53,472 nt of DNA, taken from NCBI GenBank assembly GCA_003353795.1, contig PIVY01000009.1:1-53472 (forward strand), in the 5' to 3' direction. Under the pieces are notes generated by a model, which searched no databases, was not told where the DNA came from, and saw only the letters and a list, made by a program, of their open reading frames with translations. The position numbers were made by a program, and so were the translations under genes. Positions 1 to 53,472 of the stretch are shown here, one piece after another (position 1 is the stretch's first letter; every line of letters begins with the position of its first letter). This DNA comes from a bacterium. Lineage in GTDB: Bacteria; Krumholzibacteriota; Krumholzibacteriia; LZORAL124-64-63.

Positions 1-842
1 AGGTCGGTGCGATAGAACCAGTGGCGGCCGGTGAAGCCGACCGCCTCGGCGTCGAACTCGAGGATGGCGCGGCGGTAGCGCACCGGGTCGTCGCGCAGGG
101 GTTTCTCCACGGCGGCGAAGAGGCGCAGGCCGTCGGGCGTGCGCGCCAGGCCCTCGATACCGCCGCTGCCGGCGAGGTTGGAGAGCCGGTCGCGTTCCTC
201 GTCGGCGAGGCCGCGCAGGTCCGGATGGTCGGGCGAGCGGTAGATGTCGAGCCCGCGGGCATACTCGCGCAGCGGTGCGGGCACCGGCACGTCGATCGCC
301 GTCTGGCGCACGTGGCCTTCGAGGTCGATTTGCACCAGGAAGGGGCCGAACTCCTCGCCGATCCAGATGGTGCCGTCGTCGAGGCGGGCCATGGATTCGG
401 GGTCGAGGTCGGCGCCGTGGAGCTGCCCGGCGTCATTGGCAGCGGTGAGCGGGAAGCCCAGCCGACCCTCGGGGTCGGTGAGCGGCACGGCGATCACGCC
501 GTCCACGCTGCCGGCGTCGAGGTCGACGCGGAGCAGGAAGACGTGCAGCGGATAGTCGCCGCTGTTGGCGGCCGAACCGAATCCGTTGTCCTGAAGCGCG
601 CCCCAGGACAGGCCGCCGAGGTGCACCAGGGAGCTGAATCCCTGGACCGGTGGCGACGCGAAGGGCGTCTCGCGACCGTTGATCGGGCCTTCGAGCGCGG
701 TGCCTACCGGCGGACCTTCGACGAAGGTGTCGGCCGGGAGGACGGCGCGGGCGGTGAGGACGACCTTGTCGGTGGCGGGGTCGCCGCCGCAGCCGGCGAG
801 GGCCGCAGCCAACGTGATCGCCGTCAAGACCAGGGCCCTCAT
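1..842 (-). CDS. Esterase-like activity of phytase family lipoprotein, 3' part cut by window edge
   Basis: The frame is open from the ATG at 842 down to the window edge, so the C-terminus is missing. The first 18 residues form a lipoprotein signal ending in the lipobox L-A-G-C (residues 15-18), followed by GG, so the protein should be lipid-anchored outside the inner membrane. Downstream come GALQDNGFG and NSGDYPLHVF, then IWIGEEFGPFL and a stretch on GIEGLARTPDG. These are typical of the 'esterase-like activity of phytase' family (PF13449), a beta-propeller-like fold found in periplasmic phosphodiesterase or phytase-related proteins. The substrate cannot be told from sequence, and family members are often just labelled esterase-like. 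No clear Shine-Dalgarno is visible before the start. It is divergent from the next gene, with 80 bp between the two starts. Confidence 0.75.
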   Translation of the reverse strand, partial: MRALVLTAITLAAALAGCGGDPATDKVVLTARAVLPADTFVEGPPVGTALEGPINGRETPFASPPVQGFSSLVHLGGLSWGALQDNGFGSAANSGDYPLHVFLLRVDLDAGSVDGVIAVPLTDPEGRLGFPLTAANDAGQLHGADLDPESMARLDDGTIWIGEEFGPFLVQIDLEGHVRQTAIDVPVPAPLREYARGLDIYRSPDHPDLRGLADEERDRLSNLAGSGGIEGLARTPDGLRLFAAVEKPLRDDPVRYRRAILEFDAEAVGFTGRHWFYRTD

Positions 843-851
843 GACGGGAAT

Positions 852-881
852 TTGAGCGACATATCGAATTCGTGGTATCAT
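852..881 (+). promoter_or_regulatory. Predicted sigma70-type promoter for the beta-helix gene
   Basis: A -35 box TTGAGC (852-857) and a -10 box TATCAT (876-881) are separated by 18 bp and lie about 40 bp upstream of the chosen GTG start. The same -10 hexamer recurs at 46452. Prediction only. Confidence 0.4.
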
Positions 882-922
882 CTTGATCCTGCCCGTTGGT
901 TCATCGTTCTGGGGGTTTGGAT

Positions 923-1984
923 GTGGTTCACGCCGAGTTTCGATTCTGCGCCGTCTTCGCCCTACTGTTGACCGTTGCCGTCGCGGCCCACGCCCGCACC
1001 TGGCACGTCCCCGACGACGCACCCACCATCCAGGCCGGTATCGACTCGGCGCTGGTGGGCGACGTAGTCGAACTCGCCGCCGGAACCTACCACGAGATCG
1101 ACCTCCAGATGAAGCCCGGCATCACCTTGCGCGGCGGCGCCGGCGACGCGGACGCAGTGATCATCGACGGACAGAACAAGGGTCGGATCATGACCGTGAC
1201 CACCCTCGATGCCGTCGACCCCACGCGCATCGCCCACCTGACCTTCGCCCACGCCGACTCCGGCGCGCTGACTTGCCGGAGCGTCCACGACCTGACCATC
1301 GAGCACTGCATATTCCGGCAGAACGCATGCGGCTGGCAGGCAGCCGGAGGACTCTCTGTCTTCGGCGGCGGCACCGGGGTCGTCGTCCGCGATTGCTGGT
1401 TCGAGGAGAACAGCGGCGGCGGCGAAGGTGGCGCGATTCGTCTCCGGAACTTCGACACCATCAAGATCCAGCGCTGCGTGTTCCTCCGCAATCACGCCGA
1501 GGGCTGGGGGGCAGCCGTGGCCGTGGCCTACACCGGCGAACCCGGGTTGGTGCTGGACCAGTGCACCCTCGTCCACAATACCGGCTCCGGCCACGGGACC
1601 GGTGTGCTCAAGGTCGGCTGGGGAAACCTGGAGATGCGCCGCAGCATCATGGCCTTCAACGACCTCGTAGAGGTCACCTCGGGCCCGGATCACCTTGGCA
1701 TGGCCGCGGCCTACTGCAGCAATCTCTACGCCAACTGGGAGCCCGGCCTGGTCCTCGCCCCTCAGGGACGCGGCGAGCCCAATCTGCAAGTCGACCCCTG
1801 CTTCTGCGACCTCGACGCCGACGACCTTCATCTGTCCGCCGACTCGTGGTGTTTGCCCGGTGTAGGCCCCGCGGTCTGCCTGGAACGGATGGGTGCGCTG
1901 GGCGAGGGCTGTGCGGCCATGGGCTGCCAGGAATCGCCGGTTCACGAACGCAGCTGGAGTGCGGTGAAGGACCTGTTCCGCTAG
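923..1984 (+). CDS. Secreted right-handed beta-helix repeat protein
   Basis: The product is about 353 residues, starting at a GTG (923) that follows a GGGGG run at 911-915 with normal spacing. A TTG at 896 would add nine residues in front of the hydrophobic segment. An N-terminal signal peptide (hydrophobic FALLLTVAVAA, then HART) is followed by WHVPDDAPTIQAGID, the usual opening of pectate-lyase-like parallel beta-helix proteins. Short repeated rungs such as ITLRGG, IAHLTF and LTIEHCIFRQN follow. Such proteins are often polysaccharide-binding or polysaccharide-cleaving, but no catalytic motif can be named here. The C-terminal part holds several cysteines. The stop overlaps the stop of the convergent antiporter gene by 3 bp within the palindrome CTAG. 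Confidence 0.75.
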   Translation: MVHAEFRFCAVFALLLTVAVAAHARTWHVPDDAPTIQAGIDSALVGDVVELAAGTYHEIDLQMKPGITLRGGAGDADAVIIDGQNKGRIMTVTTLDAVDPTRIAHLTFAHADSGALTCRSVHDLTIEHCIFRQNACGWQAAGGLSVFGGGTGVVVRDCWFEENSGGGEGGAIRLRNFDTIKIQRCVFLRNHAEGWGAAVAVAYTGEPGLVLDQCTLVHNTGSGHGTGVLKVGWGNLEMRRSIMAFNDLVEVTSGPDHLGMAAAYCSNLYANWEPGLVLAPQGRGEPNLQVDPCFCDLDADDLHLSADSWCLPGVGPAVCLERMGALGEGCAAMGCQESPVHERSWSAVKDLFR

Positions 1985-3567
1985 GGCCGCGACCGCCACC
2001 GCGCCAGCACCACCAGCCCTGCCACGCCGAGCGTCAGCGACACCCATGCCGGCACTCCCAGCCCCGCCGGCACGAAGCCCACCGCGGCGGCTACCGTTGC
2101 CGCGATCAGCGCGTAGGGCAGCTGCGTGCGCACGTGATCGTGGGGCTCGATCTCGCAGGCGATGCTGGTGACGATGGTGGTGTCGGAGAAGGGGGAGCAG
2201 TGGTCGCCGAACACGGCGCCGCTGAACACGGCGGCCACCACCACGTCGAGCAGGCTCAGGTCGGCGCCGGCCGCAGCGGCCGCGGGAACCATCAGCGGGA
2301 ACAGCAATCCCATGGTGCCCCACGACGTGCCGGTGGCGAAGGACACCAGCGCCCCGGTGACGAAGGTGGCCACCGGCAGTAGCCACACGGCGCCCGCTTG
2401 CATCGCCAGGCCGGCGAGCAGGTCGGCCGTGCCCAGGTCGGCCACCACGCTGCCCAGAATCCAGGCGGCCACCAGGATGAACACCGGCGCGATCATGGCC
2501 CGCAGGCCGCGGCCGAACGCTGCGGCGGCATCGGTCCGGCGTCCGTCGGCGCGAGGCGGGAAGAGCAATGTCGCGGCCAGCGTCGCCACCAGGCCCGCCA
2601 CCACCATGGCCAGGGGCCCGGCGTCTGATCCGAACGCGGCCACGACGCGATCGCGGCTCAACGGGAAGATGGGGCCGCTGGTTCCCAGCACCACGAAGCC
2701 CACCACGAAGGCTGCCAGCAGCACGCCCAGCGGCACCAGCGCCGACGCGGCCTTGCCGCTGATCCTTTCGGTGCCGGCGTCGGCGTCGATCTCGCGCCGC
2801 GCCGCCCTGGCCGCGGTCTCGAAGCCTCGCATCGCTCCCGGCTCGAATCGCCACCACGAGGCCAGCCCGACCAGCACCAGGGTGAACCAACAATGGAAGT
2901 TGTAGGGCAGCGATCGCAGGAACACCGCGTAAGGGTTCACCTCGTGACCTGCGGTCGCGAACGCCGACTCGATCATGGACAGCTGAAAGGCGATCCACGT
3001 CGACACCAATGCCACGCAGGCCACGGCCGACGAGGTCGAGTCGACGATGTAGCCCAGCTTCACCCGCGACACGCCGCAGCGGTCGGCCAGACGACGGCCC
3101 ACGCGGCCCACCATCATGCTGTTGGCGAGGCCGTCGAAGAAGCAGAGGAGGCCCAGGCCGACGGCGGCGAGCTGGAAGCGGCGACCGGCGTCGCGGCCGG
3201 GAGGAGCCAGGCGGCGCAGCAGGGTGGCGAAGCCGCCGCCGGCGTCGAGCACGGCGGCGAAACCACCGAGGATGAGCGTGAAGGCCACGGCGCCGGTCTT
3301 CCAGGGGCTGGTGAGGTTGGGGGCGAGGTGGTCGGCGAAGAGGGCGAGGTAGGCTCGCCAGGGATCGCCACCGGCCAGCAGGATTGCGCCGGCGAAGGCG
3401 CCGATGAGCAGGCCGACCAGAGCGCGCCGCGTGAGCAGGATCACGGCCAGCGCGACCACGGGCGGCCAGAGCCCGCGTACGGCGACGTCGCTGGCGGCGA
3501 AGAATGCTGTGCCGGCGATCAATCCGAGACCGACCATGCCCGTGGTGCGGTTCACGATGCCTCGCAC
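1981..3567 (-). CDS. NhaC-family Na+/H+ (or Na+/organic solute) antiporter
   Basis: This 528-residue membrane protein has about ten to twelve hydrophobic segments. Two signatures of the NhaC superfamily (PF03553) are clear: ATGTSWGTMGLLFPLM around residues 411-426 and FSGAVFGDHCSPFSDTTI around 448-465. NhaC relatives exchange Na+ or H+ against Na+, arginine/ornithine, malate/lactate or methionine, so the substrate is open. Translation starts at GTG 3567 or at an internal ATG eleven codons later. The GTG start overlaps the end of the aminotransferase gene by 16 bp, so the two are almost certainly cotranscribed and translationally coupled. That pairing favours transport of an amino acid, amine or keto acid handled by the aminotransferase; this is inference. 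Confidence 0.85.
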   Translation of the reverse strand: MRGIVNRTTGMVGLGLIAGTAFFAASDVAVRGLWPPVVALAVILLTRRALVGLLIGAFAGAILLAGGDPWRAYLALFADHLAPNLTSPWKTGAVAFTLILGGFAAVLDAGGGFATLLRRLAPPGRDAGRRFQLAAVGLGLLCFFDGLANSMMVGRVGRRLADRCGVSRVKLGYIVDSTSSAVACVALVSTWIAFQLSMIESAFATAGHEVNPYAVFLRSLPYNFHCWFTLVLVGLASWWRFEPGAMRGFETAARAARREIDADAGTERISGKAASALVPLGVLLAAFVVGFVVLGTSGPIFPLSRDRVVAAFGSDAGPLAMVVAGLVATLAATLLFPPRADGRRTDAAAAFGRGLRAMIAPVFILVAAWILGSVVADLGTADLLAGLAMQAGAVWLLPVATFVTGALVSFATGTSWGTMGLLFPLMVPAAAAAGADLSLLDVVVAAVFSGAVFGDHCSPFSDTTIVTSIACEIEPHDHVRTQLPYALIAATVAAAVGFVPAGLGVPAWVSLTLGVAGLVVLARWRSRP

Positions 3568-4724
3568 TCGGCCAGGGTGTCGTCCAGCGCCACGACCAGT
3601 CCCTCGAGATCATCGCGATCGATGGTCAGCGGTGGGTAGATTCGCAGCAGGTTGGCCACCGGTTTGAATCCGCACAGGTAGCCCCGCGCCACGAGGCTCG
3701 CGTAAATCCGGTCCTGGGTTTCGCGACCCACGCCCTCGGCGAACTCGAGCCCGATCATGAGGCCGCGGCCACGCACCTCGCCCAGCGTGGAGTACCGATT
3801 CACGAGCCCGCCGAGTTGCGCCAGCAACCACACTCCGGAGGCGCGACTGCGCGCGAGAAGGTCCTCCTCGCGGATCGTGTCGATCACTGCGGCCGCCACC
3901 GCCGCTGCAACCGGGTCGTTCTGGTGGGACTGGGCGTAGTGGAATCCGCCCACGCGTACGGCCGCGCCCACGGCGGCAGTCATGGCGACCGCACTCACGG
4001 GATAGCCGTTGCCCAGGCCCTTGCCGAGGGCGACCAGGTCGGGCTCGAGGCCGTAGTGTTCGCCGCCCAGCCAGGTGCCGGTACGACCCATGCCGGTGGT
4101 GACCTCGTCGACGGCGATCAGTCCGCCGGCCGTGCGCACGCGCTCGGCGATCTCGGTCACCAGCGCACGCGGGGGCAGCTTCACGAGCCCGCCGGAGGTG
4201 CCGGGCTCGAAGACGAACGAGGCGATGCGGTCCCAGGGTAGCGTGTCGAGGTCGCACGCCGCGCCGTCGGCGGTCCAGGGAACGCGCACCCAGTCCTCGC
4301 CCATGGGCGTGCCGGCGGTGCCGTAGGCCGCGAGGTAGGCGTGGTCGAGGGTGAGCTGGAGCGGTCGGCCGGTGATGTGGTGGGCCATCTTCACGGCCAG
4401 TTCAACAGCCTCGCTACCCGAACTCAGGAGCACGCACTGGCCGCCCTGCATGCCGGCGATCTCCAGGATCGCGGCGGCGTCGGCGTCGAGCCCCGGACAG
4501 CTGAAGCGGTAGCCCACGTGGGACGTGCGGGCGAAGCGGTCGGCGATGACGGCGGCGATGCGCGGGTGGTTGTGGCCGACCGCGGCGCACCAGACGCCCG
4601 CTTCGAGGTCCACGAAACGGCGTCCCTCGGAATCGTACAGCTCGCAGCCCTGCGCGCGGACGATGTCGGGCAGCACCAGGTCGTAACCTGAGATGCGAAG
4701 GACGGGCCCCGTGAGATCGGTCAT
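3552..4724 (-). CDS. Class III PLP-dependent aminotransferase
   Basis: This 390-residue protein aligns by motif with fold-type I, class III aminotransferases (4-aminobutyrate, acetylornithine and omega-amino acid transaminases). SSGSEAVELAVKMA (residues 101-114) is the cofactor phosphate loop. IAVDEVTTGMGRTG (203-216) carries the pyridine-nitrogen aspartate D206, and LVALGKGLGNGYP (230-242) carries the Schiff-base lysine K235. The N-terminal DSEGRRFVDLEAGVWCAAVGHNHP region is standard. It is slightly short for the family but complete. It acts in the cytosol, moving an amino group from a terminal or alpha amine to a keto acid; the exact substrate cannot be read from sequence. Its stop codon lies inside the following NhaC-type gene, implying one transcript. 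Confidence 0.88.
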   Translation of the reverse strand: MTDLTGPVLRISGYDLVLPDIVRAQGCELYDSEGRRFVDLEAGVWCAAVGHNHPRIAAVIADRFARTSHVGYRFSCPGLDADAAAILEIAGMQGGQCVLLSSGSEAVELAVKMAHHITGRPLQLTLDHAYLAAYGTAGTPMGEDWVRVPWTADGAACDLDTLPWDRIASFVFEPGTSGGLVKLPPRALVTEIAERVRTAGGLIAVDEVTTGMGRTGTWLGGEHYGLEPDLVALGKGLGNGYPVSAVAMTAAVGAAVRVGGFHYAQSHQNDPVAAAVAAAVIDTIREEDLLARSRASGVWLLAQLGGLVNRYSTLGEVRGRGLMIGLEFAEGVGRETQDRIYASLVARGYLCGFKPVANLLRIYPPLTIDRDDLEGLVVALDDTLAECEAS

Positions 4725-4803
4725 GGATGAACGCCTCCCAGATTGGTCGGTCCGCCGGTGCGGGATGCGACCAACATGACAGACACGCCTCGGGGAATCC
4801 AGA

Positions 4804-5730
4804 TCAGACCGGCCGCATCACCATCCGCAGGGCGATGCTCACGTCGTCGTAGACGATGTGCATGCCCAGGTGGGCGAAGAATCGGGCCGAGCCGTAGATC
4901 AAGCCCCAATCGGTGCGGTCGAGGTCGAAGTGGGCTTCCACGGCCCGGGCATCGTCCTTCAGATGGCTCACGGTGGCGTCGAATTCCAGGGGCGCACGCA
5001 CGCCGCGGAGTTCGAGATGACCGGCCACCCGGTGGGTGGCGGTGGTGGTGGCGGCCCCGGCGATGGGCTCGATGGTGTCTATGGTGAACACCACGTCCGG
5101 AAACCTGTCGGCAAAGATGAAGTCCTCCGACAGGAGATGACCGATGAGACCCTGCTGGTGTTCGCTGCCCTCGAGGTCGAAGTTCCGCAGGGTCTTCGGG
5201 TCCACCGTGAAGTGGCCGCCGACCTTGCCGTTCTCGATGGCGACCACGCCCTCGGTGACGTCCACGGCACCGTCATGGAAACCGTTGGGATTGCGGCCCA
5301 CCCAGCGCAGCCAGCTATCCTCGGTGACCATTCGCCACGACCGATCGGTGAGGACCGGCGGCCCGGGCGACGGTAGGGGTTCCTCGTCGGCGCCGTCGAT
5401 GGGCAGTCCCGCGGCGTGCCAGGCGGCGAGGCCACCCTCGAGGATGCGCACGTCGGTAAAGCCGGCGGCCGCCAGCTTGGCGGCTGCGGCCGCGGCCTCT
5501 TGGGTGGCGTCGCTGGATCCGTAGACCACCAGGGCGGTATCCCGGTCTGCGGCCAGTTCCTCGACCTTGCCGCCGAACGCGACCTCGTAGACGCAGGCGT
5601 TGTGGGCGCCGGCGAGGCGGTGGGCTTCCCAGCTCGACGGCACCAGGACGTCGATCACCAGGGGAGGCTGATCGCCGTTCAGGGCGGCATTCAGGTCGGC
5701 GGCGGAGATCGTGCGCAGAGTGTCGGACAT
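4804..5730 (-). CDS. Rhodanese-like domain fused to YceI-like domain; rhodanese cysteine missing
   Basis: This is a 308-residue two-domain protein without a signal peptide. Residues 1-113 form a rhodanese domain: the start (TISAADLNAAL, VIDVL), the end (RILEGGLAAWHAAGLP) and the overall length fit. The active-site loop reads LVVYGSSDATQEAA, however, so the expected catalytic cysteine is glycine (residue 71). The domain should not transfer sulfur by the usual persulfide mechanism. Residues about 130-308 match the YceI lipocalin-like family, which binds isoprenoid or other hydrophobic ligands (GRNPNGFHDGAVDVTEG, HLLSEDFIFADRFPDVVF). YceI proteins are usually exported, so a cytosolic fusion is unusual. 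It sits alone between the aminotransferase pair and a secreted propeller on the same strand. The function is not known. Confidence 0.85.
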   Translation of the reverse strand: MSDTLRTISAADLNAALNGDQPPLVIDVLVPSSWEAHRLAGAHNACVYEVAFGGKVEELAADRDTALVVYGSSDATQEAAAAAAKLAAAGFTDVRILEGGLAAWHAAGLPIDGADEEPLPSPGPPVLTDRSWRMVTEDSWLRWVGRNPNGFHDGAVDVTEGVVAIENGKVGGHFTVDPKTLRNFDLEGSEHQQGLIGHLLSEDFIFADRFPDVVFTIDTIEPIAGAATTTATHRVAGHLELRGVRAPLEFDATVSHLKDDARAVEAHFDLDRTDWGLIYGSARFFAHLGMHIVYDDVSIALRMVMRPV

Positions 5731-5732
5731 GG

Positions 5733-6998
5733 CTAGCCTCCAGTGCGGTTCGAATTGCCGGCCTCGGTGATGGCGCCGTCCACGGGCGACACCGAGTACG
5801 TGATCACCGATACCGGCTCGGGGTCGGCGCTGTCGTCACCACTGCCGAAGCTCGACATGACGGCCGCGAGCAGGTCAGTCACGAGGTAGAGGCGGTCGCC
5901 GCTGAAAAAGATGCCGTCCTCGACGGCGTTGGCCTCGAGGTCGAGATGGATGCGCTGCACGAACCGGCCCTCGGGATCGTAGACGTCGTAGCTGGTGAAG
6001 CGGTCCTCGGGGGCGCGCCACTGGTCCTGGGCGTTCTGAACCCAGAGCGTGCCGTCCTCGCGGAAGAACAGCTGGCTGATGGTCTGATGCACGGGCTGCA
6101 CCTTGAACGTGGAGCCGCGGTTCCAGCTAGTGATGCGATCGTAGATGGTCTGGAACATGGCCGATTCGTCACCGGTGCGCTTGACGGCCTCGAAATCGGG
6201 GCGCTCGATGATGCGGTCGAGGGAGCCGTCGGCGTTCCAGACGTGGATGCGGTAGTCGGCGAAGGAGAGGGCGGCGGCCACGCGGCCGTCGGGAGCCACG
6301 GTCCAGCGACGCTGGAAGTCGGTGAACAGCTCTTCCTTGAACTCCCAGTTGCCGAACTGCTGCGGCCGCTTGGTCTCGTGGAAGCTGGCCAGCTCGGTGC
6401 CGTCCATGGCGAAGGTCTTGAGGTACGCACGCTGGAACTGCTCGCCGTCCTCCTGCAGCCAGGCGGCGCCCGAGAGAATGAGACCGCCCTCGGTGACCAT
6501 GCCGCGCGAGGCCGACTGGAAGCTGCCGCCGTCGGTGAGCGGCAGGGAGAAGCTGTCGCCCGGCGTTCCGTCGGGGTGCAGGAGCACGATCTTGCCGGGC
6601 CAGAACTGGGTCACGCCGATCTGGCCGTTGGGCATCCAGAACATGTCGCCGCCGTTGCGGAACTCGCCGGGGCCTTCGCCCTCGCGGCCGATGGTGCTGA
6701 GCCACTCGCCGTCGGCGGCGATGACCTGAATCTCGGAGAGCTGGCCGTCGAGGATGTAGACCGTGTTCTGGTCGTCGGTGATCAGCTCGCTGACCACGCC
6801 GATGAGCATCTCGCCCTCGCCGCCCACGCGCCACAGTTCCTCGGTCTCGAGGGTAGCCTCGCCGGCGGCGGGGTTCTCGGTGTTGACGACGCGGAGGCCG
6901 TCGGGATCGTCGACCATCTTGCCGTCCCACTGGGCGAGGGCGGGTAGGGCCAGGAGACCCGTCAGCAGGGTCATGAGGGCGAGTTTCTGCAGAGACAT
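5733..6998 (-). CDS. Secreted six-bladed beta-propeller (NHL-like) protein
   Basis: The 421-residue protein has a clear Sec signal peptide ending LPALAQ near residue 22. The body has repeated propeller-strand patterns: VYILDGQLSEIQVIAADG, STIGREGEGPGEFRNGG (typical of the 6-bladed propeller family PF17170), IGVTQFWPGKIVLLHPDG, AALSFADYRIHVWNADG and YDVYDPEGRFVQRIHLD. Such proteins sit in the periplasm or outside and usually serve as scaffolds or binding surfaces; no catalytic residues stand out. The start ATG is preceded by AAAGGTGA. The stop lies 2 bp before the start of the rhodanese-YceI gene on the same strand, so the two are likely cotranscribed. Confidence 0.78.
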   Translation of the reverse strand: MSLQKLALMTLLTGLLALPALAQWDGKMVDDPDGLRVVNTENPAAGEATLETEELWRVGGEGEMLIGVVSELITDDQNTVYILDGQLSEIQVIAADGEWLSTIGREGEGPGEFRNGGDMFWMPNGQIGVTQFWPGKIVLLHPDGTPGDSFSLPLTDGGSFQSASRGMVTEGGLILSGAAWLQEDGEQFQRAYLKTFAMDGTELASFHETKRPQQFGNWEFKEELFTDFQRRWTVAPDGRVAAALSFADYRIHVWNADGSLDRIIERPDFEAVKRTGDESAMFQTIYDRITSWNRGSTFKVQPVHQTISQLFFREDGTLWVQNAQDQWRAPEDRFTSYDVYDPEGRFVQRIHLDLEANAVEDGIFFSGDRLYLVTDLLAAVMSSFGSGDDSADPEPVSVITYSVSPVDGAITEAGNSNRTGG

Positions 6999-7268
6999 GG
7001 TCAGTCACCTTTCGGAGCCACGCGATTTGGGGGAAGCATGGGCGTAAATAATTACTCATATGGTCGTGATTATCGGGAATTCGTCAAGTTGGAGGCGGGA
7101 TCCCGGTAGGTTTCGTTCGTTCGGGGCCGGGCGGGGGGCATGGCCGGAGACCGCCGATCTCCGGCTTGTATCGCCCCGTTCCAGCCCATAGGATGGTGCG
7201 AGATTCCCCCGCCACACCAGGATTGGCAAACCTCACGGATTCCATTGCTACGTCGCGTTCGGAACTTC

Positions 7269-8651
7269 ATGGCTCAAATGCCTCTCTGGCCGGTCCTGGC
7301 ACTGAGCCTGGTTCTCTGCGTCCTGATGCTTCGCGGCGGCCAGATCTGGTCGAACGACGCGACTGTCTACCTCGGCCAGGCACGGGCGGTGGTGGAGAGC
7401 AATATCGATCAGTACATCGCCGACGTGGCGTTCGGGGTCCAATACACGGTGAAGAACAATCCGGTGGTGGTCTACGGATGGGGTCTGCCGCTGATCCTGG
7501 CGCCGATCTATGCTGCCGTCGGACTCCACTGGATGGGATTCAAGGTCCTGATGATCGCGTTCCTCGTCGCCGGAGGCGCGGTCTGCCATCGGGTCCTCGC
7601 CCGCGGCGGTCGCCGGACCGAAGCGACCGGAGCCGTCGCGCTGCTGCTATTGAGTCCACTCATGACCGGCTTCACCAACCAGATCCTGTCGGACCTGCCG
7701 TTCCTGTTCTTTTTCTACCTGGGGTTGCTCCTGTTCCGGCGCTGGAAGGACAGCGGGGCCGGCATCGGCGGCGGCATCTTGCTGGGGCTGGTCGTCTGGT
7801 ACAGCTACTGGGTCCGGCCCAATGGGGTCCTGCTCCTGGCGCCGGTGGGGATGCTCGTGCTGGCGGCGATGATCCGGCGCGACTGGCGCGGCGCACTTCG
7901 TCTGAGCGTGCCGGCGGTTACCAGCCTGGTATGCGCCATGGCGGCGAATGCGTGGCTGCCCACCAGCCGGTCGGACGCGTTCGTGATCGGCAGCATCGGT
8001 CTCGATATCGTATGGGAGAATGTCAGGTACTACCTGTGGGAGGGAGGGGAGTTCTACCGCAGGAGCATGGGCCGGTTCCTGTTCTGGGTCAGTCTGGTTC
8101 CGGCGATCATCGGTCTGATCGACGACAGACGGAAGTCCTGGGATCTGGCGCTCGTGACGTTCCTCACGCTCGGGCTCTACGCCGTGTGGCCCGCCGTCCA
8201 GGGATTGCGGTTCCTGTTTCCGGTGCTGCCCATTTACGGATACTACGTCTTCGTGGGATTCGCCCGGCTGGCTCGACGGCGCCCCGCGCTGGGCTGGCTG
8301 TCGCCGCTTTTCCTGGCGGTCGTGCTGACGCACTGGACCGGCGTGTATCTTTACGAGATTCCCAACCGTTACTGGTTCTCGGAGGAGAAGGTCGCCCCGG
8401 GGTCGGAATCGCCCGCGGCGCTCGAACTCTGGGCATTCCTTCGCACCACCGAGCCCGATGCGGTGATCGCGTTCCGCCGGGCGTCCGCCCCGTATCTCTA
8501 CGCCGAACGGCGCACCATCGGCTACAAGGATGATCCACCGCATGCCATGGCCGACTACGTCGTGTGGTGGAAGGGTGAGCAGGCGCTGCTCGTGGAGGGG
8601 GAGCCGGTGTTCGAGAACGAGTGGTTCCAGGTGATCCGGGCCAACGACTGA
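7269..8651 (+). CDS. GT-C fold integral membrane glycosyltransferase (ArnT/PMT-like, GT39-type)
   Basis: About 460 residues if the ATG at 7269 is used. The frame is open back to an ATG at 7140, but that extension is polar, proline-rich and lies in the likely promoter region. A TTG at 7245 is also possible and would add a basic N-terminus. Roughly eleven hydrophobic segments follow a short N-terminus. The first extracytoplasmic loop (WSNDATVYLGQARAVVES) carries the acidic residue expected of polyprenyl-phosphate-sugar-dependent transferases of the PMT/ArnT clan. The soluble C-terminal part is short. It probably moves a sugar from a lipid carrier onto an exported glycan or protein. It ends 15 bp from the convergent FAD oxidoreductase and fits the surface-glycan block that follows. 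Confidence 0.7.
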   Translation: MAQMPLWPVLALSLVLCVLMLRGGQIWSNDATVYLGQARAVVESNIDQYIADVAFGVQYTVKNNPVVVYGWGLPLILAPIYAAVGLHWMGFKVLMIAFLVAGGAVCHRVLARGGRRTEATGAVALLLLSPLMTGFTNQILSDLPFLFFFYLGLLLFRRWKDSGAGIGGGILLGLVVWYSYWVRPNGVLLLAPVGMLVLAAMIRRDWRGALRLSVPAVTSLVCAMAANAWLPTSRSDAFVIGSIGLDIVWENVRYYLWEGGEFYRRSMGRFLFWVSLVPAIIGLIDDRRKSWDLALVTFLTLGLYAVWPAVQGLRFLFPVLPIYGYYVFVGFARLARRRPALGWLSPLFLAVVLTHWTGVYLYEIPNRYWFSEEKVAPGSESPAALELWAFLRTTEPDAVIAFRRASAPYLYAERRTIGYKDDPPHAMADYVVWWKGEQALLVEGEPVFENEWFQVIRAND

Positions 8652-8666
8652 CCCGTTGCCGAGCGC

Positions 8667-10235
8667 CTATTTTTCCTCGTGGTACTCATCCTCGGTGTTC
8701 ACATCCCAGATGTTCATCTTGTCGACCCGGCCGGCGATGATGTTGTCCACCGCGGTCATGGCCGCCAGCATGGAGTGGTCCTGGTTGTTGTACCGGTGCA
8801 TGCCGTTGCGACCGATGAGGAAGAGATTCTCGATGGGGTCGAGGAACTCCCGGATCTCGTCGAACCGGTCGTGGGCGCCGAAGTAGGCGGGGTAGGTCTT
8901 GGGCATGCGCAGGACGGTGCCGTCGAGCACTGCGTCGCGGTCGATGATCCCGATCTTGTGGAGTTCGTTGCGGCCCAGCTCGAGGAGGTCGTCGTCGCTG
9001 CGGCTCCAGATGTGGTCGCCCTCGTTGCAGAAGTACTCCAGCCCGATCCACACCTTGCTGGGATCGGCCACCATGTACGGGCTCCAGTTGTTGAAGATCT
9101 GGAGGCGACCCACCAGCACGTCGGGTTCCTGGATGTAGATCCAGTTGTCCCGTAGCAGCTTCGCGCCGGCACCGTCCTCGTGAACCACGAGGTCGTCCAC
9201 CAGCAGGCCCACGGTCAGGAAGTCGCGGTAGACGAGGCCGTCCCTGACCTCGCGGACGTTGGCGGGAACGTCGGTGGCAAGGGCGTCGATCAACTCGGTG
9301 ACGGGCATGGTGGAGAAGACGTAGTCGGCGGCCATGGTGGTCGTCTCGCCGGTGTGGGGATCACGCATGGAGACGCCGGTGGCCGTCGCGCCCTCGAACT
9401 CGATCCGGTCGACCTCCTGGCTCATGATCACCTTGCCGCCCATCTCCTTGATACGCGCCGCGCAGATCTCCCACATCTGCCCCGGACCGTACTTGGGATA
9501 GAGGAACTGCTCGATGAGGGAGGTTTCGGTGCCCTTCTGGGCCATGTCCCGCTTCTTGAAGGGCCTGTTCAGGGCGTGCTTCACGGCCCCGATGATCGAC
9601 AGGCCCTTGATGCGCTGGGCGCCCCAGGCGGCGCTGATCTCGCGGCAAGGCACGCCCCAGACCTTCTCGGTGTAGGACTCGAAGAACGTCCCGTAGAGCT
9701 CGCGTCCGAATCGGTTGATGAAGAACTGTTCGAGGTTCTGCTCGTCGCGAATGGGCGCGAGGCGAGCCTTCAGGTAGCTCAGGCCGATGCGGATCATGCG
9801 AGCGAGGCCCAGGTTGCGGATGGTGCCGACGCTCAGCGTGATCGGGTAGTCGAAGAACTTGCGCAGGTAGTAGACCCGGCTTTGCCGCGAGCGCAGGAGC
9901 ATCACGTCGTCGGTCTCGGTGGCGTCGGGGCCTTCGGATTCCACGGCCAGATCCCGGCTCTGGCGCTGGTAGGTGATGGTGGCCCCGGTGGCGGCGGACC
10001 GTTCCACGGGCATCAGATTCAGCCACCAGTTCATGACCCGGTCGGACTTGGAGAAGAAGCGATGGCCGCCGAGATCGATGCGGTTTCCCTTGTAGTTGAC
10101 AGTGCGCGCGATGCCGCCCAGGATGACGTCCTTCTCGAGCACGATTGGGGTGACGTCTGATCGCTTGAGGAGCTCGTAGGCGGCTGTCAGGCCGGCCGGG
10201 CCGCCTCCGATGATCACGGCGGTCTTGCTGGGCAT
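8667..10235 (-). CDS. FAD-dependent oxidoreductase of the amine oxidase / UDP-galactopyranose mutase-like superfamily
   Basis: This 522-residue cytosolic protein starts with a Rossmann dinucleotide-binding motif ([17 protein letters not shown], glycines at residues 10-12 and 15). A typical second flavin segment, [16 protein letters not shown], follows. The protein ends with an FAD-proximal segment [19 protein letters not shown]. Relatives are often called protoporphyrinogen oxidase-like, but members with this GGHRFFSK and YNNQDHSM pattern usually sit in O-antigen or exopolysaccharide clusters, where a sugar-modifying or mutase-like role is more likely. The context (glycosyltransferase, epimerase, GtrA-like protein) supports that. 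The reaction itself is not established by sequence. Confidence 0.78.
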
Positions 10236-10355
10236 ACGGGGATTCTCCAGATTGTAAGGGGTCGTCGGCGCCGCAGTTTATGCCCGACGACGCGGGAGGT
10301 GCAAGATGATACTGCCCCCCGAGATCACAACTTCACCTTTCAGGGGACGCCAGCA

Positions 10356-11393
10356 GTGAGCACGTACCTCGTGACCGGCGGATCGGGATTCTTCGGCGGC
10401 ATCGTCAAGCAGCGACTGCTCGAGCAGGGCCATGCCGTGGTCAACGTCGATCTCGAGCAGGACGACGCCACCCACGCCCAGCTGACCTCTTATCAGCGGG
10501 ACATCGGACTGCCCGATACACTCGACGACATCTTCCAGAAGCACCGTTTCGACGGCATCGTTCACTGCGCGGCGATCCTGGCCCACGCCATCGACGACAA
10601 GCGGTTCCTCTGGCGCTCCAACGTGGACGGTACGCGCAGCGTCGCCGAGGCCGCCCGGCGACACGGCGTGCCCCGGCTCCTGTTCATGTCGTCGAACTGC
10701 CTCTGGGCCCACAACTTCGGCCGCCCTGTCCGTGAGGACGATCCGCCCATGCCGGTGGAGATCTACGGCCGGTCGAAGCTCGAGGGCGAGCGGATCCTGC
10801 TGGAGTACACCGAGGATCTGGACGTGGTGATCTTCCGCTGTCCCACGATCATGGACCACGGTCGCCTGGGCCTCTTGACCATCCTCTTCGAGTTCATCGA
10901 GGAAGGGCGGAAGATCTGGGTGGTCGGCGGGGGACACAATCGCTACCAGTTCATCTACGCGCAGGACCTCTTCGACGCGTGCCTGCGCGCCCTCGAACAC
11001 GGCCGCTCCGAGGTGCTGAACATCGGCTCCGACGATGTGCGGTCGTTCCGGGAGGTCTACCAGGCCATCATCGATCGGGCCGGCACCGGCAGCCGCATCG
11101 CGACCCTGCCCAAGGGACCGACGCTGCTGGCCATGCGCGCCGCCTACCATCTGGGCATGTCGCCGCTGGGACCCTACCAGTACAAGATGATCGCCGAGGA
11201 CTTCATCTTCGACACCGGCAGGATCAAGGATCGACTGGGCTGGGCGCCCACGCTGAGCAACGAGGAAATGCTCTTCCGCGCCTACCAGTACTATCACGAC
11301 AATCTGGAGGAGATCCGGTCCCGGAAGAACGTGTCGGCCCACAAGCAGCCCGCCGGCATGGGCGTCATCCGGCTCCTGAAGTGGATGTCCTGA
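10356..11393 (+). CDS. NAD-dependent epimerase/dehydratase (extended SDR family)
   Basis: About 345 residues from GTG 10356, chosen because AGGGGA (10342-10347) lies 8 bp upstream and the Rossmann motif then starts at once (YLVTGGSGFFG, glycines at 8-14). An in-frame ATG at 10299 would add nineteen non-conserved residues. The extended-SDR catalytic pair YxxxK is present as YGRSK (Y137, K141), preceded by FMSSNCLWA and followed by a substrate-binding half. This family interconverts nucleotide sugars (4-epimerase, dehydratase) or acts on sterol-like substrates. The neighbourhood suggests a nucleotide or lipid-linked sugar. It is divergent from the FAD gene, and its stop abuts the convergent methyltransferase stop with no gap. 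Confidence 0.82.
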   Translation: MSTYLVTGGSGFFGGIVKQRLLEQGHAVVNVDLEQDDATHAQLTSYQRDIGLPDTLDDIFQKHRFDGIVHCAAILAHAIDDKRFLWRSNVDGTRSVAEAARRHGVPRLLFMSSNCLWAHNFGRPVREDDPPMPVEIYGRSKLEGERILLEYTEDLDVVIFRCPTIMDHGRLGLLTILFEFIEEGRKIWVVGGGHNRYQFIYAQDLFDACLRALEHGRSEVLNIGSDDVRSFREVYQAIIDRAGTGSRIATLPKGPTLLAMRAAYHLGMSPLGPYQYKMIAEDFIFDTGRIKDRLGWAPTLSNEEMLFRAYQYYHDNLEEIRSRKNVSAHKQPAGMGVIRLLKWMS

Positions 11394-11936
11394 TCAGGCC
11401 TGGGATTCCGCCGCGGCCAGCTCGACCATGCCGTTGCGGAAGATGGCGACCTGGTGGATGTGCAGCGGCCGCTTGAAGACGACCCGGTCGAGGTCGATGG
11501 CGGCGAAGTCGGTGAGGTTGCAGTGCTCGGACGTGCGGCGCTGGGTCAGGCGGACGGCCTCCAGGACCTTCATGACCCAGTCCCACCTGGGGTGCGGGGA
11601 CGAGAGCATGATGAGGCCGCCGGGCTTGCAGAGCGCGCGGATCTCGTCGAGGCAGTCGACGTGCTCGATGACCTCGAGGGCGACCACGGCGTCGAACGAA
11701 CCGGGTGCGAGTCCGAGGGCGCGCCATTGCAGGATGTCGCCCACGATGTCGGCAGGAGGAACCAGATCGAGAGCCAGGACCTCGTGACCATGTTTCCGGA
11801 GCCGTCGGGCGAACCACCCTTCGCCCGACCCCACCACGAGCACACGCGATGCGCTCCCGAGCCGCTCGTGCAGCAGGGCGTACTTGCGTCGCCTGGAGAC
11901 CTCGCTCAGCAGTGGCTGTCGTTTTTCCGTACTCAT
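11394..11936 (-). CDS. Class I SAM-dependent methyltransferase
   Basis: A 180-residue protein from the ATG at 11936, preceded by GGTGA with 5 bp spacing. The frame is open 22 codons further upstream but that part shows no conservation. VLVVGSGEGWFARRL (residues 32-46) is the SAM-binding motif I, followed by VLALDLVPP and SFDAVVALEVIEHV, typical of the Methyltransf_11 family. LCKPGGLIMLSSPHP is the post-motif strand. It is short and lacks extra domains. The target may be a sugar, a lipid-linked intermediate or a small molecule; location next to an epimerase and a GtrA protein favours glycan decoration. It is divergent from the GtrA gene across about 130 bp. Confidence 0.82.
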   Translation of the reverse strand: MSTEKRQPLLSEVSRRRKYALLHERLGSASRVLVVGSGEGWFARRLRKHGHEVLALDLVPPADIVGDILQWRALGLAPGSFDAVVALEVIEHVDCLDEIRALCKPGGLIMLSSPHPRWDWVMKVLEAVRLTQRRTSEHCNLTDFAAIDLDRVVFKRPLHIHQVAIFRNGMVELAAAESQA

Positions 11937-12066
11937 GGTGTCACCGTTCGTTTCAGATGTCGTCCCGGACGAGAACCTGACAGATGATATCTCCAGACGC
12001 AAGTTTCGCGACCCGTTCCACCACGATCACGTTCGTCCGCGGCATGCACCGGGAGCGTCCAGGCCG

Positions 12067-12531
12067 ATGAATCCCACTCTCCGACGCCTCCTGGTCGAAA
12101 ATACTGACAGGACGCCGATTCAGCTTCTTCGCTACGGTCTGGTCGGGGGACTCGCGGCCGTCGTGGACGTCGGCTCCTTCGGGGCCATGGTCTCGGTGCT
12201 GGGCCTCGACTACCGCCTTGCCGTCTTCCTGGCGTTCGCTCTCGGCACCGGCGCCAACTTCATCCTGAGCAACGCCTTCATCTTCGATCGGAAATCGCTG
12301 CCACTCGCCGTGGCCCTCGGACGAATCTACATGTCCGCCCTCGGCGGGCTCCTGGTCAACGAGCTGGTCATGATCGTCTTCGTCGAGGTGTTGCACCAGG
12401 AGCGTCTGATGATCGGGAAGCTGATCGCCACGGGCTGCGCTTTCGTCGTGAACTTCACTCTCGTGAAGAATTACGCCTTCAACAGCCGGATCTCGGTTCT
12501 GCGTCGCTTCTTCAGGCGGACCCGGTCGTAG
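12067..12531 (+). CDS. GtrA-like four-helix membrane protein
   Basis: The 154-residue product starts at ATG 12067 and contains four predicted membrane helices. It shows family signatures: LLRYGLVGGLAAVVDVGSFG (first helix), FALGTGANFILSNAFIFD, then GCAFVVNFTLVKNYAF. GtrA/DPMS-associated proteins (PF04138) are thought to flip or present polyprenyl-phosphate-linked sugars across the membrane for GT-C transferases such as the one encoded at 7.3-8.7 kb. The basic C-terminus (RRFFRRTRS) should face the cytosol. It ends 5 bp before the convergent EamA transporter stop. Confidence 0.87.
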   Translation: MNPTLRRLLVENTDRTPIQLLRYGLVGGLAAVVDVGSFGAMVSVLGLDYRLAVFLAFALGTGANFILSNAFIFDRKSLPLAVALGRIYMSALGGLLVNELVMIVFVEVLHQERLMIGKLIATGCAFVVNFTLVKNYAFNSRISVLRRFFRRTRS

Positions 12532-12536
12532 GCACC

Positions 12537-13430
12537 TCAGTCACGATTGGCGAAGACGCCGGCCACTCCCGCCACAACCAGCGCGGCGCCTGCAAGGGTC
12601 CATCCCGTCACGGCTTCCTGGAGGATCAGCCAGCCGAGGAACACGGCGATGACCGGATTGGCGTAGGTGTACGTGGCGACCACGCGGTAGGGGAGCAGGC
12701 GCAAGGTGGCCATGTAGCTGGTGAAGGCAATGACCGAGCCGAAGATCACCAGGTAGCCGAAGGCCAGCCATGCTTCGCCGGTGGGTTGTGGTAGAGGTTC
12801 GCGGGCGATGAGCGACGCGGCCAGCAGCGACAGGCCGCCGAGCAGCTGCTGATAGCCGGAAATGGCGCGCACCGAGAGGTCGGGCTTGCGTCGCTGCAGC
12901 CAGATGGATCCCGCGGCCCAGAAGAGCGGTGCGAGCAGGCAGGCCACCACACCGATCAGGTCGGCGCGGGTGCCGGTGCGCAGGATCGGCCAGGAGAGCA
13001 CGGCCACGCCGGCGAAGCCGAGGAGCACCGAGCCCACGGTGCGCCACCCGGGCATCCGTCGATCGGCGACCATGACGATCAGCTCCGCCCAGATGGGCAT
13101 GGACGCCACCAGCAGCGCGGCGAGTCCGGATGAGATGCGCTGCTCGGCCATGTTCACCAGGCCGTTGCCGCCGAGCCAGAGCAGGCCGCCGGTGATGCCG
13201 AGGAGCACGAGCTCGTCGCGGGTCAGGCGCAGGCGCTCGCCGCGGAGGCGAGCCCATACCAGGAGGATCACCGAGGCGATCATCACCCGCATGAAGGCCA
13301 TGGCGAAGGGTGGGAAGCCGGCGTCCTCGCGCACGGCCACGCGGATCCCCAGGTAGGTGCTGCCCCAGACCACGTAGACCACGGCGAGATGGGCGAGGCC
13401 GGGGCGGGAGAGCTTGCGCGACTCGGGCAT
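12537..13430 (-). CDS. EamA/DMT-family transporter
   Basis: This 297-residue protein has ten hydrophobic helices in two EamA halves. The first opens with VVYVVWGSTYLGIRVAV, the canonical DMT start, and ends near VLSWPIL. The second carries FWAAGSIWLQRR, YMATLRLLPYRVVATYTYANPVIAVFLGWLIL and the terminal LVVAGVAGVF. Members export amino acids, purines or other metabolites with proton exchange; the substrate is unknown. It is convergent with the GtrA-like gene and shares a 311-bp upstream region with the divergent propeller lipoprotein gene. A second EamA gene lies 4 kb away but is clearly divergent in sequence. Confidence 0.9.
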   Translation of the reverse strand: MPESRKLSRPGLAHLAVVYVVWGSTYLGIRVAVREDAGFPPFAMAFMRVMIASVILLVWARLRGERLRLTRDELVLLGITGGLLWLGGNGLVNMAEQRISSGLAALLVASMPIWAELIVMVADRRMPGWRTVGSVLLGFAGVAVLSWPILRTGTRADLIGVVACLLAPLFWAAGSIWLQRRKPDLSVRAISGYQQLLGGLSLLAASLIAREPLPQPTGEAWLAFGYLVIFGSVIAFTSYMATLRLLPYRVVATYTYANPVIAVFLGWLILQEAVTGWTLAGAALVVAGVAGVFANRD

Positions 13431-13741
13431 GATGGCGTCCAGGGGTCGAGGTGAGAGCGGCGAGCGATGACCATTATCGGTCGAGCGCGGGAGAAACGCG
13501 AGGGGGATACTGCTGCCGGGTCCGGATCCGTCTTGCGGTTCCGCGAACCAAGGCCGGCAATGATTCGCATTCTCTATCTCATTAAAATAGAGCGATTTAC
13601 AGGAAACTCGGATAACTCAGACCGACTCGCTGTGCTATCGTCTCGAGACCGATCCAGGTCGCCGATTGCATCCCCCAACGAGCAATCGATCTATCCGCCC
13701 GGGTCGGATTACGAATCTATTATCCCCAGGAGGAATCGCTG
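13431..13741. other. 311-bp divergent intergenic region
   Basis: It contains the starts of the EamA gene (left) and the lipoprotein gene (right). The middle (13570-13625) is clearly AT-richer than the surroundings and has a 6-bp inverted repeat CTCTAT...ATAGAG around 13573-13593. A strong AGGAGG lies just upstream of the ATG at 13742. I see no convincing -35/-10 pair and no small gene. Confidence 0.5.
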
Positions 13742-14821
13742 ATGATGAAGAAATTCTGGATCCCCATCTGTTTGATCGCCTTGGCCGTCGGCGGCTTCGG
13801 CTGCAGCCAGGAACAGGCTCTCGCTCCCACCGAGGACGAAACTTCCCTCGACGTCCTCAAGGGCCGGCACAACGCTCCTCCGCAGTACTACTCCACCTAC
13901 TGGACCGCCGTCGGCACGAGCATCGAGTTGATCGACGTCGTCCACGGCGAGGCCATCCCGTACCTCGACGACGTCATCCTCGACGAGTTCCCCGGCCGCG
14001 GCCTCTCGGCCGGACTCGGCATCACCTTCGACGTCGACGGCAGCTGCTACTACCTCACCAACTGGCTCATCGGCGACAATCCCAACCTCTGCGAGCTCAC
14101 CAAGATCGACATGACCACCGGCGCGACCACCGTCATCGCCGAGATCCAGAACCACTTCTCCGGCTCGGAGATCGACGCCTGCGGCAACCTCTACACAGTG
14201 GGCTTCGAGCCGCAGGGCCAGAACTACGGCTACTACTTCTCACCCCTCTACGGCGACAAGCTCTGCCTTGTCGACAAGTACACCGGCGACGTGACGCCCA
14301 TCGGTGCCGGCACCGGCCTCGACGACGTCATGGACCTGGCATTCGATTCCGAGGGCACGCTCTGGGCGACCACCCAGAACAAGATGTACACCATCGACCT
14401 CGACAACGGCGAGGCCACCTGGGTCTCCGACATCACCAACGTGCCGCCGGCGAACCCGGAAGAGTCGAATCCGATGATGATCATGTCCATCGCCTTCGAC
14501 AAGCACGACAACCTCTGGGGCACGGGGATCATCGGCTTCTGCGAGGTCTGCGAGGATCCCTCGCCCATCATGGAGATCGATCCATACTCTGGCGAGGGCA
14601 CGCTGCTCGGCTTCAACGATCTGGGCTACAACCACGGCGGCGACACCATGCCGACCAAGGTGCGGATCGCGCATCTCAACGGCGATGGTGATTATGAGTG
14701 CAAGACGATCAGTCTGAATGCCCTGCCGGCGCATCTGGCGCACGGCGACTTCGTGCCGGGGACCGATGGGCATGATTGCGAGTGTCCGAATGACGAGCAG
14801 GGACGCAGGATGGTCCGGTAG
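13742..14821 (+). CDS. Propeller-type lipoprotein with C-terminal AHLAHGD motif
   Basis: A 359-residue lipoprotein: a basic start (MMKKFW), a hydrophobic core and the lipobox-like GGFGCSQ place the lipidated cysteine near residue 21. The body has repeated propeller-like strands: GLGITFDVDGSCYYLTN, EIDACGNLYTVGF, DLAFDSEGTLWATT, MSIAFDKHDNLWGTG. These resemble DUF4394- or NHL-like folds that bind or display ligands. The end contains KTISLNALPAHLAHGD, a short motif I recall at the C-terminus of many secreted proteins in Bacteroidota-like lineages, there often flanked by cysteines as here. Two ATGs are present at the start; AGGAGG fits the first. A 13-bp hairpin follows the stop. Confidence 0.7.
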   Translation: MMKKFWIPICLIALAVGGFGCSQEQALAPTEDETSLDVLKGRHNAPPQYYSTYWTAVGTSIELIDVVHGEAIPYLDDVILDEFPGRGLSAGLGITFDVDGSCYYLTNWLIGDNPNLCELTKIDMTTGATTVIAEIQNHFSGSEIDACGNLYTVGFEPQGQNYGYYFSPLYGDKLCLVDKYTGDVTPIGAGTGLDDVMDLAFDSEGTLWATTQNKMYTIDLDNGEATWVSDITNVPPANPEESNPMMIMSIAFDKHDNLWGTGIIGFCEVCEDPSPIMEIDPYSGEGTLLGFNDLGYNHGGDTMPTKVRIAHLNGDGDYECKTISLNALPAHLAHGDFVPGTDGHDCECPNDEQGRRMVR

Positions 14822-14868
14822 CCGGAACGATCCTGCTGCTGCCGCTATGCCGGCCGTCCCGGCAAATA

Positions 14869-14899
14869 GAGCGCGGTTCCCGACCCGGGAGCCGCGCTC
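14869..14899 (+). terminator. Hairpin terminator after the propeller lipoprotein
   Basis: The arms 14869-14881 and 14887-14899 form a 13-bp stem with one G-U pair and a 5-nt loop, 48 bp after the stop. What follows (GTCGTTGTTCC) is only mildly T-rich. Confidence 0.6.
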
Positions 14900-14991
14900 G
14901 TCGTTGTTCCGGCGGAAGCGGAGAAATGCGATTTCGATTATCCTGAATCGATATTTTGCAGCCGTCGCCACCTCCAACCCCACGGACAACC

Positions 14992-17694
14992 ATGCTCGGC
15001 AAGACTCTCCTCCATTACGAGATCAAGGAACGCATCGGCAAGGGCGGCATGGGCGAGGTCTACTCGGCCCGCGACACCAAGCTCGGCCGTGACGTGGCCC
15101 TCAAGATCCTGCCCACCGAGCTCAGCGGCGACCCCGAGCGCGAGGCCCGCTTCGAGCGCGAGGCCCGGGCCTTGGCCGCCTTACAGCACCCCAACGTGGC
15201 CTCGGTCTACGGCTTCGAGGAGGCCGAAGGGGTCCGATTCTTGGTCATGGAATTGGTGTCCGGCGCCGAGCTCACCGTGCGCATGAAGAAGGGGCCGATC
15301 CCCGTGGACGAAGCCCTGGCCATCGCGCGCCAGATCGCGGCCGGCCTGGAGACCGCCCACGAGAACGGCATCGTCCATCGCGACCTCAAGCCGGCCAACG
15401 TCATGGAGACCGACGAGGGCGACGTCAAGATCCTCGATTTCGGCCTGGCCCAGGCCTGGTTCGGCGACGACGACGGTTCCAGTAGCGACTCGTCCATGAC
15501 GCCCACCATCACTGCTGCCATGACTCAGGCCGGCGCCATCCTGGGCACCGCGGCCTACATGTCGCCCGAACAGGCACGAGGCGCCAGTGTCGACCGGCGC
15601 GCCGACATCTGGGCCTTCGGCGTGATCCTCTTCGAGATGCTCACCGGCGACCGCCTCTTCCACGGCGAAACAGTGAGCGACACACTCGCCGCCGTCCTGC
15701 GCGCCGAGCCCGACTGGGACGCCTTGCCCAGCGAGGACCACCCGGCCCTCTGCCGGCTCATTCATCGCTGTCTCGAGCGCAACCCCAAGCAGCGCCTCCG
15801 CGACATCGGCGAGGCCCGAATCTTCCTTCAGGACGGCGGTCAGAGCACCTCCCACCTGAGCTTCACGGCGCTGGACATGGGTGCCGGCCAGGCCGAACCG
15901 GCGCCCTCCCGTCCGCCCCTGCTGCTCGCGGCCCTCCTGGCCCTGGTCTGTCTGGCCGGCGGCACGTTCCTGGGCTGGAAGGTCCTCGCCACGTCGGAGC
16001 CCGCCCCGGTGCTCCACACCATGGTTCCCCCACCGCCCGAGACCGACTACGACCTCAACGGCACGTCGCCGGGACCGGCGGCCATCTCGCCCGACGGGAC
16101 CATGGTGGCGTTCACTGCCGTGGGCTCGGAGGGCGGCACGCAGCTCTACCTGAGGCACCTGGACAAGGGCGAATCCGTGGCCATGTCCGGCACCGAGACC
16201 GCCGCGTACCCGTTCTGGTCTCCCGACAGCAAGTTCATCGGCTTCTTCGACATGGGAGGCGGCAAGCTGCGCAAGGTGGCCGTGTCGGGTGGGCCGCCGG
16301 TGACCCTGTGCACGTCGACCAACGGCAAGGGCGGGTCCTGGAACAACGCCGGCGACATCATCTTCACGCCCGATGCCGGCGACGAGATCTATCGGGTGCC
16401 GGCCATCGGCGGTGAGCCGGTGATCATCACCGCCCTCGGCCCGGATCACAACTCCCATCGACACCCGCGTTTCCTGCCCGACGGGGAGCAGTTCATCTTC
16501 ACCGCCCGAGCGACCGAGAACGGCCGGCCCAACGACGTGTTTCTCGCCTCGCTCGACACCACCATCACGCCGCGCATCGTCACCACGACCCAGGTCAATG
16601 CCGACTACGTCGACGACCATCTCCTGACCGTGCGCGAGGGCGTCCTCATGGCGACTCCCTTCACGCCGGATCAGGATCGGGTGATCGAGGGCGGCACGCC
16701 ACTGGTGGAGGACATCCTCTCCCTGCCCGGGGCGGCGGTGGCCGTGTTCAGCCCGTCCACCACCGGCATGCTGGTCTTCCAGACCGGCGCCTCGGCGGAA
16801 ACGGGCATGCTGATGACCTGGATGGATATCGAGAGCGGCGCGATGGAGGTCATCGGCGAGCCCGGCCAGATCGTCCATCCCGCGATCAGCCCCGACGGTA
16901 CGCGCGCCGTGGTCGAGGTGCGCGACGTGTCCGACGAGGGCACCGATCTCTGGCTCGTCGAGCTGGACTCCGGCCTCAAGAGCCGTTTCACCTTTGCGCC
17001 CGGCGACGAGGCGGTCGCCTGCTGGTCGCGCAGCGGCGAGTTCGTCTTCTACATGAGTCATGAAGGCGGGACATTTCGCATCGTCCAGCAACCCGTGGAG
17101 GGTCAGGGCGGGGCGGCCATCCTGCTGGAGTCGGACCGAGTCGTGATGCCCACCAGCCTGAGCCCGGACGACCGGGAACTGCTTCTGGACTACCAGCGGG
17201 AAGACGGCGATACCGACCTGAGGCGCCTGTCCCTTGCCGGTGGCGACGGACAGCCCGTGGTCGTCGCGGCCTCTGACGACGGCTATCTCGGAGGCGGCAA
17301 GTACTCCCCCGACGGCCGCTGGATCACCTACCACACCCAGACCGCCGCGGCCTGGGACGTGTTCGTCATGCCCGCGGCCGGCGGCGCCCGCAAGTGGCAG
17401 ATCACCACCGATGGTTCCGCCTATCCCAGATGGAACTCCGACGGCACCGAGCTGTGGGTCAGCAAGTTCAACGGCGACCTGCGGGTCTACGAGGTCGACG
17501 GCAGCGGCGAGACCTTCCGGGCCGGCACCTTCACGCAACCACTGACGATCTCGTCGCCCGACGCCACCGGCTGTTTCTACGATATCCACCCCGACGGCCA
17601 GCGCATCTTGCAGACCGGCAACGACCCGGCGTTCCGCGCCGAGGTCTCGTACCTGCACCTGGTGACCGACTGGCGGCGCGGGCTGGCGCAGTAA
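14992..17694 (+). CDS. Receptor-like Ser/Thr protein kinase with extracytoplasmic beta-propeller
   Basis: A 900-residue protein from ATG 14992. Residues 8-280 are a complete Hanks-type kinase: Gly-rich loop IGKGGMGEVY (15-24), ATP lysine K38, catalytic loop HRDLKPANV (129-137), DFG (149-151), and SPE (191-193) after an activation segment rich in Ser/Thr. A single membrane helix spans about 310-331. Residues about 345-895 are a TolB/PD40-like propeller with blades such as AISPDGTMVAFTAVGSEGG and FWSPDSKFIGFFDMGGG, and later SPDGRWITY. The topology should put the propeller outside. This kinase-propeller architecture is common in Acidobacteriota and related soil/sediment lineages; ligand and substrates are unknown. 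The EamA transporter follows by 43 bp on the same strand and may be cotranscribed. Confidence 0.92.
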   Translation: MLGKTLLHYEIKERIGKGGMGEVYSARDTKLGRDVALKILPTELSGDPEREARFEREARALAALQHPNVASVYGFEEAEGVRFLVMELVSGAELTVRMKKGPIPVDEALAIARQIAAGLETAHENGIVHRDLKPANVMETDEGDVKILDFGLAQAWFGDDDGSSSDSSMTPTITAAMTQAGAILGTAAYMSPEQARGASVDRRADIWAFGVILFEMLTGDRLFHGETVSDTLAAVLRAEPDWDALPSEDHPALCRLIHRCLERNPKQRLRDIGEARIFLQDGGQSTSHLSFTALDMGAGQAEPAPSRPPLLLAALLALVCLAGGTFLGWKVLATSEPAPVLHTMVPPPPETDYDLNGTSPGPAAISPDGTMVAFTAVGSEGGTQLYLRHLDKGESVAMSGTETAAYPFWSPDSKFIGFFDMGGGKLRKVAVSGGPPVTLCTSTNGKGGSWNNAGDIIFTPDAGDEIYRVPAIGGEPVIITALGPDHNSHRHPRFLPDGEQFIFTARATENGRPNDVFLASLDTTITPRIVTTTQVNADYVDDHLLTVREGVLMATPFTPDQDRVIEGGTPLVEDILSLPGAAVAVFSPSTTGMLVFQTGASAETGMLMTWMDIESGAMEVIGEPGQIVHPAISPDGTRAVVEVRDVSDEGTDLWLVELDSGLKSRFTFAPGDEAVACWSRSGEFVFYMSHEGGTFRIVQQPVEGQGGAAILLESDRVVMPTSLSPDDRELLLDYQREDGDTDLRRLSLAGGDGQPVVVAASDDGYLGGGKYSPDGRWITYHTQTAAAWDVFVMPAAGGARKWQITTDGSAYPRWNSDGTELWVSKFNGDLRVYEVDGSGETFRAGTFTQPLTISSPDATGCFYDIHPDGQRILQTGNDPAFRAEVSYLHLVTDWRRGLAQ

Positions 17695-17737
17695 CGATTG
17701 GAGAAATCCGATTTCCACCCCTTCGCGCCCCGGAGTC

Positions 17738-18595
17738 ATGCTCACCGCCGCCGCCACGATCGTGGCCATGGTCGCCTTCGCATCGAACTCGATCCTCTGT
17801 CGTCTGGCCCTCGCCCCCGGGGCTATCGATGCGGCGACATTCACGACCGTGCGACTGGTGTCCGGCGCGGCGATCTTACTCGTGATTGCGCTCGCGACGG
17901 GTCGGGCGAAGCGCCGCGGCGCCGGAAACTGGCTGTCCGGAGCCATGTTGTTCGCCTACGCCATCTGCTTCTCGCTGGCCTATCTCGAACTCAGCATCGC
18001 GACCGGCGCCCTCATCCTGTTCGGCGCGGTCCAGTTTACCATGCTGACGGCGGCGATCGTCGGTGGGGAACGCCCGCAGCCGCTGCAATGGCTAGGACTC
18101 GTCGCTGCGCTGGGTGGATTCCTCTACCTGGTGTCGCCGGGACTGGAGGCCCCGTCGCCGCTGGGCTCGGTGCTCATGACGGCGGCCGGCGTGGCGTGGG
18201 GCTTCTATACCCTGCGTGGACGGGGTACCACCGATCCCATCTCGGCGACGACCGACAATTTCATTCGCGCGGTGCCGTTCGTGCTGATCGTGGGCGCGTT
18301 CATGCTGCGCAGTGTCCACGTCACGTCGCGGGGGCTGATTCTGGCGATCGTCTCCGGCGCCATCACGTCGGGAATCGGCTACGTGATCTGGTACATGGCG
18401 TTGCGGGGCCTCACAGCGACCCGAGCGGCCACGGTGCAACTCACGGTTCCGGTCATTGCCGCGCTGGGTGGTGTGATCTTCATGGCCGAGGCGATCTCGG
18501 TACGCCTAGCGGTGGCAACGGCCGGCATCCTCGGAGGCGTCGCGCTGGTGCTGGCCGGCCGGGAAACGAATGCCAGTCGCCGGGAGAATGCCTGA
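17738..18595 (+). CDS. EamA/DMT-family transporter
   Basis: The 285-residue protein has ten predicted helices. The first half opens with VAMVAFASNSILCRLAL and contains ILFGAVQFTMLTAAI; the second contains AGVAWGFYTLRGRG, SGAITSGIGYVIWYMALRGL and VPVIAALGGVIFMAEA. All are hallmarks of the EamA repeat. It is a probable metabolite exporter with unknown substrate. The ATG at 17738 has no strong Shine-Dalgarno. It lies 43 bp after the receptor kinase and is convergent with the LVIVD-repeat gene (34-bp gap). Confidence 0.88.
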   Translation: MLTAAATIVAMVAFASNSILCRLALAPGAIDAATFTTVRLVSGAAILLVIALATGRAKRRGAGNWLSGAMLFAYAICFSLAYLELSIATGALILFGAVQFTMLTAAIVGGERPQPLQWLGLVAALGGFLYLVSPGLEAPSPLGSVLMTAAGVAWGFYTLRGRGTTDPISATTDNFIRAVPFVLIVGAFMLRSVHVTSRGLILAIVSGAITSGIGYVIWYMALRGLTATRAATVQLTVPVIAALGGVIFMAEAISVRLAVATAGILGGVALVLAGRETNASRRENA

Positions 18596-18629
18596 TAGCA
18601 CCAGACATGCCGGCAGCCATCTCCAGCGA

Positions 18630-20801
18630 TCACCGGACCAGCGCCACCTTCGCACGGTCGTGGCGGTCGCCGGCCTGGAGCCGGACCAGATAGACGCCGG
18701 AGCCCACCTCGCGGCCCTGCTGATCTCGCCCATTCCAGTTCACGCCGTGCTCGCCCGCCGGCCGGACCTCGTCCACCAGCGTGGCCACGAACATGCCGCG
18801 CGCGTCGTGCACGCTCAATCGCACGTGCCCGGCCTCGGGCAGCGTGAATCGGACGGTCGTCTGCGGGTTGAACGGGTTCGGCGCGGCGCCCTTCAACAGG
18901 GTCGGCGCCGGCACGTTCGCCACGTCCACCGACATCTGTAGCAGCACGTTGGTCAGGATCAAGAGCCCGTCGTCGTCGTCGGCCACGAAGAGCTTGAAGC
19001 CATCGACGTGCACTCCGAAGGCCTCGTCCGCCGTGTCGTAGAACCCGACCTCGCTCATGGCCGGCAGACTCGAAACGTCGATCATGCGCAGGCCGGAATC
19101 CTCGGTGGCGACATACGCGAATACTCCGTCCACGTCGACCTCGCGAGCATAGTCCGGCACCGGCACGGAGTTCACCTGGAACGGGTTCGCTGGGTCGGTG
19201 ACGTCGACCGCCGCGAGACCGCCGGTGCCGTCGGCGACCAGGGCGAAATCGCCGCTCGGGTCGATCTCCACGTCGCGGGCGTTGGCGGTATCCTCGAAGC
19301 CGGCGACCGTCGGCGCCGCGGGGTCGCTGACGTCGATGATGTAGAGCCCGGGCGATCCGGTGGCGATGTAGGCGTGGGGGAAGCGAACGTCCACGCCGAT
19401 GGTGACGGTCGTCGGTTCGATCACTCCCAGCCCCACAGGCGCCGCGGGGTTCGACACGTCCACGATGTGAAGTCCCGACGCCTGGGCGGCCACGTAGGCC
19501 AGGCCGCCGTCGACCACGCACTTCCAGGCGGCGCCGTTGCCCACGTCGTAGGTGCCAACCAGAGCGGGGGCCGAGGGCGTGGAGATGTCGACGATGAGCA
19601 GGCCGCCGGTGTCGTCCGAGATGTACGCGTGGTCGCCATCCAGCGTGATGTGCAGCGGAATCCCAGCGGTTTCCAGGCTACCGATCTCCACCGGCTGCGC
19701 GGGGTTTCCGATGTGGAGGACGCGCAGGCCTTCGGAGCGGTCCACCAGATAGACGTGCGGGCCATGGGCGGCCACGTCGCTGGCCTTGCCGGCGGTCTCG
19801 AAGGCGCCGATCTCCACCGGGGTCGCGGGCGTAGAGACATCGATGGCGCGCACGCCGTGGTCGCGATCGGAGATGAACGCCGTGCTGCCGGCGATGGACG
19901 CGTCCGAGGCCCAGCCGGGTGTGTCGACCTGGCCGATCAGCGAGGGCGAGGCGGGGTTCGAGACGTCCACCAGGTGCAGCCCGTCGTCGCCGGCGGTGAG
20001 GTAGACCGTGTCGCCGGCCAGCCCGATGCCGGCGCCCGAGGCGAAGAGCACCGAGTAGCGCCCGGCCTCGAATGGCACGGCGGGATTGGCGACGTCGATG
20101 ATGGTCATCTGGGCGACGCTGCTACCGGTGGCCGCCACGTACACGTGATCGGCGTCGGCCTCGATGCCGTAGGGAATGCCGTGGCAGTCGATCTCCGCGA
20201 GCGGGCTAGCGCTGGTGGGATTGGTGACGTCGATGACGTGGAGGCGCGAGGAGAACTCGCCGGCGTAGGCGAGGTTGCCATGGACGGCCACGGAGAAGAC
20301 GTAGCCCACCGGTACCTGGTCCACCTCGAAGGGCGCGGCCGAGTTGGAGATGTCGTAGATCCGGACGCCGTCGCCCGACGCGGCGACATAGGCGTGATCG
20401 CCCTGGGCGGCCACCGAGAGTGCGGTGTCGCCCGTGGCGATCGAACCCACTTCCACCGGGGCCGTGGGGTTGGACACGTCGACGATGCGGAGGCCATCGA
20501 GGTGACTCGCCACGCAGAGCCGGTTGCCGGCCAGGGCGAGCCCGCGCACGTAGCCGGTGACCGTCAGCGACCCCACCACCACCGGCGCGCCGGGCACGGA
20601 GAAGTCGATGATCCGCACGATCGCACCGTCGCCGAGGTAGACCAGGTTGCCGTCGGTGACCACGGAATAGCAGGGACCGCTGGCCCAGTGGCCGGTGAGC
20701 GAGAGATTGGCGCTGTCGCCTGTGTCGGCGGTGATTGGGGCAGCGAGTGGGGCGGCGAGAAGGACGAGCAGGATCGGGGCGATGATTCGGTGGCGACGCA
20801 T
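18630..20801 (-). CDS. Secreted LVIVD-repeat protein with FlgD-like C-terminal domain
   Basis: About 723 residues from the ATG at 20801, which has a textbook AGGAGGT 5 bp upstream; a start 19 codons earlier lacks one. A signal peptide (IIAPILLVLLAAPLAAPITA) precedes about thirteen copies of a ~42-residue repeat. Each contains a strand of the type LRIVDVSNPTAPVEVGS followed by D-x-A-Y/H-V-A (LVIVD repeats, PF08309), predicted to form one or two propellers. The last ~90 residues form a FlgD-Ig-like domain (APNPFNPQTTVRFTLPEAG, then GEHGVNWNGRDQQGR and GVYLVRLQAG). This type of tail acts as a secretion/anchoring signal in FCB bacteria. The role is probably surface or extracellular binding; no enzyme motif is visible. 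Confidence 0.85.
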   Translation of the reverse strand: MRRHRIIAPILLVLLAAPLAAPITADTGDSANLSLTGHWASGPCYSVVTDGNLVYLGDGAIVRIIDFSVPGAPVVVGSLTVTGYVRGLALAGNRLCVASHLDGLRIVDVSNPTAPVEVGSIATGDTALSVAAQGDHAYVAASGDGVRIYDISNSAAPFEVDQVPVGYVFSVAVHGNLAYAGEFSSRLHVIDVTNPTSASPLAEIDCHGIPYGIEADADHVYVAATGSSVAQMTIIDVANPAVPFEAGRYSVLFASGAGIGLAGDTVYLTAGDDGLHLVDVSNPASPSLIGQVDTPGWASDASIAGSTAFISDRDHGVRAIDVSTPATPVEIGAFETAGKASDVAAHGPHVYLVDRSEGLRVLHIGNPAQPVEIGSLETAGIPLHITLDGDHAYISDDTGGLLIVDISTPSAPALVGTYDVGNGAAWKCVVDGGLAYVAAQASGLHIVDVSNPAAPVGLGVIEPTTVTIGVDVRFPHAYIATGSPGLYIIDVSDPAAPTVAGFEDTANARDVEIDPSGDFALVADGTGGLAAVDVTDPANPFQVNSVPVPDYAREVDVDGVFAYVATEDSGLRMIDVSSLPAMSEVGFYDTADEAFGVHVDGFKLFVADDDDGLLILTNVLLQMSVDVANVPAPTLLKGAAPNPFNPQTTVRFTLPEAGHVRLSVHDARGMFVATLVDEVRPAGEHGVNWNGRDQQGREVGSGVYLVRLQAGDRHDRAKVALVR

Positions 20802-21026
20802 GAGGGACCTCCTGCGTGGGCGATGCCGGTCATTCGGTGTGATTCCGGTATTATTCAAGTAAGAGCGACCGTGCCGGGGTGGCCACTGCTGGTCGGTGAC
20901 GTGTCAGGGGTGTTTGTCGACGCCGCCAAGGCTTACGAACCGGAACCGGCGTTGCTCTCCCGGGCGCACCCCACTGTGTCGATTCGTCATGGGATCCCGG
21001 CCACCCAACCGTTACCTTTGCTCATC

Positions 21027-21629
21027 ATGCTCGTCGACCTCCACCTGCACACCGCCGAACGCTCCGGCTGCGCCATGTCGCCGGCCGTCGATCAATTGAC
21101 GGCCGCGGTGAAGGCCGGCCTCGGTGCCGTGGCCGTCACCGATCACCATGCGCTCTCCGCGCCGAAAGAGCGCGAGGTCTGGCGCGGCCTGTTTCCGGAC
21201 ATCTTCGTGCTGCCCGGCATCGAGATCACCCTCGAGGAGTACGAGGACATCCTGGTGGTCGGCCTCGACGATCCGCAACTCGCGCACGGCAGCTGGAGCT
21301 GGCCCGATCTGCAGGCGTTCGTGAAGGAACGCGGCGGTCTTTCCGTCCTCGCCCACCCCATGCGCTTCTCGTCGGAGATCGGCATCGACATCGAGAACCT
21401 GCCGCCGGACGCCATCGAGGGCCACTCCACCAACGTGCCGTCGCGCCTGCGGGGGCGTATCCAGTCTCTCGCCGACCGCCTCGGCCTGCCGGTGGTGGCC
21501 AACTCCGACGCGCACGCCGCGTACGATGTGGGCCGCTTCGCCAACCGACTCCACGAGCCGGCGACCACGGTGGCCGAGGTGGTGAGCGCGATCCGCGAGG
21601 GTCGGTTCACGCCCGAGGTCCGCCCGTAA
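21027..21629 (+). CDS. PHP-domain metal-dependent phosphoesterase
   Basis: The 200-residue protein starts at ATG 21027; the same frame stays open far upstream only because it opposes the LVIVD gene. PHP metal-binding motifs appear in order: HLHT (residues 6-9), DHH (39-41), GIEIT with E66, AHP (H110), and NSDAH (159-163). This matches stand-alone PHP proteins that hydrolyse phosphoesters (histidinol-phosphatase or nucleoside 3',5'-bisphosphate phosphatase relatives) with a di- or trinuclear metal site in the cytosol. The substrate is not determined. It is convergent with the giant repeat gene, with a shared hairpin in between. Confidence 0.85.
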   Translation: MLVDLHLHTAERSGCAMSPAVDQLTAAVKAGLGAVAVTDHHALSAPKEREVWRGLFPDIFVLPGIEITLEEYEDILVVGLDDPQLAHGSWSWPDLQAFVKERGGLSVLAHPMRFSSEIGIDIENLPPDAIEGHSTNVPSRLRGRIQSLADRLGLPVVANSDAHAAYDVGRFANRLHEPATTVAEVVSAIREGRFTPEVRP

Positions 21630-21661
21630 GAAGGGGCCCCGGTGTTCACCAGGACCCCTTC
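21630..21661. terminator. Bidirectional hairpin between PHP gene and giant repeat gene
   Basis: Arms 21630-21643 and 21648-21661 leave a 4-nt loop. Read on the minus strand the stem is unbroken, with G-U pairs; on the plus strand the same positions are two C-A mismatches. It therefore works best as the terminator of the giant minus-strand gene, which ends at 21698. There is no T-tract on either side. Confidence 0.6.
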
Positions 21662-21697
21662 TGCGACGAGGACCGACCTCGCTGGTTCGACGCTTCG

Positions 21698-24600
21698 CTA
21701 CTTCAAGAGCGTCATCTTCTGCGTACCACCCGCCCGCTGCCGATCCAGGAACAGGTTGTACATGTAGACGCCGCTGGCCACCTCGGCGCCGCGCTCGTCG
21801 CGGCCCTGCCAACGCACGTTGGTCGGGCCGGCCGGCATCTCGCCGAGATCGATGCGGCGCACGAGCGTGCCGCGGACATCGTAGATGCGGATCTCCACCG
21901 CGCTGGCTCTGGCGAGATTGAAGCGAATCTCGGTGCTCGGGTTGAAGGGGTTGGGCGCGTTGCGGAGATCGAGGGCCACCGGCACGTCGTCGATGCCGAC
22001 CTCGCCGGCGATGACCGCCATGGCCACCGGCAACGGCAGCACCGGCTGACCCGGATCGTTGGACGAGAACCTCAGCTCTCCCAGGTACTGGCCCGGGCCC
22101 AGGTCGAGGGACCGGAACGTCACGGTCAACTCCACCTCCTCGCCGGCGGGCACGGTACCGGCCACCGGTGACACGTCGAACCAGGACGCCGCCGCCAGCC
22201 AGTCGAAGACCCGGTTGGCGAACAGTCGGTTGTCGGCCAGGGCGACGCTGTAGTCGTTGAACGCATCCTCGCTCATGGCCATCACGCGGCTCTGCCCCGT
22301 GCTGTAGCAGCCGGCCATGGCCACGCCGGCGACGTCGCTGACCAGCAGTGTGGCGAGGCCTTCATTGACCAGGAGGGAAGACGTGGGAAGGGTCAGCTGC
22401 ATGCTCGCCACACCGACCGTGGTCTCGTGAGGTCGGATGTTCTGCGTCACTCCGGCCGTCCCGTCGTCCGGCAGAAAATCGATCCCGGCGTTGAGCAGCG
22501 CCAGGATCAGCCGGAACGTGTCGACCGTCGGGCCCGAGTCGCCCTCGAGCATGACGCGGCCGCCGCTGCGGATCCACTCGACGAGGACGGCGACCTCGTC
22601 GGGTGACCACATGGCGTCGCCCTCGGTGATCCAGAACACGCGATAGGCCGAGAGCACGTCCGCGGTGACGGGTTCGGTGTTGATCTCCACGGTGGCGCCG
22701 CGATCGGTCAGGTCGCCGATCAGGACGTTCCAGCTCAGCGGATCGGTCTGATTGTGCGAGCGGTCGAAGGCGATGGTGATGCCCGTCAGGTCGGCCAGGT
22801 CGGCCCGCAGCGGATTCTGGGGCGGATCGGACATCGGTGGGTCGATCAGGTCGGCCGGCGGCTCTCCCGGGCCGGCCGGCGGCAGCGTGAACTCCATGCG
22901 TCGCGCCATGGCGTCGCTGTAGAGGTTCACGGTCCAGTTGAGTGCGCTGCCGCCGTCGTTGCGCAGGAACAGCTGGCGATCGATGGTCTGGTCGACCGGG
23001 ATCTCACAATAGAGCGAGTCCGGATCGGTCGCGATGATCGGCGCCTCGAGTGCCGTGAACGTCAGCGGCACGGTCACCAACGGCGCGTACGGATCGTTGC
23101 TCGTGATGCTGATCACGGTGTCGACCGTGTCGACCTCGGTGGGTGTGATCGTGACGGTCACCGACATCTCGCCGCCGATATCCAGATCGAAGACTCCCGG
23201 GTCGATGGATACCGCGGGGTGGTCGCAGGCGATGTCGGACACCGAGAGCAGATCGCAACCCGGGTTGGAGACGGTGAGCCACGCGTCGGCCGTGGAGCCC
23301 AGGTACACGCCGCCGATGTCCAGCGACGTCGGTGCCACGGCCAGGACGGGTTCGCCGAGCAGATGCAGGTGCGTGCCCACGCGAACCTGTGGCGTGATCG
23401 GATCGTTGCTCTGGAACAGCAGTCCGGCGAGATGGTCGCCGCCGCAGAGTTCGGTGGCATCGAAGATCACGTCGACCTCGATCTCCTCGCCGGCGGGAAG
23501 GACGCCGTACATGGGCACAACCCGCAGCCAGTCGGCGTCGTCGATCAGCCAGTCGAACATGCGGTTCGCCATGAGCTGATTGTCGGCGTAGGCAATCGCA
23601 TGGTCGGCGTTGACCTCGTCGGTCAGCACCACGATGCGGCCGCCGCCGACCTCGGAGAGGGCCGCGCAGGGCCGCCCCCGGCGATCGTCGAAGATCGGCC
23701 TGGCCGGTGCGTCGAGTGAGGCCAGATAGGCCCGCGGCGACTCCAGGTAGATCTGCTCGGCATCCTGGTCGAGCGAGGTCGCGTGGAGCGTCGTGGTCAC
23801 CCCGCTCGTGCCGTTTCCGGACTGGAGAGTGATTCCGGCCTCGAGGTCGGACAGCAGGTCGCCGAACGTGGCCAGGGCACGATGATCGTCGCCCTCCAGC
23901 AGCAGCGACCCACCGGTCTCGACCCAGTTGACGATGGCCCGGCGTTCGGCCAGGTCCAGGGCGATGGTGTGGTCGGTGAGCCAGAGCACCTGGTGGTCGG
24001 CCAGCACGTCGGCGGTCAGCGATCGCGTGGTCGCCGTCACGACGGCGCCACGGGTGGCGAGATCGTTGACGATGGTCGACCACATGGACAGCGGATCCTC
24101 GCCGTGACCGAGGTCGTACAGGATGGCCGCGTCGGTGAGATCAGCCAGCCGTGCGGTGACCGCCAACTCGCGCGGCGCGATGGCCGGGGGAGATTCGAGC
24201 GGAGCGTCCGGCGACTCGGCGCCGCGAGTCGGCAGATCGAGCGTCATGGCCTGGTTCGGGCCGTCGCCGGCCTGCTCGACGGAGTTCCAGAAGAGGTCCG
24301 ACCCGCCGCTGTTTGCCAGTACCACCGTCAGGGTGTCGATGGTGCCGCCGGGCATCTCCAGGTAGAGCGAATCGGGCAGGACGCTGATCACCGGCGGCTC
24401 CACGGCGGCGCCGCTGACCGGTACGGACAGCTCCGGCCACTGCGCCGCGTTGCTGGTGATGACGAGATCCGTGGCCAGGTCGCCCACGGCGCTCGGAGCA
24501 TAAGTGATCGCCACGCTCTGCGTGCCGGCCACCGGCACCGAGAACGTGTTCGGCGCCGCCGAGAGGTCGGCGGCATCGCTGGCGATCGACGCGACCTCGA

Positions 24601-27600
24601 GCACGTCGCACCCGTCGTTGGTCACGTACAGGCTGTCGACGACCACGTCGCCGACGAACCGCACGCCGAAGTCCAGCAGCATCGGCGCCACCTCGATGGT
24701 GGGCAGACCCGCCGAATGCATGTGGGTGCCGACGCGCACACTGGGGTTCAGCGGGTCGTCGTTCTCGAACAGCACCGCGGCCAGACGGTCTTCGCCGCAG
24801 ATTCCCGTGGCGTCGAAGGTGAACTGGACCTCCGCGCTCCCGCCGGGCGGCACGATGCCGCTGGTGGGCTCGACGATCAGCCACGAGGTGGCGCCGGCGA
24901 GCCAGTCGAAAGTCTGGTTGGCGAAGACCTGGTTGTCGGCGAGGCCCACCATCCAGTCGGAGAAGATCTCGTCGCAGGTCACGAAGACGCGTCCGCTGCT
25001 CGGCCGGCTGTATGCCGTATGGGGCCGCATGAGAAGGTCGTCGACGAGGATGCCGGCCGGTTCCGCCACCGTGCTCAGGTAGGCGAGGGGCGAGCCGAGG
25101 TAGACGCCCTCGACATCCATCGTGGTCTGATGTTCATGGATGCTGGTGGTCGTGCCGTCGTAGCTATCGCCGTACAGCATGGTGATGCCCGCGCCGATCG
25201 CGGCCAGCAACTCGTTGTAGATCGACACTGAGTAGCCGTTGTCTCCCTCGATCAGGAGCGCATTGCCATCGTTCACCCAGTTCGCGATGGCCTGTTGCTC
25301 CTCGTAGGTCAGCTCGAAGTTCACGTCGATGGTCCACAGCACGTCGTGCGGTGCGAGGACGGATTCGGTGATCATGCTGTAGTTGGTGGCGACGACCGCG
25401 CCTCGCGACGTGAGATCGGTGACGGTGGTCGACCAGTCGACGAGCGAGCCCTGACCATGCGACTGGTCGAACAGGATCGAGATGCCGGTCAGGTCGGAGA
25501 GGTCGGTCACCAGGGACTGGGTGCGCGCTCCGGCCGGCAACGGTGCGGGCGCCATGGCGTCCGCATCGGGCTCTATCGCCTCCGGCGGCGGCGGCGAGAG
25601 CGTCGCCGGTTGCAGGTGGTCGTTGTTCGTGACGATCCGGGAGTGCCAGGTCAGGTCGGATCCGCCGGAGTTCTCCACCGTGACGAAGGTGGAGTCGGCG
25701 GCGCCGCCCGGAACCTCGATGTAGATCGAGTCGGGATTCACGGCGATCACCGGCGCCAGCAGCGCCGTGGCATTCACCGGAATCGTGACCAGGGGATGCA
25801 TGGGGTCGTCGCTGACGATGGAGACGTCCGCGCTCAGAGCGCCGACGCTGCTCGGGGCATACGTCACGACCACCGGCATGGCTCCGCCGATGGGTACGGT
25901 CATGTCGACCGGCGAGACCGTCAGGTCGCCATGGCTGCTGGTGATCGATTCGACGATCAGGTCGTAGCAACCGGGATTGGCCACGGTCAGCGTGTCGGCC
26001 AGGATGGCGCCGACGAAGACGTTGCCGAAGTCCAGGGCCGCAGGCGCGACCTCGATGACCGGTTCGCCGAGCACGTCCAGACGCGCAGGCACCGCATCGG
26101 TGGTGTTGGTCGGGTCGTTGGTGCTGAAGACCAGATCGGCCGTGACAACGCCGCCGCACATTCCCTCGGCACTGAAGTCGACGTTCACGTAGACGCTGTT
26201 TCCGGGAGCCACGGATCCTACCTGAGGCACCACGGCCAGCCACGAACTGGCACGAGCCAGCCAGTCGAAGACCTGGTTGGCGAAGAGCTGATTGTCGACG
26301 AAGTTCAGCGGGTAGTCATAGAACATCTCGTCCGCCGAGACGATGATCCGACCGAACCCGGCATGGCTCGCCGCGGTGTTGGCGATGCCCTCATAGTCGT
26401 CGATCAGCCTGGTGGCCGGCGCCGACACTGTCGCGAGGCTGGCGCCCGGCGACGGCAGGTAGATCTCCGTCACCTCGGTCGTCGTCGGGTGCTGGTACAC
26501 GCCCAGGGTGTTGCCCGACCCGCCGTTCACCGACGAGACCATGATGCCGCCGTTCAGCGCCGCTAGCAGCGTGTTGAACGCCGTGGCCGACGAATCGTTG
26601 TCGCCCTGCAGGAGCAGGCCGCCGCCCGATTCGACCCAGGCCACGACGGCGCTCACTTCGGCGGGTGTCCAGTCCGCGGCACTCTCGTTGATCCAGAGCA
26701 CCGAGTACGGCGCCAGGACTCCGGCGGTGATGGTGGCTGTACTCTCGTGGATCGTGGCGCCCCGCGTGACGAGGTCGTCGAACATGGTGTACAGATCGTA
26801 GGGCGACGACTGCCCGTGACTCCGGTCATAGAGCATGGAGACGCCTGTGAGGTCCGCCAGTTCGGTCACCAGCGGCTGCACGTGTGCCTCGCCCGCCGGC
26901 GGGCGCGTCTCCTCGTCGGAGTTCGACGTGGTGACGGTGCTGCGGGGCAAGGTGAAGCTCCGCGGCAGGAGTTCGTCGACGGGCTGGACCTCGAGCTCCC
27001 ACAAGAGATCGCTGCCGCCGGAGTTCGAGACCTGGAGGATCCGGGTCACCCTTTCGCCGGTGACCGCCGGAACGTCGAGGGTGTCCGGCCAGACCTGTGC
27101 GATGGGCGCCGGGTAGACCTGACTGGTGAGGGTGAATGCGTGCAGGGGCAGATCCGGATCGTCGCTGTGGACCTCGACCGTGGTTGCCAGAGGACCGACC
27201 TCGCCCGGGGTGTAGGTCACCAGCACGGTCTCGGAGGCCGCGGGTGGGATGGAGCAGGTGCTGGGCTCGATGACGATGTCCGCGTGCTCGCACAGGATCT
27301 CGCTCACCGTCAGCATGGCGCAGCCGTCGTTGGTCAGGCGCAAGGTGTCCACGACCACCGCGCCCAGGAACACCGGGCCGAGGTCGACCGTGGCGGGCAG
27401 CTCGGCGAGATTGGGCGCCACGGCGACCGTGAGGGTGGTGGCGACGGCATGCTCCGGGTCGAGCGGGTCGTTGTTGAAGACGACGATCTCGGCCGTCGCC
27501 TGGGCGCCGCACAGTTTTTCGGCGTTGATCTCGACATTGAGGATGTCGGGCGAGAAGGGAGCCACGACGCCCGAGCTGGGCTCCACGCGGAGCCACGCCG

Positions 27601-30600
27601 TGGTGTCGGACAGCCAGTCGAAGACCTGGTTGGCGAACAGCTGGTTGTCCGCGATGCCGATCGTGTAGTTCTCGAAGAGTTCCTCGGAGATGGCGACCAC
27701 GCGGCCCCAGCCGGTCTCGGAGAATGCCCCGACAGAGGTTCCCGCGTAATCGTCGAAGAGCCGTCCGGCGGGATCGGTGACGGAGTCGATATGCGCCTGC
27801 GGATAGTCGAGAAAGATCGTGGCGATCCCGTCGGTGGTCGGGTGGGGATACACGGCGCTGGTCGGTCCGCTGTAGGCATTGCTGGTGGAGAAATCGATGC
27901 CGGCGCCCACCAGGGTCAGCAGGTCGTTGTAGACCTCGACGGAGTTGTTGTCGTCTCCCTCGAGCAGGAGGCTGCCGCCCCCAGTCACCCAGGTGACCAG
28001 GGCGTCGATCTCGTCGGTGGTCCAGTTGTTGTAGCAGTCGGTGATCCAGAAGAGGTCCACGTCGCCGAGCATCTCCGGCGTGACCACGGAGTTGTTGGGC
28101 TGGACGGTGGCGCCACGGAGGGTGAGATCGTCGATGATCTGGCTCCGGTAGCTCATGGACGCTTGCCCGTGCGCCAGGTCGTAGACCACGACGGTGCCGG
28201 TCAGATCCAGAAGTTCGGTGGTCAGCCGACCTTGCCGCATGGCCGGTCGCTCGGCCGGGATCGGCTCGTTCGAGGCCGACACGGCTCCCGCCGGTGGCGG
28301 CTCCAGATCGTAGATCCGGGGCGTGGGCGAGTTCTGGGTCACGATCCGGGCGCTCCAGATCAGATCGCTCTCCCCGGAGTTCACCACGGTCATCAGGCGG
28401 GTCTCGCTGCCGCCGGGGGACAGTTCGCTCGCGAGGGTATCGGGCCACACCACGATCTGGGGCGGTGTGAGGCCGGCTCCAAACCACGGCACCTCGAGCA
28501 TCGGCAGATCGACGGCGTCGCTGCTGACGGCCAGGAAACCGGACACCGCGCCGGACACCTCGGGCGCGAACGTGACGATCACGGTCTGGGTCTGACCGAT
28601 CTCGAGTTCGAAGGTCGACGGTTCGGCGGTCACCGTGGCGTGGCCACCGTCGATGTCGGTGACGTGCAGGGTGGCGCAGCCCAGGTTCGACACCTCGAGC
28701 GTATCAGTGGCGGCGCCGCCGGCGAATACCGTGCCGAACTCCAGCGTGTCGGGGCGGGCGCCGATCATGGGTTCGCCCGTGACGTTCATGATGGTCTGGA
28801 CGTGGTAGGTCGGCAGCATAGGATCGTTGCTGTCGAACAGCGCATCGGCTGTGAAGGCCCCGTTGCAGCGCAGCGTCGCGTCGAAGGTGACGGTGACGTC
28901 CTGGGCGCCGCCGGGAGCCACGGTGCCGCCCATGGGATCGGCCGTGAGCCAGAGTCCGCCCACGGACAGCCAATCGAAGATCTGGTTGCCGAAGATCTGG
29001 TTGTCGCCGGACCCGAGCGTGTAGTCTTCGAACGCGCGTTCGGCGATCACCACGACCCGGCCCCAGCCACAGAGGCTGTGTGCCGCGTTGGGGTTACCGG
29101 AAACATCCTCGACCAGGACTTCGGCCGGTTCGTAGACGCTGCTGAGTTGGGCGCCCGGTGAAGGAAGGTTGACCTGCTGCACGCCGTGCGTGGTGGCGTG
29201 GATGGCGATCCGGTCGGTGAGCCCCGAGACGCCGTTGGATGTCGAGACGGTGATCCCGGCTTCCAGCGCCTGGAGCAGATCGTTGAAGGCGTAGACGCCG
29301 GAGGTGCCGTCCCCCTCGAGCAGCAGGTTGCCGCCCGCCCGCACCCACTGCACCACGGTCTCGTATTCGGCGGTGGTCCAGTTGTCGTAGCCGTCGGTGA
29401 TCCACAACACCTCGGCGGAGTCGAGGCTTCCCTGCGTGAACGGCGAGGTGTTCGTGGTCACCGTGGCGCCGCGGAGGGTCAGGTCGTTGCGGATGATCGA
29501 CCAGTAGGAATCGTACTGGCCGTGGGCCGCATCGAATACCACGTCGATGTCCGTCAGGTCGAGCAGCTGGGCGGTGCGCGCCTCGACTGCCGGGGCGGAC
29601 TGCGCCAGCGGCGGCGGCGTCAGGTCGTACAGCTGTCGTGACGGGGCTTCGGGCTCGGTGAAGCGAAGCGACCAGTCGAGCTCGCCGGCGCCGAGATTGT
29701 TGATGGTGATGGTGCGGTCGACCGTCTCGCCGGACGGGACGTCGGCGATCAGGACGCCGGGCGTGACCGAGATCTCGGGAGCCAGGATTGCCTCGGCGAA
29801 GAGTTCGACCACCAGGGAAGTCTCGTCGGGGTCGTTGCTGGCGAAGGTGAGCGAGGCGGTGATCGGCCCCACCTGAGTTGCGCTCACGGCGACGGAGACG
29901 GGCTGTGTCTGGTCCACGCCGACGGTGAAACTGGTCGGCAGCACGGTGACGTCGGCGTGATCGCTCACGATGTCGGTGACCGAGAGCGGCTCGCAGCCGG
30001 AGTTGTGCACCAGCAGCGTGTCGACCTGGGTCGTGCCCACCAGCACCTCGCCCAGATCCAGGACCGCCGGATCGATATCGATATCGGGCTGAGCGGAGAC
30101 GGAGATGGAGGCGGCCACCGACAGGTTCGGCATGGCGGGGTCGTTGCTCGCGATCAGCACGCTGGCTGTGAAGTCGTCGGCGCAGAGATCGGTCGCGTCG
30201 ATGGTGGCGTTGATGTACATGGTGGCGCCGGGCGGCACGGTGCCCTCGCGGGGAGCCAGGATCAACCACCGGATCGGGTTGGAGAGCCAGTCGAAGCACT
30301 GATTGGCGAAGGCCTGGTTGTCGGCGTAGCCCACGCCGCCATTCAGGAACAGGTCCTCGGCGATGACGATCACGCGCCCGAGTCCACACTCGCTGAAGGC
30401 GGTATTGGCGTCGCCAATGACGTCGTCGACGAGATTGCCGGCAGGGTCGCTGACTTGCGAGAGCCGTGCCGTGGGGCCGGGGAGGTAGATCTGGTCGATG
30501 TCCTGGGTGATGTCATGGGGATGGATGTTCCCGGTGTAGCCCGAGTACCCGTTGCTGGTGGACATCTCGATTCCCGCGTCCATGGCGGCCAGGATATCGT

Positions 30601-32596
30601 TGTGCGCATAGACGGCTGTATTGCCGTCGCCTTCGAGGAGCAGGCTACCGCCGTCGAGCGTCCAGGCGGCGAGGGCGTCGATCTCGTTCTGGGCCCACGA
30701 ATAGAACGATTCGGTGGACCAGAAGATGTCGATGTCGGCCAGCGCGGACGACGACACCGGTTGCGAGTTGACCACGACGGTGGCGCCGCGCGCCGCGAGA
30801 TCATCGAGGATCGTGCTGTAATCGTAGATCCCGTACTGACCGTGGCTGACGTCGAACATGACCGTGATCTCGCCGAGATCGGAGAGTTCACGCGCGAGCG
30901 GGACGGTGCGGACCGGACCGGAATCCGCGGGAGCCGCCTCGTCTCGCGGCGGCTGCGCCGAGGGATCGGGCAACGAGAGCGTGTACGCGCGCGGCAGGGG
31001 CGCGTCGGCGGTCTGGATGACCGCGCGCCAGTCGAGCGACGCGGTGCCGGTGTTGGTGACCTCGACCACGTGGACCGCGGCTCCGCCGGGATCCAGGTCG
31101 GAATGGATGGAGGCCGGCGCAACGGAGATTTCCGGTGGCGCCAGCGCCGCTCCGGTGGCCAGGACCATGACGGCCGGCTCGTCGAGGTCGTCACTGACCA
31201 CGACCAGGGTGCCGAACATGGGACCCTCGCTGCTGGGCTGGTACTGCACGATCACGGCCTGGCTGTCGCCGGGCGCGACGGCGAAACTCGTCGGCGCGAC
31301 CGTGATGTCGGCATGACCGGCCTGGATGTCCGAGACCGTCAGGAGATCGCAGCCCGAGTTGATCACGGCCATGGTGTCGGCGACCACCGCACCGACGTAG
31401 ACGTCTCCGAACGCGATCGCATCGGTATCCAGGTCGATGTCGGTCCGGCCGGTGACCTCGAGGACGTTGGCGACCCGCATCGGTGCGGTCACGGGATCGT
31501 CGGCGAGAATCCAGAGATCGGCTGCCATGCTCTCGGTGCAGCGGGACGACGCGTCGAAGGTCAGGTTGACGACCATGTCCATGCCGGGGGGCAGGTTGCC
31601 GGCGGTCGGCGCCACGCGCAGCCAGCTGATGCGTTCGGCGAGCCAGTCGAAGCACTGATTGGCGAAGACCTGGTTGTCGCCGTAGCCCAGGCTGTAGTTC
31701 CCCATCACGTACATGTCGACCAGGGCCACGATGCGATGGTTGCCATGCTCGCTGGCAGCCGCGATATGCACTCCGCCGCCCGTGACGTCGTCGGCCAGCA
31801 CCACGGCCGGACTCTCCACCGTGGGCAGGGTGGAGTACGCGTAATCGAAGAAGATGCTGTTGACCATGTCGGTGGTCGGGTGCTCGTAGACGTCGAAGGT
31901 CTCGCCCCAGTATCCATTCGCGGTCGAGAACGTGATTCCCGCGTCCAGTCGGGCCAAAAGATCGTTGAATGCATTCACGCACGCGGTGCCGTAGCCGGCG
32001 AGCATCAACCCGCCGCCGTTCAGGCACCAGGCTTCGATGGCGTTCAGTTCGTTGGTCGTGAAGGAGATGGGGCTGTCATTCAGCCACAGGACGTCGACAT
32101 CCTCGAGCACGGACGCCGTGATCGTCATCTGGTTCTCGACCACTTCGGCGCCTCGAGCGGTGAGATCGGCTACCAGGGTCGAGAAGGTACTCAGGGTCGT
32201 CTGGCCGTGGGACCGGTCATAGAGGATGACCGCTCCCTCGAGATCGGCCACCAGCGCGACGACGGGCTCTTCGCGGCGCGGCAGCGGGTTCGGTCGCGAT
32301 CCTTCGGGGCGTTCGGCGGTCAGCGGCGGCAAGGTCAAGACCGTGCGAGCCGGCGGCGTCTCATCGGGGGGCAGCAGGATGGCTTCCCAGGCGACCGCGT
32401 ACTGGCACGGATTGCTCAACGTCACCGCGCGCATCGCGACCTGTTCGGAATCCAGCGCGACGTACAGCGAGTCGGGGTCGACCGTCAGGCAACCGTCACC
32501 GTCCTGGGCGGCGGCCACCAGCGTGACGCTGCAAGCGACGATCAGGGCCAGAGCGAAGCGGAGCGTGGGAGCTCCTCGACGAGTGCGAGTCAACAT
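21698..32596 (-). CDS. Giant secreted protein with eight ~450-residue tandem modules and FlgD-like tail
   Basis: The protein has 3,632 residues from ATG 32596; a GTG codon just upstream is less well spaced from GGGGG. A signal peptide (LRFALALIVACSVTLVAAA) precedes eight modules. Each has (i) a Gly/Asp-rich strand domain, (ii) an alpha/beta domain opening with the motif [FY]DxxHGQ and 'DLxxRGA', then GGxLLLEGD, and ending ADNQxFANQxFDWL, and (iii) Ig-like/ASH-like domains with one Cys in DATxxCxxD and one in NxGCxxLxV. The HGQ histidines lie near residues 131, 586, 1026, 1477, 1928, 2381, 2832 and 3282, a 440-455-residue period. The alpha/beta unit resembles DUF4350/GATase1-like folds; enzyme activity is unproven. 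The last ~90 residues form a FlgD-like tail (NAPNPFNPSTEIRFNL, GVYMYNLFLD). It stands alone on its strand with 470 bp upstream. Confidence 0.85.
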   Translation of the reverse strand: MLTRTRRGAPTLRFALALIVACSVTLVAAAQDGDGCLTVDPDSLYVALDSEQVAMRAVTLSNPCQYAVAWEAILLPPDETPPARTVLTLPPLTAERPEGSRPNPLPRREEPVVALVADLEGAVILYDRSHGQTTLSTFSTLVADLTARGAEVVENQMTITASVLEDVDVLWLNDSPISFTTNELNAIEAWCLNGGGLMLAGYGTACVNAFNDLLARLDAGITFSTANGYWGETFDVYEHPTTDMVNSIFFDYAYSTLPTVESPAVVLADDVTGGGVHIAAASEHGNHRIVALVDMYVMGNYSLGYGDNQVFANQCFDWLAERISWLRVAPTAGNLPPGMDMVVNLTFDASSRCTESMAADLWILADDPVTAPMRVANVLEVTGRTDIDLDTDAIAFGDVYVGAVVADTMAVINSGCDLLTVSDIQAGHADITVAPTSFAVAPGDSQAVIVQYQPSSEGPMFGTLVVVSDDLDEPAVMVLATGAALAPPEISVAPASIHSDLDPGGAAVHVVEVTNTGTASLDWRAVIQTADAPLPRAYTLSLPDPSAQPPRDEAAPADSGPVRTVPLARELSDLGEITVMFDVSHGQYGIYDYSTILDDLAARGATVVVNSQPVSSSALADIDIFWSTESFYSWAQNEIDALAAWTLDGGSLLLEGDGNTAVYAHNDILAAMDAGIEMSTSNGYSGYTGNIHPHDITQDIDQIYLPGPTARLSQVSDPAGNLVDDVIGDANTAFSECGLGRVIVIAEDLFLNGGVGYADNQAFANQCFDWLSNPIRWLILAPREGTVPPGATMYINATIDATDLCADDFTASVLIASNDPAMPNLSVAASISVSAQPDIDIDPAVLDLGEVLVGTTQVDTLLVHNSGCEPLSVTDIVSDHADVTVLPTSFTVGVDQTQPVSVAVSATQVGPITASLTFASNDPDETSLVVELFAEAILAPEISVTPGVLIADVPSGETVDRTITINNLGAGELDWSLRFTEPEAPSRQLYDLTPPPLAQSAPAVEARTAQLLDLTDIDVVFDAAHGQYDSYWSIIRNDLTLRGATVTTNTSPFTQGSLDSAEVLWITDGYDNWTTAEYETVVQWVRAGGNLLLEGDGTSGVYAFNDLLQALEAGITVSTSNGVSGLTDRIAIHATTHGVQQVNLPSPGAQLSSVYEPAEVLVEDVSGNPNAAHSLCGWGRVVVIAERAFEDYTLGSGDNQIFGNQIFDWLSVGGLWLTADPMGGTVAPGGAQDVTVTFDATLRCNGAFTADALFDSNDPMLPTYHVQTIMNVTGEPMIGARPDTLEFGTVFAGGAATDTLEVSNLGCATLHVTDIDGGHATVTAEPSTFELEIGQTQTVIVTFAPEVSGAVSGFLAVSSDAVDLPMLEVPWFGAGLTPPQIVVWPDTLASELSPGGSETRLMTVVNSGESDLIWSARIVTQNSPTPRIYDLEPPPAGAVSASNEPIPAERPAMRQGRLTTELLDLTGTVVVYDLAHGQASMSYRSQIIDDLTLRGATVQPNNSVVTPEMLGDVDLFWITDCYNNWTTDEIDALVTWVTGGGSLLLEGDDNNSVEVYNDLLTLVGAGIDFSTSNAYSGPTSAVYPHPTTDGIATIFLDYPQAHIDSVTDPAGRLFDDYAGTSVGAFSETGWGRVVAISEELFENYTIGIADNQLFANQVFDWLSDTTAWLRVEPSSGVVAPFSPDILNVEINAEKLCGAQATAEIVVFNNDPLDPEHAVATTLTVAVAPNLAELPATVDLGPVFLGAVVVDTLRLTNDGCAMLTVSEILCEHADIVIEPSTCSIPPAASETVLVTYTPGEVGPLATTVEVHSDDPDLPLHAFTLTSQVYPAPIAQVWPDTLDVPAVTGERVTRILQVSNSGGSDLLWELEVQPVDELLPRSFTLPRSTVTTSNSDEETRPPAGEAHVQPLVTELADLTGVSMLYDRSHGQSSPYDLYTMFDDLVTRGATIHESTATITAGVLAPYSVLWINESAADWTPAEVSAVVAWVESGGGLLLQGDNDSSATAFNTLLAALNGGIMVSSVNGGSGNTLGVYQHPTTTEVTEIYLPSPGASLATVSAPATRLIDDYEGIANTAASHAGFGRIIVSADEMFYDYPLNFVDNQLFANQVFDWLARASSWLAVVPQVGSVAPGNSVYVNVDFSAEGMCGGVVTADLVFSTNDPTNTTDAVPARLDVLGEPVIEVAPAALDFGNVFVGAILADTLTVANPGCYDLIVESITSSHGDLTVSPVDMTVPIGGAMPVVVTYAPSSVGALSADVSIVSDDPMHPLVTIPVNATALLAPVIAVNPDSIYIEVPGGAADSTFVTVENSGGSDLTWHSRIVTNNDHLQPATLSPPPPEAIEPDADAMAPAPLPAGARTQSLVTDLSDLTGISILFDQSHGQGSLVDWSTTVTDLTSRGAVVATNYSMITESVLAPHDVLWTIDVNFELTYEEQQAIANWVNDGNALLIEGDNGYSVSIYNELLAAIGAGITMLYGDSYDGTTTSIHEHQTTMDVEGVYLGSPLAYLSTVAEPAGILVDDLLMRPHTAYSRPSSGRVFVTCDEIFSDWMVGLADNQVFANQTFDWLAGATSWLIVEPTSGIVPPGGSAEVQFTFDATGICGEDRLAAVLFENDDPLNPSVRVGTHMHSAGLPTIEVAPMLLDFGVRFVGDVVVDSLYVTNDGCDVLEVASIASDAADLSAAPNTFSVPVAGTQSVAITYAPSAVGDLATDLVITSNAAQWPELSVPVSGAAVEPPVISVLPDSLYLEMPGGTIDTLTVVLANSGGSDLFWNSVEQAGDGPNQAMTLDLPTRGAESPDAPLESPPAIAPRELAVTARLADLTDAAILYDLGHGEDPLSMWSTIVNDLATRGAVVTATTRSLTADVLADHQVLWLTDHTIALDLAERRAIVNWVETGGSLLLEGDDHRALATFGDLLSDLEAGITLQSGNGTSGVTTTLHATSLDQDAEQIYLESPRAYLASLDAPARPIFDDRRGRPCAALSEVGGGRIVVLTDEVNADHAIAYADNQLMANRMFDWLIDDADWLRVVPMYGVLPAGEEIEVDVIFDATELCGGDHLAGLLFQSNDPITPQVRVGTHLHLLGEPVLAVAPTSLDIGGVYLGSTADAWLTVSNPGCDLLSVSDIACDHPAVSIDPGVFDLDIGGEMSVTVTITPTEVDTVDTVISITSNDPYAPLVTVPLTFTALEAPIIATDPDSLYCEIPVDQTIDRQLFLRNDGGSALNWTVNLYSDAMARRMEFTLPPAGPGEPPADLIDPPMSDPPQNPLRADLADLTGITIAFDRSHNQTDPLSWNVLIGDLTDRGATVEINTEPVTADVLSAYRVFWITEGDAMWSPDEVAVLVEWIRSGGRVMLEGDSGPTVDTFRLILALLNAGIDFLPDDGTAGVTQNIRPHETTVGVASMQLTLPTSSLLVNEGLATLLVSDVAGVAMAGCYSTGQSRVMAMSEDAFNDYSVALADNRLFANRVFDWLAAASWFDVSPVAGTVPAGEEVELTVTFRSLDLGPGQYLGELRFSSNDPGQPVLPLPVAMAVIAGEVGIDDVPVALDLRNAPNPFNPSTEIRFNLARASAVEIRIYDVRGTLVRRIDLGEMPAGPTNVRWQGRDERGAEVASGVYMYNLFLDRQRAGGTQKMTLLK
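22080..32215 (-). repeat. Eight-fold tandem protein-level repeat, ~1,350 bp per unit
   Basis: The unit anchor (codon for the H of HGQ) lies at minus-strand positions 32209, 30844, 29524, 28171, 26818, 25459, 24106 and 22756. The spacings are 1365, 1320, 1353, 1353, 1359, 1353 and 1350 bp. The units are clearly diverged at nucleotide level, so this is an old amplification, not an assembly artefact. The eighth unit keeps the alpha/beta domain (HNQ in place of HGQ) but loses both module cysteines and the second ASH-like domain before the FlgD tail. Confidence 0.85.
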
Positions 32597-33066
32597 CACG
32601 AAACCCCCGGGATGAGGAACCGAGCGAGCCGGACACGCGGGCGGCCATGCAGGCCGAGCCTCGTGCTTCCGGACCGGCGGCGGCGAAACACCTGGCGATA
32701 TGAAGAACCTGTGGTGGTATCGAACGAGTTGGACATGGGTTCGGATAATCGGTGGAATCGAGTTCGTCTAGTAACATTCGAGTTATGGCGCATCGTTCAG
32801 CAAGAGTCGGCATTTGCCGGTCGCTTCGGTCGCGTCGTAATAGGCTGCGAGACTATCACGGTACGAGTGTCGAATCAACTCGAAGCGGCCGGAAATTGTT
32901 GGTAGAGCACGATTCCGGGGCATCCAAACAGGATGACAATTGTCTAGAATGTGGGGTCTGGGTGCATCGTGGCGTAAGGTGTTGCCGTAGGTTCGATAGT
33001 AATATTCAGTTCAGTTATCAATTCAGAAGCGACCATAATACGGCGCAGCATGAAGCAGCCGGCGAT
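32597..33066. other. 470-bp intergenic region upstream of the giant gene
   Basis: It lies between the giant gene start and the stop of the small kinase gene, both on the minus strand. The stretch 32740-33060 is AT-richer than the coding DNA around it. A TTGATA (minus strand, near 33018-33023) is followed by TACTAT after only 14 bp, which is too close for a good promoter. GATTAT near 32751-32756 has only a weak -35 partner. No small gene is supported. Confidence 0.4.
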
Positions 33067-33816
33067 CTATCGCGACCACCATTGCAGGTTCTCCAGATAC
33101 CAGCGTAGCTCGCCCGCCGTGCGGAACTTCTTCTGGATGAGGCTTCGCTTCAGGCCGCAACACACATCCTTGAATTCGGGCGGCTGCCGGCGATAGGTGC
33201 GCTGGCCTCCGCCGCAATCGTAGAGCAGGCGCACGAGGTCGCACACGTCGTCCATGATGGCGCCGGCGGTGGGACGGCCGGGGGGGAAGAGGTCCACCAG
33301 CTTGACGTCGAAGCCGATGCCGCGGCGGCCGACGATGACGTTGCCCGAGTGGAGGTCGCCGTGGTACTCGCCGCCGGCGTGGATGTCTTCCACGCCGGTG
33401 GCCATGGCGTGCAGCAGGTGCATGGCCTGGAATGGATCGAGCCGGCCGCCCGGCTGGCGCTTGAGGAACGACGGCAACTGGTCGCCTTCCACGTATTCCG
33501 ACACCATCACGGTGACGTCCTTGCCGTCGAATTCCACGGTCTCCTGGTTGTGGTACTGGATGAGCACCGGGCAGTGGCGCAGTTTGTGCAGCTTGCGGGC
33601 ATTGTAGCGCGCCGTGCGGCCACCCGTATTGCGGTGTGGGAAATAGAACTTGGCCGACCGCTCCACCCCCGTGCCCACCTCGCGAACCAGGTAGACCTCG
33701 CCCTCCCAGCCCGTACCGAGGCGCTCCTGAACACGGTACTTGTCGGCCACGAGGGTGCCTGGAGTCAGATCGAACGACTCGATCCGGCCGGGTTTGCGGG
33801 ACTTCTTGAACGCCAT
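33067..33816 (-). CDS. Small stand-alone Ser/Thr-kinase-like protein
   Basis: The 249-residue product starts at ATG 33816 with GGAGC 6 bp upstream; the open frame extends further but without conservation. It has a protein-kinase-like fold: a nucleotide loop LGTGWEGEVYLVRE (33-46), the lysine in RSAKFYF (K56), the hinge MVSEYVEGDQL, and the catalytic loop HGDLHSGNV (152-160). That loop has the APH/lipopolysaccharide-kinase form in place of HRDLKPEN. A DLF (175-177) replaces DFG. The rest of the C-lobe is abbreviated and the protein has no sensor domain or membrane helix. It may phosphorylate proteins or a small molecule. It is divergent from the methyl-accepting protein gene, with 280 bp between the starts. 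Confidence 0.8.
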   Translation of the reverse strand: MAFKKSRKPGRIESFDLTPGTLVADKYRVQERLGTGWEGEVYLVREVGTGVERSAKFYFPHRNTGGRTARYNARKLHKLRHCPVLIQYHNQETVEFDGKDVTVMVSEYVEGDQLPSFLKRQPGGRLDPFQAMHLLHAMATGVEDIHAGGEYHGDLHSGNVIVGRRGIGFDVKLVDLFPPGRPTAGAIMDDVCDLVRLLYDCGGGQRTYRRQPPEFKDVCCGLKRSLIQKKFRTAGELRWYLENLQWWSR

Positions 33817-34096
33817 GGTGGGCTCCAGCGGCGAGCAGTGCGGGTCGGGTCGAAGACGATCGGGAGCCGATTGTAGCACCTGATTCGCGGTGGCCAAGAG
33901 CAACTTGGTTCCTGAACCCGGCGACCGCAACCGGTGGTGACAATTGCGTACCTGTTCCCGTCGTCTGACCCGGCGCCGCGCAATTGTTTGATGATTCCCC
34001 TTAACTACCGCTCTTCTGGGACGAATCAGAGACAGATCGGCGCCGCGATGAGTGCCGCCCGCAACGTCCGAGGAACATTCGTCCCGAGGGGGAATC
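33817..34096. other. 280-bp divergent intergenic region between kinase and chemoreceptor genes
   Basis: The right end carries GAGGGGGA just before the ATG at 34097. TAACTA (34002-34007) is a possible -10 for the rightward gene but has no good -35. I see no operator or small gene. Confidence 0.35.
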
Positions 34097-35479
34097 ATGA
34101 AGCTCCGCGAAAAGATCGTCGGCATGATGATCATCAGCCTGGTCGTGGTGCTGGGGGGAGTGGGGGTCTATACCTACACGAGAGTCGGCGTCATGGCCGA
34201 GGAGGCCAAGGTCGACAGCGCAGCCCTGGTCGCCGAGAGCATCAAGGGATCCATGCACGTATTCGGCGAGATCGGCGACATGGAGGCGCAGGAAGCGTAC
34301 ATCCAGGAGGTCAGTCACCTGGAGGGAATCCACAAGGTGCACGCCGTGCGCGCGCCTGCCGTGGAACGCGATTTCGATGTGCGTGAAGGCGCCACGGCCG
34401 AGGACGCCCACGAGGAACAGGTGCTCGCCAGCGGCGACCCGCTCACGCTGATCGACCACCACGCGCACACCATCCGCACCATCCTGCCCCTGAAAGCCTC
34501 CGAGAGTTGCCTGGAGTGCCACGACGTGAAGGTGGGAGAGGTGCTCGGCGTCGCCAGCGTTACCGTGGACACCGCCGCCAGTGACGCTGCCACCGCGCGT
34601 TTCTCAATCTACGTGGCGCTGGCCTATATCGGCGCCATCGTCCTGGCGGGCGTGCTGCTGTCGCTGGTCTTGACCCGCGGCGTGATCCGCCCGGTGAGCC
34701 GGGCTGCGGAGGCCATCATCCAGGGCGCGCGCCAGACTCTCGACGCGGTGAACCAGTCCCGCGAGGCGGGTGAGCAGATCGCCAACAACACCGGCGAGCA
34801 GGCCAGCAGCTTGCAGCAGACGGCGGCCTCGCTGCAGGAGATGACGGCCCAGACCAAGGTGTTCAGCCAGAACGCCGGCGAGGCCAACGCCAATGCCGAG
34901 CAGACCAGCGAGGCGGCTCGGCGCGGTCACGATGCCGTGGCCCGCATGACCGGCTCCATGGAAGCCATCAAGCAGGCGGCTGACGACACCAGTCGGATCA
35001 TCGCCACCATCGACGAGATCGCCTTCCAGACCAACCTGCTGGCCCTCAATGCCGCGGTGGAGGCCGCGCGTGCCGGCGACGCCGGCAAGGGTTTCGCCGT
35101 GGTCGCCGAGGAGGTGCGCAACCTGGCGCAGCGGTCGGCCGAAGCCGCCCGCAACACCGCCGAGCTGCTCGACGGTTCCCGCAATCAGGCGGATCAGGGC
35201 GTCGCGGTGGTCCAGGACGTGGCCGCGATTCTCGAGGACATCACTGCCCAGGCGGAGAAGTCGCGCGAGCTGATCAGCGAGGTCACCGTGGGGAGCGACG
35301 GTCAGGTCCACACTATCGGCGAGATGGCCGAGGCCATGACCCTGCTCGACCGCGCCACCCAGTCGACTGCGGCCAGCGCTCAGCAGTCGGCGGCCAACGC
35401 GTCGGAGGTGCTCTCCATGGCCGACGACATGCGCAAGGTGGCCGACGACCTGGGAACGCTGGTGGGGCACGTCGACTGA
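34097..35479 (+). CDS. Methyl-accepting chemotaxis protein with c-heme (DUF3365/Tll0287-like) sensor domain
   Basis: A 460-residue receptor from ATG 34097 (GAGGGGGA upstream). Membrane helix 1 spans residues 8-27 and helix 2 spans 172-193. The periplasmic loop (28-171) contains [20 protein letters not shown] with a CxxCH c-type heme motif at 138-142, as in DUF3365/Tll0287 sensor domains. It could thus sense redox state, oxygen, NO or CO by heme. A short HAMP-like segment ([10 protein letters not shown]) leads to the signalling domain, whose hairpin tip is intact ([21 protein letters not shown], 308-328). No CheR-tethering pentapeptide ends the protein. No che or flagellar gene is in the window, so the output pathway is not visible; the histidine kinase gene follows 86 bp later. 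Confidence 0.92.
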
Positions 35480-35506
35480 GACTCGGCATTGACCTTTGAC
35501 ACCGAT

Positions 35507-35530
35507 CGGGCCGATCATGGGATCGGCCCG
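35507..35530 (+). terminator. Hairpin terminator after the chemoreceptor gene
   Basis: A perfect 10-bp stem (35507-35516 with 35521-35530) closes a 4-nt loop ATGG and is followed by TTCCTCGTC. It lies between the chemoreceptor stop and the histidine kinase start. Confidence 0.7.
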
Positions 35531-35565
35531 TTCCTCGTCAGCCGGAATCCATCGCGAGGCCCGTC

Positions 35566-37167
35566 ATGACGCACCGACCACAATCGCCGGACGACATCGA
35601 CCACCCCGCTCCGGGCTCCGCCCTGAGCGAGGCGCGGCTCATGCTGGAGACGGTCCTCAACAGCATCCCGGTGCGGGTATTCTGGAAGGACCGCGACTGC
35701 GTCTATCAGGGCTGCAACCAGCTCTTCGCCCAGGATGCCGGCGTGGACGGTCCCGCGGACCTCGTCGGCAAGACAGACCACGACATGGGCTGGTCCGAGC
35801 AGGCCGAGCTGTACCGCGCCGACGACTTCGCCGTCATGGAGTCGGGCGAAGGCAAGATCGGCTACGAGGAACCCCAGACCACCCCCACGGGCGAGCGCAT
35901 CTGGCTACGTACCAGCAAGATCCCCCTGCACAACCACCAGGGCGAGGTGGTGGGTGTTCTCGGCACCTACGAGGACATCACCATCAGCAAGAAGGCCGAG
36001 GAAGACCGGCGGCAGTTCGAGGCCAGCGTGCTGCACGCCCAGAAGCTCGAGAGCCTGGGCATCCTGGCCGGCGGCATCGCCCATGATTTCAACAACCTTC
36101 TGGTGGCCGTGCTCGGACACGCCGATCTCGCCTTGGAGGAGATGGCCTCCGATGCCGGCGGCAAGTCTCACCTCCAGGAGATCCGAACGGCCGCGAAACG
36201 GGCCCGGGACCTCACCAATCAGATGCTGGCCTATTCGGGCAAGGGCCGATTCGTGGTTCGCCGCCTCGATCTCAGTCATGTGGTCGAGGAAATGAGCCAG
36301 CTACTCGAGGCGAGTATTCCGAAGAAGGTGGGCCTGCATCGCAAACTGGCCGGCGATCTACCGGCGGTCGAGGTGGACGTGGCCCAGATCCGACAGGTGG
36401 TCATGAACCTGGTGACCAACGCGGCGGAATCCATGGAGGCCGGCGGCCGGATCACCTTGCGAACGGATCGGCACGAGGTCACGGAGGCCAATCTCGCCGA
36501 CATGACCGGCCGGGACTACGTACCCGCGGGACATTACGTGGTCCTCGAGGTCGTCGACGACGGTTGCGGCATGGACGGCGACACGCACGCGCGACTCTTC
36601 GAACCCTTCTTCACCACCAAGTTCCAGGGACGCGGGCTGGGTTTGGCGGCGGTCCTGGGTATCGTGCGCGGGCATGGCGGTACCATCGAAGTGGAGACCG
36701 AGCTGGACCGGGGTTCGACCTTCCGGGTGCTGCTGCCGGCGGACCAGAGCGGAGAACCCGTGCTGGAGCCTACGGAGCCGAAGCACCAGGCGTCGGGCCC
36801 TCTGACTGGAACGGTCCTCGTGGTCGACGACGAGGAGTCCGTCCGCCGCGTTGCCGGCAGCATGCTCGAGCACGAGGGGTTCGATGTGGTGTCCGCCGCA
36901 GACGGCGTGGAAGCCCTGAGCATATACCGGGAACGCCGCCACGAGATACGCATCGTCCTGCTCGACATGACCATGCCCCGCATGGACGGCGAGGAGACCT
37001 TTCGCGAGCTCCGCGCTCTCGATCCCGACGTGCGGGTGATCCTGACCAGCGGCTACAACGAACAGGACGCCACCAGTCGATTCGTGGGGGCGGGCCTGGC
37101 GGGCTTCATCCAGAAGCCGTTCACCCTCGATGATCTCCGGACAAGGCTGCGTGAGGCCCTGGCGTGA
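35566..37167 (+). CDS. PAS-domain histidine kinase with C-terminal receiver domain
   Basis: A soluble 533-residue hybrid kinase. Residues 28-140 form a PAS/PAC domain (LNSIPVRVFWKDRD, GVLGTYEDITISKKAEE). The HisKA-type H-box is GGIAHDFNNLLVAVLGH with H173, the N-box is NLVTNAAESM (281-290), G1 is DDGCGMD (331-337), and G2 is GRGLGL (355-360). A receiver domain fills 415-533 with the acidic pair DDE (421-423), phospho-acceptor D467 in LLDMTMPRMDGEE, and the conserved lysine in IQKPF. The FNNLL H-box places it in the HPK4-like group with attached receivers. It has no membrane segment, so the PAS domain senses an internal cue. The stop overlaps the start of the next gene (GTGA). Confidence 0.93.
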   Translation: MTHRPQSPDDIDHPAPGSALSEARLMLETVLNSIPVRVFWKDRDCVYQGCNQLFAQDAGVDGPADLVGKTDHDMGWSEQAELYRADDFAVMESGEGKIGYEEPQTTPTGERIWLRTSKIPLHNHQGEVVGVLGTYEDITISKKAEEDRRQFEASVLHAQKLESLGILAGGIAHDFNNLLVAVLGHADLALEEMASDAGGKSHLQEIRTAAKRARDLTNQMLAYSGKGRFVVRRLDLSHVVEEMSQLLEASIPKKVGLHRKLAGDLPAVEVDVAQIRQVVMNLVTNAAESMEAGGRITLRTDRHEVTEANLADMTGRDYVPAGHYVVLEVVDDGCGMDGDTHARLFEPFFTTKFQGRGLGLAAVLGIVRGHGGTIEVETELDRGSTFRVLLPADQSGEPVLEPTEPKHQASGPLTGTVLVVDDEESVRRVAGSMLEHEGFDVVSAADGVEALSIYRERRHEIRIVLLDMTMPRMDGEETFRELRALDPDVRVILTSGYNEQDATSRFVGAGLAGFIQKPFTLDDLRTRLREALA

Positions 37168-37787
37168 CCGCGCGGCTGTGCTGGGTCGCAATCTTCGGTA
37201 CGGCCTTCGGCTGGGTCGAGGCCGCGGTGGTGGTCTACCTGAGGCGCATCGTCTATCCTGAGGGATTCGCCTTGCCCCTGGCGCCCATCGAACCTGAGCT
37301 GGCCCTCGTGGAACTGGTGCGCGAAGCCGCCACCCTGATCATGCTCGCCGCCGTGGCCATGCTCGCCGGACTCACGCGCTGGCAACGCTTCGCGGCATTC
37401 CTCGTGGCATTCGGCATCTGGGACCTCGTCTACTACCTCGGCCTGAAGCTCACTCTCGACTGGCCTGCCTCGCCCGCCGAGTGGGACGTGCTCTTCCTGC
37501 TGCCCTGGCCGTGGCTCGGACCGGTCTACGCGCCGGCGACCGCGGCCGCGCTCATGGTGGTGTTCGGCGCCCTGGTGTTCCGCCGGGAAGAGGAGCATCC
37601 CGGGCATGCCGACCGCTGGTCGTGGGCGCTGGGGGCCGCGGGGGCGAGCGTGCTGCTGGCAACCTGGCTGTACGATCTCGAGGCCGCCCTGCACGGCGCG
37701 GTGCCGCAGCCCTACCCCGTGGGCTGGTTTCTGCTGGGGGCCGGTCTGCTGGCTGCCTGCGGAACACGTTTCATGACAACACGTTGA
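37164..37787 (+). CDS. Integral membrane protein of unknown function, coupled to the histidine kinase
   Basis: The 207-residue protein starts at GTG 37164, its GTGA overlapping the kinase stop, so translation is coupled. It has about six hydrophobic helices: AIFGTAFGWVEAAVVVYL at the start, LIMLAAVAMLAGLT, AAFLVAFGIWDLVYYLGL, LPWPWLGPVYAPATAAALMV and WALGAAGASVLLATWLYD. The last, GWFLLGAGLLAACG, is near the C-terminus. I do not recognise the family. The conserved-looking polar residues in helices (GWVEA, IWDLVYY, Y in PVYAP) suggest a function beyond anchoring, possibly signal input for the kinase, but that is only inference from coupling. Confidence 0.7.
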   Translation: MTARLCWVAIFGTAFGWVEAAVVVYLRRIVYPEGFALPLAPIEPELALVELVREAATLIMLAAVAMLAGLTRWQRFAAFLVAFGIWDLVYYLGLKLTLDWPASPAEWDVLFLLPWPWLGPVYAPATAAALMVVFGALVFRREEEHPGHADRWSWALGAAGASVLLATWLYDLEAALHGAVPQPYPVGWFLLGAGLLAACGTRFMTTR

Positions 37788-37803
37788 CTGGATGATGGTT
37801 TTT

Positions 37804-37845
37804 TACGAAGTTTTTCGTAGTTGAATACGAAACATTTCGTATAAT
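37804..37845 (+). promoter_or_regulatory. Twin palindromic operators overlapping the blaI-like promoter
   Basis: Two perfect inverted repeats TACGAA-N4-TTCGTA lie at 37804-37819 and 37826-37841, with centres 22 bp apart (two helical turns). The second runs into a consensus -10 box TATAAT (37840-37845). Bound repressor would therefore block the promoter. The layout matches BlaI/MecI operators, although those known to me use a TACA/TGTA core. Confidence 0.85.
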
Positions 37846-37880
37846 GCCTCCGTACGACACCATCCGGAGGTACATACGAC

Positions 37881-38270
37881 ATGGTACGCAAGCCCAGCCA
37901 GCACCCGACCGACGCCGAACTCGCCATCCTGCAGGTCCTCTGGACCCGTGGCGGCTGCACCGTCCGCGACGTCCACGACGTGCTCGAGCCCACCGCCGGC
38001 GTGGGCTACACCACGGTCCTGAAATTCCTGCAGATCATGACCGAAAAGGGACTGGTCCGGCGCGACGAGAGCCGTCGCGCCCACGTCTACGAGGCCTCGC
38101 TGAGCCGTGAACAGACCCAGCGCGGCCTGGTGGGCGACCTGCTCAGTCGCGCCTTCGAGGGTTCGGCGGCGCGCCTGGCCATGCAGGCCCTGGATTCGGG
38201 CCGCGCCTCGCCCCAGGAGATCGCCGAGATCCGGCAACTGCTCGACAGCATCGAGGAGGACGGATCGTGA
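37881..38270 (+). CDS. BlaI/MecI-family transcriptional repressor
   Basis: The 129-residue winged-helix protein has the family layout. An N-terminal DNA-binding part has PTDAELAILQVLWTRGGCTVRDV and GVGYTTVLKFLQIMTEKGLVRRD, the latter being the recognition helix and wing. A C-terminal dimerisation part (GDLLSRAFEGSAARLAMQAL) follows. RBS GGAGG lies 10 bp before ATG 37881. Two identical palindromes in its own promoter imply autorepression of this gene and the coupled M56 protease gene. In the classical system the sensor protease causes cleavage of the repressor; the staphylococcal N-F cleavage site is not obvious here. No beta-lactamase is next to it, so the regulon is not necessarily beta-lactam resistance. 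Confidence 0.92.
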   Translation: MVRKPSQHPTDAELAILQVLWTRGGCTVRDVHDVLEPTAGVGYTTVLKFLQIMTEKGLVRRDESRRAHVYEASLSREQTQRGLVGDLLSRAFEGSAARLAMQALDSGRASPQEIAEIRQLLDSIEEDGS

Positions 38271-40297
38271 CCGGAGCGCTCGCCCTGACCCTCGTGCACT
38301 TCCTCTGGCAAGGCCTGGCGGCGGCGATGCTGCTCGCGGGAGCACTGGTGCTCCTGCGCCGGTCGACAGCTTCGGCCCGGTACCTCGCTGCCTGCGCGGC
38401 GCTGGCCTTCACGATCATGGCGCCGCTGGTGACGTTCACGCTGCTGGCGCGCATGTCCGTTGCCGGTCATGAGGGGTTGGCCGCGGCCACGGCGTTGACC
38501 GAGCGGTTGACCCGGATCGAGGTCGCCGGTGCCGACACGCAGGCCGCGCCCGGCGTCGAGGCTACCGGCCTCGCCCTTGTCCAGCCGGCCATCGTGGCCG
38601 TCTGGATCGCGGGCGTCGTCCTGGTGGCCGTCTGGCACGTGGTCGGCTGGTGGCGCCTGCAGCGCCTGACCACCCTGGACGTGGCCGATCCGCCCGCACC
38701 CTGGATCGACCGATTCGCGGCCCTGCGAAGGAAACTGAACCTGTCCGCGCGGGTCCGCCTGCGGGTGTCGGGCCGCGTCGATACTCCCATGGTGGTGGGC
38801 TGGTTGCGGCCGCTGGTGCTGATGCCGGCGGCGGCCATGGGCGGACTCTCCGCCGACCAGCTCGAGTGGATCCTCGTGCACGAGCTGACCCACGTCCGCC
38901 GCCATGATTACCTGATCAACCTGCTACAGATCTCGGCCGAGACCCTGCTCTTCTACCACCCCGCAGTGTGGTGGATCAGCGCCGTGATTCGTCGAGAACG
39001 AGAGCATTGCTGTGACGACGCGGTGGTGGCCGCCGGGGGCGACCCGCTGGGTTACGCCCGCGCCCTGCTGCGTCTGGAAGACATGCGCACGCTGCCCATG
39101 CGCCTGGCACCGGCCGCCACCGGCGGCTCGTTGCTGGCCCGCATCCAGCGCCTTACCGGAGGTCGAACCATGAACCGTCATTCCCTCGATCGCCCGCATC
39201 TGGCGGGCCTCTTCGCCGTTGCCATTCTCCTGATCGGCGGGGCCGCCCTGGCCCTGGCCGCCGACGCCGAAACGGTCACCGGCGACTGGAACCTGCGCGA
39301 GCGCGGCGACCGGACCGTGCTCCGGCTCGAGGCCTGGGACGAGGACGGCGACCACCGAAGCAACATGAGCATGCGCCTGGACGAGTCCGAAGCAAGTGGG
39401 ATCAAGAATGCCGAAGTGAGCCACGAACTGGCCCGCGACGCCGGCACCTTCGTCCTCGTCCGCGACGGCAGCAAGTCCGGCGAGTTCACCTTCACTTCGG
39501 ATCCCGCGTTCGCCCGGTTCCTCGCCGGGCACGATGTGGACGACCTCGACGCGCACGAGACCTTCGTCCTGGCCGCCGCCGACGTCGATCGCGAATTCGT
39601 TGAGGGCCTCGACGAGCTGGGCTTCGACGACCTCGACGGTGGAGAGCTGATCGCCGCGGGCATCCACGGCGCGTCGCCCGACTACATCCGCGAAATGCAG
39701 TCGCTCGGCTATCGCGACCGCGATCTGGACACCTACCTGGCCATGCGCATCCACGGCGCCGACCGCGAATACGTGGAGGCCATGCGCGAGGCCGGCCACC
39801 AGCCTGAGGACACCGACCAGCTCATCGCCTGGCGCGTGCACGGCATCTCGCCCGAGTACGTGGCCGAGATGACGCGCGCCGGCCACGACCTCGACGACGA
39901 CGACCTGCTGTCCTGGAAGATCCACGGAGTCGACGAGCGCTTCATCTCCGAGATGAACGAGCTGGGCTTCGCAACCGACGAGGCCGACGAGCTCGTGGCC
40001 ATGCGAATTCACGGTGTCACGCCCGAGTACGTCCAGGCGACTCGCGAACTGGGCTACGACCTCGACGTGGACGATCTGCTGGCCTGGCGCATCCACGGTG
40101 TCACGGCCGCCTACATCGGCGACCTGGCCCGCCTCGGCTACGACGATCTCGACGCCGACGATCTCGTCGCCATGCGCATCCACGGGGTCAGCGCACGCTG
40201 GATCGAGAAGTTGCAGGCCCGCGGGATCGATCTGTCGGTGGACGACCTGATCCAGCTCAAGATCAGCGGCGTGGACGTGACCAAGGCTCGGCTGTGA
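38267..40297 (+). CDS. M56 (BlaR1/MecR1-like) membrane metallopeptidase with repeat-containing sensor domain
   Basis: A 676-residue protein whose GTG overlaps the repressor stop (GTGA). The N-terminal half is the M56 peptidase: helices at about 8-30, 38-60 and 105-127, then VHELTHVRRHDY with zinc motif HELTH (205-209) and EREHCCDD carrying the third ligand region near 244-251. A fourth helix spans about 312-332. The extracytoplasmic part lacks the penicillin-binding domain of BlaR1. Instead residues 440-676 hold eight 28-29-residue repeats of the form HGxxxEYVxEMxxxGxDxDxDDLLAxRI. The protein should sense an envelope signal through the repeats and relay it by proteolysis to the coupled repressor. 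The ligand is unknown. Confidence 0.88.
   Translation: MTGALALTLVHFLWQGLAAAMLLAGALVLLRRSTASARYLAACAALAFTIMAPLVTFTLLARMSVAGHEGLAAATALTERLTRIEVAGADTQAAPGVEATGLALVQPAIVAVWIAGVVLVAVWHVVGWWRLQRLTTLDVADPPAPWIDRFAALRRKLNLSARVRLRVSGRVDTPMVVGWLRPLVLMPAAAMGGLSADQLEWILVHELTHVRRHDYLINLLQISAETLLFYHPAVWWISAVIRREREHCCDDAVVAAGGDPLGYARALLRLEDMRTLPMRLAPAATGGSLLARIQRLTGGRTMNRHSLDRPHLAGLFAVAILLIGGAALALAADAETVTGDWNLRERGDRTVLRLEAWDEDGDHRSNMSMRLDESEASGIKNAEVSHELARDAGTFVLVRDGSKSGEFTFTSDPAFARFLAGHDVDDLDAHETFVLAAADVDREFVEGLDELGFDDLDGGELIAAGIHGASPDYIREMQSLGYRDRDLDTYLAMRIHGADREYVEAMREAGHQPEDTDQLIAWRVHGISPEYVAEMTRAGHDLDDDDLLSWKIHGVDERFISEMNELGFATDEADELVAMRIHGVTPEYVQATRELGYDLDVDDLLAWRIHGVTAAYIGDLARLGYDDLDADDLVAMRIHGVSARWIEKLQARGIDLSVDDLIQLKISGVDVTKARL
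39584..40297 (+). repeat. Eight-copy 28-29-residue repeat in the M56 protein
   Basis: Units begin at successive HG[ASIV] positions after residue 466, each with the pattern [YF][IV]xxM/L...LG[YF]...DxDDL[LV]AxRI; a ninth is cut after SGVD. Period is 84-87 bp. Units are similar in protein but not identical in DNA. Confidence 0.75.
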
Positions 40298-40316
40298 TCC
40301 CGCTACAGGAATGACC

Positions 40317-40346
40317 TTTCCGCGGCGTCCATCGTCGCGTTACAAT
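40317..40346 (+). promoter_or_regulatory. Possible promoter for the Clp-N membrane protein gene
   Basis: -10 TACAAT (40341-40346) lies 18 bp after a weak -35 TTTCCG (40317-40322), about 38 bp before the TTG start. Weak prediction. Confidence 0.3.
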
Positions 40347-40383
40347 CTCCCGGGGCGGACTGACCCGTCCCGGGAGGCTTGTC

Positions 40384-41016
40384 TTGGACGCGGAGTACTG
40401 GAAGAAACTCAGCATCGGTGCCTTGCTCTTGCTGGGCGCATTGCTGGTGATCACCGGCCTGTCTTTCGACGCGCCCGAGGCCGACGACATGCTCCTCATG
40501 ATGGTCGGAGTCACCGTAGGCATGATCATCCTGATGGTCCTGCTCATGGTCCAGGCCCTCAACAAGCGCCGGCCCGGCCTGGAGCATGCCAGCCCCATCA
40601 GCGACGAGGTCATCGGCGCCATGTTCCTGGCCCGGGAGGAGACCGAGACCAGCGGCCACGCCGCCATCACCGACCTGCACCTGCTGCGAGGCCTGATGCG
40701 CACCCGCGGCTGTGCCGCCGAGATGGCGCTCAGCCGCGCCGGCATGCGCCTGGAGGAGCTTCCCGAGGCCATTCCCCAGGCCGCGGCCAACCTCGCCGAC
40801 ACCGGCGACGGCCAGTTGCCGCTCTCGGTCACGGCCCAGGCATGCCTCATGGTGGCCCGCGACGAGGCCCGCAACCTCGGTGACGTACAGGTGCGCACCG
40901 GCCACGTGCTCCTGGCGCTCCTGCGCCCGGACGTCTCCATGGTGGCGCCGTTTCTGCACGAGGCGGGGCTGGATCGGGAGGGCGTGGTGGCCTTCATGAT
41001 CACGAGCGGCGGCTAG
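40384..41016 (+). CDS. Membrane-anchored orphan Clp N-terminal (ClpR repeat) domain protein
   Basis: The 210-residue protein starts at TTG 40384, supported by GGGAGG (40372-40377) at 6 bp. Two membrane helices (LSIGALLLLGALLVITGLS and MVGVTVGMIILMVLLMVQAL) put both ends on the cytosolic side. Residues about 72-208 resemble the double Clp_N repeat of ClpA/ClpC/ClpB: a first half with ISDEVIGAMFLAREET, HLLRGLM and a second with LPLSVTAQACLMVARDEARN, HVLLALL. There is no AAA+ ATPase domain. Such a protein could bind Clp substrates or adaptors at the membrane, as ClpS/ClpC adaptors do in the cytosol; this is inference. It follows the M56 gene by 86 bp on the same strand and may relate to the same envelope proteolysis. 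Confidence 0.72.
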   Translation: MDAEYWKKLSIGALLLLGALLVITGLSFDAPEADDMLLMMVGVTVGMIILMVLLMVQALNKRRPGLEHASPISDEVIGAMFLAREETETSGHAAITDLHLLRGLMRTRGCAAEMALSRAGMRLEELPEAIPQAAANLADTGDGQLPLSVTAQACLMVARDEARNLGDVQVRTGHVLLALLRPDVSMVAPFLHEAGLDREGVVAFMITSGG

Positions 41017-41100
41017 ATCATTGGCGGCAAGCGAGATAGATCCGTATCGGTCCTGTTTGGGCGCTCTGGATGGGATTTTTGACGACTCCCCTTGACCCCC

Positions 41101-41129
41101 TCGACTCGGCAACCATTTTCGGTTCTAAT
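41101..41129 (+). promoter_or_regulatory. Predicted promoter for the PEP carboxykinase gene
   Basis: -35 TCGACT (41101-41106), 17-bp spacer, -10 TCTAAT (41124-41129). It precedes a ~70-nt leader ending in AAGGAG before ATG 41208. Confidence 0.4.
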
Positions 41130-41150
41130 AGACGCCTCATTTCGAGACGG

Positions 41151-41174
41151 GCGAGCCTGCCCGCGTAGGCTCGC
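41151..41174 (+). promoter_or_regulatory. Leader hairpin upstream of the PEP carboxykinase gene
   Basis: A perfect 8-bp stem GCGAGCCT/AGGCTCGC closes an 8-nt loop in the 5' untranslated region, 33 bp before the start codon. It could stabilise the mRNA or serve as a regulatory element; nothing more can be said. Confidence 0.5.
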
Positions 41175-41207
41175 AGCCAATAGGTCAACCAGCCAAGGAG
41201 ACCAGGC

Positions 41208-43163
41208 ATGCTGGAGCTGAAGAAGGGCGTGGACATCCTCACCGACGTGGGTGGGGTCAGTGCCATCGCCGAAGCGCGCGCCATCATCGAGCAGAAGCTC
41301 GATTCGGTGAATCAGGAAAAGCTCGCCCCCATCACCAACGAGGACGCGCTGATCAAGATCGCGGCCGCCATCAACATGTGCGAGCCCGACGATGTCTTCA
41401 TCAACACCGGCAGCGCCGAAGATGTCGAGTGGATCCGCAAGTACTCCCTCGAGAAGGGTGAGGAAGCGCCCCTGGCCAAGAAGGGCCACACCATCCACTT
41501 CGATCTGCCTCAGGATCAGGCCCGCCTCGTGAACCAGACCTTCTACATCGTCAACGAGGACGAGAAGACCAGCGCCCTGGCCAAGAAGGTCGTGCGCTCG
41601 GAAGGCCATGCCTACGTGACCCAGTACATGAAGGGGATCATGAAGGGCAAGATCATGATGATCGGCTTCTACAGCCGCGGCCCCGTGGGTGCCAAGGCTT
41701 CGACGCCTGCCATCGAGATGTCCAGCTCCACCTACGTCTTCCATTCCGCCGAACTGCTCTACCGCAACTGCTACGACGCCTTCGACGGCGAGGCCAAGCG
41801 CCGCGGCATCTTCTTCACCAACGTCCATGCCGAGGGCAACAACACGCCCGAGGACGTGCCCAACGCGCGCATCTTCATGGACCGCTCCTGGCTCACGACC
41901 TTCTCCACGTTCTGCACCTACGCCGGCAACACCCTCTTGATGAAGAAGGGCAACCACCGCTTCTCGGTGGACTACGCCACCTACTACGGCGATGACAAGG
42001 AGCTCTCCGAGCACATGTTCATCACCGGCATGAAGGGCCCCGGCGGCCGCGTGACCTACTTCGCCGGCGCGGCTCCGAGCGGCTGCGGCAAGACCACCAC
42101 CGCCATGGTCGGCACCGACTTCGTGGGCGACGACCTGGCGCAGATCTGGATCGCCGACGACGGCACCTGCCGCGCGGTCAACCCCGAGGCCGGTATCTTC
42201 GGTATCGTGGAAGACGTCAACCGTGAGGGCGATCCCTTCCTCATGAAGGCCCTGCGCGACGACGACACCGAGGCCATCTGGTCCAACGTGCTCATCGCCG
42301 AGGACAAGGTGCCCTACTGGTCCGGCTGTGGCGAGGAGATGCCCAAGAAGGGTGTCAACTTCCAGGGCGAGTGGTTCGAGGGCAAGACCAACGCCGAGGG
42401 TGCACCGATCCCGCCGAGTCACAAGAACTCGCGCGTGACGGTGGACGCCAAGGTCATCGAGAACCACAACGCCGCCGCGAACGCCGATCCGGCGGGCGTG
42501 CCGGTGAAGGTGGTCACCTACAGTGGCCGCGACGCCGACACCATGCCTCCGGTGTGGGTGGCCAAGAGCTCCGACGCGGGCGTCGCCATCGGCGCGAGCA
42601 TCGTCTCGGCCGCCACCGCCACGGAGATCGGCGCCAGCGGCGTCAAGCGTCAGCCCTGGGCCAACGCCCCGTTCATTCCCGGCGCCCTGGCCGACTACAT
42701 GAACGTCCAGTTCAAGTTCTTCAACAGCGGCGACCTGAACGACGACGACCGTCCGGTGATGGCCGGCCTGAACTACTTCCTCACGCATGCCAATCGCGGC
42801 AGCGACGGTAAGGGTCTGCTGGGTGAGAAGAAGGACGTGACGGTGTGGCTGGGCTGGCTCGAGCGCTACGTGCACGGCGACGTCACGGCCATCGAGACGC
42901 CCATCGGCATGATCCCCAAGTACGAGGACCTCAGGGAACTCTTCGGCGGGATCAACAAGGAGTACCCCAAGAGCCTGTACGACATGCAGTTCGCGCTGTA
43001 TATCGACAAGATCGTGGCCCGCATCGATCTGCAGACCGAGGCCTACGGCAAGGAGGAGAACCTTCCTTCGCAGCTGTTCAAGGTCTACGAGGCGCAGAAG
43101 GCGGAGCTGCTGGCTCTGAAGGAGAAGCACGGGGCGGTGGTTAGTGTGGAGCAGTTGGGCTAA
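41208..43163 (+). CDS. pckG: Phosphoenolpyruvate carboxykinase, GTP-type, divergent
   Basis: A 651-residue cytosolic enzyme converting oxaloacetate and GTP to phosphoenolpyruvate, CO2 and GDP (or the reverse). The P-loop is GAAPSGCGKTTTAM (287-300). Classical GTP-type enzymes have FPSACGKTNLAM, so the key C-G-K-T is kept but flanks differ. Metal-site DD (308-309), the loop AVNPEAGIFGI (323-333), HKNSR and GVPVKVVTYSGRDAD with an Arg match the order of GTP-PEPCK motifs. The C-terminal half has WANAPFIPGALADYMNVQFKFF where classical enzymes have a longer motif around the GxNFGxY region. Length is slightly above the usual ~600-620. A good RBS (AAGGAG) precedes the ATG. A strong hairpin follows, so it is monocistronic. 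Confidence 0.82.
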   Translation: MLELKKGVDILTDVGGVSAIAEARAIIEQKLDSVNQEKLAPITNEDALIKIAAAINMCEPDDVFINTGSAEDVEWIRKYSLEKGEEAPLAKKGHTIHFDLPQDQARLVNQTFYIVNEDEKTSALAKKVVRSEGHAYVTQYMKGIMKGKIMMIGFYSRGPVGAKASTPAIEMSSSTYVFHSAELLYRNCYDAFDGEAKRRGIFFTNVHAEGNNTPEDVPNARIFMDRSWLTTFSTFCTYAGNTLLMKKGNHRFSVDYATYYGDDKELSEHMFITGMKGPGGRVTYFAGAAPSGCGKTTTAMVGTDFVGDDLAQIWIADDGTCRAVNPEAGIFGIVEDVNREGDPFLMKALRDDDTEAIWSNVLIAEDKVPYWSGCGEEMPKKGVNFQGEWFEGKTNAEGAPIPPSHKNSRVTVDAKVIENHNAAANADPAGVPVKVVTYSGRDADTMPPVWVAKSSDAGVAIGASIVSAATATEIGASGVKRQPWANAPFIPGALADYMNVQFKFFNSGDLNDDDRPVMAGLNYFLTHANRGSDGKGLLGEKKDVTVWLGWLERYVHGDVTAIETPIGMIPKYEDLRELFGGINKEYPKSLYDMQFALYIDKIVARIDLQTEAYGKEENLPSQLFKVYEAQKAELLALKEKHGAVVSVEQLG

Positions 43164-43189
43164 CCGTTTTCACGAATGATCCACGACAT

Positions 43190-43215
43190 GGGGCCGGCTC
43201 ATTTGAGCCGGCCCC
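43190..43215 (+). terminator. Hairpin terminator after the PEP carboxykinase gene
   Basis: A perfect 11-bp GC-rich stem (43190-43200 with 43205-43215) closes the loop ATTT, 27 bp after the stop, and is followed by TCTGCGTTTGG. Confidence 0.8.
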
Positions 43216-43311
43216 TCTGCGTTTGGACTCGCCTACCGTTCTTCGGCGTCTCGAGCGTGCTACCTACGAGTCGCTCGGAAGTGTCGAGATGAGCTCATCC
43301 CACATCCAGCT

Positions 43312-43935
43312 TCAGGGACACCCCAAGCCCAGCGCCTGTGCCATCTCCACGATGTCCGTGAGATTGAGCAGTCCGTCGTGATTGAAGTCGCAGGCCCAGT
43401 CGTATCCCACACCCAGCGCAACGACGAAGAGCGTGATGTCGCTCAGGTTGATCAAGAGGTCGCCACTGACGTCCGGGCTGTTGAAGTGGACCGGGAGGCC
43501 GGGTTGTTCGAGAGGCGCCCCGGCGACCCATACGTTGACCGGGTTTCCGGGCCGATTGTATCCACCGCCGTAAGGCGGATTCGAGAACGCGGTCTGACCG
43601 CTCTCGTCGGTAGAATGGTCGGCGAGCGAGCCGCCCGTACAGAACGACAGCGTGCCATCTTCGTCCCAGAGCCACAGGTCTTCGAACGGGTACAGGAAGA
43701 CCGGATCGCCAGCGGCGTCGAGGAGCGTGAGCGTGATGGTCGCGTCCCAGGTTTGACCGCCCTCGACAGCGGCGTCGTGAAGTGCAGGACCCGAGCCGTC
43801 GGGCAGGACCATCAGGAATCGCGGCACGGGTCCTTCGGGAATCTCGGCGTGGCTCATGGCCATGTCCGGAATGCCTGCAACCGAGGTGCCGGCCAGCAGG
43901 GACACGAATGCAACGAGGATGATAATGGAGCGCAT
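43312..43935 (-). CDS. Secreted protein with C-terminal dockerin-like calcium-binding repeats
   Basis: The 207-residue protein has a strong RBS (AGGAGGT) and a signal peptide (SIIILVAFVSLLAGTSVA). The middle is a beta-rich region without a recognised family (ATITLTLLDAAGDP, NVWVAGAPL). The last ~57 residues hold two dockerin/EF-hand-type loops: DVSGDLLINLSDITLFVVAL and DFNHDGLLNLTDIVEMAQAL. Each has the D-x-[NS]-x-D-G/L-x-[IL]-N-x-[ST]-D spacing that binds calcium. Dockerins dock to cohesins in cellulosomes, but in many environmental bacteria such tails occur without cohesins. None is seen in this window. It is divergent from the S41 peptidase gene. Confidence 0.78.
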   Translation of the reverse strand: MRSIIILVAFVSLLAGTSVAGIPDMAMSHAEIPEGPVPRFLMVLPDGSGPALHDAAVEGGQTWDATITLTLLDAAGDPVFLYPFEDLWLWDEDGTLSFCTGGSLADHSTDESGQTAFSNPPYGGGYNRPGNPVNVWVAGAPLEQPGLPVHFNSPDVSGDLLINLSDITLFVVALGVGYDWACDFNHDGLLNLTDIVEMAQALGLGCP

Positions 43936-44131
43936 GACGACCTCCTGTTTCTGGTATGTCTGGTAAGCTATGGGAACCGCTCGTCGGTCTCGAAGATATC
44001 AACCACCATAGCACATGCGCGCCGGCCTGATTCAGTCAACTCGATATTGGATCTCGCGCGGTCGCTACCAGTATCTTCAGCGCACCAGTCCGCGATCACC
44101 GTTGTCTGCTCTCGCGATCGGAGTCTCGCCC

Positions 44132-46357
44132 ATGGATCGCCATCTCGCATCCTGCTTCCTCCTGGTACTCGTCCTGATCGCAGCCGGCGGCAGCACCGCC
44201 GATGTCGCCGACGATCCGCTGTCGCACCTCGACTTCGAGGAGTGCGGAACGACGGAAGGCATCTCGCCCTGGCGCGGCAAACCGCCCGGCACGTTCGGCA
44301 TCGACGATCAGGTCGTGCATAGCGGCGAGTTCTCGGGCCACATCGTCCGCGACGCCAACAGCCCACGCCAGTTTTCCGTGTTCACCACGTCCCTGCCGAC
44401 GAACGCGGAAGGCAACGTGCTCGAACTCGTCGGCTGGCTTCGCACCGACAACGTGGACGGCTGGGCCGGTCTCTGGGTGCGTGAAGACGGCGACTCGGGT
44501 TCGGTCCAGTTCGACAACATGCAGCAGCGCGCCCTGTCCGGAACGAACGACTGGACCGAGTGCCGCATCGTTCTGCCCCTGGACGAGCAGGCGCGCTCGA
44601 TCTCATTCGGCGCCCTGATCGCGGGAACCGGAGAGGTCTGGGTGGACGATCTCCAGCTCCTCGTCGACGGCAAGCCCTTCGTCGAGGCGCCGCAAATCGC
44701 CCCTGTTCTGACGGTTCTCGATCACGACACCGAGTTCGACGACGGCTCCGGCGTGACCACGACCAGCGTCGAGCCATGGCGGGCGGAATCGCTGGCAACG
44801 CTGGGCATGGTCTGGGGTTTCCTCAAGTACCATCATCCGGCCGTCACCGGCGGCGAGCGTCACTGGGACTACGACCTGCTGCGCGGCCTGGCTCAGGTTC
44901 TCGAGTCGCCCGACGCAGCCGCGGCTCGCGCCGCCACTCGTGATTGGGCCCTGGCGCTGGGTGAACCTGTAGCGAGCGATCCCGCCGGCGGCCTGCCGGA
45001 ATCCGGCGTCCATCTCGCACCCGACCGCGCCTGGCTCTACGACTCCGAACGCCTCGGTGCGGATCTCGCCGCCTACCTGCGTCGGGTCCGTGAAGCACGC
45101 GCCGCCGGTCCGCAGTTCTACGTGGGGAGTCACCCCGGCGTCGGCAATCCCAAGTTCCTCCACGAGCCGGCCTACGATCAATTCGACGTGCCCGATCCCG
45201 GCTTCCGACTGCTGGCGCTGTTCCGCTTCTGGAACATCATCGACCTCTGGTTCCCGTACCGTGACCTCATCGGCGAGGACTGGGATGCGGTGCTGGTCGA
45301 GTTCGTGCCGCATCTGCTGGCCGCCGAGGACGCCGAGAGTTACGACCTCGCGCTGCTGGCCCTCATCGCCCGGGTCCACGACACCCACGCGAATCTCTGG
45401 AGCCACGTGCAGTCCCGGCCGCCTCGGGGCGATGCGAAGTTGCCGGTGGCCGTGCGATTCGTCGGTGACCAGGCGGTGGTGTGGCACTACATGGACGTGG
45501 TCGCCGGGCCGATGACGGGACTGGAGATCGGCGACGTGATCATCGCGGTCGATGGCGTCACGGTGGACGAGTTGCGTGCCCAATGGTCGCCCTACTACGC
45601 CGCATCCAACGAGCCCACGCGACTGCGCGACATCGGCCGGCACCTCACCAGCGGCGCGGTAGGACCGTGCACCATCACGGTCGAGCGCGGGGGCGAGACG
45701 CACGAGTTGTTAACCAGGCGGGATGGCGCCGCCACGCTCAAGCGCCGCCTCCACGACCGCCCCGGCGACACCTTTCAGATCCTCGACGGCGACGTCGCCT
45801 ACCTCAAGCTCTCCAGCGTCGTGGCCGCCGACTGCCGCAGTTACATCGAGAAAGCTGCTGCAACGCGCGGTCTCATCGTCGACATCCGGAACTATCCGTC
45901 GGAGTTCGTGCCGTTTGCACTCGGCGGCCACCTGGTACGGGAACGGACGCCCTTCGTGCGCTTCACCAGCGCCGATCTCGGCAACCCCGGCGCGTTCCTC
46001 TGGACCGATCCCCTGTCCATCGAGCCGCTGACGCCGTTCTTCGCCGGCCCCGTCGTGGTCCTCGTGGACGAGACCTCCCAGAGCCAGGCCGAGTACACCG
46101 CCATGGCCTTGCGAGCCGGGCACGACACGATCGTCATGGGCAGCATCACCGCCGGAGCCGACGGCAACGTCTCGAAGATTCCCCTGCCCGGCGGTCGCCG
46201 CTCCATGATCAGCGGGATCGGCGTCTTCTACCCCGACAAGTCGCCCACCCAGCGCGTTGGCATCGTGCCCGACGTGGTGGTCACGCCCACGGTGGCCGGG
46301 CTGGCTGCGGGGCGCGATGAGGTTCTCGAGGCGGCCGTGGCGAAGATCCTGGAGTGA
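44132..46357 (+). CDS. Secreted S41-family (tail-specific / C-terminal processing) peptidase
   Basis: About 741 residues from ATG 44132, with GGAG 8 bp upstream and a signal peptide right after (CFLLVLVLIAAGGSTA); an earlier in-frame ATG at 44015 does not give one. Residues about 30-195 look like a beta-sandwich, carbohydrate-binding-like module (GRLxxD pattern GWLRTDNVDGWAGLWV). A helical middle (GMVWGFLKYHHPAV) is typical of S41-related proteins from this kind of genome. A PDZ-like part follows (GLEIGDVIIAVDGVTVDEL). The S41 core is VAYLKLSS...GLIVDIRNYP then VVVLVDETSQSQAEYTAMAL, with the nucleophile Ser in the ETSQSQAE stretch. The C-terminus IVPDVVVTPTVAGLAAGRD fits. It probably cleaves C-terminal tails of exported or peptide substrates. 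Confidence 0.85.
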   Translation: MDRHLASCFLLVLVLIAAGGSTADVADDPLSHLDFEECGTTEGISPWRGKPPGTFGIDDQVVHSGEFSGHIVRDANSPRQFSVFTTSLPTNAEGNVLELVGWLRTDNVDGWAGLWVREDGDSGSVQFDNMQQRALSGTNDWTECRIVLPLDEQARSISFGALIAGTGEVWVDDLQLLVDGKPFVEAPQIAPVLTVLDHDTEFDDGSGVTTTSVEPWRAESLATLGMVWGFLKYHHPAVTGGERHWDYDLLRGLAQVLESPDAAAARAATRDWALALGEPVASDPAGGLPESGVHLAPDRAWLYDSERLGADLAAYLRRVREARAAGPQFYVGSHPGVGNPKFLHEPAYDQFDVPDPGFRLLALFRFWNIIDLWFPYRDLIGEDWDAVLVEFVPHLLAAEDAESYDLALLALIARVHDTHANLWSHVQSRPPRGDAKLPVAVRFVGDQAVVWHYMDVVAGPMTGLEIGDVIIAVDGVTVDELRAQWSPYYAASNEPTRLRDIGRHLTSGAVGPCTITVERGGETHELLTRRDGAATLKRRLHDRPGDTFQILDGDVAYLKLSSVVAADCRSYIEKAAATRGLIVDIRNYPSEFVPFALGGHLVRERTPFVRFTSADLGNPGAFLWTDPLSIEPLTPFFAGPVVVLVDETSQSQAEYTAMALRAGHDTIVMGSITAGADGNVSKIPLPGGRRSMISGIGVFYPDKSPTQRVGIVPDVVVTPTVAGLAAGRDEVLEAAVAKILE

Positions 46358-46377
46358 TGAACCCGCCGATACGCACA

Positions 46378-46404
46378 GGGCCGGACCATCTGAGCCGTCC
46401 CTTT
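46378..46404 (+). terminator. Weak hairpin terminator after the S41 peptidase gene
   Basis: GGG-C-CGG (46378-46384) pairs with CCG-T-CCC (46395-46401) around one C-T mismatch, then CTTTAAT; an eight-T run follows at 46424-46431. It looks like a degraded version of the stronger hairpins elsewhere in the window. Confidence 0.4.
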
Positions 46405-46429
46405 AATGAAGATACGTGAGATCTTTTTT

Positions 46430-46457
46430 TTGAATCGTCCTGCTCTTGTGATATCAT
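46430..46457 (+). promoter_or_regulatory. Predicted promoter for the FlgD-tailed secreted protein gene
   Basis: -35 TTGAAT (46430-46435), 16-bp spacer, -10 TATCAT (46452-46457), leaving a ~110-nt leader before ATG 46575. Confidence 0.5.
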
Positions 46458-46574
46458 CGCCGCGCGTCGTAGATCGTCCATCTCGCTGGTTCGTAGCGCC
46501 TGACGCCGTCTACTCGCCCAACCGAATCGTCCACCTCCATCCACTTAGACTGTCCGGTCTAGAAGGGGGAATCC

Positions 46575-48281
46575 ATGAAATCCTTGAGACTGATTCTCGT
46601 ACTCGCCTGCGCCGCCCTCTCATTCGGCGTCGCCCAGGGCCAGATCGCATCGGCGCTCGTCGCCGAGGGCGAAACTTTTGCCAATGCGCCCGACTTCGTC
46701 GTCAGCACCATCTCGGGGCCCGCCTCCTCCGGCCCCGACGGCTGGGCCTTCAACTGCAACACCATGTACATGGGTGACACCGTGGCGGCGGCCTACGGCA
46801 CCTACGGCGTCGCATTGCCCGACGTGCTGGCCCAGGAGATCGCCACCGACGTCTACACCCAGAACAGCTGGGAAGGCTTCTTCGGCATGTCGGACAGCGG
46901 CATCTGCAACAGCGCGTCCTGTACCCGCAATGCTGACCAGGTCACCGGCCTGGACAGCGTCTGGTACTTGGACACCGTGGTCGCCATCGAGGAAGAGCCC
47001 TTCCCCCACGACGCCGCGTTCTGGTGGAGCTTCGGTAGCCGCCCCAACTGCACCCGTGACGGCGTTCCGTACTTCGTGGGCGGCATCACCGACACCCAGG
47101 GCGGGTCCACGGACAACCGCGGCCTCTTCTACGGCTTCGACAACACCGTCGTGATCCTCGGCGGCATGATCATTCCCGGCCTGCCCGACCCCGTGGTTCC
47201 GGGTAGCGCCGCGGTGAGCTTCGACTACCGCTACTCCGCCTACGGCACCCACTTCCTCGCCGAGACTGCCACCGAGACCGGCTCGAGCACCAATGACAAC
47301 AGCATGGTCTACGACGGCGCCCTGCTCATGGTCGACGGCATGGCCGTCACCGAGGGCAGCCCGCTGCCCGAATCGGCCGGCGGTCTGCCGGGCGAGAACT
47401 GGGACAACTTCGACTTCTGCGGCGTCACCGAGGACGGCCAGTGGCTGCTCACCGGCGACACCGACGGCGACTCCGCCATGGACGAGTTCGTCATGGTCAA
47501 CGGCACGATCGTGCTTCGCGAGGGCGACATGATCGACGGCATGATGCTCGCCGGCTCCATCGAGGGCGGCTACATGAACGAACAGGGTGACTGGGCCGTG
47601 ACCTGGGACGTGGATCTCGATGACGTCACCAACGTCGAGTGCCTGATCCTCAATGGCGAGATCGTGCTCATGGAAGGCATGCCCGTGGATGCCGATGGTG
47701 ACGGCGAGATCGACGAGGGCACCATGGTGACCAACTTCACCGGCATCTCCGCGCTGGTCCTGGCCGATCGCGACGACCAGGGTCGGGCCAAGGCCTACTT
47801 CACCGCCGACGTCGAGGTGCCCGATCCGGCGCCGGCGGCCGGTTCCGACCAGTCGCTGCCTCGCGACGAGGAGTTGGGTACCGACGAAGCCTACGTCGAG
47901 ACGCCCGGCACCCGCGCCGAGATCGAACTCGGTCTCGTACTCGTACCCGAGGGCGTGGTCGCCATCGACGAGGACAACCTGCCCGGCGACGAGGCGCCCG
48001 ATCTGCGCCTGGCGCTGGATCAGAACTTCCCCAACCCGTTCAACCCGGCGACCACCATCCAGTACAACCTCCAGCGTCCGGGCGACGTGCGGATCTCCAT
48101 CTTCGACGTTCAGGGCCGCCTGGTGCGGACCCTGGTCGAGGGATCCCGCGCTGCCGGGCCGAACTCGGTGATCTGGAACGGCATGGACGATCAGGGGCAG
48201 GCCGCGCCGGCCGGCACCTACGTCTACCGACTGGAGACCAACGAGCGCATCCTTTCCCGCACAATGGTTCTCTTGAAATAG
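46575..48281 (+). CDS. Secreted protein of unknown function with FlgD-like C-terminal domain
   Basis: The 568-residue protein has a clear signal peptide (LRLILVLACAALSFGVAQG). Residues about 25-430 contain repeated aspartate- and glycine-rich strands (VMVNGTIVLREGDMIDG, LILNGEIVLMEGMPVDADG). This pattern is like 'choice-of-anchor' or DUF7453-type propeller repeats; four to five cysteines lie in the first third. The last ~85 residues are a FlgD-Ig-like domain (NFPNPFNPATTIQYNLQRPG, VIWNGMDDQGQ, GTYVYRLETNERILSRTMVLLK), close in sequence to the tail of the giant protein. No catalytic motif is seen. The upstream GAAGGGGG is a fitting RBS. Two successive hairpins close the gene. Confidence 0.8.
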   Translation: MKSLRLILVLACAALSFGVAQGQIASALVAEGETFANAPDFVVSTISGPASSGPDGWAFNCNTMYMGDTVAAAYGTYGVALPDVLAQEIATDVYTQNSWEGFFGMSDSGICNSASCTRNADQVTGLDSVWYLDTVVAIEEEPFPHDAAFWWSFGSRPNCTRDGVPYFVGGITDTQGGSTDNRGLFYGFDNTVVILGGMIIPGLPDPVVPGSAAVSFDYRYSAYGTHFLAETATETGSSTNDNSMVYDGALLMVDGMAVTEGSPLPESAGGLPGENWDNFDFCGVTEDGQWLLTGDTDGDSAMDEFVMVNGTIVLREGDMIDGMMLAGSIEGGYMNEQGDWAVTWDVDLDDVTNVECLILNGEIVLMEGMPVDADGDGEIDEGTMVTNFTGISALVLADRDDQGRAKAYFTADVEVPDPAPAAGSDQSLPRDEELGTDEAYVETPGTRAEIELGLVLVPEGVVAIDEDNLPGDEAPDLRLALDQNFPNPFNPATTIQYNLQRPGDVRISIFDVQGRLVRTLVEGSRAAGPNSVIWNGMDDQGQAAPAGTYVYRLETNERILSRTMVLLK

Positions 48282-48333
48282 CGTCCGTTCGAGCTGACGG
48301 GCGGCCCTTCGGGCGCCCGCAGCTCAACGGACG
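48282..48333 (+). terminator. Long hairpin with TTCG loop directly after the stop
   Basis: An outer arm CGTCCGTT/AACGGACG continues with GAGCTG/CAGCTC and CGGGCG/CGCCCG, interrupted by single-base bulges, around a TTCG tetraloop. It begins at the stop codon and has no T-tract, so it may protect the mRNA end. Confidence 0.7.
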
Positions 48334-48346
48334 ATTCAGGGGGTAG

Positions 48347-48379
48347 AGCGCGGCTATCTGGTGATAGCCGCGCTTTCTT
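48347..48379 (+). terminator. Intrinsic terminator
   Basis: A perfect 11-bp stem (48347-48357 with 48364-48374), 6-nt loop, followed by TTCTT. Second of two tandem hairpins after the FlgD-tailed protein gene. Confidence 0.75.
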
Positions 48380-48792
48380 GCGTTGGATCGAATGGGGTGG
48401 GAAATCGTCGAAATATGATAATACTTTAACGACAAATTGGATATGTTCGATCATGGTCGGAAAAGTCAGAATCTTACCGAGTAGCATGATCAACAAGTGA
48501 TCGACGGTGGCTGAAAATCCACTACCTCGTTCCTGGTGCGACTTATTCCTGAATACACTATCGATTGAATTCGGAGCAGGATCCCGGCTGAATTTGATCA
48601 TATATCAAATAATTTTGTGCAAATCGTTCATGTTGGGCCGATTTTCCTTGCCGCCCACCAAGGAGGCTGTTTATTTGCGAACATCTGGTGTGCAGATACG
48701 CGAATCTCCAGCTGGTGGGCCCGTCTGGGTACGGCAAGTGCATGCTGCAGCTGGAGCTTCCCTGTTTCTCCCTCGCCTAAGGAGAGGACCCC
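48380..48792 (+). promoter_or_regulatory. AT-rich regulatory leader of the hydrogenase operon
   Basis: No gene is supported here, and the stretch 48400-48660 is the most AT-rich part of the window. It holds a perfect 7-bp inverted repeat ATTTGAT-N5-ATCAAAT (48592-48610). That resembles an FNR-like half-site pair (TTGAT...ATCAA), but with 5 bp between the halves where FNR has 4. The 3' part forms stems: ATCTG/CAGAT (48684-48697), CTCCAGCTG/CAGCTGGAG (48706-48756) enclosing CCGT/ACGG, and TCTCC/GGAGA (48767-48785). The last overlaps the Shine-Dalgarno AAGGAGAGG just before ATG 48793. A redox-responsive operator and translational control by the leader are plausible; no known riboswitch class was recognised. 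Confidence 0.45.
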
Positions 48793-49314
48793 ATGGTTCT
48801 ACTGACCGAACGGGATCGAATCCGGCAATCCCTGTCGGAGCTCGTCGAGCGGTACGGCAACACCCGCAGTTCGCTGCTGCCCATCCTCCAGGACATCCAG
48901 CGGCAGCACTATCACATCTCCGAGTACGCCATGCAGGTGGTGGCTGATCTGCTCGGCATCCACCCCGTCGAGGTCTTCGCGGTGGTGTCGTTCTACAGCT
49001 TCCTCGACTTCAAGCCCCGGGGACGCTTCGTGATCCGGGTCTGCCGGACCATGTGCTGCCACATGCAGGGCAAGGACCGCGTCGCCCGTCAGCTCGAGAC
49101 CGATCTCGGCATCAAGTTCGGCGAGACCACGCCGGATGGTCGCTTCACCCTCGAGTACGCCAACTGCATCGGCATGTGCGACCTCGGACCGGCGCTCCTG
49201 GTGAACGACCGGGTCTACACCGAGGTCACGCCCAACGAGGTGCACCACATCATCGAGGAATGCCGCAAGGTGTTCGGTGCGCACGCCGTCCAGTCGCAGG
49301 AGGTCGGGCTATGA
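48793..49314 (+). CDS. hydC: NuoE/HydC-like [2Fe-2S] thioredoxin-fold subunit of NAD-linked hydrogenase
   Basis: The 173-residue protein has the NuoE/HoxE architecture: an N-terminal helical part (RDRIRQSLSELVERY, LLPILQDIQRQHYHISEYAMQ) then a thioredoxin-like domain. The domain has VVSFYSFLDFKPRG, the cluster ligands C84 and C89 (CRTMCC), and C125 and C129 (NCIGMCDLGP). The cluster takes part in NADH oxidation/ferredoxin-linked electron transfer in the trimeric enzyme. It is slightly longer than minimal family members. The stop overlaps the next start (ATGA), so all three subunits are made from one coupled transcript. Expression is probably governed by the leader described above. Confidence 0.9.
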   Translation: MVLLTERDRIRQSLSELVERYGNTRSSLLPILQDIQRQHYHISEYAMQVVADLLGIHPVEVFAVVSFYSFLDFKPRGRFVIRVCRTMCCHMQGKDRVARQLETDLGIKFGETTPDGRFTLEYANCIGMCDLGPALLVNDRVYTEVTPNEVHHIIEECRKVFGAHAVQSQEVGL

Positions 49315-50525
49315 TCAAGAGCTTCGTGGACAAGAAGCTGACGTTCCGGGACATGGATCCCGACGTCAGTCTGAAGGCCGCCGCGGACATGTCGTCCGCC
49401 GAGATCATCGAGACCGTCTCCGCCTCGAGCCTGCGCGGCCGCGGCGGTGCCGGCTTCCCCACCGGCGCCAAGTGGAAGTTCTGCTCCAGGGCCGAGGGCG
49501 ATCAGAAGTACGTGGTCTGCAACGCCGACGAGGGCGAGCCCGGGACCTTCAAGGACCGCGTCATCCTCACGCGTTTCCCGCACCTGGTCTTCGCCGGCAT
49601 GAGCATCGCCGCGCGCGCCGTGGGCGCCACCCGCGGCCTGCTCTATCTGCGTGGCGAGTACACCTACCTGCGGGAGGGTCTCATGGCCGCGCTGCAGAAG
49701 CGGCGCGACGATGGTCTGCTCGGCGACGAGATCATGGGCGTCGACGGTTTCGAGTTCGACATCGAGATCCGCATGGGTAGCGGCGCCTACGTCTGCGGCG
49801 AGGAGACCGCGCTCATCGAATCGCTGGAGGGGCATCGCGGTGAGCCGCGCAACCGGCCGCCGTTCACCGCCGACACCGGCATGAACGCCATGCCGTCGGT
49901 GGTCAACAACGTCGAGACCTTCGCCTGGGCCGCGGCCATCATGGAGAAGGGTCCCGAATGGTTCCGCGTGGTGGGCACCGATCAGTCCACCGGCTTCAAG
50001 CTCTTCTCGGTGTCGGGCGACATCGATCGACCGGGCGTCTACGAGCTGCCCCTGGGTATCACCGTGCAGGAACTGCTCGCAGCCGTGGGCGGCGAGAACG
50101 CCAAGGCCGCGGTCATCGGCGGCGCGTCCGGTCGCGTGGTGAGCCAGGCCGAGTTCAACCGCAAGGTCTGCTACGAGGACGTGCCCACCGGCGGTGCGGT
50201 CATCGTGTTCGGTCCCGGGCGCGACATGCTCGACGTGGCCGAGAACTTCCTCGAGTTCATGTGTGAAGAGAGTTGCGGGCAGTGTACGCCCTGTCGGTTG
50301 GGCAATACCAAGCTGCTCGAGTGCGTTCGCATGCTGCAGGAGGGCACCTGCTCGGCCGCCTATCTCCGCGAGATCGTGGAACTGGGCGAGTCGATCCACC
50401 TGGCCAGCAAGTGCGGCCTGGGCCAGTCCAGCGGCAACATCTTCCTCTCGATCGTGGAGAACTTCCGCGAGGAGATCATGGGCCGGGCGCTCGGCGCCGT
50501 CGAACCCGCAACGCTGAGGAGCTAA
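49311..50525 (+). CDS. hydB: NuoF/HydB-like flavoprotein subunit (NADH and FMN binding), compact form
   Basis: A 404-residue protein starting at ATG 49311 (ATGA overlap with hydC stop, AGGAGG upstream). SSLRGRGGAGFPTGAKW (39-55) is the NADH/FMN site, NADEGEPGTFKDR (71-83) the flavin site, and AYVCGEETALIESLEG and RNRPPF the further conserved segments. An SLBB region follows, and the [4Fe-4S] ligands lie in ESCGQCTPCRLGN (C322, C325, C328 and a later cysteine in ASKCGLGQ). Compared with HydB of Thermotoga-type bifurcating hydrogenases it lacks both the N-terminal thioredoxin-like domain and the C-terminal 2x[4Fe-4S] domain. This leaves a NuoF/HoxF-like core. It oxidises or reduces NAD(H) in the cytosol. 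Confidence 0.9.
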   Translation: MIKSFVDKKLTFRDMDPDVSLKAAADMSSAEIIETVSASSLRGRGGAGFPTGAKWKFCSRAEGDQKYVVCNADEGEPGTFKDRVILTRFPHLVFAGMSIAARAVGATRGLLYLRGEYTYLREGLMAALQKRRDDGLLGDEIMGVDGFEFDIEIRMGSGAYVCGEETALIESLEGHRGEPRNRPPFTADTGMNAMPSVVNNVETFAWAAAIMEKGPEWFRVVGTDQSTGFKLFSVSGDIDRPGVYELPLGITVQELLAAVGGENAKAAVIGGASGRVVSQAEFNRKVCYEDVPTGGAVIVFGPGRDMLDVAENFLEFMCEESCGQCTPCRLGNTKLLECVRMLQEGTCSAAYLREIVELGESIHLASKCGLGQSSGNIFLSIVENFREEIMGRALGAVEPATLRS

Positions 50526-50529
50526 GGTC

Positions 50530-52452
50530 ATGGCCGAGAAGATTACCATCGATCACGGCGTCGTTCGCGCGCCGACCTCCATGCGCCGGAGCCGGCCCGA
50601 AATCGAGAAGGACGCCGCGCATCCGGTGACCGTCACCATCGACGGTCTGGAGACGGAGGTGCCCTACGGCACGCCCATTCTCGACGCCGCCCGCATGCAG
50701 GGCATCAAGATCCCGACCCTGTGCTTCCACGAGGATCTCTGCATCGCCGGCGTCTGCCGCATCTGTCTGGTGGAGGTCACCGGCCACAGCATCCTGCACG
50801 CGGCCTGCGCCTACCCCATCACCGAGCCCATCGAGATCCTCACCAACACGCCGCGCGTGCGCCGCGCTCGGCGGCACATGGTGGACCTGATCCTCAGCGA
50901 GCACGTGGGCGAATGCTACTCGTGCTGGCGCAACAGCAACTGCGAACTGCAGAACCTGGCCTGGGAGTACGGGGTCCGCAGCTACAAATTCGGGCACTCC
51001 AGCGAGCCGCGCACCGAGGTCGACCGTTCGGCCTTCTCGGTGAGCCGCGAGATGGACAAGTGCGTGCTCTGCCGCCGCTGCATCCGCACCTGCATCGACC
51101 TGCAGGAGGTGGGTGTGCTCGAGGCCGTGGGCCGCGGCCACGAGACCAAGATCGGCACCTTCATGGACAAGCCGCTGGGCAACGTGGTGTGCATCAACTG
51201 CGGCCAGTGCATCAACCGCTGTCCGACGGGCGCGCTGCGGGCGCGGGATCCGGGCGACGACATCTGGGACGCCATCGACGATCCCAAGAAGCACGTGGTC
51301 ATCCAGACCGCGCCGAGCCCGCGTGCGGGCATGGGCGAGTGCTTCGGCCTCGAGCCGGGAACGCCGGTGACCGACAAGCTGAACACCGCGCTCAAGCGCT
51401 GCGGATTCGACAAAGTCTTCGACACCAACTTCACCGCCGACCTCACCATCATCGAGGAAGGTACCGAGCTGATCCTCCGGCTCTACAAGGCGTTGGTCGA
51501 AGGTGACGAGGCCGTGGCGCTGCCGCAGTTCACGAGCTGCTCGCCGGGCTGGGTGAAGTACCTCGAGCACTTCTATCCGGGCATGATCCCCAACCTGTCG
51601 TCGGCCAAGAGCCCGCAGCAGATGTTCGGCACGCTCATCAAGACCTTCTACGCCGAACGCGAGGGCATCGACCCCGAGAACATCGTCTCGGTGGCGCTCA
51701 TGCCATGCACGGCCAAGAAGTACGAGTGCAACCGGCCGGAGATGTGCGACAGCGGGTACAAGGATGTCGACTACGGCATGACCACCCGCGAGCTGGCGCG
51801 CATGATCCACCAGGCGGGCATCGATCTGCCGGCAATGCCGGATACCGAGTTCGACGACCCGTTCGGCGGCGCCACCGGCTCCGGCGTCATCTTCGGCGCC
51901 ACCGGCGGCGTGATGGAGTCGGCCCTGCGCTGCGTCATCGAGCTGGTGACCGGCAAGACCGTGGAGAACTTCTACGATCACGCCGACATCATTCCGGTGC
52001 GCGGCATGGAGGGGCTGCGTCTGGTGGAGATCCCCATCACCGAGGTCGGCCCCGTGCCCGACATCATCAAGCATCTGGTCCCCAACTGGGACTGGCTGCT
52101 GGGCGCCAAGCTGCGCGTGGGCGTGGCTCACGGCACGGCCAACGCCCACAAGGTGATGGAGGACATCAAGGCCGGCGGTCCGTTCTCGGAGTGTCATTTC
52201 ATCGAGTTCATGGCCTGCCCGGGCGGCTGCCTGGGTGGTGGAGGTCAGCCCATTCCGACCTCTCCCGAGATCCGGAAGAAGCGCGCCGAGGCCATCTACG
52301 CCGAGGATCGGGGCTGCGAGGTTCGCAAGAGCCACGAGAATCCGGCGGTGACCAAGATCTACGGCGAGTTCCTCACCGATGGGCCGTGCGGGGAGAAGAG
52401 TCACCACCTCCTGCACACCCATTACGTGGCGCGCGGGAAGTACATCGACTGA
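50530..52452 (+). CDS. hydA: [FeFe] hydrogenase large subunit with complete F-clusters
   Basis: This is a 640-residue enzyme that interconverts protons and H2. The N-terminal plant-type [2Fe-2S] ligands are C65, C76, C79 and C93. A His-ligated [4Fe-4S] has H125, C129, C132 and C138 (EHVGECYSCWRNSNC). Two [4Fe-4S] clusters use C178-181-184-188 and C221-224-227-231. The H-cluster motifs are TSCSPGW (335-341), MPCTAKKYE (391-399) and FMACPGGCLGGGGQP, with C563 and C567. In the first motif the second cysteine of the common TSCCPxW is serine 338, the usual proton-relay position. The C-terminal SSU-like part is intact. The gene follows hydB by 4 bp and is preceded by GAGGAG. No maturase gene (hydE/F/G) is in the window. 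A trimeric, possibly electron-bifurcating complex is inferred. Confidence 0.95.
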   Translation: MAEKITIDHGVVRAPTSMRRSRPEIEKDAAHPVTVTIDGLETEVPYGTPILDAARMQGIKIPTLCFHEDLCIAGVCRICLVEVTGHSILHAACAYPITEPIEILTNTPRVRRARRHMVDLILSEHVGECYSCWRNSNCELQNLAWEYGVRSYKFGHSSEPRTEVDRSAFSVSREMDKCVLCRRCIRTCIDLQEVGVLEAVGRGHETKIGTFMDKPLGNVVCINCGQCINRCPTGALRARDPGDDIWDAIDDPKKHVVIQTAPSPRAGMGECFGLEPGTPVTDKLNTALKRCGFDKVFDTNFTADLTIIEEGTELILRLYKALVEGDEAVALPQFTSCSPGWVKYLEHFYPGMIPNLSSAKSPQQMFGTLIKTFYAEREGIDPENIVSVALMPCTAKKYECNRPEMCDSGYKDVDYGMTTRELARMIHQAGIDLPAMPDTEFDDPFGGATGSGVIFGATGGVMESALRCVIELVTGKTVENFYDHADIIPVRGMEGLRLVEIPITEVGPVPDIIKHLVPNWDWLLGAKLRVGVAHGTANAHKVMEDIKAGGPFSECHFIEFMACPGGCLGGGGQPIPTSPEIRKKRAEAIYAEDRGCEVRKSHENPAVTKIYGEFLTDGPCGEKSHHLLHTHYVARGKYID

Positions 52453-52473
52453 GGTACAGCGAGCGTCTGAGCG

Positions 52474-52499
52474 GGGCCACCTCCGGAGGGAGGTGGCCT
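52474..52499. terminator. Bidirectional hairpin terminator between hydA and the phosphatase gene
   Basis: A perfect 10-bp stem (52475-52484 with 52489-52498) closes the loop GGAG, with a G-U pair outside. It sits between two convergent stops, 22 bp after hydA and 12 bp from the phosphatase stop. Confidence 0.7.
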
Positions 52500-52510
52500 C
52501 GTCGTCAGTC

Positions 52511-53472
52511 CTAGAACACATCCACCGACAGTAATGTCACGTCGTCCTGTGGCTGTTCTCCCGGGCACCAGCCCTCGATCCTGCGGATCGCCTCGGCCAG
52601 GCTCTCGTCCGGCGGCATACCGTGGAGTTCGACGAGCCCGTCGAGCATCTGCCGCTCCCCCATTTCCTGATCATTCTCATCGATGGCCTCGAAGGCACCG
52701 TCGGTGTAGAGCAGCATGCGGTCTCCCGGCTCCAGTTGCACCGTCTTCTCTTGATACTCGAAATCCGGAAGGACTCCGATGGGCAGGCCGAGAGCCAGGG
52801 GGCAGGGCCGGGCGTAGGTCGCCGTGATGCGTACCGGTGGCGGATGACCGGCCGTCACGTAACGGAAGGTGCGCGTGCGCAGGTCGAGGATCCCGTACAG
52901 GATGGTGAAGAATTTGCCGGTCTCGGGGCCGGCGCCGTAGAGTCGGTTGAGGGTCTTGGCCACCGCGGCAGGATCGGCGGGAACGAATCCAGTCTTGCTG
53001 GCCGGGTCGGCGTCGAAGAGTACCGAGTCCCCGGGCAGCGGCGACAGCCAGCGATAAAGCGAGGCAGACAGCAAGGCGGCCGGCACTCCGTGGCCGCAGA
53101 CATCCAGGATATAGAGGCCGACGTGGTCTTCGTCCAGGCGCATGACGTTGAGACCGTCCCCGGCCAACTCGTCGCAGGGTCGAAAGCGAAAGGCGAACTC
53201 GTAGCCGGGCACCTCGGGCAGCGACTCGGGCAGCCAGGCTTTCTGGATGACCGCCGCCTCCTCGAGATCGCGCCGCATCTGGTTGTTGATAGCCCGCAGA
53301 CGATCCTCCGCTTCCCGCCGCTGGGTCACGTCAGACTGGATGCCGATGAAGTGCGTCACCTCGCCGCTGTCGTCGCGTACCGGCGTGATGGACAGGCGGT
53401 TCCAGAACGGTGTGCCGTCCTTGCGCAGGTTGAGGATCTCGACGCTGCAATCCCGCCCTTCCTGCATCGCCC
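52511..53472 (-). CDS. PAS-linked SpoIIE-type PP2C serine phosphatase, 5' end cut by window edge
   Basis: At least 318 residues are visible; the frame is open to the right edge and the first visible residues (EILNLRKDGTPFWNRLSITPVRDDSG) are already inside a PAS/PAC domain, so the true start lies outside. A helical linker with the RsbU/SpoIIE hallmark (AAVIQKAWLPESLPEVPG) follows. The PP2C domain starts with FRFRPCDELAGDGLNV, then has YILDVCGHGVPAALLSASLY with metal-binding Asp/Gly, VTAGHPPP, and RMLLYTDGAFEA near the end. Such enzymes dephosphorylate anti-anti-sigma factors or similar STAS proteins, linking a sensed signal to a sigma factor; none of those partners is in the window. Confidence 0.88.
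   Translation of the reverse strand, partial: AMQEGRDCSVEILNLRKDGTPFWNRLSITPVRDDSGEVTHFIGIQSDVTQRREAEDRLRAINNQMRRDLEEAAVIQKAWLPESLPEVPGYEFAFRFRPCDELAGDGLNVMRLDEDHVGLYILDVCGHGVPAALLSASLYRWLSPLPGDSVLFDADPASKTGFVPADPAAVAKTLNRLYGAGPETGKFFTILYGILDLRTRTFRYVTAGHPPPVRITATYARPCPLALGLPIGVLPDFEYQEKTVQLEPGDRMLLYTDGAFEAIDENDQEMGERQMLDGLVELHGMPPDESLAEAIRRIEGWCPGEQPQDDVTLLSVDVF

Follow-up and report, generated by a model that had tools for sequence, protein, structure and literature searches.

The window analysed here is the whole 53,472-nucleotide stretch of contig PIVY01000009.1. On its minus strand, positions 21698-32596 form a single open reading frame of 3,632 codons with an ATG start, and an alternative GTG start lies at 32599, directly before the ATG at 32596. 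Residues of the encoded protein (P0001) are numbered from the GTG, one codon ahead of the ATG, which gives 3,633 residues. The protein has a signal peptide at its N-terminus and a FlgD_ig domain at its C-terminus; between them lie eight modules of about 450 residues, which start at residues 37, 488, 938, 1379, 1830, 2282, 2735 and 3186. Every module has an [FY]DxxH[GN][QE] anchor, at residues 127, 582, 1022, 1473, 1924, 2377, 2828 and 3278, so that the anchors lie 440-455 residues apart, and after every anchor a DN[QR]x[FM]xN[QR]xFDWL block closes the α/β unit. The pairwise identity of the modules over their entire length is 30-42%, indicating that the repeats are neither of low complexity nor due to chance; with the α/β core modelled below, they are not merely the low-complexity Ig strands that had been considered at the outset. 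The features are as follows.

21698..32596, minus: entire gene for the secreted modular protein of 3,632 aa (single open frame starting with the ATG at 32596)
32507..32596, minus: signal peptide MLTRTRRGAPTLRFALALIVACSVTLVAAA (read by eye, not with a prediction tool)
32363..32491, minus: module 1, first half of the split ASH-like host domain (host-half profile)
31625..32362, minus: module 1 insert, linker and GIFT/DUF4350 α/β domain (P0001 residues 80-325)
31433..31624, minus: module 1, second half of the split host domain
31139..31432, minus: module 1, complete ASH/HYDIN-like Ig (PF15780 best stretch 394-472)
31004..31138, minus: module 2, host half 1
30269..31003, minus: module 2 insert, linker and GIFT (P0001 residues 533-777)
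30077..30268, minus: module 2, host half 2
29789..30076, minus: module 2, complete ASH-like Ig (Pfam, module alignment)
29648..29788, minus: module 3, host half 1
28952..29647, minus: module 3 insert, linker and GIFT (residues 985-1216; IFT52_GIFT best stretch 1046-1096)
28760..28951, minus: module 3, host half 2
28466..28759, minus: module 3, complete ASH-like Ig (Pfam, module alignment)
28331..28465, minus: module 4, host half 1 (AlphaFold model, strands 4-54 of the module)
27596..28330, minus: module 4 insert, linker and GIFT (residues 1424-1668; modelled α/β 81-286 of the module)
27404..27595, minus: module 4, host half 2 (AlphaFold model, strands 292-347)
27113..27403, minus: module 4, complete ASH-like Ig (AlphaFold model, strands 359-450)
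26975..27112, minus: module 5, host half 1
26243..26974, minus: module 5 insert, linker and GIFT (P0001 residues 1876-2119)
26051..26242, minus: module 5, host half 2
25757..26050, minus: module 5, complete ASH-like Ig (PF22544 best stretch 2180-2277)
25622..25756, minus: module 6, host half 1
24884..25621, minus: module 6 insert, linker and GIFT (P0001 residues 2327-2572)
24692..24883, minus: module 6, host half 2
24398..24691, minus: module 6, complete ASH-like Ig (Pfam, module alignment)
24263..24397, minus: module 7, host half 1
23531..24262, minus: module 7 insert, linker and GIFT (P0001 residues 2780-3023)
23339..23530, minus: module 7, host half 2
23045..23338, minus: module 7, complete ASH-like Ig (Pfam, module alignment)
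22910..23044, minus: module 8, host half 1
22184..22909, minus: module 8 insert, linker and GIFT, HNQ variant (P0001 residues 3231-3472)
21992..22183, minus: module 8, host half 2, with no second Ig after it
21698..21991, minus: C-terminal FlgD_ig domain, a likely sorting tail for the T9SS (Pfam, PorU-model match)

When we searched Pfam with P0001, the scaffold matched HYDIN-like Ig (PF22544; 1.8e-100, 330 bits) and ASH (PF15780; 1.1e-61, 205 bits), and its Ig family also matched NF012200 (choice-of-anchor-D; 1.8e-83). The α/β units matched DUF4350 (PF14258) over eight stretches (6.2e-56, 190 bits against a gathering cut-off of 30.4) and IFT52_GIFT (PF23355; 1.7e-12), and the tail matched FlgD_ig (3.2e-12). 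A weak match to ABC_transp_aux, which we take to be the GldG family, was also obtained (1.9e-4). The original prediction, which did not state the strand, had described a giant secreted protein encoded in one uninterrupted frame, with eight near-equal modules, an Ig/ASH scaffold and a FlgD-like tail, and all of this is borne out.

P0001 is very acidic, with 481 Asp and Glu among its 3,633 residues. It contains three lysines, two of them within the C-terminal tail; lysine makes up 0.3-7% of most window neighbours and about 0.5-3% of other secreted proteins of the window or genome, and is nearly absent from the GIFT relatives L012 and L013 as well. Modules 1-7 harbor a cysteine pair (module positions 319 and 382), one member in host half 2 and the other in the following Ig, which suggests an inter-domain disulfide. 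Both cysteines are absent from module 8, which has no following Ig, and relatives do not conserve the pair. Two further FlgD_ig-tailed secreted proteins are encoded in the window, at 18630-20858 (minus) and 46575-48281 (plus), the former, just downstream of the giant gene, being an LVIVD (choice-of-anchor-B-like) propeller. A 921-aa frame at 15181-17946 (minus) has no Pfam or NCBIfam match, and a 912-aa frame overlaps it on the opposite strand.

Each module had been described as a strand domain, an α/β domain and Ig/ASH-like domains in a row. These components are present, but the α/β unit is not a separate member of the row: the preceding strand domain and the first Ig that follows together make up a single split ASH-like sandwich, one half each, and the GIFT domain of each module is inserted in a fixed loop of this host. 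The original prediction had proposed modelling one module, and module 4 as modelled by AlphaFold (pLDDT 94.9, pTM 0.81) contains the α/β core at 81-286, preceded by strands at 4-54 and followed by strands at 292-347 and a seven-strand complete Ig at 359-450. The first host half has three to four strands and the second has four, neither forming a complete sandwich alone. When the two halves were joined into one profile, with the linker and α/β unit removed, the profile crossed the join in uninterrupted domains of the relatives L063 (66-173, 5.7e-24, 6 residues between the halves) and L057 (396-501, 4e-18, 1 residue between them). Uninterrupted copies of the host also occur in the genome of the window itself, in the subtilases L088 (819-920, 1.1e-14) and L090 (890-991, 8.5e-14) and in others. 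Among the fetched relatives, 60 pairs of first and second halves enclosing inserts were found; reversed proteins and shuffled proteins each gave 0. Both halves were detected around 33 of the 39 strong GIFT units in relatives, and 4 of the remaining 6 units are partial matches or lie at the end of an ORF or contig. The scaffold Ig of the module 4 model gave Foldseek matches to 7sqc and 9ijj. A BFVD search returned chiefly general Ig/BACON phage matches. Both host halves resemble widespread BACON/ASH patterns, so that cross-matching is possible, but the reading of the α/β unit as one domain in a row, with the contiguous matches in relatives a coincidence of the common Ig pattern, is effectively refuted by the joined profile (up to 5.7e-24 across gaps of 1-6 residues), the modelled incomplete halves beside a seven-strand second Ig, the empty reversed and shuffled controls and the uninterrupted copies in the same genome, and we find it hardly tenable.

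In order to identify the α/β unit, we searched all PDB sequences with a GIFT profile built from the eight units of the window and 33 units from relatives (41 in total). The best matches were all IFT52 (5fmr, 1.5e-9; 8bd7, 7.4e-9; 5fms, 8.5e-7), and beyond IFT52 this search gave no match better than 0.1. The fold search that had been suggested for the predicted module likewise led to IFT52, the module 4 model matching 5fms in Foldseek with a TM-score of 0.74 (normalised to IFT52) and an rmsd of 3.6 over 225 columns. Moreover, in the window the unit closes with a DNQLFANQVFDWL block, which can be aligned with the 'eeN...vF.WL' that closes the IFT52 GIFT. The α/β unit of P0001 is thus a DUF4350/GIFT domain, and among solved structures the IFT52 GIFT comes nearest to it. 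The predicted kinship with DUF4350 therefore stands, and the closest characterised relative is IFT52, not ThuA/GATase1. The whole protein scored 2.3e-6 and 28.5 bits against ThuA (PF06283), under the curated cut-off of 33.4, and there is no conserved Cys column among the 41 GIFT units, hence no class-I GATase nucleophile. On these two results we reject membership of the class-I GATase/ThuA family.

The bacterial GIFT units share a polar set, D96, H99, H208, T211, D239 and D273 (module numbering), conserved in 89-98% of aligned units (H208 98%, H99 95%, T211 95%, D239 93% and D273 93%), while the insert copies are otherwise mostly 30-50% identical. Several of the conserved D/H/T residues lie directly after strand ends in the module 4 model, and a putative ligand site at these positions is plausible. 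Sugar binding has been proposed for GIFT domains (PMC7226087, citing Beatson & Ponting 2004), and in the GIFT domain of site-1 protease (S1P) a putative calcium is held in an acidic pocket (PMC11231238).

The genome of the window encodes components of type IX secretion (T9SS). We found SprA_N (1e-13, in an ORF of 2165 aa), PorV (4.3e-17) and, encoded next to PorV on one contig, a PorU-like protein of full length (3.3e-123; 411.5 bits against a cut-off of 420), as well as at least 150 FlgD_ig tails. The PorU model matches the tail of P0001 with its C-terminal part (1.5e-8); the classical Por_Secre_tail (PF18962, TIGR04183) was not matched in P0001, and in several relatives FlgD_ig and Por_Secre_tail match one and the same tail. 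From the SprA, PorV and PorU-like genes, the abundance of FlgD_ig tails, the PorU-model match and the double tail matches of relatives, we infer with good reason that P0001 is exported by the T9SS. The PorV-like and PorU-like genes stand side by side at G000:C193:12827-16974, as expected of a T9SS locus.

A survey of copy number in related genomes, which had also been proposed, showed strong GIFT-module matches in 12 of 80 genomes of the phylum and none in three genomes of the same genus. So patchy a distribution indicates that these cells can do without the fibre. Outside the phylum, GIFT modules occur in records labelled Zixiibacteriota, Gemmatimonadota and Ignavibacteriales. Other related records bear the label Latescibacterota. 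Tandem amplification, which the original prediction held to be unusual, is not peculiar to P0001, since relatives carry 2-3 units per ORF, L012 (Meg19_46_Bin_182) carries at least 7 modules over two adjoining ORFs and G035 carries six over three ORFs. The eight in P0001 are the most found in one ORF. In L012 the two adjoining ORFs overlap in different frames (L012:4460-4701), which suggests a frameshift or an assembly error splitting one longer gene. In a tree of GIFT units only M2, M3 and M4 among the eight of the window group together (82/95). We set aside a single local eight-fold amplification, as the eight units form no supported clade, a single clade being also not rejected (p-AU 0.37).

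The slot that holds the GIFT domain is used in other ways as well. In other proteins of the same genome and in relatives it can be empty or occupied by unrelated domains. The 60 pairs of host halves enclose GIFT units in 32 cases and other inserts in 28, proportions that are not representative since the relatives were selected for possessing GIFT units. Two short linkers excepted, the non-GIFT inserts fall into at least 10 further classes that are mutually unrelated (phmmer, E<1e-4). Those that could be named are β-propeller-like (DUF6923/PQQ, weak), MAM (InhA-like MAM, 2.5e-6), LamG/CBM-like (weak) and nidogen-like, the last named by eye, with a weak NIDO match at another place in L015. There were in addition a second class resembling DUF4350 and several classes that no Pfam family matched. 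In the genome of the window, the slot of L086 holds a nidogen-like insert and that of L091 a different one, roughly 110 residues long. A model of the nidogen-like module predicted from four sequences (pLDDT 55.5) was confident in the host strands and not in the insert, and was left out of the fold search.

When we compared modules within single proteins, we found unrelated inserts on very similar scaffolds. In modules 3 and 4 of L017 (Zixiibacteriota) the host halves are 82% identical and so are the second Igs, while the inserts are unrelated. Four modules of L055, whose hosts are 50-70% and second Igs 62-75% identical, are each filled differently, with a MAM, a nidogen-like, a DUF4350-like and a GIFT insert. 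Unrelated inserts on scaffolds up to 82% identical indicate that inserts have been exchanged. The label 'GIFT' required 20 changes on the scaffold tree against a shuffled mean of 22.4 (a quick tree with many weak forks); insert type thus does not clearly follow scaffold descent, and we dropped the idea that it tracks scaffold ancestry. The slot looks like a reusable socket for the extracellular display of binding domains. We consider the odds about even that T9SS cargo proteins of the FCB group generally use the split ASH-like domain as a plug-in socket, with at least 11 mutually unrelated insert families, in which recombination between scaffold repeats swaps heads and the eightfold GIFT protein is the homogeneous form. 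Such a socket would amount to a combinatorial, evolvable display system of exchangeable heads.

Taking these results together, we propose, with a probability of about 0.62, that P0001 is an extracellular rod of alternating ASH/HYDIN-type Ig domains, exported via the T9SS, in which every second Ig is split and eight GIFT heads are projected sideways as a multivalent ligand-binding display, the slot serving this bacterial lineage as a general-purpose socket that can be left empty or filled with unrelated domains. The host chain forms its first three to four strands, exits at the fixed loop, builds the whole GIFT domain and returns for four strands. The split domains of RTX adhesins hold their ligand-binding domains out from the axis (PMC12077191, PMC10865825); by analogy, the heads of P0001 would point sideways from a candidate rod and may bind ligands, perhaps sugars. 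Sugar need not be the ligand, because GIFT is also a protein-protein module in IFT52 and S1P. A multivalent binder, one of the two functions originally suggested, is our best guess; the other, a polymer-active surface fibre, finds no backing in the ThuA score or the cysteine pattern of the α/β unit.

The GIFT inserts could instead be structural, stiffening or widening the rod and binding nothing, in a surface-layer or matrix protein that grew by ordinary tandem duplication. Scaffold and inserts are both repeated, and a very acidic composition with 3 lysines in 3,633 residues could suit a matrix protein or one that resists proteases. However, H208, H99, T211, D239 and D273 are kept (93-98%) among copies mostly 30-50% identical, typical binders (propeller-, MAM- and LamG/CBM-like domains) are found among the related inserts, and strong GIFT units are wholly absent from close relatives, so we regard a mere spacer or coat as unlikely. 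It is improbable that each head is a GATase1/ThuA-like hydrolase or transferase acting on a polymer, arrayed in tandem for processivity. Despite the GATase1-like fold family, the weak ThuA similarity and the conserved D/H residues near strand ends, a ThuA/GATase-family enzyme is without support given the sub-cut-off ThuA score and the missing cysteine, and published descriptions give the GIFT domains of IFT52, S1P and Wbp1 non-catalytic or accessory roles. We give still less credence to an adaptor for surface motility or assembly whose heads bind T9SS or gliding components and not external ligands: GldG and IFT52, from which GIFT takes its name (PMC10191852), do work in protein assemblies, and the weak ABC_transp_aux match and the T9SS genes fit, but the signal and tail place P0001 outside the cell and relatives join GIFT inserts to secreted proteases.

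As a display rod, P0001 most likely works like a split-domain adhesin. It shares with the RTX adhesins AhLap, FrhA and MpIBP (PMC12077191, PMC10865825) a giant rod and a domain projecting from the loop of an Ig-like split domain, the rod shape, sideways projection and ligand binding being presumed for P0001. These adhesins, however, are secreted by the type I route, contain RTX repeats and carry a small number of heads (three in AhLap) close to the C-terminus, whereas P0001 has eight equal heads along the whole rod, an ASH/HYDIN host, GIFT heads, a FlgD_ig tail and T9SS genes in its genome. No RTX family was among the 25 best Pfam families for P0001, which has the FlgD_ig tail instead. P0001 departs from these adhesins in host family, heads, tail and secretion alike and is therefore not an RTX adhesin.

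Compared with the IFT52 GIFT (5fmr, 5fms, 8bd7; PF23355), P0001 has a homologous α/β domain, including the C-terminal '..N..vF.WL' block, but IFT52 has one GIFT domain, intracellular and not nested in an Ig, whereas P0001 has eight that are extracellular and nested; the DxxHGQ motif of the P0001 units is absent from IFT52 in the alignment. The scaffold Ig family is common to the ciliary HYDIN and CFAP47/65/74 and to bacterial choice-of-anchor-D proteins (NF012200). The ciliary ASH/HYDIN proteins are cytoplasmic, unlike P0001, and a nested insert in ASH/HYDIN-type or choice-of-anchor-D proteins was not reported in the open-licence literature searched. The S1P (MBTPS1) ectodomain (8uwc, 9csd; PMC11231238) combines a secretory-pathway subtilase with GIFT and a beta-sandwich, its single GIFT being packed on the protease, while P0001 has no protease; Foldseek matched 9csd at 3.5e-7. 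In the relatives L055, L015, L056 and L058, Peptidase_S8 with a Fervidolysin-type propeptide is joined to GIFT/ASH modules. A common origin of the subtilase-GIFT combination in relatives and in eukaryotic S1P is possible. DUF4350, which matches the eight stretches of P0001, is a domain without known function and has not been described as an Ig insert. GIFT, ASH and split domains are each already known singly; in the open-licence literature we found no description of an ASH-type split host, of exchangeable use of the socket or of tandem GIFT display.

The split host offers a reading rule for giant secreted proteins of uncultured FCB bacteria, in which the slot from 'N-x-G..LxW' to 'WLxVxPxxG' marks a functional head. 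With this rule, unknown binding domains can be excised and tested, as was done for RTX split domains, and, with inserts exchanged between scaffolds that are as much as 82% identical, domain swapping can be put to a direct test. GIFT (IFT52) and ASH (HYDIN), best known from cilia, are here together in one bacterial chain, which bears on the source from which eukaryotes obtained both domains.

GIFT units were also seen in other settings. L067:9018-9851 (minus) encodes GIFT outside the slot, as a stand-alone, probably secreted protein of 278 aa. In L061:6287-8320 (plus), an N-terminal GIFT unit without host half 1 lies outside the slot and is followed, by eye, by a host domain with a LamG-like insert. 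L022:91-4932 (plus) encodes a C25 (gingipain-type) peptidase with FG-GAP repeats that bears a GIFT unit, around which the host halves are recognisable by eye.
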